Shown in pieces: positions 1 to 64,000 of a stretch of 64,000 bases of DNA. The translations under genes and the position numbers were made by a program. Origin of the DNA: Bolinopsis microptera (lineage: Eukaryota > Ctenophora > Tentaculata > Lobata > Bolinopsidae); assembly GCF_026151205.1 (NCBI RefSeq), contig NC_087074.1:11193226-11257225 (forward strand), read 5' to 3'. The stretch's first letter is position 1; the number at the start of each line of letters is the position of its first letter. The notes under the pieces were generated by a model, which was given only the letters and a program-made list of their open reading frames with translations, searched no databases and was not told where the DNA came from.

Positions 1-944
1 GCAATACTACCTGGTTTCGTTAATTACTGGTACAAGGATGGTACTCCACCAGCATGTCCAGCAAGTACCACGTCCGGTTTCTATGTACACAAAATATTAA
101 AAGTTCATGCACAAAAATGTTGATACCTTCATTAGCTGCTACTCCAGATGTTAAAAGGCACGCCACGGTTAAGATCATCATGTTCTTGAAAAGTGTCACG
201 AGATATTTTCTACGGACCCTCTTTATAAGTCTGCTCCGCCAATATAAAGATATAACTGTACAGTGCTGTTCAGAACTTGAAATAAAAGTTTTATACTTGA
301 TATATCATGGCTTACAGATAGTTCAACAGAAGCAAAGGTCAAAGATATATTTGTGTTGTGGGACCTCAAAGCAAGGAGACAAGCAAGTATTAGGTTTGGG
401 TCACGTGGTGTTGAATCTAAACCAATCACAAAGTATCATAACTGTTAAGAGGTTCGGATTGGTGAGAGTACGAACATGAGTTGTTCTTATCGATACCAGA
501 GGAATTGTCATTAGTATCTTAGTTTATCATGAGTGGAGCTAGTATATTCACAATACAAATGCCCGTCCAAATTCATACAACGCAAAATTGTCACAGATCG
601 TCTAAAGACTAATCAATCTCAGGATGGTTACGGATAATGATCATAGACATGACCAAGACAAAGTCAACCCCCCGTCTGTGCTCATGTTATGAAACTGGGT
701 ACTGGTTATCGTTCATACTTACACTAGTAATCTTAGCTGTGGAGTAGATTTGTCTAGAGTAACGGAATTATAGTCTCCTCACAAAGCAGCAGACTGTCTA
801 GATCGCTGGACGATCTAGAAGAGGTGCTTCTCGATAAGGCTAACAACTTCGTAACTATTGAGGGAGGGGCCGGGGATTTGTTCAGTTGGACGAAGTACTC
901 TTTTCAGGGTTAGATGTTATGGAGAGGTCTCATACGAGGTGATA
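1..944. other. unassigned left edge, no gene recognised
   Basis: The first 123 bases are open in plus frame 1 and spell a residue mix that could be coding (WYKDGTPPACP), ending at a TGA at 121-123. There is no splice context to the left because the window starts here, so it may be the end of an exon or chance. I see nothing recognisable in the rest of this stretch on either strand. Confidence 0.3.
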
Positions 945-948
945 TCCA

Positions 949-1072
949 TAAGGTGGTCTCATACCAGGTGGTTTCATACCATGTGGTCACATACCAGGTG
1001 GTCCCATACCATGTGGTCACATACCAGGTGGTCCCATACCATGTGGTCACATACCAGGTGGTCCCATACCTA
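949..1072. repeat. 30-bp tandem repeat (two 15-bp halves)
   Basis: The halves tggtcacataccagg and tggtcccataccatg alternate about four times. The unit length is a multiple of three, so the array is open in more than one frame and gives low-complexity WSHTR/VVSYQ-type peptides. These are not genes. Confidence 0.85.
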
Positions 1073-1187
1073 TCCTACTTCTCCTTGAAGGGTATTTTAA
1101 CGCTATTGATTGATAGTAAGCAGTTACATCACTGCTTGGAGTGTGATAACATGTTTTGATGTTTTATCCAACGAGTTTGACGATTTG

Positions 1188-1364
1188 GATATAAATATAT
1201 AACGAGTTACATAATATATAACGAGTTACATAATATATAACGAGTTACATAATATATAACGAGTTACATAATATATAACAAGTTACATAATATATAACGA
1301 GTTACATAATATATAACGAGTTAAATAATATTATATAACAAGTTACATAGGGGGGGGGGGGGGG
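1188..1364. repeat. AT-rich 19-bp tandem repeat ending in a G tract
   Basis: About eight copies of a unit close to ataatatataacgagttac are followed directly by a run of 15 G at 1350-1364. The last copies are imperfect (aacaag for aacgag, an inserted tta). Confidence 0.85.
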
Positions 1365-1554
1365 CAACGCCCTAAAAGGCCCTAGACGCATCGAAAATCC
1401 GAAAAGGGCCCTAGAAATCGGGGCTTTTTGGGGCCTTTTGGGGCCTTTTGACCCTGACCACTAATTGATAGTGTTTATGGACCATAATCTCCATGTAAAT
1501 ACACTCAAATAAACATAAAAGTACTGTGCAAGTAGTCAGATAATATCATTAAAG

Positions 1555-1914
1555 GGTTCTTTTGCGATAGTCAAAACGCGACAACTAGCGCTGGATGGCG
1601 ACAACTAGCGCTATCCAGCGCTAGTTGTCGCTATCCAGCGCTAGTTGTCGCTATCCAGTGCTGAATAACGCTGGCCAGCGCAAAATATATATGTTCGATA
1701 ATTGTCGCTATCCAGCACTAGTTGTCGCTGGCTATGCGACACTGTCGCACGCGATAGTTTGCGATGGTCAGCGCAACTGGCCATCGCAGAAATCAGTTCG
1801 ATAACTAGCGCTGGATAGCGACAACTAGCGCTGGATGGCGACAACTAGCGCTGGATAGCGCTAGTTGTCGCCACCCAGCGCTAGTTGTCGCGTTTTGACT
1901 ATCGCAAAAGAACC
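1555..1914. mobile_element. foldback element with internal palindromic units
   Basis: Both ends carry the same arm in opposite orientation: ggttcttttgcgatagtcaa at the left and its reverse complement at 1895-1914. The arms run on into short units made of gcgacaac, tagcgctggat and their complements, so much of the interior can also pair with itself. I see no coding capacity and no clear target-site duplication. It resembles a nonautonomous foldback element; the superfamily is not determined. Confidence 0.7.
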
Positions 1915-1965
1915 GCAAATTGTCCATTAGGTGTTTTAAAAGTGTTGATAGTCTGATGTAATTGG

Positions 1966-4113
1966 ACCATTGATCTCTGTGTTTGATTAGTGTTCCTCGG
2001 AAGACTTCTTTATCTCTTTATCTCTGTGTTTGTTTAGTGCTCCTCAGGAGACTTCTTTATCTCTTTATCTCTGTGTTTGTTTAGTGCTCCTCAGAAGACT
2101 CCTATATCTCTTGATCTCTGTGTTTGTTTAGTGCTCCTCAGAAGACTTCTTTATCTCTTTATCTCTGTGTTTGTTTAGTGTTCCTCAGAAGACTTCTTTA
2201 TCTCTTGATCTCTGTGTTCGTTTAGTGCTCCTCAGAAGACTTCTTTATCTCTTGATCTCTGTGTTTGTTTAGTGCTCCTCAGAAGACTTCTTTATCTCTT
2301 GATCTCTGTGTTTGTTTAGTGCTCCTCAGAAGACTTCTTTATCTCTTGATCTCTGTGTTTGTTTAGTGCTCCTCAGGAGACTTCTTTATCTCTTTATCTC
2401 TGTGTTTGTTTAGTGCTCCTCAGAAGACTTCTTTATCTCTTGATCTCTGTGTTTGTTTAGTGCTCCTCAGAAGACTTCTTTATCTCTTTATCTCTGTGTT
2501 TGTTTAGTGTTCCTCGGAAGACTTCTTTATCTCTTGATCTCTGTGTTTGTTTAGTGTTCCTCGGAAAACTTCTTTATCTCTTTATCTCTGTGTTTGTTAA
2601 GTTTATCTTTTTAATTTAAAAAAAAAAGAGAGGCTGGGCCAAGATAGCCCACGAGAGGATAGCATTGAGATGCTCTGCCTATTTCTGGGGGAAGACTTCT
2701 TTATCTCTTGATCTCTGTGTTTGTTTAGTGCTCCTCAGAAGACTTCTTTATCTCTTGATCTCTGTGTTTGTTTAGTGCTCCTCAGAAGACTTCTTTATCT
2801 CTTGATCTCTGTGTTTGTTTAGTGCTCCTCAGGAGACTTCTTTATCTCTTGATCTCTGTGTTTGTTTAGTGCTCCTCAGAAGACTTCTTTATCTCTTGAT
2901 CTCTGTGTTTGTTTAGTGCTCCTCAGGAGACTTCTTTATCTCTTGATCTCTGTGTTTGTTTAGTGTTCCTCGGAAGACTTCTTTATCTCTTTATCTCTGT
3001 GTTTGTTAAGTTTAAAAAAAAAAAAAAAAAAAAAAAGAGAGGCTGGGCCAAAATAGCTCACGAGAGGATAGCATTGAGATGCTCTGCCTACCTCTGGGGG
3101 AAGACTTCTTTATATCTTGATCTCTGTGTTTGTTTAGTGCTCCTCAGAAGACTTCTTTATCTCTTGATCTCTGTGTTTGTTTAGTGCTCCTCAGAAGACT
3201 CCTATATCTCTTGATCTCTGTGTTTGTTTAGTGTTCATCAGAAGACTTCTTTATCTCTTGATCTCTGTGTTTGTTTAGTGTTCATCAGAAGACTTCTTTA
3301 TCTCTTGATCTCTGTGTTTGTTTAGTGTTCATCAGAAGACTTCTTTATCTCTTGATCTCTGTGTTTGTTTAGTGTTCATCAGAAGACTTCTTTATCTCTT
3401 GATCTCTGTGTTTGTTTAGTGCTCCTCAGGAGACTTCTTTATCTCTTGATCTCTGTGTTTGTTTAGTGTTCCTCGGAAGACTTCTTTATCTCTTTATCTC
3501 TGTGTTTGTTAAGTTAAAAAAAAAAAAAAAAAAAAAAAGAGAGGCTGGGCCAAAATAGCTCACGAGAGGATAGCATTGAGATGCTCTGCCTACCTCTGGG
3601 GGAAGACTTCTTTATATCTTGATCTCTGTGTTTGTTTAGTGCTCCTCAGAAGACTTCTTTATCTCTTGATCTCTGTGTTTGTTTAGTGCTCCTCAGAAGA
3701 CTCCTATATCTCTTGATCTCTGTGTTTGTTTAGTGTTCATCAGAAGACTTCTTTATCTCTTGATCTCTGTGTTTGTTTAGTGTTCATCAGAAGACTTCTT
3801 TATCTCTTGATCTCTGTGTTTGTTTAGTGTTCATCAGAAGACTTCTTTATCTCTTGATCTCTGTGTTTGTTTACTGCTCCTCAGAAGACTTCTTTATCTC
3901 TTGATCTCTGTGTTTGTTTAGTGCTCCTCAGAAGACTTCTTTATCTCTTGATCTCTGTGTTTGTTTAGTGCTCCTCAGAAGACTTCTTTATCTCTTGATC
4001 TCTGTGTTTGTTTAGTGTTCCTCAGAAGACTTCTTTATCTCTTGATCTCTGTGTTTGATTAGTGCTCCTCAGAAGACTTTTTTATCTCTTGATCTCTGTG
4101 TTTGTTTAGTGTT
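1966..4113. repeat. 47-bp satellite-like array with poly-A junction inserts
   Basis: A 47-bp unit (core gatctctgtgtttgtttagt followed by gctcctcagaagacttcttt) repeats some forty times. Variants include ttcctcgg, ttcatcag and tcttta/tcttga. Three times the array is broken by an A tract of 8-24 bases followed by a segment beginning gagaggctgggccaa (near 2617, 3014 and 3513). The last two breaks are about 500 bp apart and share flanking unit types, so a larger composite unit has itself been duplicated. Short open frames inside are artefacts. Confidence 0.9.
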
Positions 4114-7041
4114 GGGTTCCTTGTGAGATACATTGAAGCATTCTGCAGACTTTTGTAATATCCCTGAAATGGACGGGTAATAATCTTAATATCTAAAATG
4201 AGTTTTGTGAGTATTAATTATGTCTTATTCTTATGTTTACAATAACACTTTTATTTGCAATGTACTGCAGTATGTTAGATATACTATGGCTTCATTAACT
4301 GAGTCAGTCCTAAATTGAAAACAAATTTTAGATTTCGTGTTCCATTACTCTAAATGATTCTAGTTCCACTGTAGGTAAATTGGCGATGTCATAGTTAGCA
4401 AAACATTCGAGACATTTTTCCATAAACTTACATTAATTATCCGTCATGACTACCCTAGTTATACTCAAAAGTTCTGGGATTGTTTGAAGGTTCTTATCTC
4501 GTTACAGTATCTTTTCTCCTGCTTCTATCTTTATCGCACTGAAAGTTTAAAATTTGTTGATATTATTAGAATAGCTAAAATCTACATTTATTTAGTGCTC
4601 CTAGATTATTGTAATACGATTCTAAAATTTTGTCAGCGCCTATCATTATATCTGAGCAACTCAAGAACTGAATGTTGATGGTTTATTTACCCCCAGATTT
4701 TGTACTTTCACTCGTCCGATTAAGACAGCAGCTGATAGTATTACAGGTCATCTCTTCCACTGCTACATTACAGAGTTCGTCTTTTATGATGTGGGTAGGC
4801 ACTCTGAAATGGTTAGCGAAAGTCAAAAATAGCATTGGTTTCAAGTCAGACCGCAAATTATACAATTAGTTCAGCGTGCCAATTTGAATTAACAGTAAAC
4901 AGTCCTACATTTAAGTAGATTTTTGATAGATTTTAGAAAATATTTAACTACTATTTTACACACATACTTCTGTCACAGGACTGCATCTTGATTCTTGTTG
5001 ACAACGATGTTCAGATCAGTTCCACAAAAGTGCGAACTGTTCTAGAATATCCCTGAGAGGTTACAGGTTGAAGTCAATTTAAAATAAGATGGTTGAACTA
5101 TTAAATATCACACCGAAATAAGCTACCAGGATAGTTGCAGTTTGACAATTTCAGACTTGTTTACAGAAAAGCGGGTATTAGATAATATGCAAATAAGTAT
5201 AATTTATTACTTACTTACCCCAGAATTTGTGTCCATGTCTTTAAATTTTGAACACTGTTTAGTTACATTGTTTCTAAAAGCAGATATAAATTAATCGTGT
5301 TTGTTTTTCATAAGCTCTGAAATAATTAGCACAATAAAAACTACCGATCTCAATTAAACCGCAAACTGAGCCATCTAAGAAATTAACTAGATAAGTCCAG
5401 TTAACGTGATACTTACCATTGATAAGCCAGTCTATCAATCCAAATAATGTGGTAATGTAAGGAGTAGTACTTTCTCTTTTTGTGCGCGTCTTTTCAAGAG
5501 CGGTCCTGAGTTGGCAGATTGTTAGAGAATTTATATCAGACAGACTGATCACCCCACTTGTCATATATTATTATATATATCACTTGTTTACATAATATAT
5601 ATTATTGCAAGAAAGTATCTTGGAGTTAGATAAAAACGTATCATTAAACTATGGGTCAATTTTATTTATAATGCATAATCTCGCTGGTATTCAAACAAGA
5701 AAATGCCAAAAGATGAGCAACTAAACTTACGTTTTTGCCTTTTCTAATCTGGGCAACTTATTGATCCTATTATATTAATTTTTGAAATCGTCTGCAGCTC
5801 TGCAGAATCGTCTCAGACCCCTGTAAATATAAATAGCAATTAAATCTTAACATTTGTTTTTTATGATTTTGAGGGACCAATTGACTGACAATCATGTACA
5901 GTATCAGTAGAGCCTATGGTCAGACTTTTGAGGCCACGGAGTTACAGATCCCGGGCTTCACCGGTCCCCTCGGTAGTCACACAAATATTTAGCCCAAAAA
6001 TGCAGAACCTCATTAACATGCCCAAAAACTGACTTTCGAGGGTCTTACTCCTGAGCTCGTATACAAAAACCAAATTTGGAATTTTTCGGAACATCAAACA
6101 TTTTTTCAACATATCAATTTTTTCAAAAATTAGGTTTGGTGATCTAGGTGTTTAAAAGATTGTTTAAGTATAAAATTTTATTTCGCACTTAAGTTTATGA
6201 TAGAATTTTAAATTTAGCTGCCAAATTCAGAATCTTTGGCTATGGTCCATGCTGGAAAACGGCATTTGTGGGCCAAAGCATTAGCGTGGTTACCTTGCTG
6301 GCACCAATGGGCACTGGGTCTGCAACCCCTTAAGAAATTTGGTATTGTCGTTCAACTACTAACTCGAAATCAAGATGAATCACGAATCAAGTTTCACGAA
6401 TATTTATTTTGTACAATTTTGGTGTCAGATCTTATCACACACATTCACCAAATTCATATCCTCATGTATATATCTCTTTTGAATTTTGATTGAAAGTAAG
6501 AAAAAGATAATTGATAAGGTATAAAAACTTAAAAACAAAAATAAATACTCCCTGTGGTTTTAAATTTTGTAAACTATTTTTAGCTCTATGATACAGACAA
6601 CAAGATAACTTCACTCAGAACATTCCAAAGAAGTATCACCCCTTATCCAGTGTCCGCAGTCATCAAGATCAGTCAGTCGTGTACGGGAAGCTAAGGTGCA
6701 CATAAATAGTCCGCTCTGGAAAATGTATTTAGCTTGTTGTACAACTTGAATTTACTGTAATCTACTGTATTATCCAGATATTTATGTAACGTAATTCTAG
6801 TTTTCTGCAAAGACCATGAACTTTTAAATTCTTAAAGAAAGAAGCGCCAGCAATTCAGTCATAACTCCATGTAATGTCAGAATAAAAAGAACTTAAATTC
6901 TGATTACTTTATGGATAGGGGAACATTTTGGGGGAAATTTTGGGGAAAATTTTGGACTTTTTTTCTAGGCTGTATTAAGCAATATGAAATCAATAGTAAA
7001 TTCTAACTTATTTTCATTATTTTATAAACTATGCAACTTAC
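4114..7041. other. non-coding stretch, nothing firm
   Basis: AT-rich sequence without a supported gene. A minus-strand open stretch at 5274-5564 ends near a good donor (AATG then GTAAGT) and could hide an exon, but I found no partner exon. Around 4600 a plus-frame LLDYCNTIL resembles the LDYCN motif of LINE reverse transcriptases, which is too little to annotate. Confidence 0.5.
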
Positions 7042-7216
7042 AACTAGGACAACTAAGTTGAACTTGTTGGATTCCTGTGGTACAGGTTACCTCGCTGGTC
7101 CCTTTTTTGAGAGCTCCAGAGTCCGAACACGTCACTTCCACCTTGGTTCCTGGAACTACTGGGAATTGTGATGATGTCATGATCCTACTTTCTATTATTA
7201 AACCTCCAGTTCAGTG
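7042..7216 (-). pseudogene. relic sushi (CCP) exon
   Basis: Read on the minus strand, the middle and end match the intact sushi exon at 8614-8805: QFPVVPGT, then VEVTCSDS, then a TSEVTCT-like segment, finishing at a donor-like GTAAGT. The first part is out of frame with the rest. The region corresponding to the first cysteine meets stop codons in the frames that fit, and the exon is 175 bp against 192 bp for the intact copy. This is a duplicated sushi module that has decayed. It lies downstream of the other exons of the same gene, so it may once have been its next module. Confidence 0.6.
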
Positions 7217-8157
7217 CTGTTATCCTAACTACCATAATATCATCATACTGATAATTATCACTCACAATCAATATTTTTAAAATAACATACATAGTTGTCA
7301 CTTACATAGTGTGTATTAAATGTGGAGCCCGTCTTGTCTGTGGTCAGAGGTCATCCTAATCCTCTTTTGTGAAGTATGAGTGGAAGTAAAGTTGGATCTT
7401 GAGCAGCATTTCCTTTAGACTCTATATCTTTCGAGCAGCATCTTCTCTAGACTCTATATCTCTTGAGCAGCATTTCTACATCTCATCTTGAGCAATGAGC
7501 AGCGGTTCTGCATCTCATCCTGTCTAGTAACTGGATAATACTGTATATTGGATACTCAGAATCTACCTGGCTGCTGAAAAATTAAGTCAATTATCTATGT
7601 TATCATAATATCTTGTACTGATCACTTATCTACTAAAATTAAAAAGGCTGATATCCTGTGCTTTACCAGATCATTTATTAATGTAAAGTTATTTTTAAAT
7701 ATCCAAAACGTATGACAAGAATTGACTTTCCTCTTTTAACGAGGTTGTCTCCGTGTTGTTTGAGCGATCGTTTTCTCAGTAATATCAGCATCTCGTGAAG
7801 ATTCTTTTTAAGCGTCTTGGAATCCTTCTTTTAGGATAAATAAGATAAATGTTATTGGAAAGTAAGCTTAAGAGAACTACAATTATTAGTCTTTATTACT
7901 TATAATAGAATCGAGATATTATGGATTATGACTGATATTTCATATTGTATATATTCTATTTATTAAATTCAATATTTTATTCTCATATTTTTATAACAAC
8001 CTGTTGAGTGTTGAGCTTTCGCTATAATTCATTCTCTGTCACGTGCTTTTATGTGCTTTATCTTAAAGGTCTGTATCTTTAAAACTTGAGTGTTCGTTTA
8101 ATAAGTTTCACTAAGCTACAAAGTACAAACGTATGCTAAAGTTCTACTTAGTTTAGT

Positions 8158-8318
8158 ACTGTAAAACCCCGAATTAGCGCGCGTCGATTTATCGTGTCTC
8201 AATTTACTTCAAACCCCCCCCCCCCCGATTTACCGCAAACCCCCGATTTACCGCAAACACCAATTCACCGCAGATGTCTTTTTTCCCCCAAACTCCGCGG
8301 TAAATCGGGGTTTAATTT
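8158..8318. mobile_element. small foldback (MITE-like) repeat with a C tract
   Basis: The left end (aaaaccccgaattagcg) is mirrored by cgcggtaaatcggggttt at 8297-8314. Inside are three further versions of cccgatttaccgcaaa and a run of about 14 C near 8213. There is no coding capacity. Confidence 0.5.
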
Positions 8319-8613
8319 GTTAATTGTAGAAGGGAACACTAAAGTACTACATTACAAACAAGTCTGTTTTATAAATTAAGTGATATCTGAGTTAAAGATA
8401 ACGAACTGTAAGTTGGATCCGGGATCATGTCATACGTTGACCGGGATATGCAGCCGCGACGCAATTGTTCTCAGCGCGGATTAGCGTAGCAATTCTGACC
8501 ACTTTTGGGTATCATTTTTGTTGGCCATCCCACCTCCAATAGTACTTACCCTTTCCTTTCTGATCTTAAAATTATCGCTCTTTTATGTTTAGGATATTCC
8601 TCGTTGAACTTAC

Positions 8614-8805
8614 TTGGGATTGAACAACTAGGTTCTTTTGAGTGAGTGAATTCGGTTCCTGAGGTGCAGGTCACTTTACTGCTTCCTTTGTTGAGAGCTT
8701 CAGAGTCAGAACAAGTCACTTCCACCACAGTTCCTGGGACTACTGGAAACTGTGTTGCTGTTCTAATCGTACTTGTCCACTCAGCCTTCAGTCCAGTGCA
8801 GCTCA
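8614..8805 (-). CDS. sushi (CCP) domain exon
   Basis: 192 bp, phase 1 in and phase 2 out, between a CTACAG acceptor and a CAA/GTAAGT donor. The residues SCTGLKAEW, VEVTCSDSEAL, KVTCTSG and EPSCSIP give the four-cysteine spacing of a sushi module, a fold used in complement-like and adhesion proteins. The exon that should follow in phase 2 was not found; the nearest candidate is the relic copy at 7042-7216. Confidence 0.65.
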
Positions 8806-9054
8806 CTGTAGATATTATATCGTATTAAATCACCTTGAACTGATTAATTTGGTTATATTTTTAAAGGGTTATTTTGACAGTTGACGCTGTACTGTCAATT
8901 TATTTTGTTTCCTCGCATCAACTCAAACCCTGTCAAACATAACTAAAACGTCGCTTACTTGAGTCTCAAATACTGTGTACAGTTTATATTTATTACTATT
9001 TTATTTTTATCGCACAATTAATTGAAACATAGCAATAATACAAGTTAATCTTAC

Positions 9055-9150
9055 CACAGGCAGTTTTGTCAGGGTTTGGTGTCCATCCTGCGTCACATGT
9101 CTCACAGCTTGACATAGTAACATTCCGATATGCTCCTTCTCCACACGGCT
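9055..9150 (-). CDS. cysteine-rich exon, 96-bp type, copy 3
   Basis: 32 codons, phase 1-1, intact and the most diverged of the three copies (AYRNVTMSS, GWTPNPD). It joins in phase to the sushi exon at 8614-8805. Confidence 0.6.
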
Positions 9151-9467
9151 CTGAAATTATAACGTTATAATTGGCACAGGGGTCAGGAAGATAAGAAAAT
9201 CGTTATATAAGTACAGTTCAAACGTGTTACAATAACCTTAGATAAACAATATGTGACAAATTAGATATCAACGCATTCCACGGTTTTTTTATAGAATTAT
9301 TACCACCCAGACTCTTACGGTTCTAATGTTCTCGTGCCACGAATTTGCCTTCTTGATTCTAAGCCCAATCTGGCACCTTATTCTTATCCCGTCTCCACCC
9401 TTACCATATCTTAACCCATGATATAATCATCTCAGCTCGGTTCTTCATTCTTGTTAACAATTCTTAC

Positions 9468-9610
9468 CACATTTTGTTCTCCCTGAGTTTCGTTCCTGGC
9501 CAGGGTCACAAGTTGCACACAAGGCTGCTCCTTCTGAACTGATCATATTATCAGGACATTCTTCACACGTGTTATATTAATATTCTTGTAGCTTCCAGCT
9601 GGACATAGCT
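9468..9610 (-). pseudogene. cysteine-rich exon, 144-bp type, copy 3, frameshifted
   Basis: Both splice sites are kept, but the exon is 143 bp against 144 in the two sister copies. The loss lies in the AATATTAATATAACACG stretch, before the CEECP part, and leads to an early stop. If transcribed, it would have to be skipped; skipping keeps phase 1-1 in the flanking exons. Confidence 0.6.
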
Positions 9611-9997
9611 CTGAAGAATTAGGAAATCTTTAAGCAACAATTCATTTGAACTACCTAAGATATTGAGAGTACCAATATCCTCGTTAATCGTTATTATATA
9701 AGCATTTAAGTACAGTTCAGATGTGTTACAACTTACAATAACATTAGATAAACAATATGTGAAAAATTAAATATCTACATGCAACCACGGTTTTCTGATA
9801 GAATAGTAGAATTATTCCCACCCAGACTCTTACGGTTCTTGTCTTTTCGTACCACGTATTTGCCTTTTTGATTCTAAACCCTATCTGGCGCCTTATCCTT
9901 ATCCCGTCTTAACCCTTACCCTATCTTTGCCCATCTATATTATATATATATATATAGATATAATCATCTCAGTTCGGTTCTTGTTAACAATTCTTAC

Positions 9998-10141
9998 CAC
10001 ATTTAGTTCTCCCTGAGTTTCTTTCCTGGCCAAGTTGACAAGTTGTACACAAGGCTGCTCCTTCTGAACTGATCGTGTTATCAGGACATTCTTCGCATGT
10101 GATCATATCAATGTTCTTGAAACTTCCAGCTGGACATGGCT
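9998..10141 (-). CDS. cysteine-rich exon, 144-bp type, copy 2
   Basis: 48 codons, phase 1-1, intact. It reads PCPAGSFKNIDMITCEECP and then continues to a CTTC pair and KCG before the GTAAGA donor. The flanking intron is shared with the neighbouring copies. Confidence 0.6.
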
Positions 10142-10299
10142 CTGAAGAATTAGGAATTCTTTAAGCAGCAGATCGTTTGAACTATGTTATTAAGAAGTTA
10201 TTGTGAGTACCAATATACTCGGTTTTCATTCTAAATCACAGTGAATTCAAATTTAAAACATAACAATAATATTCAATATAAGCTTTAAAGTTATCTTAC

Positions 10300-10395
10300 C
10301 ACAGGCTGTTTTGTCAGAGTTTGGTGTCAATCCAGCGTCACATGTCTCACAGCTTGTCATAGCATCATTCCGATATGTTCCTTCTACACACGGCT
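10300..10395 (-). CDS. cysteine-rich exon, 96-bp type, copy 2
   Basis: Same borders, phase and layout as the exon at 11049-11144 and exactly 749 bp away from it. The main difference is PCVEG in place of PCGEG. It is intact. Confidence 0.6.
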
Positions 10396-10746
10396 CTGGA
10401 ATTATAACGTTACAACTGGCAAATCGTAGTGGAAAGGTGGAAGATAAGAAAATCGTTATTATATAAGTATTTAAGTACAGTTCAGATGTGTTACAATAAC
10501 ATTAGATAAACAATATGTGAAAAATTAAATATCCACATGCAACCACGGTTTTCTGATAGAATTATTACCACCCAGACTCTTACGGTTCTTGTCTTTTCGT
10601 ACCACGAATTTGCCTTCTTGATTCTAAACCCTATCTGGCGCCTTATCCTTATCCCGTCTTAACCCTTACCCTATCTTTGCCCATCTATATTCTATATAAT
10701 ATATAGATCTAATCATCTCAGCTCGGTTCTTGTTAACAATTCTTAC

Positions 10747-10890
10747 CACATTTAGTTCTCCCTGAGTTTCTTTCCTGGCCAAGTTGACAAGTTGTACACA
10801 AGGCTGCTCCTTCTGAACTGATCGTCTTATCAGGACATTCTTCACATGTGTTCATATCAATGTTCTTGAAACTTCCAGCTGGACATGGCT
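10747..10890 (-). CDS. cysteine-rich exon, 144-bp type, copy 1
   Basis: Phase 1-1, 48 codons. It reads PCPAGSFKNID, then TCEECPD, then a LCTTCQ-type pair of cysteines and a closing KCG. It lies 749 bp from its sister at 9998-10141 with near-identical intron sequence, so exon and intron were duplicated together. Confidence 0.6.
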
Positions 10891-11048
10891 CTGAAGAATT
10901 AGGAATTCTTTAAGCAGCAGATCGTTTGAACTATCTTATTAAAAAGTTATTGTGAGTACCAATATCCTCGGTTTTCATTCTATAGCACAGTGAATTCAAA
11001 TTTAAAACATAACAATAATATTCAATATAAGCTTTAAAGTTATCTTAC

Positions 11049-11144
11049 CACAGGCTGTTTTGTCAGAGTTTGGTGTCAATCCAGCGTCACATGTCTCACA
11101 GCTTGTCATAGCATCATTCCGATATGTTCCTTCTCCACACGGCT
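11049..11144 (-). CDS. cysteine-rich exon, 96-bp type, copy 1
   Basis: Bounded by CCAG at the 5' side and GTG/GTAAG at the 3' side, phase 1-1, 32 codons. The pattern is PCGEGTYRND, SCETCDAG and a closing TACG, a C-x-x-G...C-x-x-C layout like the GCC2/GCC3 or ephrin-receptor-like cysteine-rich family. It is nearly identical to the exons at 10300-10395 and 9055-9150. Confidence 0.6.
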
Positions 11145-12003
11145 CTGGAATTATAACGTTGCAACTGGCAAATCGTAGTGAAAGATAAGAAAATCGTTAT
11201 TATATAAGTATTTAAGTACAGTTCAGATGTGTTACAATAAGATTAGATTTAAAACAATATGTGAAAAATTAAATATCCACATATTCCACCTTTCCACGGT
11301 TTTTCGAGGAAATTATTGCCACCCATGATACTCTTGCGGTTCATGTCTTCTCGTATCACGAATTTTCCTTCTTGATTCTAAGCCCAATACTAATTCAAAT
11401 TGTGATCAGTCATTGACTCATTAGGGTTAACGCTAAAAATTCGCCTCTTCAACAAACTATGAAGCCCAATTGCACATTGCACAATGCACATACTGTTTAA
11501 ACTCTAAAAAATATATCCTGAGTTTGTTTGGTAAAATACCTTTCTGCTTATGACTATGTGCAAGATATTTTGTAAAAGAATAAAAACATCTGTTTTAATC
11601 GATAATTGTTTCAACCAGTAGCAGCTGAAAATTACTTCTTTCCATGATGTCTACTACAAAATATGCAAGATTTCTAAATTATAATTAGCTGAAATTATAG
11701 TTAGCTAATAGCTATTTTGTATTCCGCTATCGCCAATATACTTATAACTCTACCTTGAATGAATGTGATTGAAAAGTAATTGATAAAATTATGACCACTT
11801 TATTAAGTTATAATTAACAATATGCTAACTATCCTATATCCCATATCCTATATTATATGTGTTTATGTTAAATAACTAAATAACACACTTGAAATTTAGA
11901 CAGAAAACACCTTAATCACGAGCTTACGAGAAAATCAGCAAGTTTGCTTATTCATAAATTAAAGTTATTGTTTGTTAAACCAATGCTTGTTGATAATAGT
12001 CAC

Positions 12004-12429
12004 CTGGTTGTGGTCCGTAGTAATCAGATGCTGTGTCTTGGGAATGGAAATATATCTTTGTCATGTATCTGTTCCAGTACGTGCTCCAACTACTGTCACG
12101 ACACGTTGCTTGAGAGAGCAGTATGTTGAGCACCTCTACCTCGTTACAGTGTATCACTACTCTAACACCTGCAGTTCAGGTTAGACTGATACGCCACACC
12201 ATGTCAGTAGCAGAGGGGGGATTAACAGGGAGGTTAGTCCAGGATGTGAAGCACCAGTTGAGGTAGTATTTTGGAGTAGAGCTGCAGTAGAGCTGGACTA
12301 TTCCTGCATACTCTCCCCCAGCAGAGTAGAAGTACACTATCATCTTATCGTCACTCCCCAGCACACTATTAGTTTTAATTTCTAAGGGTGTCGACTCAAG
12401 ATCCCACTCTATTTTCACATCTAGCTGCA
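12004..12429 (-). pseudogene. exon 2, unrecognised extracellular module with in-frame stop
   Basis: A 426-bp exon (142 codons) lies between TTACCAG and a CAG/GTGACT donor, phase 1-1. It codes for a beta-rich looking module with several Trp, Tyr and Cys (for example VQLYCSSTPKYYLNWCF and WSTYWNRYM). A TGA at 12176-12178 interrupts it, yet the same frame remains open and protein-like on both sides. That argues for a nonsense change in a formerly continuous exon rather than a real protein end. I do not recognise the module. Confidence 0.55.
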
Positions 12430-12951
12430 CTGGTAACCAACCTGTTAATTGTATGTTTAACTCATAACTACTGAGCAACGATTTATGTTAAATAAATAAT
12501 TGTACCTTATTATTTAAAATATTTCATGTTTACACGAATGTATCTTCTAATAAAGATAGGTGCGTGAGCCATACTATTATTTTACATTTTTGGCTATATT
12601 ATAAGAGAAGTAATCTATTAGCTTATTAGGGATTGTTCACATTTTATTCCGTAAGCTAGCACTCTCGGAAGTACACAAATTTCAGGTCTCGGTATTAATT
12701 TTCTGTGCAGTACAAGTTCATTTCATCATTTAACACATTGCATTATTCATAACCTAAATAATATTTATCAATCACATACCCTAGTTTAGACCTCAGTTTT
12801 GTTCGAGCGGGACCAAAATTGAATGATATATGATATTAGAGTTGAGAAGGTATCATAATTCATATCTAATCTGGATAATGGACTATTCCACTATATTTCC
12901 ATTCGATAAAATGATAGCACTTAGTTTGGTGAAAAAGAAACAATATATTAC

Positions 12952-13006
12952 CCTTATCTGCATTAGAACTTGTAACAGTCCGGAGTAAGATCAGTATTAT
13001 CATCAT
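12952..13006 (-). CDS. exon 1, signal peptide of the cysteine-rich gene
   Basis: ATG ATG is followed by a hydrophobic run (MMIILILLRTVTSSNA), typical of a secretory signal with cleavage near SSNA. The exon is 55 bp and ends in phase 1 at AAGG then GTAATA. The next exon enters in phase 1 and continues the frame as VQLDVKIEW. Confidence 0.55.
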
Positions 13007-14362
13007 CTTGTCACTATCGGGAAACCTACACAATAACAAAATAAGACGGATGTTCAAATCTGAACTACAAAAACAGATTCAATCATTAAAAAAGTAATTG
13101 ATTGAAGTAGAGAATGTGCCATAATTGAATGGCATTTTAAATTTCGTTGTAGTTGGCGAGCTCTGTTTTTAGCATGAAAAAGCGATCTAGTCACTGTGTG
13201 TGATCGTTGTGATCACTGCTAACTGTAACAAACACGTGACTGAAATTGGACCAATCTTGCTGTAGTGACTAAGAATAAAATGTATATAAATTGCGGTGAT
13301 TGACTGAAACCTTCGGTCAAAAGTCCAATAAAAGCTGTCAAAGTTTTGTAAATTGTGGCAAATGGCAAGTACTACCGGCAATCCTAAGAGATATTGAGTG
13401 GATCTTAGATTCAAATATATATATAATATAGACCCAATATTGCGCAACAATGATCCAAAGTAGATCAAAGTATAGCAAGTGACATCGTTTCACTGTCTAT
13501 TCTCTAACCTAACCAAGCTGGATAAAAAGAGAACTGTCACAGTTTACTGTGTCGCAATCGCAAGCTGCACAGACGAACAGAGTTGTCGAGCTTTAATTCT
13601 ATTTACTATCTGCTATCTACTATCTCATCAGTTGTTCTTTATCTGGAACCAGAATATTTGAGAATATAGGACACGTGACGTCTCTCTCACACCCTTACTG
13701 TATATGTTTCTTTCATCAGAATAATATGCTAATGAAATGGTTATTAGGTTATTGTTAATGTATATTTCAAGATTTAGTTCGCCGTAGTAAAGTATTCTCT
13801 CGTGTTATTAGTGCTTGACAAGTTAACCAACATTTTGTTTGCTCAGTTTGTCCAATACCCTGTATCTTTACAACTGGGCTTTTGTTGAAAATTTCAGATA
13901 TATTGATCATTATTAGAGGGCATTGTTTTGATTTCAAGCCTGGTACTTTTAGTCGCTATGATCCCTGTTCAAACACATCGTACTTTCTACGAATGAAACA
14001 TTTATGACAATCCTCCACATCAGCTAACGTGTTGAGTAATTCTGCAACTCTCAGTTGAGCATTCGAGAGTTGGTAGGATAATAGGGAGTCTAACTACAAA
14101 TATTGTAGAGCTGTAAATACGCACTAGAAGACACACTACTAGTATTTATAAAAGAGTTTCTTGAAAAACACGATTTCTTCTTCGACCTACCTCTTTTCAG
14201 GGCCCAATGTATGTGTCCCCAAAGTTCGATTGGGCAAGCTTAATGGAAGTGAAACGTAAACACAAATTCGGCAATTAAATCGTTGAACCATAATATATTA
14301 CATACTTTATACCCAACAAAATTTGTCTAGCCATATTCTTCGTTTAGATTGGCAAGATAAGC
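13007..14362. other. intergenic, no gene recognised
   Basis: This lies between the minus-strand secreted gene start at 13006 and a hAT-like element. Upstream exons of the plus-strand gene ending at 16269 may lie here, but I could not identify one with matching splice sites and phase. Confidence 0.4.
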
Positions 14363-14971
14363 CAGGGACGTAGCCAGGATTTTTCTTTGAGGGGGGCTGT
14401 CGGCGAGCGAAGCGAGCCGACGCGTCCAATCAAGCTGCGCAGCGAGCGAAGCGAGCAAGCTGTGGCAGGGGTCTGGGGGCGCAGCCCCCAGCGGGGTCCA
14501 GGGGCGGAGCCCCTTGGCGGGGGCCAGGGGGGCGCAGCCCCCCGGAAATTTTTTGCGAAACAGGGTGTTTTAGACGACATTTGGCATTAAAGAAATTTGT
14601 AGGACAGCAATAAACTGGGATTGAAAAGAATCAAGTACTCACGTAAATTTGGTAACTTCACAACAGCAATCTGCATTCTCCAATCAGAATTTACGACTTA
14701 CTCAGGCCTCATCGTCTTAAGATTTTTACATTTCCTACGGTCTAGGGGACACTATTGACTATAATTATAGAAGTCTTCTAGAATGTTTGCTTGGATTTAA
14801 TGACATATATTTACTAATCCACAGTTCAAATCTTTGACTGACTGCAGTCATAAACACAGCCCAGTTACCAGGCGACCATGGGGACTAGGGGGCTTATCTT
14901 TTTTCTGGGGTTCGATTTTTTCCGGGGGGGGCTGCCGCCCCCCTAGCCCCCCCCCCCTGGCTACGTGCCTG
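14363..14971. mobile_element. nonautonomous hAT-type element (MITE) with 8-bp TSD
   Basis: The ends are cagggacgtagccagg on the left and, inverted, caggcacgtagccagg on the right. Both are flanked by the same 8 bases, agataagc (14355-14362 and 14972-14979). Eight-base duplications and CAGGG-type termini are the hAT hallmarks. Inside are G/C-rich self-complementary blocks (gggggcgcagccccc, ccaggggcggagcccc) and a gcgaagcgagc motif. There is no transposase, so mobility would have depended on an autonomous relative. Confidence 0.8.
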
Positions 14972-15220
14972 AGATAAGCCTGTTTTTGGTCTCCCGAACT
15001 CGTACATGAATTTCCATCCAGTTTGGACAACAAAATGGCAGAGTTATGAGCCAAAAACCATATGCCCATATTTTGGCATATATGCACCAAACCGGTGGTG
15101 TCTGCAGGCCCTAACTTATTGATTAAATTTCAAATTTTTTGAATGAGACCATTTGAAATGAGGTCTTAGGCTCCGGCTAAGATGAATTTACTCTCATCCA
15201 CTTATCACTTCTTATTTCAG

Positions 15221-16269
15221 GGCTGGACCAAGAAAAGTTTTACAGGTATGTTCACCACCTTCAAAAAGGGTTTTCGTATCAGAATAAGAATTGCTGTTAT
15301 AACAGATGAAGTTTAACTCCGATATTCTCATTATTAGCACCATATTATTGCTTATCGTAGAATCGACGTTCGGTGTTGTCCACAGTCACATCACACATTG
15401 ACATGATATTTTTCGTCGAAATTTCTGGTTAAAGCCTTTATTTGATTGAAGATACAAATCCCTCGCCTGTTGATGAGATAGTGAGAGGCATAAGTTCATT
15501 TCCAGCGCGGCCAGGCAACGTTTTAGAAGCGAGAATGAATTATCGGCTCGCTCCGAAGATGCAGCAAGGGAGCTCCGATTGAAATCACTTTCTACTATGG
15601 CGCGAATCCAATTTTGCTAATAACTTTTTCATTTTCAATAACGAGTGTAACACGCGCGCGCGTTTCATTCGCGCGCCATTAAATGTGCTCAAGTTTGTTA
15701 ATTTAGGACTGCAATATATTTATGGGCACTCAAATGTGTATATTATGCTTTGGTCTGCTTCGCTCTGAATTCTGATATTGATTCCATATGTATGCCTTGT
15801 AAACAAGTTGATTCTCAGAAAGTATTAATTTGTCACTTCAGGACAACTTCCCGGGAATTTGGAGAAAATAGCAAAATACGGCCGGAACAGTCAACCTGAC
15901 AATTGGGAGTCTTTTGTGGAAAACTCACTGGCAGGTATGGCTTTATGTAAAATGTGCAGATAAGAAGTAAGAATGATCTCCAACCCCCGTTTGGTTGTAC
16001 TTTATATTATACACAGTACAGTGTACAAACGAACATGTAACACCGTTGAGAGCACCAGTCTTTTTACTACGTACTTTTTACTACGTATTTGTTACTACGT
16101 ACTTTTTGTGATACTGAAAAGACAAACTGCCGCAGGAGTACCAGAACAGAAAGGAGCCTCTAGAGGGGGCTACTACCCTGTTATCCCGGGATACGGTAAA
16201 ATGAAAACCGACACCAGTCAGGACTCGAGTGAACTGAACGAGATACCCTGGCCTACTGATATAGGATGA
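15221..16269 (+). CDS. 3' exons of an unrecognised gene
   Basis: Three plus-strand exons join in phase: 15221-15245 (25 bp, phase 0 in, 1 out), 15842-15934 (93 bp, 1-1) and 16136-16269 (phase 1 in, ending TGA). Together they encode about 82 C-terminal residues, including GWTKKSFTG, KIAKYGRNSQPDNWESF, PVIPGYGKM and a final EIPWPTDIG. Each border has a pyrimidine-rich AG acceptor or a GTATG donor. I do not recognise the protein, and its upstream exons were not found. It is convergent with the TTC17-like gene, whose stop is at 16643. The 25-bp first exon is the least certain part. Confidence 0.5.
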
Positions 16270-16642
16270 ACTAGAGTTATAATAGTAAACTTTTTGGGAT
16301 AGAAGTTAAATGAGTTATTCAGTTTGTTTTCAGTATCAAATATATATTATGTTGGTTATAAAAACCTAACAAATAAGTAGCAATGATTTAATTATCAGTA
16401 ATTATAACGGAAAGTGCGTATCAGATGGTAAAGATTTCAAGTGAACAAAAAGTGATCGTTGATGTAATGATATATATATCGCTGCTTCAACAATATGATA
16501 TTGTCGCTCATCATTTAATGATTTTCAATTTCAGTTGTCCAATATGAATATCTTATACATCATAGCTCATAAAATTCCGGGGAAAAAACAGTTCGATTAT
16601 ACAATTGTAGGTTTAATCTTCAGTCTTAAAGTCCGGGCCAGT
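16270..16642. other. convergent intergenic spacer
   Basis: AT-rich spacer between two convergent coding ends (plus stop at 16269, minus stop at 16643-16645). It must hold both 3' untranslated regions. I saw no AATAAA close enough to either stop to assign. Confidence 0.4.
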
Positions 16643-16776
16643 TCATCGAACCCACGTGACGTCCACTGTGATCCCCTCGTGGTGTTCCAGCCTCCAGATT
16701 TCCCCGTCAACGGGTGCTTTGTGAGGCTTGGTAAAGGGTGGGTGCTTCTTGTCCCTGGATATCCGCTTTGAGTGAA
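16643..16776 (-). CDS. TTC17: TTC17-like last exon
   Basis: The acceptor is ACTTCAG at 16777-16778. The exon enters in phase 1, as exon 16 requires, and codes for a basic tail ending in HHEGITVDVTWVR then TGA at 16645-16643. Phase agreement and the charged, Trp-containing tail support it; no homology is claimed for these 44 residues. Confidence 0.6.
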
Positions 16777-19700
16777 CTGAAGTGTACATTTTGTTAAATT
16801 CAAGAGTTGTAAATATTTAATTTTTTGTATACATAATACATCGATTTTATTTTAATTCCTCTCTATTTTATTTGTTGGGATTGGTTGTTGTTTCACGTAA
16901 TATTTTAAAATCAGCCCCAGTCCCGTAGTAAATATGCAGGGTCATTGACAACATTTCATGCACCGTAACATTCACTCTACCATCTAGTATCGGGTATTAT
17001 ATCGACCCCATGGTGTGTACAAAACTGCCCCGGTCACATGACAAAGTTGAAAGTGGTCAAACGCAAATGAGTTTGTTTATTGTTTGTTGAGGCCTGTCCT
17101 TCACATCATGTGCAATATATACCAGAGTCGGCCCCCGCGCGCGCGAATGAAAGCATTTGCGAGTGCTGATACGAAGGAAAAAGGTCGCGCGCTTGCCTAC
17201 TTATCCTTTCGTAGACCGTATTTGCACCTGCGACAATGTTAATCATAGTAACGAACGGTTTGGGTAAATGCCAACTCACCGATTCTTTTGTATGGTGGCT
17301 TGAAGTCCTCCTTGAGAATATCATAATAGCAGAACAGTGAATTGAGCAGATGATCAGCCAGGGGGGAGTGAGCAAGGTTTAATGAGTCCATGGCAGCTCG
17401 GAATTGCCCGCTAGGTCGACCAATCGACACTTGTAAAACTGAAGTTTCTACGTGGTACAAAAACTGAGGAATAAGGTAATTTAGGAGATAATTTAGGAGT
17501 TTCCACAAACCAAAGTGAATGAAATAATATCAGCTAGCTATTTTATTTAGTGATATGAATAACCGCCCTATAAATAAGGCAGAGGGTATGCAATGTTGTG
17601 TGTAAAGTTGTAATATCCTGATAATTGATGTAGTTGCGAATATTAGCAAAATCACTTCGTTGTTTAACAAGTACAAACCATGTTAGGGTCGGTAGCCAAC
17701 AACTCCAACACGATGACAGTTGCATCTGGAATATTCCTCCCTTGGTGCAGTAAATTAGCCAGAGTCAGAAGAGGCACAGGTCGGTTCTCTAAATCCACTA
17801 CAGCGAGCGCGCGGCGCGTGCACTGCATGGCGGGACCAAGGTCGAATGTAAAGGTTCGGTGATACATTGCAGCAAGGTGGTAGAGTACCCAGTTATTTGG
17901 ATCCTGTAAATAGAGAAGAGTTATTAGATTCAGTGACAATACTTTCCCCTCTCTCTCTCCACAGTCGTGTATAATTGGGAAAACCTTTTAGCCTTGACGG
18001 TTATCTTTTCTGATTTTACAAATGGCATGCAGCCAAACTACAATTATGAGATTCCTTTTGACGTTAAAAGTAAAAGGGAATTAAATGGTTTTCTCAATGG
18101 AGTTCAGAGCGTTTGTTACGGCTTAGATAAAGATAATAATAATAATGCTGATAATTGTTAAGATATGCCTTAAAAACAGCTATGCCCAAAGCCCATCGAT
18201 GCCCAGTTGACCAAACGTTGAGAAATAAATGGTCCTCCGATGTTGATTTTAGAACAAGGTGATGCAGATGTCCTTTTGAAGTATGTTTGACAGACATCTG
18301 ACAGCTCCTCTAAATATCTCCTTGAGATGAGACTGCAGAGCTCCTCAGCACCAGTGCTAACACCGTCATGGTAGAGCAGAGTAGAGGAAAAGTAGAGCTC
18401 CTCAGCACCAGTGTTAACGCCGTCATGGTAGAGCAGAGTAGAAGAAAAGTAGAGCTCCTCAGCACCAGTGTTAACACCGTCATGGTAGAGCAGAGTAGAG
18501 GAAAAGTAGAGCTCCTCAGCACCAGTGTTAACACCGTCATGGTAGAGCAGAGTAGAGGAAAAGTAGAGCTCCTCAGCACCAGTGTTAACACCGTCATGGT
18601 AGAGCAGAGTAGAAAAAAAGTAGAGCTCCTCAGCACCAGTGTTAACACCGTCATGGTAGAGCAGAGTAGAGGAAAAGTAGAGCTCCTCAGCACCAGTGTT
18701 AACACCGTCATGGTAGAGCAGAGTAGAGGAAAAGTAGAGCTCCTCAGCACCAGTGTTAACACCGTCATGCAATGGTAGAGCAGAGTAGAGGAAAAGTAGA
18801 GCTCCTCAGCACCAGTGTTAACACCGTCATGGTAGAGCAGAGTAGAAGAAAAGTAGAGCTCCTCAGCACCAGTGTTAACACCGTCATGCAATGCAATGGT
18901 AGAGCAGAGTAGAGGAAAAGTAGAGCTCCTCAGCACCAGTGTTAACGCCGTCATGGTAGAGCAGAGTAGAGGAAAAGTAGAGCTCCTCAGCACCAGTGTT
19001 AACATCGTCATGGTAGAGCAGAGTAGAGGAAAAGTAGAGCTCCTCAGCACCAGTGTTAACACCGTCATGCCTCATGGTAGAGCAGAGTAAAGGAAAAGTA
19101 GAGCTAAATCTAGATATCCAGGACTATTATAACAGACCAGATAAAAAGATAAACAGCCGTTGAGGTAGTCACTTTATTTCTGTTTACCGGATAAAAAGGG
19201 TTGAGAATATTAAAACACCTGACCACAACCAGCACACAACCAGCACACAACCAGCACACAACCAGCACACAACCAGCACACAACCAGCACACAACCAGCA
19301 CACAACCAGCACACAACCAGCACACAACCAGCACACAACCAGCACACAACCAGCACACAACCAGCACACAACCAGCACACAACCAGCACACAACCAGCAC
19401 ACAACCAGCACACAACCAGCACACAACCAGCACACAACCAGCACACAACCAGCACACAACCAGCACACAACCAGCACACAACCAGCACACAACCAGCACA
19501 CAACCAGCACACAACCAGCACACAACCAGCACACAACCAGCACACAACCAGCACACAACCAGCACACAACCAGCACACAACCAGCACACAACCAGCACAC
19601 AACCAGCACACAACCAGCACACAACCAGCACACAACCAGCACACAACCAGCACACAACCAGCACAGAACCAGCACAGAACCAGCACAGAACCAGCACAGA

Positions 19701-22700
19701 ACCAGCACACAACCAGCACACAACCAGCACACAACCAGCACACAACCAGCACACAACCAGCACACAACCAGCACACAACCAGCACACAACCAGCACACAA
19801 CCAGCACACAACCAGCACACAACCAGCACACAACCAGCACACAACCAGCACACAACCAGCACACAACCAGCACACAACCAGCACACAACCAGCACACAAC
19901 CAGCACACAACCAGCACACAACCAGCACACAACCAGCACACAACCAGCACACAACCAGCACACAACCAGCACACAACCAGCACACAACCAGCACACAACC
20001 AGCACACAACCAGCACACAACCAGCACACAACCAGCACACAACCAGCACACAACCAGCACACAACCAGCACACAACCAGCACACAACCAGCACACAACCA
20101 GCACACAACCAGCACACAACCAGCACACAACCAGCACACAACCAGCACACAACCAGCACACAACCAGCACACAACCAGCACACAACCAGCACACAACCAG
20201 CACACAACCAGCACACAACCAGCACACAACCAGCACACAACCAGCACACAACCAGCACACAACCAGCACACAACCAGCACACAACCAGCACACAACCAGC
20301 ACACAACCAGCACACAACCACCACACAACCACCACACAACCAGCACACAACCAGCACACAACCAGCACACAACCAGCACACAACCAGCACACAACCAGCA
20401 CACAACCAGCACACAACCACCACACAACCAGCACACAACCAGCACACAACCAGCACACAACCAGCACACAACCAGCACACAACCAGCACACAACCAGCAC
20501 ACAACCACCACACAACCAGCACACAACCAGCACACAACCAGCACACAACCAGCACACAACCAGCACACAACCACCACACAACCAGCACACAACCAGCACA
20601 CAACCAGCACACAACCACCACACAACCAGCACACAACCAGCACACAACCAGCACACAACCAGCACACAACCAGCACACAACCACCACACAACCAGCACAC
20701 AACCAGCACACAACCAGCACACAACCAGCACACAACCACCACACAACCAGCACACAACCACCACACAACCACCACACAACCAGCACACAACCAGCACACA
20801 ACCAGCACACAACCACCACACAACCAGCACACAACCAGCACACAACCAGCACACAACCAGCACACAACCAGCACACAACCAGCACACAACCAGCACACAA
20901 CCAGCACACAACCAGCACACAACCAGCACACAACCAGCACACAACCAGCACACAACCACCACACAACCACCACACAACCACCACACAACCACCACACAAC
21001 CAGCACACAACCAGCACACAACCAGCACACAACCAGCACACAACCAGCACACAACCAGCACACAACCAGCACACAACCAGCACACAACCAGCACACAACC
21101 AGCACACAACCAGCACACAACCAGCACACAACCAGCACACAACCAGCACACAACCACCACACAACCACCACACAACCACCACACAACCAGCACACAACCA
21201 GCACACAACCACCACACAACCAGCACACAACCACCACACAACCAGCACACAACCACCACACAACCAGCACACAACCAGCACACAACCACCACACAACCAG
21301 CACACAACCAGCACACAACCAGCACACAACCACCACACAACCAGCACACAACCAGCACACAACCAGCACACAACCACCACACAACCAGCACACAACCAGC
21401 ACACAACCACCACACAACCACCACACAACCAGCACACAACCAGCACACAACCACCACACAACCAGCACACAACCAGCACACAACCAGCACACAACCAGCA
21501 CACAACCAGCACACAACCAGCACACAACCAGCACACAACCACCACACAACCAGCACACAACCAGCACACAACCAGCACACAACCAGCACACAACCAGCAC
21601 ACAACCAGCACACAACCACCACACAACCACCACACAACCAGCACACAACCACCACACAACCAGCACACAACCAGCACACAACCAGCACACAACCAGCACA
21701 CAACCACCACACAACCACCACACAACCAGCACACAACCAGCACACAACCAGCACACAACCAGCACACAACCACCACACAACCACCACACAACCACCACAC
21801 AACCAGCACACAACCAGCACACAACCAGCACACAACCAGCACACAACCAGCACACAACCAGCACACAACCAGCACACAACCAGCACACAACCAGCACACA
21901 ACCACCACACAACCAGCACACAACCAGCACACAACCAGCACACAACCAGCACACAACCAGCACACAACCAGCACACAACCAGCACACAACCAGCACACAA
22001 CCAGCACACAACCAGCACACAACCAGCACACAACCAGCACACAACCACCACAGAACCACCACAGAACCACCACACAACCAGCACACAACCAGCACACAAC
22101 CAGCACACAACCAGCACACAACCAGCACACAACCAGCACACAACCAGCACACAACCAGCACACAACCAGCACAGAACCACCACACAACCAGGTCACACAA
22201 TTCGTGAACACACTCCTCTTAACAGAAACAGTAGTTGCACAGTAGCTGATGAGTGGCAGGCTTGAGGGTACATCATTGTCTAGCACCCTAATAACCAGTG
22301 GAACTTGTACTAGGAATATAATGGCAGAGATGAAATCAGCTACACCATTGCGGAGATAAAGGGTAGATGAGAGAGTTATTTAAATCGATTTAAGGGGACA
22401 TAATCTGTTCAAAGTTATCCATTAATTCAAATGATTCACGGAAAAGCACAGTCTTTCTGTATGTTTGTTGTAATCGAAGATCCTTAAACTCTTAAAGCAG
22501 CTAAGTTCAAATGTAGAGAAGTGAGAGACAGAGGCCTTGTATCCTGCAAGGTGATAATATGATATGGAATTATTACAATGGTGATATCTGAACCTCTAAT
22601 CGTTCTTTAGAATATTAGCACTGCCCCATTGTTTCACTAAATGGCGATTAAGCAAGATTAGGCTATGTAATGGCTACCAAGTGTAGACACGATTCTCCTG

Positions 22701-25700
22701 AGTCTACGCCTATTCTCTCGCTTTCATGGGCATTACCATTAGGGCACCTAATTATATTAGACTTTGTGGTTGATTTCGCGAGACTAGGCTCTTGGATCAA
22801 GATGACAGATAAGGAGATCAGGGTTAGAAATAGAAGGGGAAAAGCATGAGGAACACAAGCTGAATGACATCTGGAAATCCAAACTTTCAAAGAGCCTTGA
22901 GATCCGATTGTTCATTGCGGCATGTGAATTGGAACTACTCTACGGATCAGAAACCTGAATACTGACAAAAGCTCTGTAGAAAATTTTGGACGGGAAAAAG
23001 ATGAGACAATTGATTACTACTAGTATCTAAGTAACCCAAACAAATTGAACGATTTGAACATTAACTTAATATTAACTAATATTAACTAATATTAACTAAT
23101 ATTAACTAATATTAACTAATATTAACTAATATTAACTAATATTAACTAATATTAACTTTAATATTAACTTTAATATTAACTTTAATATTAACTAATATTA
23201 AATAACTACTTCAACTCCCCAATGTCTACAATCATGACAGTAACTAAGTTCAAACTAAACTTAAATGATATAGGTAATAAAGAGTTTAACAAATACAAAC
23301 CTTCCTTAGACCCGCATCAATAGCAGCCCCGAGGGCCCTGACGTTCTTGGTAACCAACTCTAGCTCAGATAAGGGGAAATCCTCCAGAATGTGCCGCACA
23401 TCATGTTCCTCCCGGTTAACTCCTGAGAGATCGTCGTAACACAGGTAACAGTTGTCAAGGTCCATGTGCGTGGCACAGTCGGGGGAGAAGGGGTGGTGAT
23501 GATCTGAGGGTTTCAGAGCTTTCTGGATCCTGACGTTTATAGAGTTATTTAAAATGCACAATTGTTAGGTTAATTAATTGATTTAAAACGATGTCATGTT
23601 GTGAAATGTCTTAGACGCGCTATATTTTATTAGTAACCTTCTAAATACGAAAAAAAGATATTATAATAAATACTTATGAGTAAAGACAGGTTTCAACCTG
23701 CAAACGTATGTTAGTTTTGATTAAATACATTTCCACGTACAAATCTGATACAAAAGCCAATATAATGTAAATGTTTGTATAACTGTGTTACACAGTAGAA
23801 TATGGAGTAGTTACACTTAACAAGGCAACATGACCTCAGCCTGCTGGCTACCAACTACTCAAAACTAAGAGTAGGCAGAGTCATCGATACACTGTAACAC
23901 ACTGGACTGCTGCAGTGTTACACACACACTGTAACACACACTGTAACACTGTAACACACACTGTAACACTTTAAACCTCAAACTTTTGCGCGCAATATCT
24001 CAGCAACGCAAGGTCTGATTTTTATGCAGTTATTTCCTTAGGAAATAATTTCCTACTTGTTCATCTCCAGCAGGTTTATCCCATATTATGTTAAACTTAA
24101 AAAATCATTTTTCCCCTCTGGCCTTAACTAAATATAAACTAAATGTATTTACTAAATATAAACTAAATATAAACTAAATATAAACTAAATATAAACTAAA
24201 TGTAAACTAAATATAATAAACTAACGCGTGATGGTGTTTGAAGAGTGACGTCATGAGGGGCACATAAGGGTCTCCATGAGAGAATATGGGAGTGTACTGG
24301 TCACACATCTCCAGTCGCACAACGTTCCTCGGACTTGTGTCAACCTGTATAGTTAATAGTAATAGTTAATAGTTAATAGTTAGTCTGTATACATACATTA
24401 ATACACGGGCTCCGGGATATAATTGTGAAATTTAAAAAGTACCGTAATACTTATATTAATAGATTAATAGATGAGAAATTATGGAAGTGAATTGTAAAAA
24501 ACATTGAATAAAACGATCCAGGAATTGGGTTAAGACTACATATTACTTTTTATCAATTTACCTTGAAGAGACTACATATATTACTTTTTATCAATTTACC
24601 TTGAAGAGACTACATATATTACTTTTTATCAATTTACCTTGAAGAGACTACATATTATATTACTTTTGTTTAATTTACCTTGAAGAGACGCAACACCCAA
24701 GAATCTTCCCCAAACTTCATCTCCACTGCGTTCTCAACCGAATCAAGGTTTGGTTTGATATTTTCCTCTGTGAAGAATAATTTTAATCAAAATTAAAGTT
24801 TATTGGTTAGTACTTTAACACAGAGGCAACATATGTGTGCGGTAAATAGTGCGATCCCACATCTACCTAAAATTGTTTTATGTGCAAAAAAGACTGTGAT
24901 TAAGCTGAATAATTCGCCAAATTTGCAGCCCTTAGGTACTCTCAGGTTGAATTATTCAACAGCGTAGTACATAACGTTGCATTAAACGATTATTTAGTTT
25001 AACACATCAAATGACTTATAAGGTTAAAGTATTACACCAAGTTTCCTAACAATTCAAGTTGTAAAATTCTAGAATTACCCACATAAAAGCTTTAACAATT
25101 GGATGGGCATGATTACTGGGGCTAGTTGAGCTTAATTGATGCAGGGTATTCAATATTGTAATTGTACAACATCAGATTCCAACACTACCGTATGTGTGTA
25201 TTTAAAGCTAAAGTGCCTGCAAATTGTATTATCTAAACGTAACTGAAGTGGCTCAATTTCAATGTGTTCAGGGATTGCGGTCCAGCTTGAAGAGTTATTC
25301 ATCTACCAAGATTCATCCTCTGTATCGGCCGATGCAGATGGTGCGATAAAAAGCAGGAAATGGGTCAATAGTGCGATTCTGCACCCACCGCAATTATATG
25401 TTGCCTCAGCTGCAAAAAGTCAAACTAGCAACAAATCACTCACCTCCTGTAATTCAGATGATGTGTTGAATTACACATTAATTTAGAAAACAATGCTAGT
25501 TAGCACTTACTCCTGATATTCTTCATAGTTTCGAATATATCCCTGGTTTGAAGATGCTCCGTGATCAGTTTAGTCAGAGTTTCCTGGTCCATGGCGGGCC
25601 GCTCCAGCAGTGGCGCGGTGGTCAGACCCACTTTGCGTGCTTTCCCACGCTCCGTTATCGTCATACTTTGCACGTACGGAGGTATGAATATCTCGGCACT

Positions 25701-28700
25701 TCCGTCACTTATTAACTGAGGAGAAGATAATATTATGTATCTAGTTTGGATAATATGAGCAAAGGAGACTTGATATCATCATAATATAACAACAGCATGC
25801 ACCTTTAAAATTCCAGATACGATATTATTTGTTTTTCGCCGTTCTTAGCAAGGTGATTGTTTGAAACAGTCACGTGATAAAACTCATGACGAGCTTTTCT
25901 CTGCTTATTATATATTGTTTCCACATGCAGTTACACCTTATAGAATCGTGATATTAAATTATGTATTGTATTATGCTCTGTATTATTATGTATTGTATTA
26001 TGCTCTTATGTATCGTATAATTCTAAAACACACCTCAATAGTAGCACTACTAGCTGATTGTTCCCTGATCACTATCTTAAGTTCCTTATCAAGTTTCTCC
26101 TTCACGTCTCCTGTGATCTTACACTTGAGATGGTACCAGCTGTCATTCTCACCACCCCTCGCCACCTCGCAGTCGTTATCTGTTCCCAGGTTCTTAAACT
26201 GAACTTTAACCTGTCATTGTAGGGGAAGTTGTGTGATACACTTGTCGTGAACTTGTTATGAATTTTTCATATATTAATGTCTGAATTTTTCATAATTTCG
26301 CATTTGAAGCACTGGATTCTGGAATATATAAATATGATACAACTAACCTGTTCCTTATTTGGAAATATATCAGCAGACAATTTAACTTCAACATTCTCAG
26401 TGTCAGGTTTAGCTTCCTGGACCACTTGCTCTGTCCCCTCTCCAGGAGGGATAACCTCTGCTTCAGGATCCAACAACTCTTCTAACAGTGTCTCCTCTTC
26501 CTCGTTCAAATATTGTCTCCTCTTCTCTCGTTCTACAGAAATGTGTAAAATGTAACATTGTAACGGACAAATCAGATGATTAGCGCTTATCCAGGAAATA
26601 TTCAGTGAAAAAGCGGGTAATTTCGAGTAATTCGCAGATCTGGGTCAGGAGTGACTAGGCGGATAAGTTTACATAATTCGAAAGAAGAAATTTCGGGCAG
26701 AAAATACAAATAACACGTACCTTCATCATCTAAATCCTCACTAGACTCGAACCCATCCTCATAGGTATAAACAATTGGCACATCAGTGGGGTCTGACAGC
26801 TGGTTCTTTATCTGTTCCACCAGTTCCTCTAGTTTTAACCGGGTAGATTTTATCCAGTTTATATCTTTCTTTATGTCGTTCCCGCTCTTCTGTTTCTTGT
26901 TGTTCTTGGTTTCTAGAAGCTTCTCCAGATCATCTACCACTACTTCTACCCTTCTTTCAGACTGTTGGAAATTAATGGATAATATAATATGAACACTAAT
27001 CCTGGGCAGACTTAAACGTCACTCTGGATATATTGCAATAACGTGACAAAATTAGAAGTACGACGTATTCAAACAACTAATATTGTCTTTTTTATGGTGG
27101 AATGAAGGTATACTGACACAGTATGAAAGGTAGAGATAAGAAAGTACCTGTTGTTTGTATTTATTAGGACTGAGAGTATTCTGTATCTCCTGCTGTTCCA
27201 GAACTAGTTTATGAGTGTTCCTCACAGCATCCTCTGTAGTTGTAATCTGCTGTATGATATGAGCAGGCAGAGTAGAATTCCGCAGATTGGAGAACATGCG
27301 CTCCTGGATACCAATATAACGGGTCTCTAGCTCGTGGCGCTCGCGTAACTTCTGGAGAGTTGCGCGCAGCGCGTTGTTCTGTTTCTCCATGCGCTGTATC
27401 ACGCTGCTGTAGCACTCCATAGTAGAGAGGCGCTCGTCGGCAAGCGGGAAGGGGCCCAGTTTCAAGGTCTCATTATACAGGTCTAGAGATAGCTTGTACT
27501 GCTCTGATAGCTGAAATCAAGTAATTGTGTCATGTTCAATCTGGAATGAGCTCGAATAAATTTATTATCATGAATTTTTATGCAACACAACGATATTATT
27601 TACATTATACGGCAAAACAAACAAAATCAGTTTAAATTTAGAACCATTCTTACAATGAGTATTAACTTATCCAAAATTTTAACAAAGTGAGGACCTTAAT
27701 TAATAATGATTTAACCTAATATCATAGATGATGATCAGTATCACTAACTCCTACTTTAACCACCAGAACACAATGTAACTCACTGTATAAAGGTTACCAG
27801 CACTCCATAGTTTGAGTTGCTGTAGGTAGGGGATCAGTGCACTGTGTTCCATGACCAAGGCTGCGTCAGAGTCGTGTCCCGCGTTAGACAGTAAGTTAGC
27901 TAGCGTTACAAGCAAACTGTCTGTCTGTCCTTTAGCGTCTCTGTATGTATCAACTCGTGTTAAATTAAATATGATTACTTTTAGTTCCCTTGCCACAATA
28001 ATCAACAAGTTTGATTGAGGAAGAGATATGAGAATCACGCTATTATATCATTTTAGTAATGTTGTTACGATTTCTATTTTGAGAAAAATTAAGATTATTA
28101 TTTCAGATTTCATTAAAACCAAAACACAGAACACCACGTACAAGTTACAAACTTACATAGTGAACTGAGCATAGTAGAGACTCTTGAAGATGCACTGAAG
28201 AGCTGCTGCGTCGTTACCTTGTAGTCGCCAGTAGAACGACGCTCCTAGATACACGTGCCAGTTCTCACTCTCCTGAAATAGAGGTGAGTATGATAATCCC
28301 GAAATAGAAAAGTCTAGTGGTAAACTATCCATTTCAGCTAAAATCGACAGTTTACCACTAGACTTTACTTATCTATAGAATCAGTTGCTATAAATATATA
28401 AATTGTTACGTAAATATATCACGTGAATCTTATGTTGTTTACCTGTACCTACAGTAGATTGCCATTACGACAAACAAGTAGTTATCTAGAATTATATTGT
28501 GTTAACGGATGTCACGATAAGTTGCCAAATATATTCCATTGTGTGTCATGCAGACAGAAAATGCTTCAAATATTTTACCAGTAAAATAATCAGGCAAATT
28601 AGAGGTAAATTTGTGAGTAAAATTTAACAATTAGTTGAACATTGAATAATATCAAAACATTGATTATAATAGGAGGGTCGGTCATGGTTATCTAACTCCT

Positions 28701-31700
28701 CCCATGTACTTTTGTAATGTAAAATCTTCCTTCTCTTGACCCCTTGATATCTAGCTGAACCCCAGACCCCCCCCCCCCCCCCCCCGGGCCCCCAGCCCCT
28801 GTAACGCTGCTTCCCCTTACCTCGTTCAAGTGTCTATGTAGACAGTGACCAAACAAAGCAATATCATCTGTAGGTACAAAAGGAAGAAGAGAGTAGGTGG
28901 GTGAACCTGCTTTCTCTGTGATGTGGATTACACCTGAAAAGAGAATTTGTTGTAATTTCTGTATTTACTAATTTCTCGTGCAGTTTTAAGACCAAAATAT
29001 GGTTATAAATTACTTGTAGTGGTTTTTAGAAATTGAAGTTTTATGGGAAATTGAAGTTTTATGGGAAAATCATTATGATAGCTTTAAATGCAATTGAATA
29101 TGTCACCATGAATACCAAGTACGTATATTTTGATACAACATAATTAATTACCTTACGAGACATATTTATACAAATATGGGAATTTTTTCCCGAAAACCGC
29201 AACATTTCGTACCCCAAATTAAATCATGGTAATCCGGATAACCAGAGAATCAAAACACGGCATCGTGCCAACTCTAGAGGATATCGAAAGATTGTCAATA
29301 AGAAAAGGGATGACTTCTTCAATAGCCTTAACAAGAAGATTAAAAACGGTAAAACTATATCCTGGAGAGATTTCAAGAAGCTTAAGAACTACAAGAAAGA
29401 AGAAGTCCAAACAGAAACGGAGCAACTCAACTCTTTCCATCAGTTCTACTCTGAGCTATATTCTGACAATCATCCAACCGTAGACACTCTCACTAAAAGA
29501 GCTCTCCTCGAAGAAGCCAACGCCCTATCCGAGGGATCTGCCCCTAATGAGTCACTGAACAGCCCATTTACATCGGATGAGCTGAACGCTGCGCTAGGCG
29601 AACTCAAATCGGGCAAAGCATCTTCTTTTGACCACATCAGCAACGAAATGCTCCGGGGTCTGAGCATGAATATGAAGTCGCTCCTCCTCAAACTCTTCAA
29701 TTTGTGCCTGGAGACAGGAGTCTACCTCTGGAGCAAAAGTGTGATCACACCAATTCACAAAAAAGGGTGCATCAGGAACCCTGACAACTATAGAGCAATA
29801 GCAGTCTGTAGCTGTATCGGAAAACTGCTCTCTACGATGCTGCTATCTCGGCTCGTTAATCACCGCCAAATCTCACATCCTGATCCACCCAACCAAGCAG
29901 GCTTTACTAAAGGAAGTCAATGCAATGACCATATATTTACGCTGATGTCCACCATAGAAAAATACAAGAAAGTCAAAAGTAAAATATAAGCAGTGTTCAT
30001 TGATCTTCGCAAAGCTTTCGATCTAGTCTGCAGACAAGCTCTCATGTTCAAACTAGCCTGCTATGGTGTCAATGGTGGCTACTACGACATCATCAAAGAC
30101 ATGTACAGCAAATCAGAGGGTCATATCAAGATGAATGGTAAAATCAGTGAAGCATTCAAGATCCTTAAAGGGACTGAACAAGGACACCCACTTAGCCCTG
30201 AGTTTTTCAAAGTTTACTTTAAAAAGCTTTCTGACCTCCTTAACGAAGCTACTGCGAACTGTCCGACACTCGCTGGACTTTCAGTGACTCACCTAGCGTG
30301 GGCTGATGATCTAGTAATCCTCGGCCTAGATCCTGAGTCTCTCCAAAAGTTGCTTACGATTATTGGGGACTACTGTAACGAATGGGGTCTGGAAATCAAT
30401 ATCTCCAAAACCAAATTCATGGTCTTCAATGGCAAAGGACCAGACATTCCAAATTGGCGTCCATCCATTCACGAAAGAGATATCGAGATGGTCTCCAGCT
30501 ACTGCTATCTTGGAATTATTATAAGCAGCACAGGGAAATTTCGGCAAGCAACTGACTCTCTATACCGTAAAGGACTTGGAGCTTACTTCAGCTTGAGAAG
30601 CACTATAGACCGGAGATTCGTTGATGCATCCTGCCTTAACAAATTATTTAACACCCTTGTTAAGCCAATTCTACTTTACGGCTGTCAAGTTTGGGCCCCG
30701 GTTCTACCCACCGTCAATAAGGTCCTCTCTAGCTTCAGCAAGTTTCACAATCTTGATCATGCGGTCTCCCACATCGCTAAACAGCAACTTGAGCAAGTGC
30801 ATCTACGACACCTAAAATACCTTCTTGGTATAAACAGAAGGGCAGTCAATGCTACAGCCTGGGGAGAAACTGGCTCATACCCAATCATTATTGAAATGTT
30901 GAAACTGAGTACTAAATATTTCAAAAGAGTTATGAGCCTCCCCTCTACACAACTAGTCAAAGCTGCAATGACTGAGCAGATTAACCTCAAATTATCATGG
31001 TTTGTAGGCATCGAATCAATCATCAAATCATTCAACAACATCGACCTTCTTGAAAGGAATTCATCGTCGCTGTTGAACGCAACCTCACTCGCAGACTCCT
31101 GCAGCCCTGAATTAATCACAGAGAACCTGAAAAAACAGTTCCGCGATTCCTGGGGTTCTCTTGTGAAAGATTCTAGAAAGCTATCATTCTACAGTGAAGT
31201 CAAAACAGAATTTGCATGGGAGCCATATCTAACCTATGCTAGGTCTTTTCAGGACAGAAGGGCAACCACACAGATTCGGTCCAGTTCTCATCACCTTAGA
31301 ATTGAAAGGGGGAGATATGACAAAACTCCAATTGATCAAAGGACCTGCAACTATTGCGAGCTTAACACCAACCAGCTATTCATCGAGGACGAGAATCATA
31401 TGCTCCATTTCTGCCCCCTAGGGAAAGGTCCTAGGGACAAATTTCAAAATCTCAGTGGAAACCTACTCAACAATAATGGTAATGGTAGCTTCAATCTTGC
31501 CTCCACGTTCATGTCGCAGTCTGATTGCAAGGATACTCCCAGTGATGAGGACGTAAGTTTGATCAAACTCTCAACCAGCACCATTAACAAGATCTACAGA
31601 CTAACCCTCAACTTCAAAGACAGTCTGAAAGCAGATAATTAGTTTCCTTTCTCAGTTTTCTATTTTTGTATTCTTTCTTCTTTTTTTCCTCTCCTCCCTT

Positions 31701-33877
31701 TTTTTTCCTCCCAGCTCTGAATCTGTGATGGATGTGATGGAAGGCTTGCGTTCACTTTTATCCCTACATGGGCTCCCGGCCGTGCGTCCATGTAGGAGCT
31801 GTTGGGCCTTCCGAGTGATACGGTTACAGTGACTGCTAGTATAGAAAATATGAAGGTTCCACCATGCCAGCAGACATAAGTATCGAAAGCAGGGCATTGG
31901 CTCGACCTCCGAGGTGGGGTATCCGTGAGGACCCTGGTCGTAATCAGCTCTGCACTATTTCAGTGTATCCTGATGCCTGAAATCTCGGACACTGCCTACG
32001 TACGGGGTAGACAGCCACGGATGATTTTGTCTGTGAGCTTTTCATCACTTCCTGACATGAGCCAGACCTCAGCTGGATCCTTCCTTTTCCCTTTTCTTTA
32101 CTTCCCGTTCAGTCTACCTCTTCATCATCAGTTTGAGTTGCTTCGCCTTGCATTCGAACTTTGCCTCCACAGTTCTGAGTTCACCACGGCACCTCTTTTG
32201 GATGCCTCCTGCCGGGCAACACCAGCTCTCAGACACTGGCTAACTTACCGCGCACGGTTTAGTTTCTGCGTCTTTTCTGTGGCCGTGTAATCCGTTTTAT
32301 GCCACCCTCTCTGCCGTTCTCGCGCTCACCCACTCCTCAGTGGGCTGTTCATTTGACAGAGTTACTGGCTGGCACTCCCATCATCCTCTCACTCACCATC
32401 ACTGCCCAATCAAATTTATGCAATCAAAATCACTATACACCCATAATCATATGATCAAAACACAAAGCTTTGAAATATACTTTTTTCTGTTTGAGATTTG
32501 AATAACGTTACTGTAATGTTCCAAATTATATTTTAAATGTTCAAAAAAAAAATAGTAATTGAGGTTTTTTCATCTCCTTATTTTACAAAAATGAAACCCA
32601 ATATTTGAGAAAATTAAATACAAAGATCTTCTCTGATCAGCTGTTTCATCTTGTAAACAATTTTTCCGGAGCCTTTGAAAGTTAGCCTCAACTTAACTTA
32701 TAATCCTCCAGAGGGTATTATAGGAGACCGACAGTGTTTGTTATCTTCCACTACTCCCGAAATTTCACCGCTGTGGCCAATAAAGAAGTGACATCTGAGC
32801 AAGTGCTTATTTTTAATGGAACGTGTCCAAAATCATTTTTGAAGCAATTCATGATCGAATACTAGTGTTCATTAATTGTTGAATCATATTGATAACTTAC
32901 TATATTGATAAGTTGATAGTAAATCGATAAAGTCATAATAAAACGTGAAAAAATAATTTGGGGAAAATAATGATGGTGACCTAAATTTTGGTAGTCCAAA
33001 AATATGGTGTGTTTTTTTCGAAAAATCACCGAATTTCGTACCATTTAAATATGTCTCGTAAGGTATCCAATTATTAATTACTATTCAGTAACTCCACAAA
33101 CCAGGGATATGTCGATAGTCGCCAATAAAGAAAGTCTCCTCACTCTTAGTACAATCAGGAACATTGTTTGGCACCTCACTTCTACACATATACTGATCAA
33201 ACCTTGTGTGCCCTTCATACTCCCGCTCTAGCGCTGGCAATATGGAGAAGTCGAAATCTGAGAGGAGACCTGACTCTAGACAGTCATTTTCTCCAACTTT
33301 ATCTTCTGAGTTTAGCTGAGGATGATGGTTAATGTTAGTACAATACTGTTTTGTGGTGCAGCCAATTATTTATAATATATCCACTATTTAGGCACGGATA
33401 ATATAGTATCTTAGATGATACTGATATATCTAGAAAAAATCTGCCGACTTGATTTCAGAAGAATTGCCCGTTCAACTTCATACGAGAATTACAATAAAAG
33501 AATAAACAAACCAGTGGCGCATCGTCAATTATATTTCGTTTGACAATCTCAAGTCTGCCTAGCAAAGAGTCTGCAGTCTTCACCAACTCATCTTGTTCCA
33601 GAACCTTCTGTAAACTGCTGTACTCTTTTAAATCGTACTCAGAGCGGTCCTGGGAAGGTTTTGTAGTCAAAAAATATAAGCTGGAACATTTGAGAACTGA
33701 AACTTTGAATCTTCCGAATCATTTATATACTTTGGTGTGCTCAAAGTTAGAATAAGCTTATGTATAATGTATATTTGTACATACCTTGGTATAAATATCG
33801 TCATTTTGTAGGACAAGATGGGTTACAGTTGATAGAACTGCTACCCAATTCAGTAACAGTACAACTTTACACAACAT
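16643..33877 (-). CDS. TTC17: TTC17-like tetratricopeptide repeat protein, 17 exons
   Basis: Minus-strand exons: 33877-33785, 33649-33512, 33315-33102, 28933-28821, 28272-28157, 27940-27784, 27510-27148, 26961-26721, 26532-26348, 26210-26034, 25715-25511, 24767-24679, 24344-24226, 23529-23301, 17903-17679, 17463-17280 and 16776-16643. All junction phases agree, giving 2,982 nt (993 residues) against roughly 1,140 in vertebrate TTC17. Layout: signal peptide; N-terminal region with the PDCTK motif; first TPR pair (ENWHVYLGASFYWRL, LLVTLANLLSNAG); long coiled coil; acidic linker; second TPR region (DPNNWVLYHLAAMY, PLLTLANLLHQG); basic C-terminus. TTC17 is known to affect actin organisation and ciliogenesis in vertebrates; that role here is inference. 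Two introns are swollen by repeats, of about 4.2 kb and 5.4 kb. Assigned from remembered family sequence, not from an alignment. Confidence 0.85.
17280..17903 (-). CDS. TTC17: TTC17-like exons 15-16, second TPR block
   Basis: Exon 15 (17903-17679, 75 codons, phase 0-0) reads DPNNWVLYHLAAMYHR, then ALAVVDLENRPVPLLTLANL, then DATVIVLELLA, a close match to the second TPR block of the family. Exon 16 (17463-17280) continues with HVETSVLQVSIGRPSG and HLLNSLFCYYDILKED. The 5.4-kb intron upstream of exon 15 contains both minisatellites. Confidence 0.8.
18331..19107. repeat. 57-bp minisatellite in a TTC17-like intron
   Basis: About thirteen copies of a 57-bp unit, with core gagctcctcagcaccagtgt then taacaccgtcatggtagagc, separated by a few insertions of catgcaatg. 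Because 57 is a multiple of three and the unit lacks stops in several frames, long 19-residue periodic open frames appear on both strands. They have no start context and lie in an intron, so I do not call a gene. Confidence 0.9.
19221..22192. repeat. 11-bp minisatellite of about 3 kb in a TTC17-like intron
   Basis: Roughly 270 copies of cagcacacaac. Two single-base variants occur, caccacacaac and cagcacagaac. I see no T on the plus strand across the whole array. Eleven is not a multiple of three, so every frame cycles through the same 33 bases, and all frames on both strands stay open for about 1,000 codons (an 11-residue TQPAHNQHTTS period). These are artefacts of composition, not genes. The transcribed TTC17 strand is GU-rich (gttgtgtgctg). 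Confidence 0.95.
23038..23201. repeat. attaactaat simple repeats
   Basis: A 10-bp unit ttaactaata repeats about nine times, passing into ttaactttaata units. It lies in the intron between TTC17-like exons 14 and 15. Confidence 0.85.
23301..26961 (-). CDS. TTC17: TTC17-like exons 8-14, linker region
   Basis: Exons 26961-26721 (coiled coil ending in an acidic ESSEDLDDEG tail), 26532-26348 (acidic, EEEETLLEELLDPEAE), 26210-26034, 25715-25511 (TDD-free basic/hydrophobic segment with RGKARKVGLTTAPLLERP), 24767-24679, 24344-24226 and 23529-23301 (His-rich, then PDCATHMDLDNCYLCYDDL). Phases chain without conflict. The exon 13 donor is the weakest call: CACGC/GTTAGT is chosen because phase 2 fits the next acceptor. 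This part of the family is poorly conserved. Confidence 0.7.
24528..24691. repeat. tandem repeat that copies a splice donor
   Basis: Nearly four copies of a unit of about 42 bp (gactacatatattacttttt then atcaatttaccttgaaga). The first part of each unit, read on the minus strand, is CTCTTCAAG/GTAAATT, the end and donor of TTC17-like exon 12. The real donor at 24679 is the copy next to the exon; three more copies lie in the intron. Confidence 0.8.
27148..27510 (-). CDS. TTC17: TTC17-like exon 7, coiled coil
   Basis: 121 codons, phase 0-0, strongly heptad-like (QRMEKQNNALRATLQKLRER). It follows the last helix of the first TPR block (LSLDLYNETLKLGP), exactly where vertebrate TTC17 has its long Gln/Glu-rich coiled coil. 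The donor is CAG/GTACTT. Confidence 0.8.
27784..28933 (-). CDS. TTC17: TTC17-like exons 4-6, first TPR block
   Basis: Exon 4 (28933-28821) has TYSLLPFVPTDDIALFGH. Exon 5 (28272-28157) has ENWHVYLGASFYWRL with the Trp and Ala-x-x-Tyr-Trp signature of the family's first TPR. Exon 6 (27940-27784) has LLVTLANLLSNAGHDSDAA. Phases run 1-0, 0-2 and 2-0. Confidence 0.8.
28767..28785. repeat. C tract of 19 bases
   Basis: Uninterrupted C run followed by ggg and then more C, about 35 bp from the donor of TTC17-like exon 4. The length is likely polymorphic and may be inexact in the assembly. Confidence 0.9.
29150..33066. mobile_element. segment bracketed by TA-flanked inverted repeats
   Basis: The left end reads ta then ccttacgagacatattta; the right end is the same word inverted, ending ctcgtaagg then ta. 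About 20 bp match, and the arms then diverge. TA at both outer sides fits a Tc1/mariner-like DNA element. The interior is mostly occupied by a LINE, so the likely history is a small TIR element that received a LINE insertion. It fills the TTC17-like intron between exons 3 and 4, and no transposase is seen. Confidence 0.5.
29226..31642 (+). mobile_element. LINE (non-LTR retrotransposon), 5'-truncated, one internal stop
   Basis: Plus-strand reverse transcriptase: a pre-RT helix region, PIHKKGCIRNPDNYRAIAVC, QAGFTKGSQCNDHIFTL, FIDLRKAFDLV, GTEQGHPLSPEFFK, the catalytic LAWADDLVIL, and YLGIIISSTGKF, then a C-terminal CNYC...HMLHFC zinc-knuckle-like segment. A TAA at 29987-29989, just before AVFIDL, is the only break I saw; the same frame continues on both sides to TAG at 31640-31642. 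No endonuclease domain is present, so the 5' end is truncated. The 3' untranslated region probably extends to about 32.4 kb. Clade not assigned (CR1/jockey-like group in the broad sense). It lies antisense inside a TTC17-like intron. Confidence 0.85.
33102..33649 (-). CDS. TTC17: TTC17-like exons 2 and 3
   Basis: Exon 2 (33649-33512, 46 codons) codes for a helical stretch with LKEYSSLQKVLEQDELV, corresponding to the LKxPxDLxxLxxQ region of the family. Exon 3 (33315-33102, phase 0 in, 1 out) carries VPDCTKSEE, matching the conserved PDCTK motif. Between exon 3 and exon 4 lies the intron that holds a LINE. Confidence 0.75.
33785..33877 (-). CDS. TTC17: TTC17-like exon 1, start and signal peptide
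   Basis: The ATG at 33877 opens a hydrophobic leader (MLCKVVLLLNWVAVLS) followed by THLVLQNDDIYTK. This matches the position of the THWVV...GKI segment right after the signal peptide of vertebrate TTC17. 93 bp, phase 0 out at AAG/GTATGT. Confidence 0.75.
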
Positions 33878-35045
33878 TCCTCACATAACTAGAAATACAG
33901 CTGAATGAAGTATTCAATGAAACAATAAGTTTTCAATGAAACAATAAGTTTTATTTTACATTCCTTTAATCATATATAAAATAAGAGAGCTTAAACCACG
34001 AATTAGTTAACTAGAAGTAAACTTGAGGAAACATTCTTTGGTGATTGTATATAATTATTTAAAAAGCTTTATTTGGTTGTTAGTATTTTTATTATGGCAA
34101 GTGGCTGAATTAAGTGAGACAAGGTCAGTTTCTCTTTTGTCTTAGAAAAATTTCTACTTTATAGTAGGTAATGCTGAGTGGCAGGAATGAGGGACCATAA
34201 CGCTTGGGGCTAACAATGGCCCATATTACTAACCATTTTTTACTTTACTTTTACTAGATTTAAAAATAGAATATAATATTATGATAATAAGTAAATAAAT
34301 TCTAAAACTTAAGACACACTTTGACATTGATGTACAATATGCATATGTACCCATCAAAGATGTACATTTCAGCAAGAATTGAATGACCTGTTTGCGTTGT
34401 AAATCCAAACAGATTCTTTTGGAGCCAATTATTGACTTTAAAAAGCAGCAACCAATCACAGTATTGAAGGTAAGCACTAAATGTAATACATTTGCAGTTC
34501 TGAAATAGTTTTAGTTTAATAGCCCTCTAAACAGATATCGCGCTAAATGGAATGGTCTCAGCTGACATCTCTACTACAACTGAACCTGAACTCTATTATG
34601 ACAAAGGAGTTTAATGTTTGTTAATTTTGTTAACTGTTATGCAGCATGTTGCAGTATCTGACCTGATTTCATGCTTGACTTTTGTTACCCCCATGATATC
34701 TATATTATATTTTAAACTTGACGAAATTTCCCCGGAAACGGGGACATGAAGAAGAAAAACATGAAGAAGAAAAAACACCGAAAATCGACCTCAAAATGAC
34801 CCTCTGGTGATGCCAAACCCAGCTCGCAAATGGAGTTGAAACCTCGCCATTTTTAGCAGGGTTGTAGAAAAAGGATAGGAATAGGCTATAGCATTCTTAG
34901 AATTTTGATTTAGGCTTTAGATTTTTTATAATTAACGTCGGAAGTGAGGTTAAATAATCGTTAGAATAATGGCGTTATTTAAGCAAAGGTTTACTGCGCT
35001 GTTGCGTAGCAACGTTAAAATGCACGTGCGCGAGCAACCACAGAT
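33878..35045. other. spacer upstream of the TTC17-like start, no gene seen
   Basis: This should contain the TTC17-like promoter and 5' untranslated region, since the start codon is at 33877. No coding segment is recognisable on either strand. There is a short purine repeat (catgaagaagaaaaa) near 34747. Confidence 0.4.
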
Positions 35046-35325
35046 TAACAACGCGCGTTGTTATGCTGTATGCTACGTCATAATTTCAAAACTAGCTCAC
35101 ATTTACGCTCACGCTATGACTTCTTATAACTTTGTTTGTGATTGGTATTTTTTGATGCGGTAAAAAGTATCGTTTTGGGAATCCGAATACTAACAACGCT
35201 GTCGCCATTGTTAGATAAATTCCATTATGTCTACAGTATAACAGAGCTATATGATGAAGAGAAATTAAAACATGACTGATTTTTAAAATTTCCTCGAACA
35301 AAGCTTTCGACTAGCGGGTTTCTTC
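35046..35325 (+). repeat. direct repeat, left copy
   Basis: It shares long stretches with 45050-45262 in the same orientation: ttatgctgtatgctacgtca, tttttgatgcggtaaaaagt and aaatttcctcgaacaaagct, then ttcgactagcgg. The left copy has about 55 bases (35182-35240) that the right copy lacks. The two copies stand about 10 kb apart around the helicase-bearing island. Confidence 0.75.
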
Positions 35326-35529
35326 GCTAGAGCTACACACAATGCTGACATTACGCCGCGCACACACAATCAACAAAAATATTGTTGTTTCCTAATTACG
35401 CAAATAACTTTGCGCAGTTAAACATCACGTGCCATTTTAAATGCCTGGCAATAATTCAATTGACTGTCATTCTCGATTGAAATATCTTCCAACGATTAAC
35501 ATATTTTACTCATCTGTTGTTGTTTTTCA

Positions 35530-37273
35530 ATGCCCTTTCATGGATCTAGACCTGCTAAACGGAGATCTCTGCACAATCGATTTGCTGTGAGAGTTAAAGA
35601 TATGAAAAAGTTCAGACACCGTGACTCATCGTAAGAACCTACATATATTTAACTTTAAACGTCGTTACATTACCATTCTTGCTTTATAAATATCATCTAA
35701 AATTTGTTGTATGAGTATCTGTATCTATCCACTTTAACATTAACTTTTAATTTCACTTTCAGTACCGATGACTCGATCCTTACAGATCAAGATTCCCTGA
35801 ATCTCACTCAACTTTCGCGGTGCCTTAACGTACCATTAATCTCTGCTAATCTAGACGAACATCCATCAAATTCTACCGGGTATTCGATTAACCCCCAAAA
35901 TATGCGTTCCACCAGCGGTGGTGGAGACGACAGTGACAGCTCTGATTCTAATGACTCCGATTCTGGTAACTCTGATTCTGATGACTCCGATTCTGGTGAC
36001 TCTGGTGACTCTGGTGATTCTGGTGACTCTGACGGTGATGACAATAACAATAGTGACAACGATTCTGACAGTATTCCCGATACACCTCAAGTTCAAACCA
36101 ATACAAACCACTCACGCAACCACATGTACTACCGCTCAGGTACGTGTTGATTTGATGTATTATTATTGAACTTCATAATCGACAATTTAGTCATACAAAT
36201 TCTTATCTACATGCATTTTATTAAATTTAGTGATGCAATACTGGCAGAGCACAATCACAAATCATCCCCCATAACGCTCAGGTAGATACAGAGGCATGTT
36301 AAAATATCTCGCCGCTCTACATTATAGTTCTACAGCATTTGTTTGTTTTAAATGCTGATGAAATCCGTCAACAGAGCAGTAACTTTGTCAGCAGAGAGTT
36401 AAATAACATAGATATTGACTTAGATTAGAGCGACAAAATTCAGGACGAAGAAAATCTCAGTTAAATGGAGAACAAAGAAGAGCCTTCGATGTAATAGAAG
36501 GTATGTGCTCAGGAAATTATCATACTACAACACTTTTTTTAGGAGCAAGCCCTTAGCCCGGGGACAGGAAAAAGCTTCCTCCTAAATACAGTGATAGCCC
36601 ATCATCGGTCACAGGGCCACATAGTATTAGCAACTGCCTCTACTGCTAATGCGTCATTGCTTTTAACGCATGGACGCACAGTTCACTCTCAATTCAAAGT
36701 CCCGTTAAATATTCACCGTGACTCCATGTGTAACATCAACAGAGGAACAAGCCTTTCAGATCTCCTATGCAATACGCATATTATCATCATAGATGAAGTT
36801 ACGATGCTAAACAAAATGGTCATTGAGGCAGTCGATCGTACTCTCCAGGACATAAGGAAAGTGTGCAAACCATTCGGTGGGATACCTGTGGTAATGTCGG
36901 GGGACTTCAAACAGTGCCTCCCAATAGTTCCGGGTCAAGGTAGAAACGGTATTTCCTCATCCATACTGAAGAGATCCCTTCTCTGGAAAGGCCTTGAAAA
37001 ATGCACCTTAACACAATCGATGAGACTTAGACCTGGATTGGAATATTGGCATAAGTATCTTGAAGATCTCGGTAATGGAGTACTTAATAACATGTCTGAT
37101 GATGTAGAACTCAAACACGTTGAAATAATGCCTTCCATCAACGAACTGATTAATCGCGTCTTTCCTGATCTTTACTCTACTCCATTGGATAATGTCATCC
37201 TTTGTCCACTTAATTCTTCAGTAAACGCAATCAACGACATGATAATTGACGAAATTCCAGGACAGTCAACAAC
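35530..37273 (+). CDS. Pif1/Helitron-type helicase gene, 5' part
   Basis: Four plus-strand exons fit in phase: 35530-35630, 35763-36139, 36429-36500 and from 36550. The start MPFHGSRPAKRRSLHNRF is basic. Exon 2 holds an acidic Ser-Asp/Gly-Asp repeat. Exon 3 ends LNGEQRRAFDVIE, the usual entry to a Pif1-like helicase. Exon 4 carries a P-loop (SPGTGKS), GRTVHSQFKVPL, Walker B (IIIIDEVTM), DRTLQDIR, VVMSGDFKQCLPIVPG and LTQSMRL. These are the motifs of Helitron helicases, but the Rep nuclease that precedes the helicase in Helitrons is not present upstream. The reading frame runs without a stop into an inserted LINE at about 37273. The last intron is only 49 bp, the least sure junction. The source may be a transposon or a helicase captured from one. 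Confidence 0.65.
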
Positions 37274-39257
37274 GTTTGGATTTAGGCAATCCCATTCTAC
37301 ATCTCATGCAGTCAATTACTCTGTAGATTTAATTACAAAATCTCTTAAACTCAAGAATCATGTTCTAGGAATATTCATTGACTTAAGCAAAGCCTTTGAC
37401 ACTATCGACCATTCAACACTACTTATAAAATTAGAGGGCTGTGGAATTAGAGGAGTAGCAAATAACCTTATAAAAAGCTACTTAACAAATAGACTACAAT
37501 ACACCGAAGTTGTGGGAGAAAAATCAGACACCCTATCTATTCAATTTGGTGTCCCGCAGGGTTCAATACTTGGACCTCTCCTATTTCTCCTCTACATGAA
37601 CGACATCTCAAACAGTTCTAAACTAGGATCATTTGTTACATTTGCTGATGATACCAATATATTTGTTGTAGGAAAAACAAAACGTGAGGCCTATGAACGT
37701 GGAAATAAGCTTCTTTCATCATTGCAGTCTTACATGCGAGCAAATAAGTTACATATAAATATGTCCAAGTGCTGCTACATACACTTCAAGCCTCCCATGA
37801 AAGGTTCTAAGTCAGAGACTCTATCAGATGATGAAGTAGGACTTACTATAGACAACTTTCCGATAAAAAAAGTTTCATCCACTAAATTCCTCGGAGTTAT
37901 AATTGATGAAAACCTTTCATGGGAAGAACACATTAAAGCCCTTAAGCGAAATCTAAATCATTCCACTTCCACCTTATGTCGACTTCGCTGCTCCCTTCCA
38001 GAATTTCTACATCAACAACTATACTATACTTTGTTTGAATCCCATCTCTCTTACTGTATATCTGTCTGGGGTGGGGCAGCGAAGCATCGTATAAGCTCTC
38101 TGTTTACCGCCCAGAAGTACTGTCTTAGGGTTATGTTCGGTGATAGGGAGGCTTACCTTGATAAGTTTAAGACCTGTGCACGTACCAGACCAATAGGGCA
38201 CCAAAGACTTAACAACAAGTTTTTCATAAAAGAACATACTAAACCGCTATTCAAACATAATAATATCCTAGCTATCCAAAATCTCTATACATACCACTGT
38301 TACCTCGAGCTCTACAAGATAATGAAATTTCGTGCTCCAATATCCTTACATGAAGGCTACACATGCTCGACAAGGAAGCCGACCCTACTTATTTGTCAGG
38401 CTGACCCACCTGATAACCATAATACAAGATCAACCAAAATTTTTAACATGATTACTCCAAAAATTAGAATGGATGACTTTACCATGAGTGTGATGTGTTT
38501 GCGGGGAAAGCTTAAACGTGCACTATTAAATAATCAACACAGCCACGCCCCGCTTGATTGGACAATCAAAGATTTTGACTGCAACAATATTGTCTTCGAA
38601 AGATCACTACTTGCTGGTCACACACATGTCAGCGAAATTCCCCTAGTCTAGTGTTTTCCAAGTCTTGTTCTGTGAGAAAAGTATGTGTGAGAAAGTCTTT
38701 AATAAAATAAAATGAATGTATATTTTTGAATTTTTAACATTTAATTTGATAATGCAGTATAAAGAAATTTTTAATTAGCACTGTATAGTTTAAGATATTT
38801 ATATTAGCTTATTATAACCATTGATACAACGAACATAATTTTTCAACAGCTCTCCAATATCCATCCTAAAGTTGCATCTTATATCCTCAAACTACACAAT
38901 TTAAACTTAGGCATATATATAGTGTAGACTTTCTGTCACAACAAGACTGTAACCCATAGTAACAAACACAAACAGAACCCCTAATGTCTGCTAACAATTT
39001 TCTTCTGATCCTCATATGAGCCCTGTCTCTAAAAACTCAACTGAACTAGCGTTTTGGTGTGTGCAAAAGCTTTCAGGCACGCACATTCCCTGCCCCGTTA
39101 GTTGCCTGTCCCTTCAAAATCAAACTAACAGTCAAGGACAAAAAGTCATACACCAAATGAGCATTATATTTTTATAAATTGTTTTACATCTCTTTACTCT
39201 GTAAAATGTGCTAAAAATTAAATTTCTTGTTTCATTGAAAAATTTCTTGTTTCATTG
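37273..39257 (+). mobile_element. CR1/L2-like LINE fragment inserted in the helicase gene
   Basis: A 5'-truncated non-LTR element starting inside its reverse transcriptase at FGFRQSHSTSHA, then GIFIDLSKAFDTIDHSTLL, GVPQGSILGPLLFLLYMND and the catalytic FVTFADDTNIFV, with an ordinary C-terminal LINE tail ending TAG at 38649-38651. The 3' end carries two copies of aatttcttgtttcattg (39221 and 39241), a short terminal repeat of the kind seen in CR1/L2 elements. The start happens to be in frame with the helicase, so one 686-codon frame from 36591 spans both. Further helicase sequence resumes right after the element. Confidence 0.8.
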
Positions 39258-39468
39258 TATACATCTATCGACTCATCCCTATCAGAGGATGGCCAGGCGA
39301 CTTATCCAGTGGAATTTTTAAACACTGTGAATATTGGTTCACTTCCACCACATAAACTGAAGTTGAAGGTGGGGACGCCTATTATTGTTCTCCGCAATAT
39401 TAACCATCCAATTATGGTTAATGGAACACGGGCCATTGTGTCACGTCTCCATAGAAACACAATTAGTG
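39255..39468 (+). pseudogene. helicase fragment, middle part
   Basis: Plus-frame sequence with YTSIDSSLSEDGQATYPVEF, LPPHKLKLKVGTPIIVLRNI and NGTRAIVSRLHRNTI. This is the conserved block that follows the ATPase core in Helitron/Pif1 helicases. It begins where the LINE ends and stops where a second insertion begins. Confidence 0.75.
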
Positions 39469-39530
39469 AAACAAATTTTAGTGAAACAAATTTATAATTT
39501 TATCCTTTATTTTACAATCATAGTATAATA

Positions 39531-39863
39531 ATATTTGACCAAAACCCATAATCATGGGTAGAGTGAACCGCTGCCAGTGTCTCTCTTTTCCAAACAAAAG
39601 AAAATGATATTAATTTGAGGAACCGTCGGCAAATGCAAATTGATACCGAGAATGAAATCGGTCGCTCGCTTTTCCTATTCAATAAGCTTTATTACAATAC
39701 GTAAGCCGTGAATGAATGGGAAAAGCGAGCGACCGATTTCATTCTCGGTATCAATTTGCATTTGCGGACGGTTCCTCAAATTAATATCATTTTCTTTTGT
39801 TTGGAAAAGAGAGACACTGGCAGCGGTTCACTCTACCCATGATTATGGGTTTTGGTCAAATAT
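39531..39863. mobile_element. near-perfect long hairpin (foldback element)
   Basis: Arms of about 155-160 bp (39531 to about 39692, and about 39709 to 39863) are almost exact reverse complements, around a loop of roughly 16 bases. The outer ends are atatttgaccaaaaccc and its complement; the inner parts contain gaccgatttcattctcggta. I saw only a few mismatches, so it is young or maintained. It lies in the block that splits the helicase gene. Confidence 0.9.
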
Positions 39864-41567
39864 CATCTCTTTTTGATTATAATGTCAGGATAATTTACAC
39901 AGTCGAAACTTAATAAGGAGGTAATTTCAACGATTTCGAAATTTTACCTTTGAAAACGTTTCCTTGTGTTTAGGTAGGCATATCTGTCAATAACAGACTG
40001 AATATAGCACTTTTTACTCATCCAAGTTGGCATTAAATTCATATATAATGCCATTTTAATATCGTGGGAAAGCAGAATATATTCGAAATCACGAATGAGC
40101 ACAATTCTCACCTTTTGCACGTGCAAACTTTGAGCGGACGTTGCGTGCGCATAAAATATTGAATCACCATACATTTTTGCATAGTGTTATTTAATATATA
40201 GTTTGATAAGCATGAAAAGTTTCAGAAGATTTCAAAAAGAACTTGGATCACAACGGGACTCCAAAGTTGGTAAAAATCGTGAAAATAACAATTTTTAGTG
40301 ATTTTAGCTATTTTAAATGAATTTGGGCGTGTCCCCACGTGTGCAACTTTTCGATTTTCAACTTTAAAACTAGCCTATAACACAATTTAGACCTTTAGGA
40401 AGCAAAATTGAGCTCCACAACCCAAGGGATGGCCCAACACCAGAGAATACTAATTCACAACTTTTGTGTTTTTATAAAATTATTCTTCAAAAAAGCACAA
40501 ACTTCAATAGCGAATATCTTTATGAAGGAGCAAGGTAGGAAAACTTTCCGGTAGATTTTCAGAATGCTTGAACAATTATCTAAGGTGAAAATGTCCTCAG
40601 ATTTTGAATAAAATTACTCCTTAATGCTTTAAAATCAATTTGAAAAGTTGTTATTTTGTCAAAAATCAAGTTTTAAAAACATTTAAATTGATGACGTCAT
40701 CAAGTGATGATGATGACGATAAATTATTTTTCGATATAATGTAAACTAAAGTATAAACAATTATCTTTAAAACCTGTGGTTCGAAATGACTGTATCTTTT
40801 ATACTTTTGAATCTACGGACACTTAAATGTAGGCTACAATTTACTGCAAAAGCGTCTATACATATTATATATATATATAGCTTCACGACAATCTGTTGTA
40901 AAACAGGGGTTCCAGAAAACCCACTTCCCGATACTCCTGCAACATGAAATTTTTTTTACAGTCGATTTGGACAAGGTATAGACGCTCTGCAAAGTTTCAG
41001 ATCTCTAACTCAATTTTAACATGGTTTTTAAGGCACCTGAATATGGCGATTTTGGGTTTTTTACCTAATTTCGTATAACATGCTGGCGCGTATTTTGCGC
41101 AAATTTCTTAAAAACCTCCACATAACTATTTCTTATTCCTGTCATCTTTAACATTGAATTAGAATGTTTTGAACTTAAATATACCTGCTGAACTATTTTC
41201 GATGAGTCTTAATGCCTGGAAAACAATAAAGGGGATATAATAGTATAGGGGGTACATAGTGTTGTGAATATAAGGGCAACGGTTATGCTTGCCAGCATTG
41301 TGATTTATAAGCCTCCGTTTTGAAAGTTTTAAATTTTAATACATTCACATTTCTATTTAAAATTCAATTTTATGTACAAGTCTATAACTGGCCGCCAAAG
41401 CCGCGCATTCTTGAAAACAGGATTAACTTGATTATAGTTATACGACTATGTAAATTTAAAACTATCCGTGGTTTTTTCTTTTAAATAAATACGTTATTAT
41501 TTTACCTAAGTCCAAAGCCAGCTTTGAAAAATTTACTATTAAATCATAATATATCGTCAACTTTAAA
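39864..41567. other. non-coding part of the block splitting the helicase
   Basis: AT-rich with short repeats such as tgatgatgatgacgat. No protein family is seen on either strand. Probably composite transposon or satellite remains. Confidence 0.4.
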
Positions 41568-41891
41568 TCTTACTATATATAAAGCGAGACGATATATATG
41601 GATGTGTTTATCCGTGCCATTTTACTGACACCACGGTATCAACTTTAACGCAACTTTCCGCAAAAACCGTAAAAGATATACAACTGAAACTTTTTTGACT
41701 GGGTCAAATGCTTTAAGGGCCTTCAAATCAGCATGAAAAAATAAAAAATTGGCCAAGGAATAATAATTTTAGTGCCCAAAATTTGGACTCCCAAGTGGTG
41801 TCAAAAACGCGAATTAAATAGGTAATAATTATTTTAGTCTCTCGAGTCTTGACACCACTTTAGGGTTCTGGGTTAGACGGGTTCCTGCTAG
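41568..41891. mobile_element. nonautonomous Helitron-like element
   Basis: It starts tcttactatatataaagcg, the style of animal Helitron 5' ends, and ends ttcctgctag. The base before it is A and the base after it is T, as expected for Helitron insertion between A and T without target duplication. 324 bp, no coding capacity. A clear 3' hairpin was not confirmed by eye, which is the weak point. Confidence 0.6.
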
Positions 41892-42533
41892 TATTTACAA
41901 TGCAAAAATTCATTAATCTGTAAACACGCGTACTCCAGCCCCTAAACGCATAAATTGTTATGCGGCGCGGCTCAAGCCGCGCACGCACGTATTATTTTAT
42001 ACTGTTTGCTTTCTAATAAATATCGTGCCAATGTGTACGTCTAAATTGTAAACGTTCATGTTTTGTGTAAAGTGAATCCAATTGGGACTAGTGACAAGGA
42101 TAAGGACCCAAGTGCCTGTACGGCTTTTTCGGACCCCTGTGGACCACTACTCTTGAAATCACTCTACAACATTGAACATCTATATCTACTACGTCATTTG
42201 GCAATTATTGTCATTAATCTAACTTTCTAATTAATTGCCGAGGGGGAAGAGTAAACGCTTCACATTAAAATTCAATATACAAAATTCAAAACCATCAATA
42301 CGGTATTAAATATTATGGACAAATCTATAGATCTATTTCGTAGTCATATATTCACATGATTTGCTTTATATTATCTTAATACTGTAATGAAGTACAGTAG
42401 GATTTGTGTTTCGAGAAAGAAAGGTTGCGGTCAAATTATTAACAAAAGTAAACAAAAGTCCATCAGGGACTCCGTGGAGTCGAAAAAGGTACACGGCTGC
42501 TGTCTGGTGCTGCTAGGCATTTATTGATCAATT
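41892..42533. other. non-coding, end of the block splitting the helicase
   Basis: No recognisable feature apart from a short gggactccgtggagtcg palindrome near 42468. Confidence 0.4.
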
Positions 42534-42842
42534 GAAGCCTTCAACAAAAATGGAACTATAATATTGATTCCACGAATAACCCTGGTACCAACAGACGCTT
42601 CTAACGGCATTATATTTCGTAGAAAACAATTTCCGGTTCGGCCATGTTACAGCATGACCATAAATCGTGCTCAGGGACAAGACATCACTATAGTTGGACT
42701 GGACCTTAGGTCCGAATGTTTTGATCATGGACAGCTTTGCGTCGCTCTGTCAAGAACACACGATCCTAAAGATATCTTGGTGCTGTCAAGTCGGGGCAAT
42801 ATTGCAAAGAATCCCGTGTTCAAGGATTGTCTTCATAACTAG
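42534..42842 (+). pseudogene. helicase fragment, C-terminal part
   Basis: Plus frame with NGTIILIPRITL, FRRKQFPVRPCYSMTINRAQ (the RRKQFP...MTIN.AQGQ block), FDHGQLCVALSRTHD and a stop at 42840-42842. This is the conserved end of Helitron/Pif1 helicases. It is separated from the middle fragment by about 3.07 kb of unrelated sequence holding a hairpin and a Helitron-like element. Confidence 0.75.
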
Positions 42843-42844
42843 CT

Positions 42845-43050
42845 ATTACTTATTTTCATAGCAATCAATTTTCATATAATAATTTCATATAATGATAATA
42901 ATTTTGAATTAACGTTTTGTCAGCCTACGTAAATATCCATTTATTAACCTATTTGATTTAGGATCTACGCTCAACTTCCCAAGTGTTGAGTCATTTGATT
43001 TTGATAAAATATTTCATTTTCCCCATACTATTCAGCAAAAATGTCCTTTT
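42845..43050 (+). repeat. duplicated segment, copy 1
   Basis: It starts directly after the helicase stop and shares its order of words with 44591-44800: a caatcaatttt AT-rich lead, tatccatttatt, then ctcaacttcccaagtgttga and gtcatttgat. After an AG it is open in a frame reading STLNFPSVESFD. Confidence 0.65.
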
Positions 43051-43236
43051 TCAAATCAGAGAATAACATGTCGATGACAGTGAAAGTGATAGATGGAAAG
43101 GCATGTATGTCCTATTTTATTGGTAAGTTTTTGTATCATAAATGATTTCATAAACTTTGTGATTGAACTTTATTATATGATATAGATAAATATAATATAG
43201 ATATCTATATTTAAGACTATTTACTAATTTAAGACA

Positions 43237-43455
43237 ATGAGTAAACGACATCTACACGATTCAGATGGAGAGGAGAAATTATACTTCCCAAAGGATGGTG
43301 AGACTGTACAACAGTCATTGGTAATAGTCTCCACCATCCTTGAGACTTTAGAAAATTACGACGATTTCAAAAAAGACAACGAAGATTTTATCAAGATTTA
43401 TCTTAATGAACCTGATTTTAGCGGGAAGGGTAAAAGAAGGAGTAAGCGGAAGTGA
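43237..43455 (+). CDS. small acidic/basic ORF in the helicase island
   Basis: 72 codons with a good start. The N-terminus is acidic (HDSDGEEKLYFPKDGE), the middle helical (SLVIVSTILETLENYDDF), and the C-terminus strongly basic (GKGKRRSKRK, nuclear-signal-like). No family is recognised. It lies about 400 bp after the helicase end, between the two copies of the duplicated segment, and could be an accessory protein of the element or chance. Confidence 0.35.
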   Translation: MSKRHLHDSDGEEKLYFPKDGETVQQSLVIVSTILETLENYDDFKKDNEDFIKIYLNEPDFSGKGKRRSKRK

Positions 43456-43498
43456 TTTTATTTATTATTTATGATTTTATTATTTTATCATGTCATTC

Positions 43499-43590
43499 TG
43501 TTCTTTATCTTTTATCTTTTATCTTTTATCTTTTATCTTTTATCTTTTATCTTTTATCTTTTATCTTTTATCTCTTATCTTTTATCTTCT
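43499..43590. repeat. atctttt 7-bp microsatellite
   Basis: About twelve copies of atctttt with a few interruptions. Confidence 0.9.
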
Positions 43591-44590
43591 GTCATTGTAT
43601 ATTTCGTGTAATGATTATATTTTGATTGCGTTTCATTTTTTTATGTGATTTGATTTATTTATTTACAATTTACATTTATATTTTGTTCGTAACCCTATTT
43701 ACAGAACTTGCATCAGTTAAACAAAAATTTCAGTTAAACAAAAATTTCAATTTTATGCCATTTATTACAGATTAAACAAGTTTACAATAAATCAATTTGA
43801 TATTTAACGGAATCCTAATTCAATGTGCAGTATGGTTGTCACTCTTTAAATAGATTAGATATAGGTTGACGGGGCAAAGGAGTGTGCGTGCTGTTCGCTA
43901 TTGCTCACACCAAACGGCAACCTAGTAAATGTTTTGTATGAACACCGGTCTCCATCACGATACAAAATTAGGATTGTAGAATTTATTGTTTAACTATTAG
44001 TAAAGTGGAGGTAGTGGTGTGGTGCATTAATAGAGTGACAGCCTACTGATTTAGATTTGTTTTTAAGTGAGCATAATGGGTGTATTTTTGGATCTAATGG
44101 CAACTTTAAAATTTGTTCTTTTAATCATTTATTAAATATCAGTTTAAAAATATATAAATCTGGAATCTGTTCACTCTGTGAACCAGTCCTATAAAAATTT
44201 CAAAAACCCTCCTAAATTAAATATTAAAAACGTCTCAGTAATGGAAATAGTCATACAATTAAGAAATTAACCAAATTCTTAATATCTACCTAAGAGAAAA
44301 ATACCTACCTAAGTCAATTTCTACCTGTAATACACTAAATATTAGGTTAAATACATAGGTGGTGGAGTCAGCACACATTTACCAAAATCAAATTTGTTTA
44401 ATAGGAGGAGCCTGTGGGCCGAGATCACTGGATTAAATTTGATGAAGGGGATTGTTTTCAAATGACAGCTGCATTATGTCATAATCGCTTGTGGTCCATG
44501 CCGAATCATTACTATCATACATCCATATCTCTCTCTATGATCAGAAAGGTCCGTCACATTTCATTTAATCCAACCGGTACAGTGACTTCT

Positions 44591-44800
44591 TCCTATATAT
44601 TTATTTTTATAACAATCAATTTTTATATAATATTTTTATTTTATTTATTTTATAATTCTAACGTTTTTCCAACCTATATCCATTTATTCACATTTGTAAC
44701 TCAGGTTAAATCTACACTCAACGTCCCAAGTGTTGAGTCATTTGATAGATTATGTCATTTTACCAATTTCATTCAGCACAAATTTCCTTTTTTATTTATC
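44591..44800 (+). repeat. duplicated segment, copy 2
   Basis: Counterpart of 42845-43050 with ctcaacgtcccaagtgttga. The open frame reads STLNVPSVESFD after a CTCAG acceptor-like site. Just upstream (44414-44580) is an open frame with GRDHWIKFDEGDCFQMTAA, unrecognised. Confidence 0.6.
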
Positions 44801-45047
44801 ACAATTCTTTCATACGTAAAAACTTCAATTTGAACAGATCTATCAAATGAGACGATGAGGGACCTGACATTTACCGAAATGATTCAAATGTGTAATTCAT
44901 ATATTTTCAGTGAAGCAGGGTTCGGGAACTAAAGCATATTTGTTGGATTGTTTGACCATTGACTAGCGATGACCGATAAATTCGAACGATAAATTTGCTC
45001 CCTTATAGTGTCCTTTAATAAAATTTTCGACTACAGCGGATTTCAAC

Positions 45048-45268
45048 GCGCGGTGTTATGCTGTATGCTACGTCAGATTTTCACAACTAGCTCACATTTA
45101 CCCTCATGACGCTATATACCTATATATATTTATAACTTTGGTTGTGATTGAAATTTTTTGATGCGGTAAAAAGTATCGTTTTGGGGCTATATGATGAAGA
45201 GAAATTAAAACATAACTGATGTTTAAAATTTCCTCGAACAAAGCTTTCGACTAGCGGCGGGTTTCTAG
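45048..45268 (+). repeat. direct repeat, right copy
   Basis: Same orientation as 35046-35325. It lacks the internal 55-base stretch and ends cgactagcggcgggtttctag followed by T. With the left copy it encloses the helicase, the LINE and the small ORF. Confidence 0.75.
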
Positions 45269-45976
45269 TATATATATAATAGTATCCTTTACTGATGGTG
45301 GCTGCATTTTTTAAATTTTAGTAGGTCCTAGTATTTATCCCTATTGTCTGAAAGTTTTAAGAGAACTCTCCTTAAATTACTTTAGTGCAGTCACTCAGAT
45401 AAGTTTTATACCAGGACACTTCAATGTTCAACAAAGACACATACTCTGCCCACAATAAGGGGCCATAATTGTTTCAATTGTGTAACTGTATAGAATTATT
45501 ATTATTCCTTTACTGATGGTTCGTTGGCAAACTTTCAGAATCATCGCAGTTACCTTAGTTCCCAAAAATTGTGCGCCAAGAACTTTGGGCTCAATACAAC
45601 AAATCTGAGGACCACAATTTAGACAAAAAGTTCAAACTTGTTTGGATGACGAAAAGTTTGGGAAATAACTTTTTGGAGACAAAGCAATTTTGCTCATTAA
45701 TTAATAACATTTTTTCAGTCTTGCATTTTTATAAAAGTATCATTTTTATAAAAATATCATTTTGAAAAGAAAAAATAACAATACACAATATAAGACAATA
45801 ATAGCTTATTATACTCTTATTCAGATAAAGCGTCAAATACAGTCAAGCAATCAACATTGAAGGGAGTGTATGACCAACTTATTAATTTCAGGCAAAATTA
45901 ATACATTGACATCAGACATACAACATACAGCCGGCCAAATATTGCAAAATAATTTTAATCTGGCTCAATTAAATTT
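45269..45976. other. non-coding spacer
   Basis: Nothing recognisable. The words tttactgatggt and tattatt recur twice (near 45290 and 45510). Confidence 0.35.
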
Positions 45977-47455
45977 ACCTGGGGACCTCAGGCTATCATG
46001 TTCATAACCATAAAGATTCGGCCGCGGAATGACAGGCTGAGTGTTAACGGGTGATACTCGTAAAATATTTGTTCCAAATATCGGCGCGCGTCCTGGTAGG
46101 TTGTAAACCATAACAAGCTGAGCGCGGCCCAGGGCAAGTCAGTAAAATTAAATAAAACTTAAAACCCTGGCCCTGAAATATTGTATAATATTTCTTTGGT
46201 GAAGAAACGTTCGAGTTATTTAAAACTTGCTCTAACCAGAGCCCTCTCGCTTGCAGTAGCGCGCGACCGCCGATTCTACTTGTGAAACAAGCGCGTCACG
46301 CAGTACGCGTAGACACATGGCTATGTGAAATTTAAAACATACGATCACAAACAGTTTACTGTTTATGTAAAAACTTGCTCCAACCAGAGCCCTTTCGCTT
46401 GCAGTAGCGCGCGACCGCCGATTCTACTTGTGAAACAAGCGCGTCACGCAGTACGCGTATACACATGGCTATAGCTATGTGAATGTAAAAACCATAACCA
46501 AAGGACTTGCTTTTGTTGTTATTGTGCAATGCAATGTACGCAATGTACGCAATGTACTACTAGACTAGTATAGACTGGGCGCGGCCGCGCGCCGCTAATA
46601 ATGATTTGTAGATTTATAACCTACCACCCAGCAAACCCTACCAGCTGGGATATACCTCCAAAAGTAAAATAAATAGAACCTTCCGGTTTTCAGCAAAATT
46701 TCCGTCTCGTAAATTTTAAGTTATAGGAGCCAAATTTAGGACAATTTAAATTTTGAATTAAACCGAAAAGTTTGATTTTGGGCTTGGTTGACGATGTCAA
46801 CCCATTGAGATCGTTGCTTTGCGAAGCAGAGCAACGATCGACGATGCGATCGACGATGCGATCGACGATGCGATCGACGATGCGATCGACGATGCGATCG
46901 ACGATGCGATCGACGATGCGATCGACGATGCGATCGACGATGCTATCGACGATGCGATCGACTATGCGATCGACGATGCGAAGCAAGAATGCTAATTCGC
47001 GCGGCGCGTCGAAGCGGCGAAGTCCTCCAAATTTTGGGCTTAATAAAAGATCGTAGCTTTTAAACTTTGCAAAGTAATGTCGTTGTCTTTACTACTAGGC
47101 TAAATGCAGCGTGCGAAAGCTGGTGAACTTGATGTGACGCGCGAGGACAAACGTGCTGTTGAAAATCGATCACCTCTAGCGAGCCCGGTAGGTGGTAAGG
47201 TTTTCTGGGCAGGACTTGTAGGTTTACAACCTACCAGGACGCGCGCCGAGTTGGACTCGTCGACGGTCCTGATATTTGGAACAAATATTTTAAGAGTATC
47301 ACCCGTTAAATAATGCTTCTCGCAACCTTTTTGTAGCGCGATGCACTACTGGGCCACACCGCGCATTAAATAATTTTTCTAGCACTACACTTACTGGGCC
47401 GCGCTCAGCCTGTCATTCCGCCTAATCTCTACATTAAAGCCTGGGGTCCTCAGGT
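45977..47455. mobile_element. 1.5-kb element with long inverted ends
   Basis: The left end acctggggacctcaggct matches the inverted right end acctgaggaccccaggct. Further in, ggaatgacaggctgag, gggtgatactc, aaatatttgttccaaatatc and gcgcgcgtcctggtaggttg are all mirrored on the other side. The interior holds a direct duplication of about 110 bp (near 46206 and 46372) and a 12-bp array. No transposase is seen and the target duplication is not clear. The superfamily is unknown. Confidence 0.7.
46826..46985. repeat. 12-bp tandem repeat gatgcgatcgac
   Basis: About twelve copies inside the inverted-repeat element. The unit contains the palindrome gcgatcgc-like core cgatcg. Open frames across it (RSTM and RIVD periods) are artefacts. 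Confidence 0.9.
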
Positions 47456-48044
47456 AAGCACTATACTTATATTGCATGCATGGTATGGGCCTTGCCGAGC
47501 TGCAAAGGATTGACATCGTAAATAGTAATTAGTATATAATATGATTAATTATATTAACATGATCAATGATCACGTCATGCAGATCAACAATTGACAATGA
47601 ATGACGACAAAATAATAATTCTTATAACGACAATGAGCTTATCTGTTATCTGAATAATAAAACTATAACTATTAATATAAATATAAATGAAAAAGACGGC
47701 TAAAAATCCAAAAGATCGTTGATTTTCGAGGATTCCATTTCTAACTAAAAGAAATTGGCTCGCACTGAAAATACTATTTCATTTACTATATCAAATAGTA
47801 TTTTTAATTTACTATATCAAACCCAAATGTTTCAGATCTAAAATAAAAGTTTAAAATACTGATAGTGAATATTTAATATACATAATGGTCAAAGCTCAGA
47901 CTCTGAAATCAATACAAACATTCCACAGAAAATATCAACAGTGCCTTGAAAAATCCGAGTCAAACTCAAGCAGTTCAAGTCAGCTCTTCTGATCTTCAAT
48001 TGCTGTATGTAAAATTTTGCAGTTTCTCAGCAGATATGCCAGCT
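47456..48044. other. non-coding spacer
   Basis: AT-rich, no gene seen. It should hold the 3' untranslated region of the minus-strand F5/8C gene that ends at 48045. Confidence 0.4.
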
Positions 48045-49091
48045 TCACTGAGTTGAACCGTCGCTCATAGCCATGACCTCACAAAGGCTAAGCGGTAGCC
48101 CTGTGTTTAGAGTAACTCCGATCCTGGTCCCGTACTCACCTGCTTTCACTGGTATGTTATACCACCATACTCCTGAGAAAAGTGGTAATAAGAACTATTC
48201 ACGATTCATGTCAAACTCTAAAGTCCAAACTACGGACCATTGTCCAGTACAGAGCCTGGCACGCTATAATTATATTCTGGACCCAAATACGAAATAAAAT
48301 CGGACCTGTTTTTTGTCAAAAATGTTAAAATATTTTCGGGTGATACTTTGAAGTGGGGAGTTGTACGTATTATCGTGAATCTTATGACCGCGCCTAGGTT
48401 ATACTTATGTAAAATTGTGACACCATCTGTCACTGCAGCTCTATTTAAAATTGTTTTTATAATTTCGCGGTAAAAATAAAAAAGAATTGAACGAACCTGG
48501 AGTATATTTGATAGTGTGGACGTGTCTGTCGTCTATAAAAACCTGAGCTTCGTTTAGCCTCTCAGCGCATTCTCCTCTGTCAATACGTTAATTAATTATC
48601 TTAGACGTAATATATATTGATACGGCTGGTAAAATAATTTAATTAACTAAAGAACTAGTACCTACCAAATATCTAGCAAACGGCTAAGACGGAAATAACA
48701 ATTCTACGGACAACAACACCAAACTTGTCGTCACGGTAGAGTTTGACTCGCACAACTAGAAACTACCTGTTGAGAATGTTGATCTCGTTGATAAGATATT
48801 TTGCCCCCAGCTCCACGAACCACCATGCCCTTTTTCCGTCTGTATTACTGTCCGTGTGGGTTGTGTGACCTCTGTAACAATTATAAGTAGGTTATCAGAG
48901 TATTAAACATAGTTAATCTTACTAATAGTTAATAATAACACCCATCTTTTCAGCGATAAATCTTGTATCGCTTCAGTTTTCGAGTTGTAAGGAGAAACGA
49001 AAATCGTGAAAATTACAACTTACAAGTTAAAAAGATTGTGCTCGACCCCATCGACTGCTCTGTTCGGATCCCCGCCGTGAGCTACCGAAGA
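48045..49091 (-). CDS. F5/8C (fucolectin-like) domain gene, copy B
   Basis: Minus-strand exons 49091-49024 (68 bp), 48871-48767 (105 bp), 48576-48497 (80 bp) and 48172-48045, with phases 0-2, 2-2, 2-1 and 1-stop. The product is a single galactose-binding-like domain: HGGDPNRAVDG, AWWFVELGAKYLINEINILN, RGECAERLNEAQVFID, then LPLSLCEVMAMS and TGA at 48047-48045. The order AVDG, WW..VELG, NR..C..RLN and LSLCEV is that of fucolectins and other F5/8C discoidin-type lectins, which bind sugars outside the cell. The start and any signal peptide must lie in an upstream exon that I could not find. Confidence 0.75.
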
Positions 49092-49884
49092 CTGAAAGCA
49101 GGGCTTCTTAAGGGCCACATTAGTCAGTTGGGGACCTGCAATGAGGGATGAAGAATCAGAATACAAATATAAGAGGGTTGTGGGTCATTTAGCGTGATAG
49201 CTTCAGTATCTCAACTTGGAATCGGATTGGGGTAGACTTAATTATGCTACACGAAATGAGCGATATGAGCTCAGAACAATACAGATAGGCCTGATCGATG
49301 ATTAAAATCGGGCTAATTTTATAACAACGTGAAAGTCATCTATGAACGATCTACTGACAAAGGATGATTTCCGGAGTTGGACGGAATATTTCCAAGTTGG
49401 TTCTCCTAATCCTATCTTAACCAAATTGTAACAATTAATGTTATCTTTATGATATAATTTGAGAGCTATATTTTGATTCACGATGTCAATCCTTCGCATC
49501 TCGCCGATCTGCATACGGTGGTTGCGAGAAAATGCGCGGCGCGACCCAGTAGTGCATCGCGCTACAAAGCTATATCAAGTGTTTCAACCAATTAGGAAAT
49601 ACTTGTACTTGATCCTTTGCGGTTTCGTATCATTTTTATGTGCTTCTGTGTAGTAATTTATTTAACACAAGCCTTCTTTATTTTATTTCTTTGTCGTGTC
49701 ATCAAATATTAATGGAGCATCACCTCACACTACACACTATAACTATAAGTATAACACATTTTTTTTAATCAAGACACTTATTTTACTTCGGTGTATTCCG
49801 ACAGCCACATTGTTACACAAATGCAACCAGCCAATTACAGGAAGCCGAAGGATTTATTTCGCCAGTGACGGTTAAGGTAGTGTG

Positions 49885-50117
49885 TACCATACTTTCTTCA
49901 CCCGAGACTTTGCTGCAATGTGCAGCTCCTCATTTAACCCTCACACCCGATTTCTCGAGTATTCGGCTGAGTAGACCGGGGGGCTGCATAGACCACTCAG
50001 GATCCTTAGCTGAACGTCAACGACGCTCACCCCACGACCAGGCAGACAGTGGGATTCGAACTCGCAACCTTACGATTTGCAAAGATGGCGTTCTAACCAA
50101 CTGCGCTGCCTGGCCGT
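49885..50117 (-). mobile_element. tRNA-derived SINE
   Basis: On the minus strand the first 75 bases look like a tRNA: an A-box-like gcgcagttggttagaacgcc and a B-box gagttcgaatccc with matching acceptor-stem ends (ggccaggc, tgtctgcc). A non-tRNA body of about 155 bp follows. Pol III promoter boxes plus an unrelated tail are the mark of a tRNA-derived SINE. It lies between the two F5/8C genes. Confidence 0.7.
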
Positions 50118-50299
50118 TAAATCAATCTCGATCAAGCTTTTTATAACACATTACACTAGATAAAAAGTTAAGCTGCAATGACTCGGGATTCCAGTATTAG
50201 ATATTTGGAAGTCGTTGCGTGATGCGTCCGAATAGCAATATATTCGGGAAGCTAATGTAATTAAATAAACTATAATATATGTAATTAGTTAGTACAGCT

Positions 50300-50964
50300 T
50301 CAATCTAAGATACCTTTTGCTCCAGTACCGAAAACTTCAACTTGTGCGAGGGAAAGAGGTGCTTTAGTGGCAATAAGACACACTGTGACACTGTTCGTGT
50401 TGTAATCGTGAACTGGGAACTCATACATCTGCTGTCCTGTGAAAACACAACTTTCAAATTATAAATATTATCGTTGGCTCATGGAAAGATATTGAGGGAC
50501 ATTTAAGCGATCTCACTAATTTAAGAACACATTATCGTTATGAAGACAGTTTTTAACAATAAAATGTTCGCGCGTTTTCAATTTCTTACCTTGGACAAGC
50601 TTTACTTGACCGATGTATTTCTTGTGAACATAAACATGCGCATTATTCAGTCTCTCCGAACACTCGATCCTGTTCCAAACCTTTATAGAGTTCACCTTAT
50701 ACCAGGCTCCAAGGTTTACGTGCCACCATGCTAGTCCCTTGTCTTGGTTCGGATCCGTGTGAGTAACTCCTTTACTGAGGATTAATGATTATTTAAATCC
50801 GTTGTATTTCTTACAACTTTTGGTTCTGTGCTTGTAATCTTGCCCAATTAAAAGTAAGCAATTAATTTCGTTCGTGATATTCAATCCAACACTCACTTAT
50901 TGTAAACTCCGTTCGTGTTCCCGTCCACCGCTCTTTTGGGATCTCCACCGCACGCTACTGAAGA
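50300..50964 (-). CDS. F5/8C (fucolectin-like) domain gene, copy A
   Basis: Minus-strand exons 50964-50897 (68 bp), 50774-50590 (185 bp) and 50436-50300, with phases 0-2, 2-1 and 1-stop. It encodes CGGDPKRAVDG, LAWWHVNLGAWYKVNSIKVW, NRIECSERLNNAHVYV, then APLSLAQVEVFG and a TGA at 50302-50300. The domain is the same as in copy B. Its middle exon is as long as two exons of copy B together (105 + 80). The first coding exon is not established; a short ATG exon at 51288-51235 with a GTAAGA donor fits the phase but is not convincingly a signal peptide. Confidence 0.75.
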
Positions 50965-51301
50965 CTGGTATACGTGAGGACTGTGTAGTGCTAGATTCTT
51001 CAAACTTCCTGCGAAAATTAAGGCAATTACGAAATCAACTTCCAAACATAATACTTTTTTGCTACCAAACTTTTAGCTGTTATAGAACTGTTTGCTATAT
51101 TTTTTCCATTTCCTTCGATTTAATTTGACTACGTTTCATTTTTCGATCGGTGGTTAACTTTTGACAAATTTTAAAAACCTGTTCCAGAAGAAATAAAACA
51201 TACCCTTAACAATGCTTTAATCAAAGAATCTTACCGCCGAATACCGAATTCTATAACCAATAAAATTTGAAAAACATGTTTTTATCATCGTGAAAACAAT
51301 C

Positions 51302-53071
51302 TCACAAGTCGCCATATTCAAATGTCCAGCTTCTGTCCACATTTGAGCTCATCACTATCTCGTTATTCTCCATAGCAAGATGATCCTCCCAACCCATCGG
51401 GATGAGTTTGGATATCCCACAATTTCGAGGCCTCATAGCGTTCTCATTATCCTCGAATTTGAAGTCTGCTTTAGATTGGACCATGTCCGGAGTGAAGGGA
51501 TGTCCTATGTTGTTAATTATCTGCCGAGCGTTCCACCGGAAACGTTTCACTGCAGCCTTGCTGTCATCAGTGAATGTTACCAAGTTCTTGCGCTCCGCCA
51601 GAAGTTGTTCAAGTTTACTTGACTCAATAGTCCAATCACCGGACAGGCCAATGTTGAACTGCTGAGTGGGGGAAGTAGGGTCGTACTTGCTCCCTCCTAG
51701 GTAGGTCTTACCTTTGGCTGCTTCAACTAGATCGAAGGAATTTCCACTTTCGTCGTTGTAGAGATTGCAGTTTGTCAGGGACCAGGTTCCAAATATGTCG
51801 ATATCATTGAGTCCACCTAGTATGCGTTCCATCTTGTTGTCCACCAAGTGGTAACTGGGGTATTGGAAGGAAATGAACCTACCATAGCTGGTAAAGAACG
51901 GAGATGCTTGTTCCTTTGAGTCCACCGCTGTTAATTTCTTCTTTTTCTCCTTGATCATAATGTATTTCCCCAACTCCTCATGCTTTAGGTATATTACCAT
52001 CTGTACCTTCCTGAATGCAGCTTGATCTCCAATTGAACCCGGTCCAAAGTTGGAGACAAGTTCAAAGGCACCAGAGGACAGTGCAACGACTCCCTTGCAA
52101 GCTGCACCGAGGAAAGCGCACTTGTTCTTCGCAGTACCCACATTCTTCCTGTTAGCGTTTGTAATCCCATACCTCTCACCATCTACAAACTTCAGCTCTT
52201 TTCCGCTCACTCCACCCTCTACAGGAGTGTAGTAGGCATTCGCTCTGTCATAGTCGTAGAAAATCCTTGGGAAGTATGCTTTCTTAATGATCGCATCACT
52301 GCACTTGGATCCCTTGGTTGTAAGCCAACTCCCGTCGTTAAACTCACCCCAGCTGCTCCCATAACTCTCTTGCAGTAGCCACTTGTCCTTGGTGTATCCG
52401 ATGATGGAGTTAGCGTGGGCACAGCCATTAGAGCACCGCTCACCAGGTTCCACGCTCTTCTTACTGAAGCACGTTGTAACTGGACCATCTTGTAGTGCCT
52501 CCATGAGCTGGGCTTCAGTTTCGGCGTTTCCTGTTCCGGCAACAATAACGAACTGATCATGAAGGGTATTATTGAAACTGGCAGGATGTCTAGCACCGCA
52601 TTTAGCAAAACAAGCCGACTTCCCCTCTCCTTCTCCGACACATTGCTTCTTTGTAAAAGGCACCTCATCTTCGGGCACAATGACACCATTCTGTTTTACT
52701 TGAGTTGTAACAGAGTAGGGTTGAACTCCCACACAGGGTCTCCCAGCACAGTTCATGAAGTTCTGGATAGAGTAAGGGATGTGATTCTCCGATACAAGCG
52801 CTATCCTAGCTTCTAGAGTCTGAGTACCAGACACCCAGCCACAGGCCGGACACGAGCCCTGGTTCACAGATTTATGCATGATACCCTTCTCCCTCAGATC
52901 TAATTCCTCTGGCAGAGCCTTTGTGCTATCAGGGTCTACCATGGCATCTGGCTCTTCTTCAAATTCTTCCTCCAGTTCAGGCTCTTCGTAGAGGTCCGTG
53001 TCATCCGTAATACTTAAAGGGTCAGTAGTGGTAAGATTGATCACACCCAGGATCACAACTACGAGCCTCAT
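51302..53071 (-). CDS. papain-family (C1A) peptidase-like secreted protein
   Basis: One uninterrupted frame of 589 codons. Residues 1-16 are a signal-like leader, followed by an acidic stretch (about 24-46). The papain fold follows, with NQGSCPAC (Gln71, Cys77 at the nucleophile position), SIQNFMNCAG (QxxxxC block), CAHANSIIGY (His219) and SYGSSWGEF. The KNSW block that carries the catalytic Asn reads QESY, so Glu235 stands where Asn is usual, and Gly78 replaces the Trp after the nucleophile. The propeptide is short, with no ERFNIN-type region seen. After about residue 270 there is a C-terminal region of about 320 residues that I do not recognise. It may be a weak peptidase or a binding pseudo-enzyme. 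A CTAG acceptor-like site sits 10 bases before the ATG. Confidence 0.75.
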   Translation of the reverse strand: MRLVVVILGVINLTTTDPLSITDDTDLYEEPELEEEFEEEPDAMVDPDSTKALPEELDLREKGIMHKSVNQGSCPACGWVSGTQTLEARIALVSENHIPYSIQNFMNCAGRPCVGVQPYSVTTQVKQNGVIVPEDEVPFTKKQCVGEGEGKSACFAKCGARHPASFNNTLHDQFVIVAGTGNAETEAQLMEALQDGPVTTCFSKKSVEPGERCSNGCAHANSIIGYTKDKWLLQESYGSSWGEFNDGSWLTTKGSKCSDAIIKKAYFPRIFYDYDRANAYYTPVEGGVSGKELKFVDGERYGITNANRKNVGTAKNKCAFLGAACKGVVALSSGAFELVSNFGPGSIGDQAAFRKVQMVIYLKHEELGKYIMIKEKKKKLTAVDSKEQASPFFTSYGRFISFQYPSYHLVDNKMERILGGLNDIDIFGTWSLTNCNLYNDESGNSFDLVEAAKGKTYLGGSKYDPTSPTQQFNIGLSGDWTIESSKLEQLLAERKNLVTFTDDSKAAVKRFRWNARQIINNIGHPFTPDMVQSKADFKFEDNENAMRPRNCGISKLIPMGWEDHLAMENNEIVMSSNVDRSWTFEYGDL

Positions 53072-54010
53072 CTTTTTGTCCTAGGTGCTGTCGAGGAGTT
53101 GATGGAACGAACTGCTAAATGAAAGTTTTTCAAAATATCAGTGTTGTGTAATAACTAAGTCAGTAAGTCAGTTAATGATGCACATTGCTCGTGTATATTT
53201 GGTTATCTGTGACCTAGTTAAGCACTAAATTCAAGGGCAAGGTTCGAATTGTGACTTTCACCGATGTGAATGTCAAAACAAAGATCAATGAATAAAGAAT
53301 CTGTTTTAACAGTGGATGATAAATTGGAGAATTATGGACGAAAAATCGGACAATGAATATTTTGAGGCCATAGATATGGATTATGGTGATAAATAAAGGC
53401 AATTAGCATTAAGCAAGATACTTCATCTCACTGTATGTCCATGCTTTAAACGAAATTAGAGTTATAGGAGCGTATTTGAGGACAAGACATCGCTGAGATG
53501 ATAACTACCAACTATAACTACTACTGCAAGGGTCACCTTTAAGTATGAAGCTGTTTACTGTTAATTACTTAATTACTGGCGCTCCATTTCTAAAGTTCTA
53601 ATTACTGTTTAATCTATCATGGTCATGGGTTATTTGTCAATGTCTCATTTAAAACCCAACAAGTGAAGTTCATTGTACTTAATTTAACATCGTAGCACAA
53701 TTAATGGGTACAACTAACAGTGATAGATCGTTGTTTATGTTGATAAATACTAATGATAATAATTATGGGATAAATTTTCTACCCTAGGCTTATCATAAAT
53801 TGAAGGGCCTAACAATTCATTAAAAATGTCAGAAAGGTGATAAACTGTCCTAAGGACATGATGGTGCGATAAGAGTTGGAATATCTTAAACGGTTATAAA
53901 TTGGTTCGTCACTACTTGGGTGGATAATTATTAATTATGGATGGTAATGTGGCACCTTCTTCATCCAAACATCTCGTACAAGATGCTTGTGGCATTATAT
54001 TATAATTATT
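53072..54010. other. non-coding spacer
   Basis: AT-rich, no exon recognised. It should hold the promoter of the 51302-53071 gene. A missing 3' exon of the TIR/trefoil gene could also lie between here and 54888. Confidence 0.35.
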
Positions 54011-54131
54011 ACCTTACTCGGGAATATTATGACTGGGATAAAGTGGTGGGTTTTGGAAAATTCCGCCAATTTCCCGGTCATTAATTTTTCCAGTCATAAA
54101 TTAACCCGCTATAAGATTCCCGAGTAAGGTA
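54011..54131. mobile_element. TA-flanked MITE, complete copy
   Basis: The ends are ta ccttactcgggaat and its inverse attcccgagtaagg ta. The interior holds ggtgggttttggaaaattcc and a mirrored gactgg/ccagtc pair. About 120 bp, non-coding. TA at the borders fits a Tc1/mariner-type origin. Confidence 0.75.
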
Positions 54132-54163
54132 AACTAATAGTAATATATTTTGATGCTTGGTGG

Positions 54164-54249
54164 GTTTTGGAAAATTCCGCCATATTTTTCCCGGTCATTA
54201 ATTTTCCCAGTCATAAATTAACCCGCTATAATATTCCCGAGTAAGGTAC
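54164..54249. mobile_element. TA-flanked MITE, partial second copy
   Basis: It repeats the right two thirds of the element at 54011-54131, from tggtgggttttggaaaattc to cccgagtaaggta, with small differences. The left terminal repeat is absent. Confidence 0.75.
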
Positions 54250-54888
54250 CATTTTTATCAAGTCATTAACTAATTTCTAATCATCAGCTTCTTATTAAGA
54301 GAGTTGATAACTGTTCTGTTGACTTTTGTACTAATGTTTGGGTGGACACAGAATTAGATTCAAGAAACTCTTATTAAATTTAAATTAATGAAAAGAAATA
54401 AAACCAGATTCAAATTTCCACCCTTTAACGACAAATTAATGACCGATTTGAAAATTATACTCAGTCCATCTATTTGGGGGATCACATGGTTAAAAAATAA
54501 GTGTTCGGTATTTCTTTTCAAGTATATCAATATGAACGATTTTTTGCACTATCAACTTTCAAGTCAATTTTGATGGTCTGAAGCTGCCGTTTTATTAGTC
54601 CACAGTCGGAGTTTACAGTACGTCAGTTGAGAGCGGCAACTGCCCGTCATTTTAACACATTGGATGTCTTACGAGCATGTTAACAACTAATTTAGGAGTT
54701 TAGGAGGAGCTAAAACACACAGTTGTTGGTTAACAAAGCTATACCCATAGATTAATAAACAAAAAAGATAGCTGTGTCACAATTTCTAAATAGCAGTAGA
54801 TATAAGAATGTAGAGATGTGCAGTTCCTCACGCCCTTTAGCAATAATCATCAGCAGGAACAGAATATCTGCTTTCAACCGAAACTTAC

Positions 54889-55527
54889 CACTGGAAGTAG
54901 AACTAGAAGCCGAACCATCAATCTTCCACAAAATTGGAGCAGACATATCTGACGTCACGTCCACCCAGTAGGACCCACCTTTCCTTTGAATTCTGGAGAC
55001 CAAGTACGTGTCTTTCGAGCGACCCTGAGACTTCTTAAACCTGTACCCGATCCCTCCTGCCACACTCACAGTCTCTATACTCCAACACTCGTCATCAGCA
55101 TTGTGGGGAGTTTTGTGAACCAGAGCCCTTGCGTCTCCATTAGATTGGTTGTTGCTGTGCACTACCAGCATCTTGCCACTACCAGCACCGTAAATGGAGA
55201 CTATTGATATAATGTTGTACCAAAACTGCTGCTTTCTTTTAGTATGATTAGAAGTTTTAGCTGCCATCGGATATTTGTTCAAAGATATCATTAAAAATGG
55301 AATTTGATATTTTAAAATACCAGATTTAGACTTGATGTTGAAGCAGTGTTGACCGTTGTGTTGTATAGGGATGATCTCCCAGCGAGCACTATCATCATTG
55401 AGATCGGTATGTACCCAGCGGGAGTGACCGTTTCTCTCATCATTTGCAGTCAGGGAGTAACCAGAGGCAGGCCCATCCAACATTTTGATATGGTACCCAT
55501 GATTAGGAACTGGAGTGAAACCTGAGA
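54889..55527 (-). CDS. beta-trefoil lectin-like exon
   Basis: A single 639-bp exon, phase 1-1, with donor AGTG/GTAAGT. It has three internal repeats of about 70 residues, each with a G-Y/K start and a Trp near the end (YHIKMLDGPASGYSL...ARWEII; SGKMLVVHSNN...ECWSIE; DTYLVSRIQ...ILWKID), the usual signature of ricin-B-like trefoils. If the donor were not used, the frame would run on for about 45 residues with a hydrophobic segment to 54752. Confidence 0.65.
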
Positions 55528-58500
55528 CTGGATACAGCACATCAAAAACTTGTTCATGATAAGCGAGAACGAGAAATAACAAGAATTTGTGGTTCTGGCA
55601 TTAATTGAGAAACAAGGATAGTAAGGAAATGGGAACAAACAAGTTGAAGACAAAAAATATTGATATCAAAAAGAAACAGAGCAAAAACAATTCTTTTTCT
55701 TCATCATATTAATAACACGTCAATAGATGTGGATTCTGGTGGAGAGGCGAGGCATATTTTTTGACACGTGATGACGTGATAGCCATTATCACGTGCTAAA
55801 AATATGCATGTAAAGAACTGTATCTCACCCAGTATATTCAGGATATCAGATTCTTTATTTTGTGAGATGTTTGGATAGTTAATTCGATTTCAAACTTTAA
55901 ACAAGAAAACAAGTTATAATTATAAATGATGAATTTTCGTTTCGAATACAAAAAATTACCCGACTAGTTTTATCAACATTTTAGATAGTTGTGAGTTTTC
56001 TTTCAGATATGAGAAGAAAAGGTAGGTTAGATGTTACAATAACCAACCTTAAATGGAAAAGAGAGGATAGCTTTTTTTTCGATTGGCACCCTAAAATGAT
56101 TTCAATCCTAACAAGGACATAAGAAGTAGTAACTAAGAAGTAGTAACTAAGAGGTAGTAACTAAGAGGTAACAACTAAGATGTAGTAACTAAGGGGTAGT
56201 AACTAAGAGGTAGTAACTAAGAGGTAGCAACTAAGAAGTAGCAACTAAGAGGTATAGTAGTAAATAGTATAATACATTAGTAAATAAAAGGTAGTATATT
56301 TATTTACTAACCAGAAGATGCAGCACTAGCAGATGGCTTTGTAACTGTAAAGTGTTCCCATGCATCGGCCTTGCTCCTGTTACACTCCAGTTTCCCGTTC
56401 CCTTGGGCTGACAAGTATTTCCCGTGGTATGACTTGAGAGTGAACTTGTTCTTGTCAATCCAGCCAACGGTGAAGTACTCCCAGCCTTGGGCCTTGTCCC
56501 TGTTCCATTGCAGGGAGTGGTTCTGCTGAACTGAGGGTTACAGTTTAAGTGGATTAATCACGTGGGTACCTATCACAGAACATGTTGAAAAGATGTTTTT
56601 ATCGTTGAGGTCTTTTTTAAAGTCTAATTTTTAAGGTCTTATTTAAATAATGTTTTTATTGCTGAGGAAAATATCAGAACAAAGTGAAACTCACTTGAAA
56701 GATATTTCCCATGTTTAGATTTGAGAGCCACAGTGTTGGCCTTTATCTCCACAACTTCTATAGTCTCATCTCCACCCAGGGATTTTGAACTGCACGTGGC
56801 ACTTGAGTTTGGTGCTCCAATGAAGGTGCCATGGTGACTCTTTATACCCAGCTTCCCTTTCAGTGCTCCTCCTGAACTAGCTGGAGCTGAAAGAAATTGA
56901 GGGTGAATTCTTGAAACTAATAGTCACAACACACTCAGTATTTATTCAGTCACGTGATAACTCAACTAGTAACCAAACAAATGACTAAACCATCTAATCG
57001 CGTTTAACACGCTCTACAGCCCTAATTCTTTACCCATATCTTCTTTCTGTCTAACCCATACAAGGGCTCCTTTAGACTTTTAGACAAATGGTTCTTCACA
57101 GTCATTTGTTACTCTCCCTTGTCGCCACTTTGGTCCTGTGTACATGGACAATGTACATTGGTGTACACTGTACAACGTACAATGTACAATGTACAATGTA
57201 CAATGTACAATGTACAATATACAATGTACAATGTACACCTACTGGTTCTTAGGTTTTGGACGTGTTTTTACAACCTCTTGGCTTCAGATCCGTACGGCGT
57301 TATTTGAATCTTTGGTTATTAAAATGTGTCCTGTCAGATTGATGTTGTCTCTTTGCTTCTCTAGTAAAGACAAATCTACGTATTACAACACAAATGAGTT
57401 GTCCTGATTTCCAAGATAGTGCTCAACTAATAATATAATAAAAATAATAAACGGTTTGGGTAGTCTCTAACTTTACTATCAAGTAGCAGTTAGCGATATC
57501 ATTTATACCTCAACAAGATTCAACTAGTTTAACTAAGTCTTGTTTTTTTATTGCAAGGCTTGTGTTTAGCGCGTTTATTGTGGAACTTTCTGGGTACAAT
57601 ATTTTGTTAACATTTTTGTATTCTTTCATACTCAGGTCTTAATGAAAATTATATGAAGAATATTCCACAGAAATGAAATGGTACAGTTTCAGAAATAAAC
57701 CTTAAAGCACAGTTTTAATTACGACCTTGCGAGTAAAAGATATTTTTTCTGAAGCGATTGATGATCTTAGTTTACATGAAATATATTTTGATAAGCGCCT
57801 AAAATAAAAAATGTATACCTTGTTTTTTGGGTGCCGCTGCTGGTGGTGGTGTTGGTTTAGGTGCAGCTGGTGGTGGTGTTGTCGATTTCGGTGCAGCAGG
57901 TTTCGGGGGTGGCTTCACTGGTTTGAAACCTCCTCTAGTATCTGAAATAAAAGTAATGTTTTAGAATGAACCGACCGTCAAAAGAAGAATTCGTTAATCG
58001 TTAGACAGAAACCTTACAAATAGATTAAACCAGACTTAAAGAACATGAATCAATCCCTCCAATTTGGCTACATCTCTCCAACGGACAGTCACCTAGAAAC
58101 CAAATAACATCAATCTCTACAGGTATTCGACTCTACGGTAAAGCGTTAAGAGGAAAACAAGGCGAACACTTTGCACATTTCTTACTTAGTCATTCTGCGA
58201 ATTTGCGCTCCTCCCTTTAATCATCTTCACCATCTCTATTCCTTACTTTAAATCTGCGCTCCACTCCCTTAATCATCTTTACCATCTCTATTCGTACTCT
58301 AAATCTGCGCTCCACTCCCTAAATCATCTTTACCATTTCTATTCCTAACTCTAAATCTGCGCTCCACTCTCTTAATCATCTTTACCATCTCTATTCCTTA
58401 CTCTAAATCTGCGCTCCACTCCCTTAATCATCTTAACCATCTCTATTCTTACTCTAAATCTGCGCTCCACCCCTTTAATCATCTTTACAATCTCTATAAT

Positions 58501-61500
58501 ACTTACTCTAAATCTGCGCTCCACTCCCTTAATAATCTTTACAATCTCTATACTTACTCTAAATCTGCGCTCCACCCCTTTAATCATCTTTACCATAATC
58601 TATTCTTACTCTAAACCTTGAGCGGGAACTACTGGTTATCAAATATTCATGTATTCTCCTCTCTCGCAGATCAAAGGTGGGCATATTGTGAACTATTAAG
58701 TATTACGTTAGGAGCTAGTGCTCTCTAGCGTAAAGAGGTAAAGGTGCCGGTCACCTCTCACTATTTTTAAACTCACATTATTGTTGAGCATTATTTCGCT
58801 TGAGGCTTACATTTGCTTGAGGATAGAAGCCTTAATAACAGTTTCTGAAGAACCCCTGATGTTAGACACAAGGTCTGAGGTCACGATTTGGTCTAAATTT
58901 AGCCAGGAATTTGTCATAATGAGGCCAGGAATTGCCGAGATTTGGCGTGGAACCAAACAGGTCTGTAGGCCGGAGGGGTTTCTCTTTTTCCAGGTTTTAG
59001 TTTGCCATGATAGACATATTTAATTGCAGCGATTAAAGTTTCGATTTACAACATATCTTTATGTATTCACAGTATTTATTTATTAGTGAAGGATAATAAT
59101 TTTCTGACGTTTTTTCTAACCCAAGCTTCGACTCAGATCAGGACTTGATTAATTAATTTTGCTCCTAAAACAAGATATATAACATAATGGTGTGAATATC
59201 CTGAATAATTTTAACGATACATAGTGTTCAGTGTTGTAAGTACGTAATACGTATAAGTGTGCTCCAACAAATAACCTGACCAAGTATATGCGTAGCTGCT
59301 GACAGTTGGTGCTTGCACCTGACCTACCACACTTACTTTGCTCTCAGTTTGTTTAGTGTTGGTGCTTGCACCTGACCTACCACACTTACTGTGCTCTCAG
59401 TTTGTTTAGTGTCCACTACTGTTGCACCTGACCTACCACACTTACTGTGCTCTCAGTTTGTTCAGTGTCCACTACTGTTGCACCTGACCTACCACACTTA
59501 CTGTGCTCTCAGTTTGTTTAGTGTCCACTACTGTTGCACCTGACCTACCACACTTACTGTGCTCTCAGTTTGTTTAGTGTCCACTACTGTTGCACCTGAC
59601 CTACCACACTTACTGTGCTCTCAGTTTGTTTAGTGTCCACTACTGTTGCATCTGACCTACCACACTTACTGTGCTCTCAGTTTGTTTAGTGTCCACTACT
59701 GTTGCACCTGACCTACCACACTTACTGTGCTCTCAGTTTGTTTAGTGTTGGTGCTTGCACCTGACCTACCACACTTACTGTGCTCTCAGTTTGTTTAGTG
59801 TCCACTACTGTTGCACCTGACCTACCACACTTACTGTGCTCTCAGTTTGTTTAGTGTTGGTGCTTGCACCTGACCTACCACACTTACTGTGCTCTCAGTT
59901 TGTTTAGTCTCCACTACTGTTGCACCTGACCTACCACACTTACTGTGCTCTCAGTTTGTTTAGTGTCCACCACTGTTGCACCTGACCTACCACACTTGCT
60001 GTGCTCTCAGTTTGTTTAGTGTCCACTACTGTTGCACCTGACCTACCACACTTACTGTGCTCTCAGTTTGTTTAGTGTCCACTACTGTTGCACCTGACCT
60101 ACCACACTTACTGTGCTCTCAGTTTGTTTAGTGTCCACTACTGGACTTATCTTGCTGTTTTTATTTCTCATTTAAGAGTTTACCACGGAAAAGTAGCATG
60201 AGTTCAGCTTTGACTCAAGTTCAATCAATCCAGCAGTTCACATTATCTGACTTTACTGTGTTAATAAGGTATTCAGTAGTGTTACATTTTTTACATTTTG
60301 TAGATTCCAGGAGATGATGTGATATCTTTATTTACAACGTTTTCAGTACTATATTGTTTTATTTTTGGAGGATAGCTGCATTACATTATAACCTCTTTTG
60401 TGTATGGCTGATAAACATAATAGTATCAGACTGAAGAGTACGTCTGGTTGGACCGGATTTTCTAAAAACCAGTAGTTCGAACCAGATTTTTCATTGTGTA
60501 GAGACAACCCGGCCACAAAAATAGACAACAGTTCCTAGATTGTTGTTTACAAGGTTACTCTCTATCAACTTCCTGAATATTTGTAAGATTTGCAAGGCTT
60601 TGGCTGAAACCCTGAGAAAGGACTCAAACCAACAAGCTGTAACATTATAAGCCCTACAAAAATGTTGACTTCTATAAGGGGTGCAAATTCCCGAAATGGA
60701 AGTTAAACGGAACCATGCCCTGAGCCGCCGACACCCCTTTGTTACCTTGTTAAAACTTCGATTGTTAACAGATCTCCAGACTATTGGTAACGTAATCGGA
60801 ACGTTTATAGTTCAAGACTTAAGAGCCAAGACATTGTTAAAGAGACAACGTAAATTTTGTGGTAATTTTTATTGGTTTACAATTTCAATTACTCAGAAGT
60901 TGGGAGAAATTAGTGTTACTTTTGCTCTTTTTTAGCATCCATTCATTTTATTGTTGCTGACAGTTGTACCGGATACCTGCAAATGCAATGTCATATGGCA
61001 GATACCTCCCGTAACGGCGAAACCCTAGAAATTCTTTCTTTACTTTTATAATAACACACCAACTAATAAAAGGCTCGTAACTCGTGTGCTCAGCTCTCCG
61101 GTTTTGTTTAACTTATTGATGTAGTTTTTGTATTTACAAAATGTATTATGAATTTCTCATGCCAGTAATGAGTCTTGAATAAGTTTCGCTTTAAAGCTTC
61201 AACACCTGATGGTTCAAGTTGTAAATATACGCACCGCATCTAGAGGGGTTCGGTCTTCATCAGAACTTTGCATAATTTGACATATGGACAGAGCTTTTGA
61301 TGATGTTGCGGTGATAAGGTTCTGATGGGCAATTCTACTGTTGATGAAGATTCGCACGACTGTGTTACCCGTGTGAGCAGCTTCTTTACAAAGAAGCTGC
61401 TGAGAGGAAGTTGCAGGGATTTGATTTCAGATCAATTACCAGAGACTGTCGAAATAGTTATTTTTATCAAACAAGTATCTCACCATCCCAACTGTAGAAT

Positions 61501-63546
61501 CTTTTCTTGTCTCTTGCAACCATTGCTTTTGTTTGTATGGTCGATTGCCTCAAAAGAGTGACTTAATTTATAATTAAAGAATTAAGCTAAAGATTTTCAA
61601 TATAGAACCATTCCGTGATCAAGCTAACATAAACCCGCTAATTAACTAATCTAGCACAAGGTCTGATGCACACATAGGGTCTAATAAGCGACCTTCAGCT
61701 CCAGGATGGCGACAGATCTTCTCCCCGCAGACTTGATCTACATATCAACAGAGCAGTACATCACCTCAACCTTTCCTCCTTTCAATAACACGACCAACAT
61801 GACAAGCTCCAACATGACAAGCTCCAACATGACAAGCACTACTGGTACCTATCTCATGACAGGTACCTTCACCACATCATGGGTCAGCTTCTCCAGTGGC
61901 ATTCCTCACGTAATACTTGGTGCTAACGGTGATCCTCTCCGGGTCTCCTCTGGAGCTGATATCTTTATTGGAGTAATCCTGGTGACGTGTCTTCTGTTTG
62001 GCGTTCCCTCTAATATCATGTCGCTCATCTACTTTGCTTTCAAGCAGAAGAGCGAGGGGTTGTTGTTGGTGCTTTATGTAACGATCAGCTGTACGGATAT
62101 CTGTATCTGTATGTTCATCTGCCTGTTACCATGCTACTTTTCAATGGGAGGAAAGCTACACTCTTCAAAAGCATCGCGTAAGTATTTTTAAAATCTCGAC
62201 TATTTATGCTATTGTGGTGCTTTGCAACGCAATATTAAAAGGGTTCTACCCACGATTAAATGATTTGTCGATTTGGTATTGTTTTCCTTTTTAAAAGATG
62301 TTCTGTTGGCTTATAACAAACAGGAGCTGAAAGCCCTATAATTTCAGAATGTGTGAAACATGGGAGTATCTCTACAACATTCTCTCCTACTTCTCAATGT
62401 TCCTGGTCATGCTCCTCAGTGTCACCCGGACCATAGCTATCATCGAGCCTTTCCGCAAGATAAACACATCCTCTATCTACTATATCATAGCTGGTTATGG
62501 AGCATTCTTGTTAGTTCCTAACATTCTGTTGAAGATCTTCTTCGAGACAACCTGGTACATCAAGGAGCTGGGTTACTGCACGTCCTCCTCCGACCATGGA
62601 AGGGCCTATGCGGTGCTGCAAAACTTGTTTCTGGTCATCCAGGTAGCCTTGCCGTCTGTTATAATCTTTTTAAGTTTCACCTTGTCGGTTGATAGACTGC
62701 TCAGACGTCCGAAACCGCAGATGGGAGCATGGCGGATTAGGCAAAGGGTTTCAGTGACCATATCCATGTTTACCGCTCTATTCCTTTTCTGGAACCTCCC
62801 CTTCTTCACCAACATGTGCCTTATGTTGATTATACAGGCAATGCCAAATGGAATGTACCCAGAACCCTTCTTCACCTCCATGTTCATGGGATCGTACTCG
62901 TGGATGATAGGCAAGGTACTGTTTGTAGTTCTCAATGCTACCTGTAATCCTATCCTCTACATGTGCAGGATGAAAGGATTTGCTATCTGGATAGGACTAC
63001 GTAATGAGAAGACAAACGAGGGTAAAATTAAAAACAATTTCAAGTATCTAATGCCGATGACACAGGCACTGACCTTTAACCCAGCCATACAAAATGTCAG
63101 GTCAGCCTCAAGGCGCATTATTTCCTTCAAACAACCACCAAGAAATCATTGAAAATACGCATTATCTCGACTAAATGAACCCGATATCCTTGAAGGGGTG
63201 TCTTTCAGGAATTCAAACTGCTTGAAGAGCATCAATAAAAAAAGGATAATTTGCATTTGAATATCTGGGAGAGAGAAAGGATCCTGTAGCATGACCTAAA
63301 TCCTCGATAACATGCATCAAGTTTTCTACAACAGTAAAACAAGTGCGTTAACCAGTACATACCAACATTAAGCTTATTAGCAATCTCCAACAAAAGTGCA
63401 TTTGCTTGAGCCGCTATCCTCCCTTCATCGTCCTCCAAACCTCTGAAGTCAGTCCAGAGTTTACCCGCTGTGATAACCCCCAGCCAGCCGCTGGCCCGGT
63501 ATTGGCCTCCGTCTTTAGACTGTTCTTGTACCATGCAGGGTACTAT
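54889..63546 (-). CDS. TIR-like plus fascin-like plus lectin-like trefoil gene (partial)
   Basis: Minus-strand exons in phase: 63546-63363 (0 in, 1 out), 57941-57819 (1-1), 56886-56695 (1-1), 56530-56312 (1-1) and 55527-54889 (1-1). The first encodes a TIR-type C-terminus (VPCMVQE, SGWLGVITAGKLWTDF). The next is a proline/lysine/alanine linker (KPTPPPAAAPKK). Two exons encode fascin-like beta-trefoil repeats (SHHGTFIGA, SKHGKYLS, SYHGKYLSAQGNGKLECNR). The last encodes a trefoil of about 210 residues with three Trp-ended repeats (ARWEII, ECWSIE, ILWKID). Linkers rich in Ser/Gly (ASSG, AASSG, SSTSSG) sit at phase-1 borders. The 5' end lies beyond the window and the last exon was not found. Joining the TIR exon to the rest across 5.4 kb rests on phase and strand only. 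Likely a cytosolic or secreted recognition protein, by inference. Confidence 0.55.
56110..56262. repeat. 14-bp tandem repeat taactaagaggtag
   Basis: About ten copies of a unit alternating aagaagtagtaact and aagaggtagcaact, in an intron of the trefoil gene. Confidence 0.85.
56312..56886 (-). CDS. fascin-like trefoil exons
   Basis: Exons 56886-56695 and 56530-56312, phases 1-1 and 1-1. Repeats of the form K-S-x-H-G-K-Y-L-S alternate with W-E-x-F-T-V (GWEYFTV, AWEHFTV), the pattern of fascin-type actin-crosslinking trefoils and related agglutinins. Both exons end in Ser-rich linkers. Confidence 0.7.
57164..57237. repeat. 7-bp tandem repeat acaatgt
   Basis: About ten copies of acaatgt (tacaatg), partly self-complementary (tgtaca). 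It lies in an intron of the trefoil gene. Confidence 0.85.
57819..57941 (-). CDS. proline-rich linker exon
   Basis: 41 codons, phase 1-1, made of Pro/Ala/Lys repeats (PPPKPAAPK, TTPPPAAPKPTPPP). The acceptor is TTTCAG and the donor is CAAG/GTATAC. Such low-complexity linkers join independently folded domains. Confidence 0.65.
58200..58612. repeat. minisatellite of about 57-60 bp
   Basis: Seven copies of a unit with aaatctgcgctccactccct then taatcatctttaccatctct and attc. Copies differ by small changes in length. It lies in the large intron of the TIR/trefoil gene. Confidence 0.85.
59280..60145. repeat. minisatellite with two alternating unit heads
   Basis: About fifteen units share gcacctgacctaccacactt then actgtgctctcagtttgttt and agtgt. 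Most carry ccactactgtt before it, four carry tggtgctt instead, and the array ends on ccactactgg. Intronic. Confidence 0.9.
60146..61705. other. non-coding stretch upstream of the GPCR start
   Basis: No gene is recognised on either strand. It is intronic for the minus-strand TIR/trefoil gene and should contain the GPCR promoter. Confidence 0.4.
61706..63152 (+). CDS. rhodopsin-type GPCR, two exons, nested gene
   Basis: Exon 1 is 61706-62177 (ATG to TCGC/GTAAGT). It has an N-glycosylation-rich N-terminus with three NMTSS copies, TM1 (IFIGVILVTCLLFGVPSNI) and TM2 (LVLYVTISCTDICICMFICL). Exon 2 begins at 62348: a conserved Cys before TM3 (CETWEYL), TM3 ending SVTRTIAIIEPF (no DRY), TM4, TM5 (LPSVIIFLSFTLSVDRLL), TM6 (TALFLFWNLPFFTNM), and TM7 with NPILYMC (the NPxxY motif). 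The stop is at 63150-63152. Seven segments fit class A; the ligand is unknown. The obvious donor leaves phase 1 while exon 2 needs phase 2, so either the junction is different, a tiny exon is missing, or one base is off. It sits on the opposite strand within the intron of the TIR/trefoil gene. Confidence 0.75.
63363..63546 (-). CDS. TIR-like domain C-terminal exon
   Basis: 61 codons with acceptor CACCACAG and donor GTTG/GTATGT. It reads IVPCMVQE, YRASGWLGVITAGKLWTDF, then a final helix with ALLLEIANKL. This is the IP-x-x-x-E...GWLG...GKLW-x-D-F end of TIR_2-type domains in invertebrate immune proteins. The rest of the domain would lie to the right of the window edge or in the next 450 bases, where I did not find it. 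Confidence 0.6.
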
Positions 63547-63567
63547 CTGTGGTGAAGTGGGTTGTGT

Positions 63568-63674
63568 TAGCATGTTAGCATGTTAGCATGTTAGCATGTT
63601 AGCATGTTAGCATGTTAGCATGTTAGCATGTTAGCATGTTAGCATGTTAGCATGTTAGCATGTTAGCATGTTAA
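63568..63674. repeat. 8-bp tandem repeat gttagcat
   Basis: About thirteen perfect copies of gttagcat, starting about 20 bp upstream (in minus-strand sense) of the TIR-like exon acceptor. Confidence 0.95.
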
Positions 63675-64000
63675 CGTGCCTGTAGCTCATCAGAACATTA
63701 TCAACAATTTGGACGACATGGTGCACCTTGGCTAGATTTCAGTGCACACAGCAACTATAAGTGAAGTTATAAAATATAAAATATTCGCTTGCTGTTTCGA
63801 TGGTCATTGAAAATATTTCAAAATTATTTGACAAAAACTGTTTCTTTAGTTTGTGTAAATAGTGTGAGGACTCGAACTACTCTATGAATTGTACTTATCA
63901 GTATTAACTGTCACATATAGAAGTTCAACCCAAAATTTGTATTTGATAACTTGCTGACAGGTAGCTTTGAGGCTCGTCAAAAACTTAACTTTTAATTGCA
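63675..64000. other. right edge, nothing recognised
   Basis: No coding segment or repeat is identified. If the TIR-like gene continues, this is intron or upstream sequence. Confidence 0.4.

Follow-up and report, generated by a model that had tools for sequence, protein, structure and literature searches.

A gene model joining a TIR domain to a fascin/CBM92-like trefoil and a ricin-like domain in the ctenophore Bolinopsis microptera: a candidate cytosolic glycan sensor

Do the minus-strand exons close to the right edge of the 64,000-nucleotide stretch of B. microptera DNA analysed here (hereafter referred to as the window) belong to a single gene, and what might be the role of a protein combining a TIR domain with two trefoil-like modules? 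The original prediction described five minus-strand exons with clean splice sites, meeting in phase 1, with Ser/Gly linkers at their borders. Positions 54889-63546 contain six exons with GT..AG sites, and the joins between them are in phase 1 in all five cases, in agreement with that description in all but the number of exons; the last two can be read as one, because the intron between them (120 nt) is open in frame. Linkers of the expected kind (Ser/Gly/Ala) are present. With the right flank included, the gene model comprises 10 minus-strand exons (66925..54687), all bounded by GT..AG sites and in a continuous frame, encoding 516 amino acids, in the order complete TIR domain, proline linker, fascin-like trefoil, ricin-like domain and stop (Table 1). 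Three more TIR exons lie to the right of the window and, like the terminal exon and the AATAAA signal, were missing from the original prediction. Over the whole gene, phase 1 is found at seven of the nine joins, with phase 0 at E1/E2 and E3/E4.

Table 1. Features of the gene model and of the surrounding DNA (window coordinates, continued to the right where indicated).
Feature	Position	Strand	Remarks
Exons 1-3 (TIR)	66884-66925, 64523-64646, 64164-64294	minus	continued window coordinates, right of window
Exons 1-3 in right-flank piece L009	3410-3451, 1049-1172, 690-820		
Exon 4, TIR C-terminal part	63363..63546	minus	joins E1-E5 matched by intronless paralog
Exon 5, proline/alanine-rich linker (DTRGGFKPVKPPPKPAAPK...)	57819..57941	minus	first 36 nt match C2 paralog
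Exon 6, fascin/CBM92-like trefoil, repeat 1 and beginning of repeat 2	56695..56886	minus	
Exon 7, fascin/CBM92-like trefoil, repeats 2-3	56312..56530	minus	WEYF and WEHF (WExF), preceded by NR
Exon 8, ricin-like domain, first half	55321..55521	minus	copied elsewhere together with intron 8
Intron 8, 120 nt	55201..55320	minus	in-frame open here
Exon 9, ricin-like domain, second half and Ser-rich tail	54889..55200	minus	
Exon 10, terminal (APPKLLN, stop)	54687..54709	minus	
AATAAA polyadenylation-type signal	54591..54596	minus	90 nt past stop
Rhodopsin-type GPCR gene, antisense, nested in intron 4	61697..63152	plus	ORFs 61697-62191 and 62331-63152
Cassette shared with C3:6403k	54858..55613	minus	86.9% identity
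Cassette, longer copy C10:16627k	54247-55525	minus	83.8% identity; begins 4 nt outside exon 8 3' splice site

Splice joins and the extent of the gene

An intronless TIR paralog on another chromosome (C2:20751498-20751944; MDLTPE...VDIKEGFSPVKPPLQKK) is continuous across the first four exon joins. Among 965 candidate AG sites, the acceptor at 57941 gave a match of 28/36 nt to this paralog, the next best site matching at 18/36. Chance can be excluded for the E4 to E5 join, because the intronless paralog reproduces that splice, and the predicted splicing of the TIR exon on to the linker exon is thereby confirmed. Comparison of the TIR with the C2 copy yielded a dN of 0.175 and a dS of about 2.2 (saturated), giving a ratio of 0.08, and the TIR is, on this sequence comparison, under purifying selection. 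A pseudogene was ruled out by this ratio, together with the kept frame and splice sites.

The paralog consists of the TIR and a short linker and then stops inside the linker; it does not, therefore, prove the joins between linker and trefoil. Joins E5-E10 are predicted from the splice sites, the phase and the absence of another start. We weighed the possibility of two transcription units, one encoding a protein with the TIR only, which would terminate within the linker or shortly past it, and one encoding a separate trefoil protein with an unrecognised start. The architecture of the C2 paralog would fit this arrangement, as would the stop encountered six codons on when the exon 5 donor is read through and the length of intron 4 (5.4 kb), which contains minisatellites and an antisense GPCR gene. 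The second ORF of this nested gene matched 7tm_1 (6.1e-9), the first being without significant match, and we read the two as a single gene. However, the exon 5 donor and the exon 6 acceptor are both in phase 1, the acceptor is pyrimidine-rich, and Met is absent from the translation of exons 6-7. A search of 56887-63362 for exons of at least 14 codons that begin with ATG and end in a phase-1 donor (at least 4/6 consensus positions) identified one candidate, which was not hydrophobic, and this interval yielded no hydrophobic leader exon. Two separate units are accordingly considered unlikely, and a single mRNA extending through the trefoil exons is the probable product. A TIR-only isoform is possible, because intron 4 is long and harbours an antisense gene, and a stop follows soon after exon 5.

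The TIR domain

The original prediction placed a TIR-like end at the right of the exon chain, and the domain proved to be complete: in the spliced protein, residues 20-140 matched Pfam TIR_2 with 53 bits (5.9e-14; cut-off 28), exon 4 alone giving no Pfam TIR match. An NCBIfam search gave no meaningful match, PADLOC returned SAVED_TIR at 0.014 and nothing else, and a PDB search with the single TIR sequence found no match. All four aligned TIRs carry E89, which we take to be the position of the catalytic glutamate of NAD-cleaving TIRs; a weak alignment (E 0.062) pairs it with the Glu of CWDEL in the Cat1 TIR. Assembly alone is often sufficient for signalling by animal adaptor TIRs, and the protein could be as modelled, but with a TIR acting as an assembly adaptor that does not cleave NAD. 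The distance to known structures, the nearest PDB TIRs being found only at E values of 0.06-0.5, would be compatible with such an adaptor, whereas the invariant Glu argues against it, as does the grouping of ctenophore TIR2 with non-bilaterian TIR-only proteins, rather than with TLR or MyD88 (PMC11797021). We consider an adaptor without catalysis improbable.

No leucine-rich repeats were matched in the 516-aa protein by Pfam at E≤10. Strongly hydrophobic segments are absent from it (mean hydropathy no higher than 0.91 over any 19 aa), and within its first 30 residues the highest mean over 11 aa is 1.1, versus 3.2 and 3.0 in two leader controls. It is thus without the leucine-rich repeats and transmembrane helix of a Toll-like receptor and is probably cytosolic, because neither a signal peptide nor a membrane span was recognised.

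None of the other TIR genes matched in the genome search had a trefoil match nearby. A pair of TIR genes on C11, in each of which the TIR exon continues for about 140 residues beyond the domain, was considered as a source of independent TIR-trefoil fusions and rejected, the resemblance to a trefoil being by eye only. Their tails had no Pfam match, an AlphaFold pLDDT of 34 and a best PDB profile match to an unrelated chain (E 0.063), with an hhalign probability of 0.6% in the comparison with the fascin-like set and of 3.1% in that with the lectin set. A fascin-repeat HMM did not match either tail, although shuffled versions scored in 558 and 587 of 1000 cases, respectively.

The two C-terminal modules

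The first C-terminal module had been predicted to be a fascin-like trefoil. Pfam Fascin does match the spliced protein above its cut-off (7e-10; 39.5 bits vs 23.1), as does FRG1 (3.8e-9), but the module is closer in sequence to bacterial CBM92 than to fascin: the best match in a PDB search was CBM92 7zoh (6.8e-14), with fascin at 1.8e-6 and hisactophilin at 0.092. Repeats 2 and 3 carry the WExF motif (WEYF, WEHF) and the Arg of CBM92; repeat 1 reads DETIEV, without WExF or Arg. These residues bind glucose in CBM92, in which WExF, with its Trp and Glu, is found in each of the three repeats, some members being without one or two (PMC11039641, part consulted). The class is further defined by attachment to a carbohydrate-active enzyme and by the binding of beta-1,6-/beta-1,3-glucan. 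CBM92 modules (PDB 7zoh, 7zoi) share with this protein the three-repeat trefoil and the WExF and Arg site, but occur on secreted microbial enzymes, whereas here the partners are a TIR and a ricin-like domain and repeat 1 is without the site; a single animal genome, that of a termite, is named for CBM92 in the part of the same article consulted. A pattern search of genome contigs for bacterial relatives of repeats 2-3 gave 32 matches, none of which was confirmed. A six-frame search of the ctenophore's own genome with Pfam Fascin found two places, both on C1, and missed the split exons of the TIR gene. A COX1 search intended to reveal the mitochondrial code had no match.

The matches to Fascin, FRG1 and hisactophilin would also be expected of a cytoskeletal TIR protein, in which the trefoil places the TIR on actin and the ricin-like domain binds protein rather than sugar. 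Fascin consists of four tandem trefoils, however, and a single fascin-like stretch was detected by Pfam in the 516 residues. In addition, WExF is kept here and is absent from the aligned repeats of fascin chain 6b0t, and related modules in this genome sit in secreted-looking proteins. The closer sequence relationship of the trefoil to CBM92 than to fascin makes a sugar-binding role more likely than the bundling of actin, and we regard the cytoskeletal alternative as quite improbable.

The second module had been called a lectin-like trefoil. A trefoil fold is likely, but the module falls below the Pfam cut-off for ricin-B lectins: RicinB_lectin_2 scored 17.6 bits in the whole protein (E 0.0064) and 20.6 bits with the domain alone, versus a cut-off of 25.6, and matched two of six family members at E≤1. 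Ricin-B lectins carry QxW repeats; this motif is absent from the module, the three repeat ends recognised by eye being ARWEI, ECWSI and ILWKI. A PDB search with a six-member profile yielded nothing better than a piwi protein at E 0.2, with agglutinin 2x2s at 0.31, and one homolog (L042) reached only 0.023, with salivary peptide entry 7kc8, and an AlphaFold pLDDT of 37. The fascin-repeat HMM scored this domain no better than shuffles (445 of 637 scored shuffles were as high), and no profile similarity was found between the fascin-like and lectin module families (hhalign 0.25%).

The exon 8-9 pair recurs, with its introns, at three other sites, with about 84-91% DNA identity; of these copies, one is joined to a signal peptide and another adjoins a Sushi domain. 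Identity across intron 8 is 90.0% with the C10 copy, in which stops interrupt this frame, 87.5% with the C8 copy (where the alignment contains a large gap) and 75.7% with the copy at C3:6403k, and exon 10 is identical at 22/23 nt in the C10 copy. The cassette has dN/dS values of 0.45-0.55 against its three copies, indicating mild constraint only. Because these DNA-level copies with introns sit in other settings, the predicted assembly by exon shuffling is supported for the lectin pair, and the young copies display this process with introns that can still be aligned. Elsewhere in the genome, secreted-looking proteins join a signal peptide to the lectin, and single ORFs encode F5/8C with the lectin and a signal peptide with a fascin-like and an aerolysin-type domain, the signal peptides having been read by eye.

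Proposed function and parallels in other lineages

The interpretation that we favour, with moderate confidence, is that of one 10-exon gene encoding a 516-aa cytosolic TIR-lectin glycan sensor with a clustering, NADase-type TIR. The C-terminal modules would bind glycans on microbes, ingested algae or fungi, or damaged vesicles, the ligand of the CBM92-like module probably being beta-glucan or a similar glucose polymer, held by two Trp-Glu-Arg sites. Multivalent binding would gather the N-terminal TIR domains, and the clustered TIRs may cleave NAD or recruit partner TIRs, leading to an immune or cell-death response.

The related ctenophore Mnemiopsis has 15 TIR2 genes of the Pfam TIR_2 family to which the present domain belongs, none of TLR type; four of the 15 are upregulated after a second exposure to Vibrio, having been unchanged after the first, and the partner domains are znF, EF-hand, lamin-tail, FN3 and, in one case, a death domain (PMC11797021, part consulted). 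The words fascin, trefoil and ricin do not occur in its main text. In the portions of the TIR-lectin/trefoil and ctenophore literature searched, we found no animal TIR-trefoil or TIR-lectin protein. The closest architecture is that of the TIR/Nictaba (PP2-A5 type) proteins of Arabidopsis, which also have an N-terminal TIR and a C-terminal lectin domain; four such genes are described (PMC5485960), and the proteins have been tied to defence (PMC5485960, PMC12355970; parts consulted). In the plant proteins the lectin domain is of the Nictaba/PP2 beta-sandwich kind, whereas the animal protein carries a CBM92/fascin-like trefoil and a ricin-like domain, with no Pfam match to Nictaba/PP2 at E≤10 in its 516 residues. 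A soybean protein combines a GNA lectin domain with TIR-NB-ARC-LRR (PMC6272470, part consulted). Podospora BH and other fungal HET-lectin-fold proteins likewise place a lectin-fold domain after a TIR-related cell-death domain, and the lectin domain of BH sets recognition specificity; BH differs in having HET rather than TIR and a fruit-body-lectin beta-sandwich rather than a trefoil, and in serving fungal allorecognition (PMC10890737, part consulted).

We suggest, tentatively, that exon shuffling in a TLR-less lineage may have assembled an intracellular glycan sensor from a cytosolic NAD-cleaving TIR, a CBM92-type trefoil and a lectin cassette shared at the DNA level with its secreted lectins. 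If true, the protein would be the first immune receptor of the TIR-lectin type in an animal, having arisen convergently with the plant TIR-Nictaba and fungal HET-lectin proteins. The joining of a TIR to glycan-binding modules offers a testable answer to the question of how the TIR is activated, namely by direct cytosolic sensing, as in plant TIR-lectins and fungal HET-lectins, and the exon fusion suggests a sensor within the cell that could recognise foreign glycans and pass this on as an alarm or as a signal for cell death.

The TIR gene and its predicted product

Our model of the TIR gene comprises ten minus-strand exons (E1-E10, Table), separated by GT..AG introns throughout and encoding 516 amino acids, with an AATAAA motif 90 nt 3' of the stop codon. 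Rightward extension of the sequence, a check suggested with the original prediction, rendered the TIR domain complete. Seven of the nine joins are in phase 1, with phase 0 at E1/E2 and E3/E4; between 54889 and 63546, where phase 1 had been noted throughout, all five joins display it. A profile search of the translated exons bore out the TIR and fascin-like assignments, with TIR_2 (5.9e-14), Fascin (7e-10), FRG1 (3.8e-9) and DUF569 (6e-7) above the Pfam cut-offs; RicinB_lectin_2 (0.0064) and DUF7910 (4.6e-6) fell below theirs.

Features of the window and related loci. Positions without a prefix are window coordinates, continuing past its right edge; C, contigs, and L, stretches, of the same genome.
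Feature	Position	Strand	Basis or identity
E1	66925-66884	-	GT..AG model
E2	64646-64523	-	GT..AG model
E3	64294-64164	-	GT..AG model
E4	63546-63363	-	GT..AG model
E5	57941-57819	-	GT..AG model
E6	56886-56695	-	GT..AG model
E7	56530-56312	-	GT..AG model
E8	55521-55321	-	GT..AG model
E9	55200-54889	-	GT..AG model
E10, terminal	54709-54687	-	GT..AG model
C3:6403k lectin copy	54858-55613 (matched)		86.9% DNA
C10:16627k lectin copy	54247-55525 (matched)		83.8% DNA
C8:14328k lectin copy	two pieces		91.1% and 87.7% DNA
GPCR gene	61697-63152	+	
Repeat arrays	58200-58620, 59310-60130, 63566-63680	-	by eye
Papain-family protease	51302-53080	-	single ORF
Tandem repeat	19110-22379		
Helicase/RT-like ORF	36543-38651	+	by eye
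C11 TIR pair	L015 994-1764; L016 1486-2235	-; +	
C1 trefoil genes	L057 414-1586; L058 197-1293	-; -	

The genome totals 264.65 Mb in 232 contigs, the window being C3:11193226-11257225. Contigs C1-C13 are chromosome-sized (15.2-26.2 Mb each; C14, 0.2 Mb) and by arithmetic hold 97.5% of the bases, the remaining 219 totaling 6.6 Mb; n = 13 has been reported for Bolinopsis microptera, with 97.23% of the assembly in 13 scaffolds (PMC10232365). The TIR gene is followed, in the same orientation, by a papain-family protease of about 590 amino acids, with no Pfam match at E≤10 beyond residue 252. Elsewhere in the window, a tandem repeat of three kilobases has all six reading frames open, and, as judged by eye, a single ORF passes directly from a helicase-like part to one resembling a reverse transcriptase, as though a mobile element had been inserted into another.

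Predicted joining of the TIR exons to the downstream modules

The TIR exons are separated from the linker (exon 5) by a 5.4 kb gap containing an antisense rhodopsin-type GPCR gene (intron 4; second ORF, 7tm_1, 6.1e-9). The long introns also carry tandem-repeat arrays, the last of which adjoins the E4 acceptor on its upstream side. A genome search with the TIR identified an intronless paralog (C2:20751498-20751944; 75% identity), the frame of which spans all four E1-E5 joins and enters the linker (GFSPVKPP, versus GFKPVKPP in the window gene) before a stop. The 36 nt of this paralog beyond the exon-4 end were compared with every minus-strand AG between 50000 and 63362 (965 sites). Site 57941 was the best match (28/36, versus 18/36 for the runner-up); when both strands of the whole window were included (7722 AG sites), the runner-up scored 20. 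The predicted 63363|57941 splice is thus supported, and the continuous paralog frame, together with this best AG match, indicates that an ancestral transcript joined exon 4 to exon 5. The TIR dN/dS against the paralog was 0.08, with dS saturated.

The putative E5-E10 joins rest on consensus splice sites, phase match, a terminal exon and the lack of an alternative start. Exons 6-7 contain no Met codon, and a scan of 56887-63362 for first exons of at least 14 codons yielded one possible candidate, which was non-hydrophobic. Intron 8 is open in frame in the window gene; the C10 copy has stops in the same frame.

Trefoil and lectin modules elsewhere in the genome

The closest solved structures to the trefoil (exons 6-7) were CBM92 modules of GH18 proteins (7zoh, 6.8e-14; 7zoi, 2.1e-9), with fascins behind (1.8e-6). 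In CBM92 sites, the Trp of WExF is described as stacking on glucose, its Glu, and in some sites a nearby Arg, bonding it; native CBM92s with two such sites reportedly retain weaker yeast glucan binding (PMC11039641). Repeats 2 (NRDKAQGWEYF) and 3 (NRSKADAWEHF) carry the motif, repeat 1 having neither WExF nor Arg; WExF occurs in six of 11 hand-picked, aligned fascin-like repeats of this genome.

A genome search with the two modules as queries returned 54 matches, the window gene's own pieces included. Among 23 loci compared as DNA, alignment extended through introns at three sites of the ricin-like lectin module (exons 8-9), which supports exon shuffling, and the TIR exons were matched by the C2 copy only. 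Introns 8 and 9 of the C10 copy (90.0% and 93.8% identity) are as conserved as its exons (92.0% and 90.4%); in the C3:6403k copy, exon identities of 93.0% and 90.5% compare with 75.7% for intron 8. The C10 copy begins 4 nt beyond the exon 8 splice site; a signal-peptide-like stretch lies ahead of it within one ORF. A Sushi ORF lies just upstream of the C3:6403k copy, on the same strand, and an F5/8C ORF about 1.7 kb downstream of the C8 copy, with a reverse-transcriptase-like ORF in between; on C7, a more distant lectin shares one ORF with F5/8C. Both module types occur on one strand on C7 and at C3:12.3M, in reversed order (lectin, then fascin-like). Two similar C1 genes each have a fascin-like trefoil: L057 combines it in one ORF with a signal-peptide-like start and an aerolysin-type ETX_MTX2 match (1.4e-9), and the L058 leader is in a separate ORF overlapping that of the trefoil.

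Comparison of two genome-search lists of best-scoring candidates gave about six close TIR genes (on C2, C10 and C9, two on C11, and the window gene); of these, the window gene alone had matching trefoils nearby. In the divergent C11 pair, the TIR is followed, in the same exon, by about 140 conserved residues (75% identical between the two) with no Pfam match.

Possible function

The plan of the window protein is comparable to those described for plant TIR-Nictaba proteins (PMC5485960, PMC12355970) and fungal HET-lectin proteins, in which specificity is reported to be set by the lectin fold (PMC10890737). Neither a signal peptide nor a membrane span was seen in the 516 amino acids, so the protein is probably cytosolic. 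In the sequence alignment, its TIR retains the glutamate of NAD-cleaving TIRs, at a position that we take to be catalytic. We propose that the C-terminal modules may bind glycan, which would cluster the TIRs, leading to NAD cleavage or adaptor recruitment.
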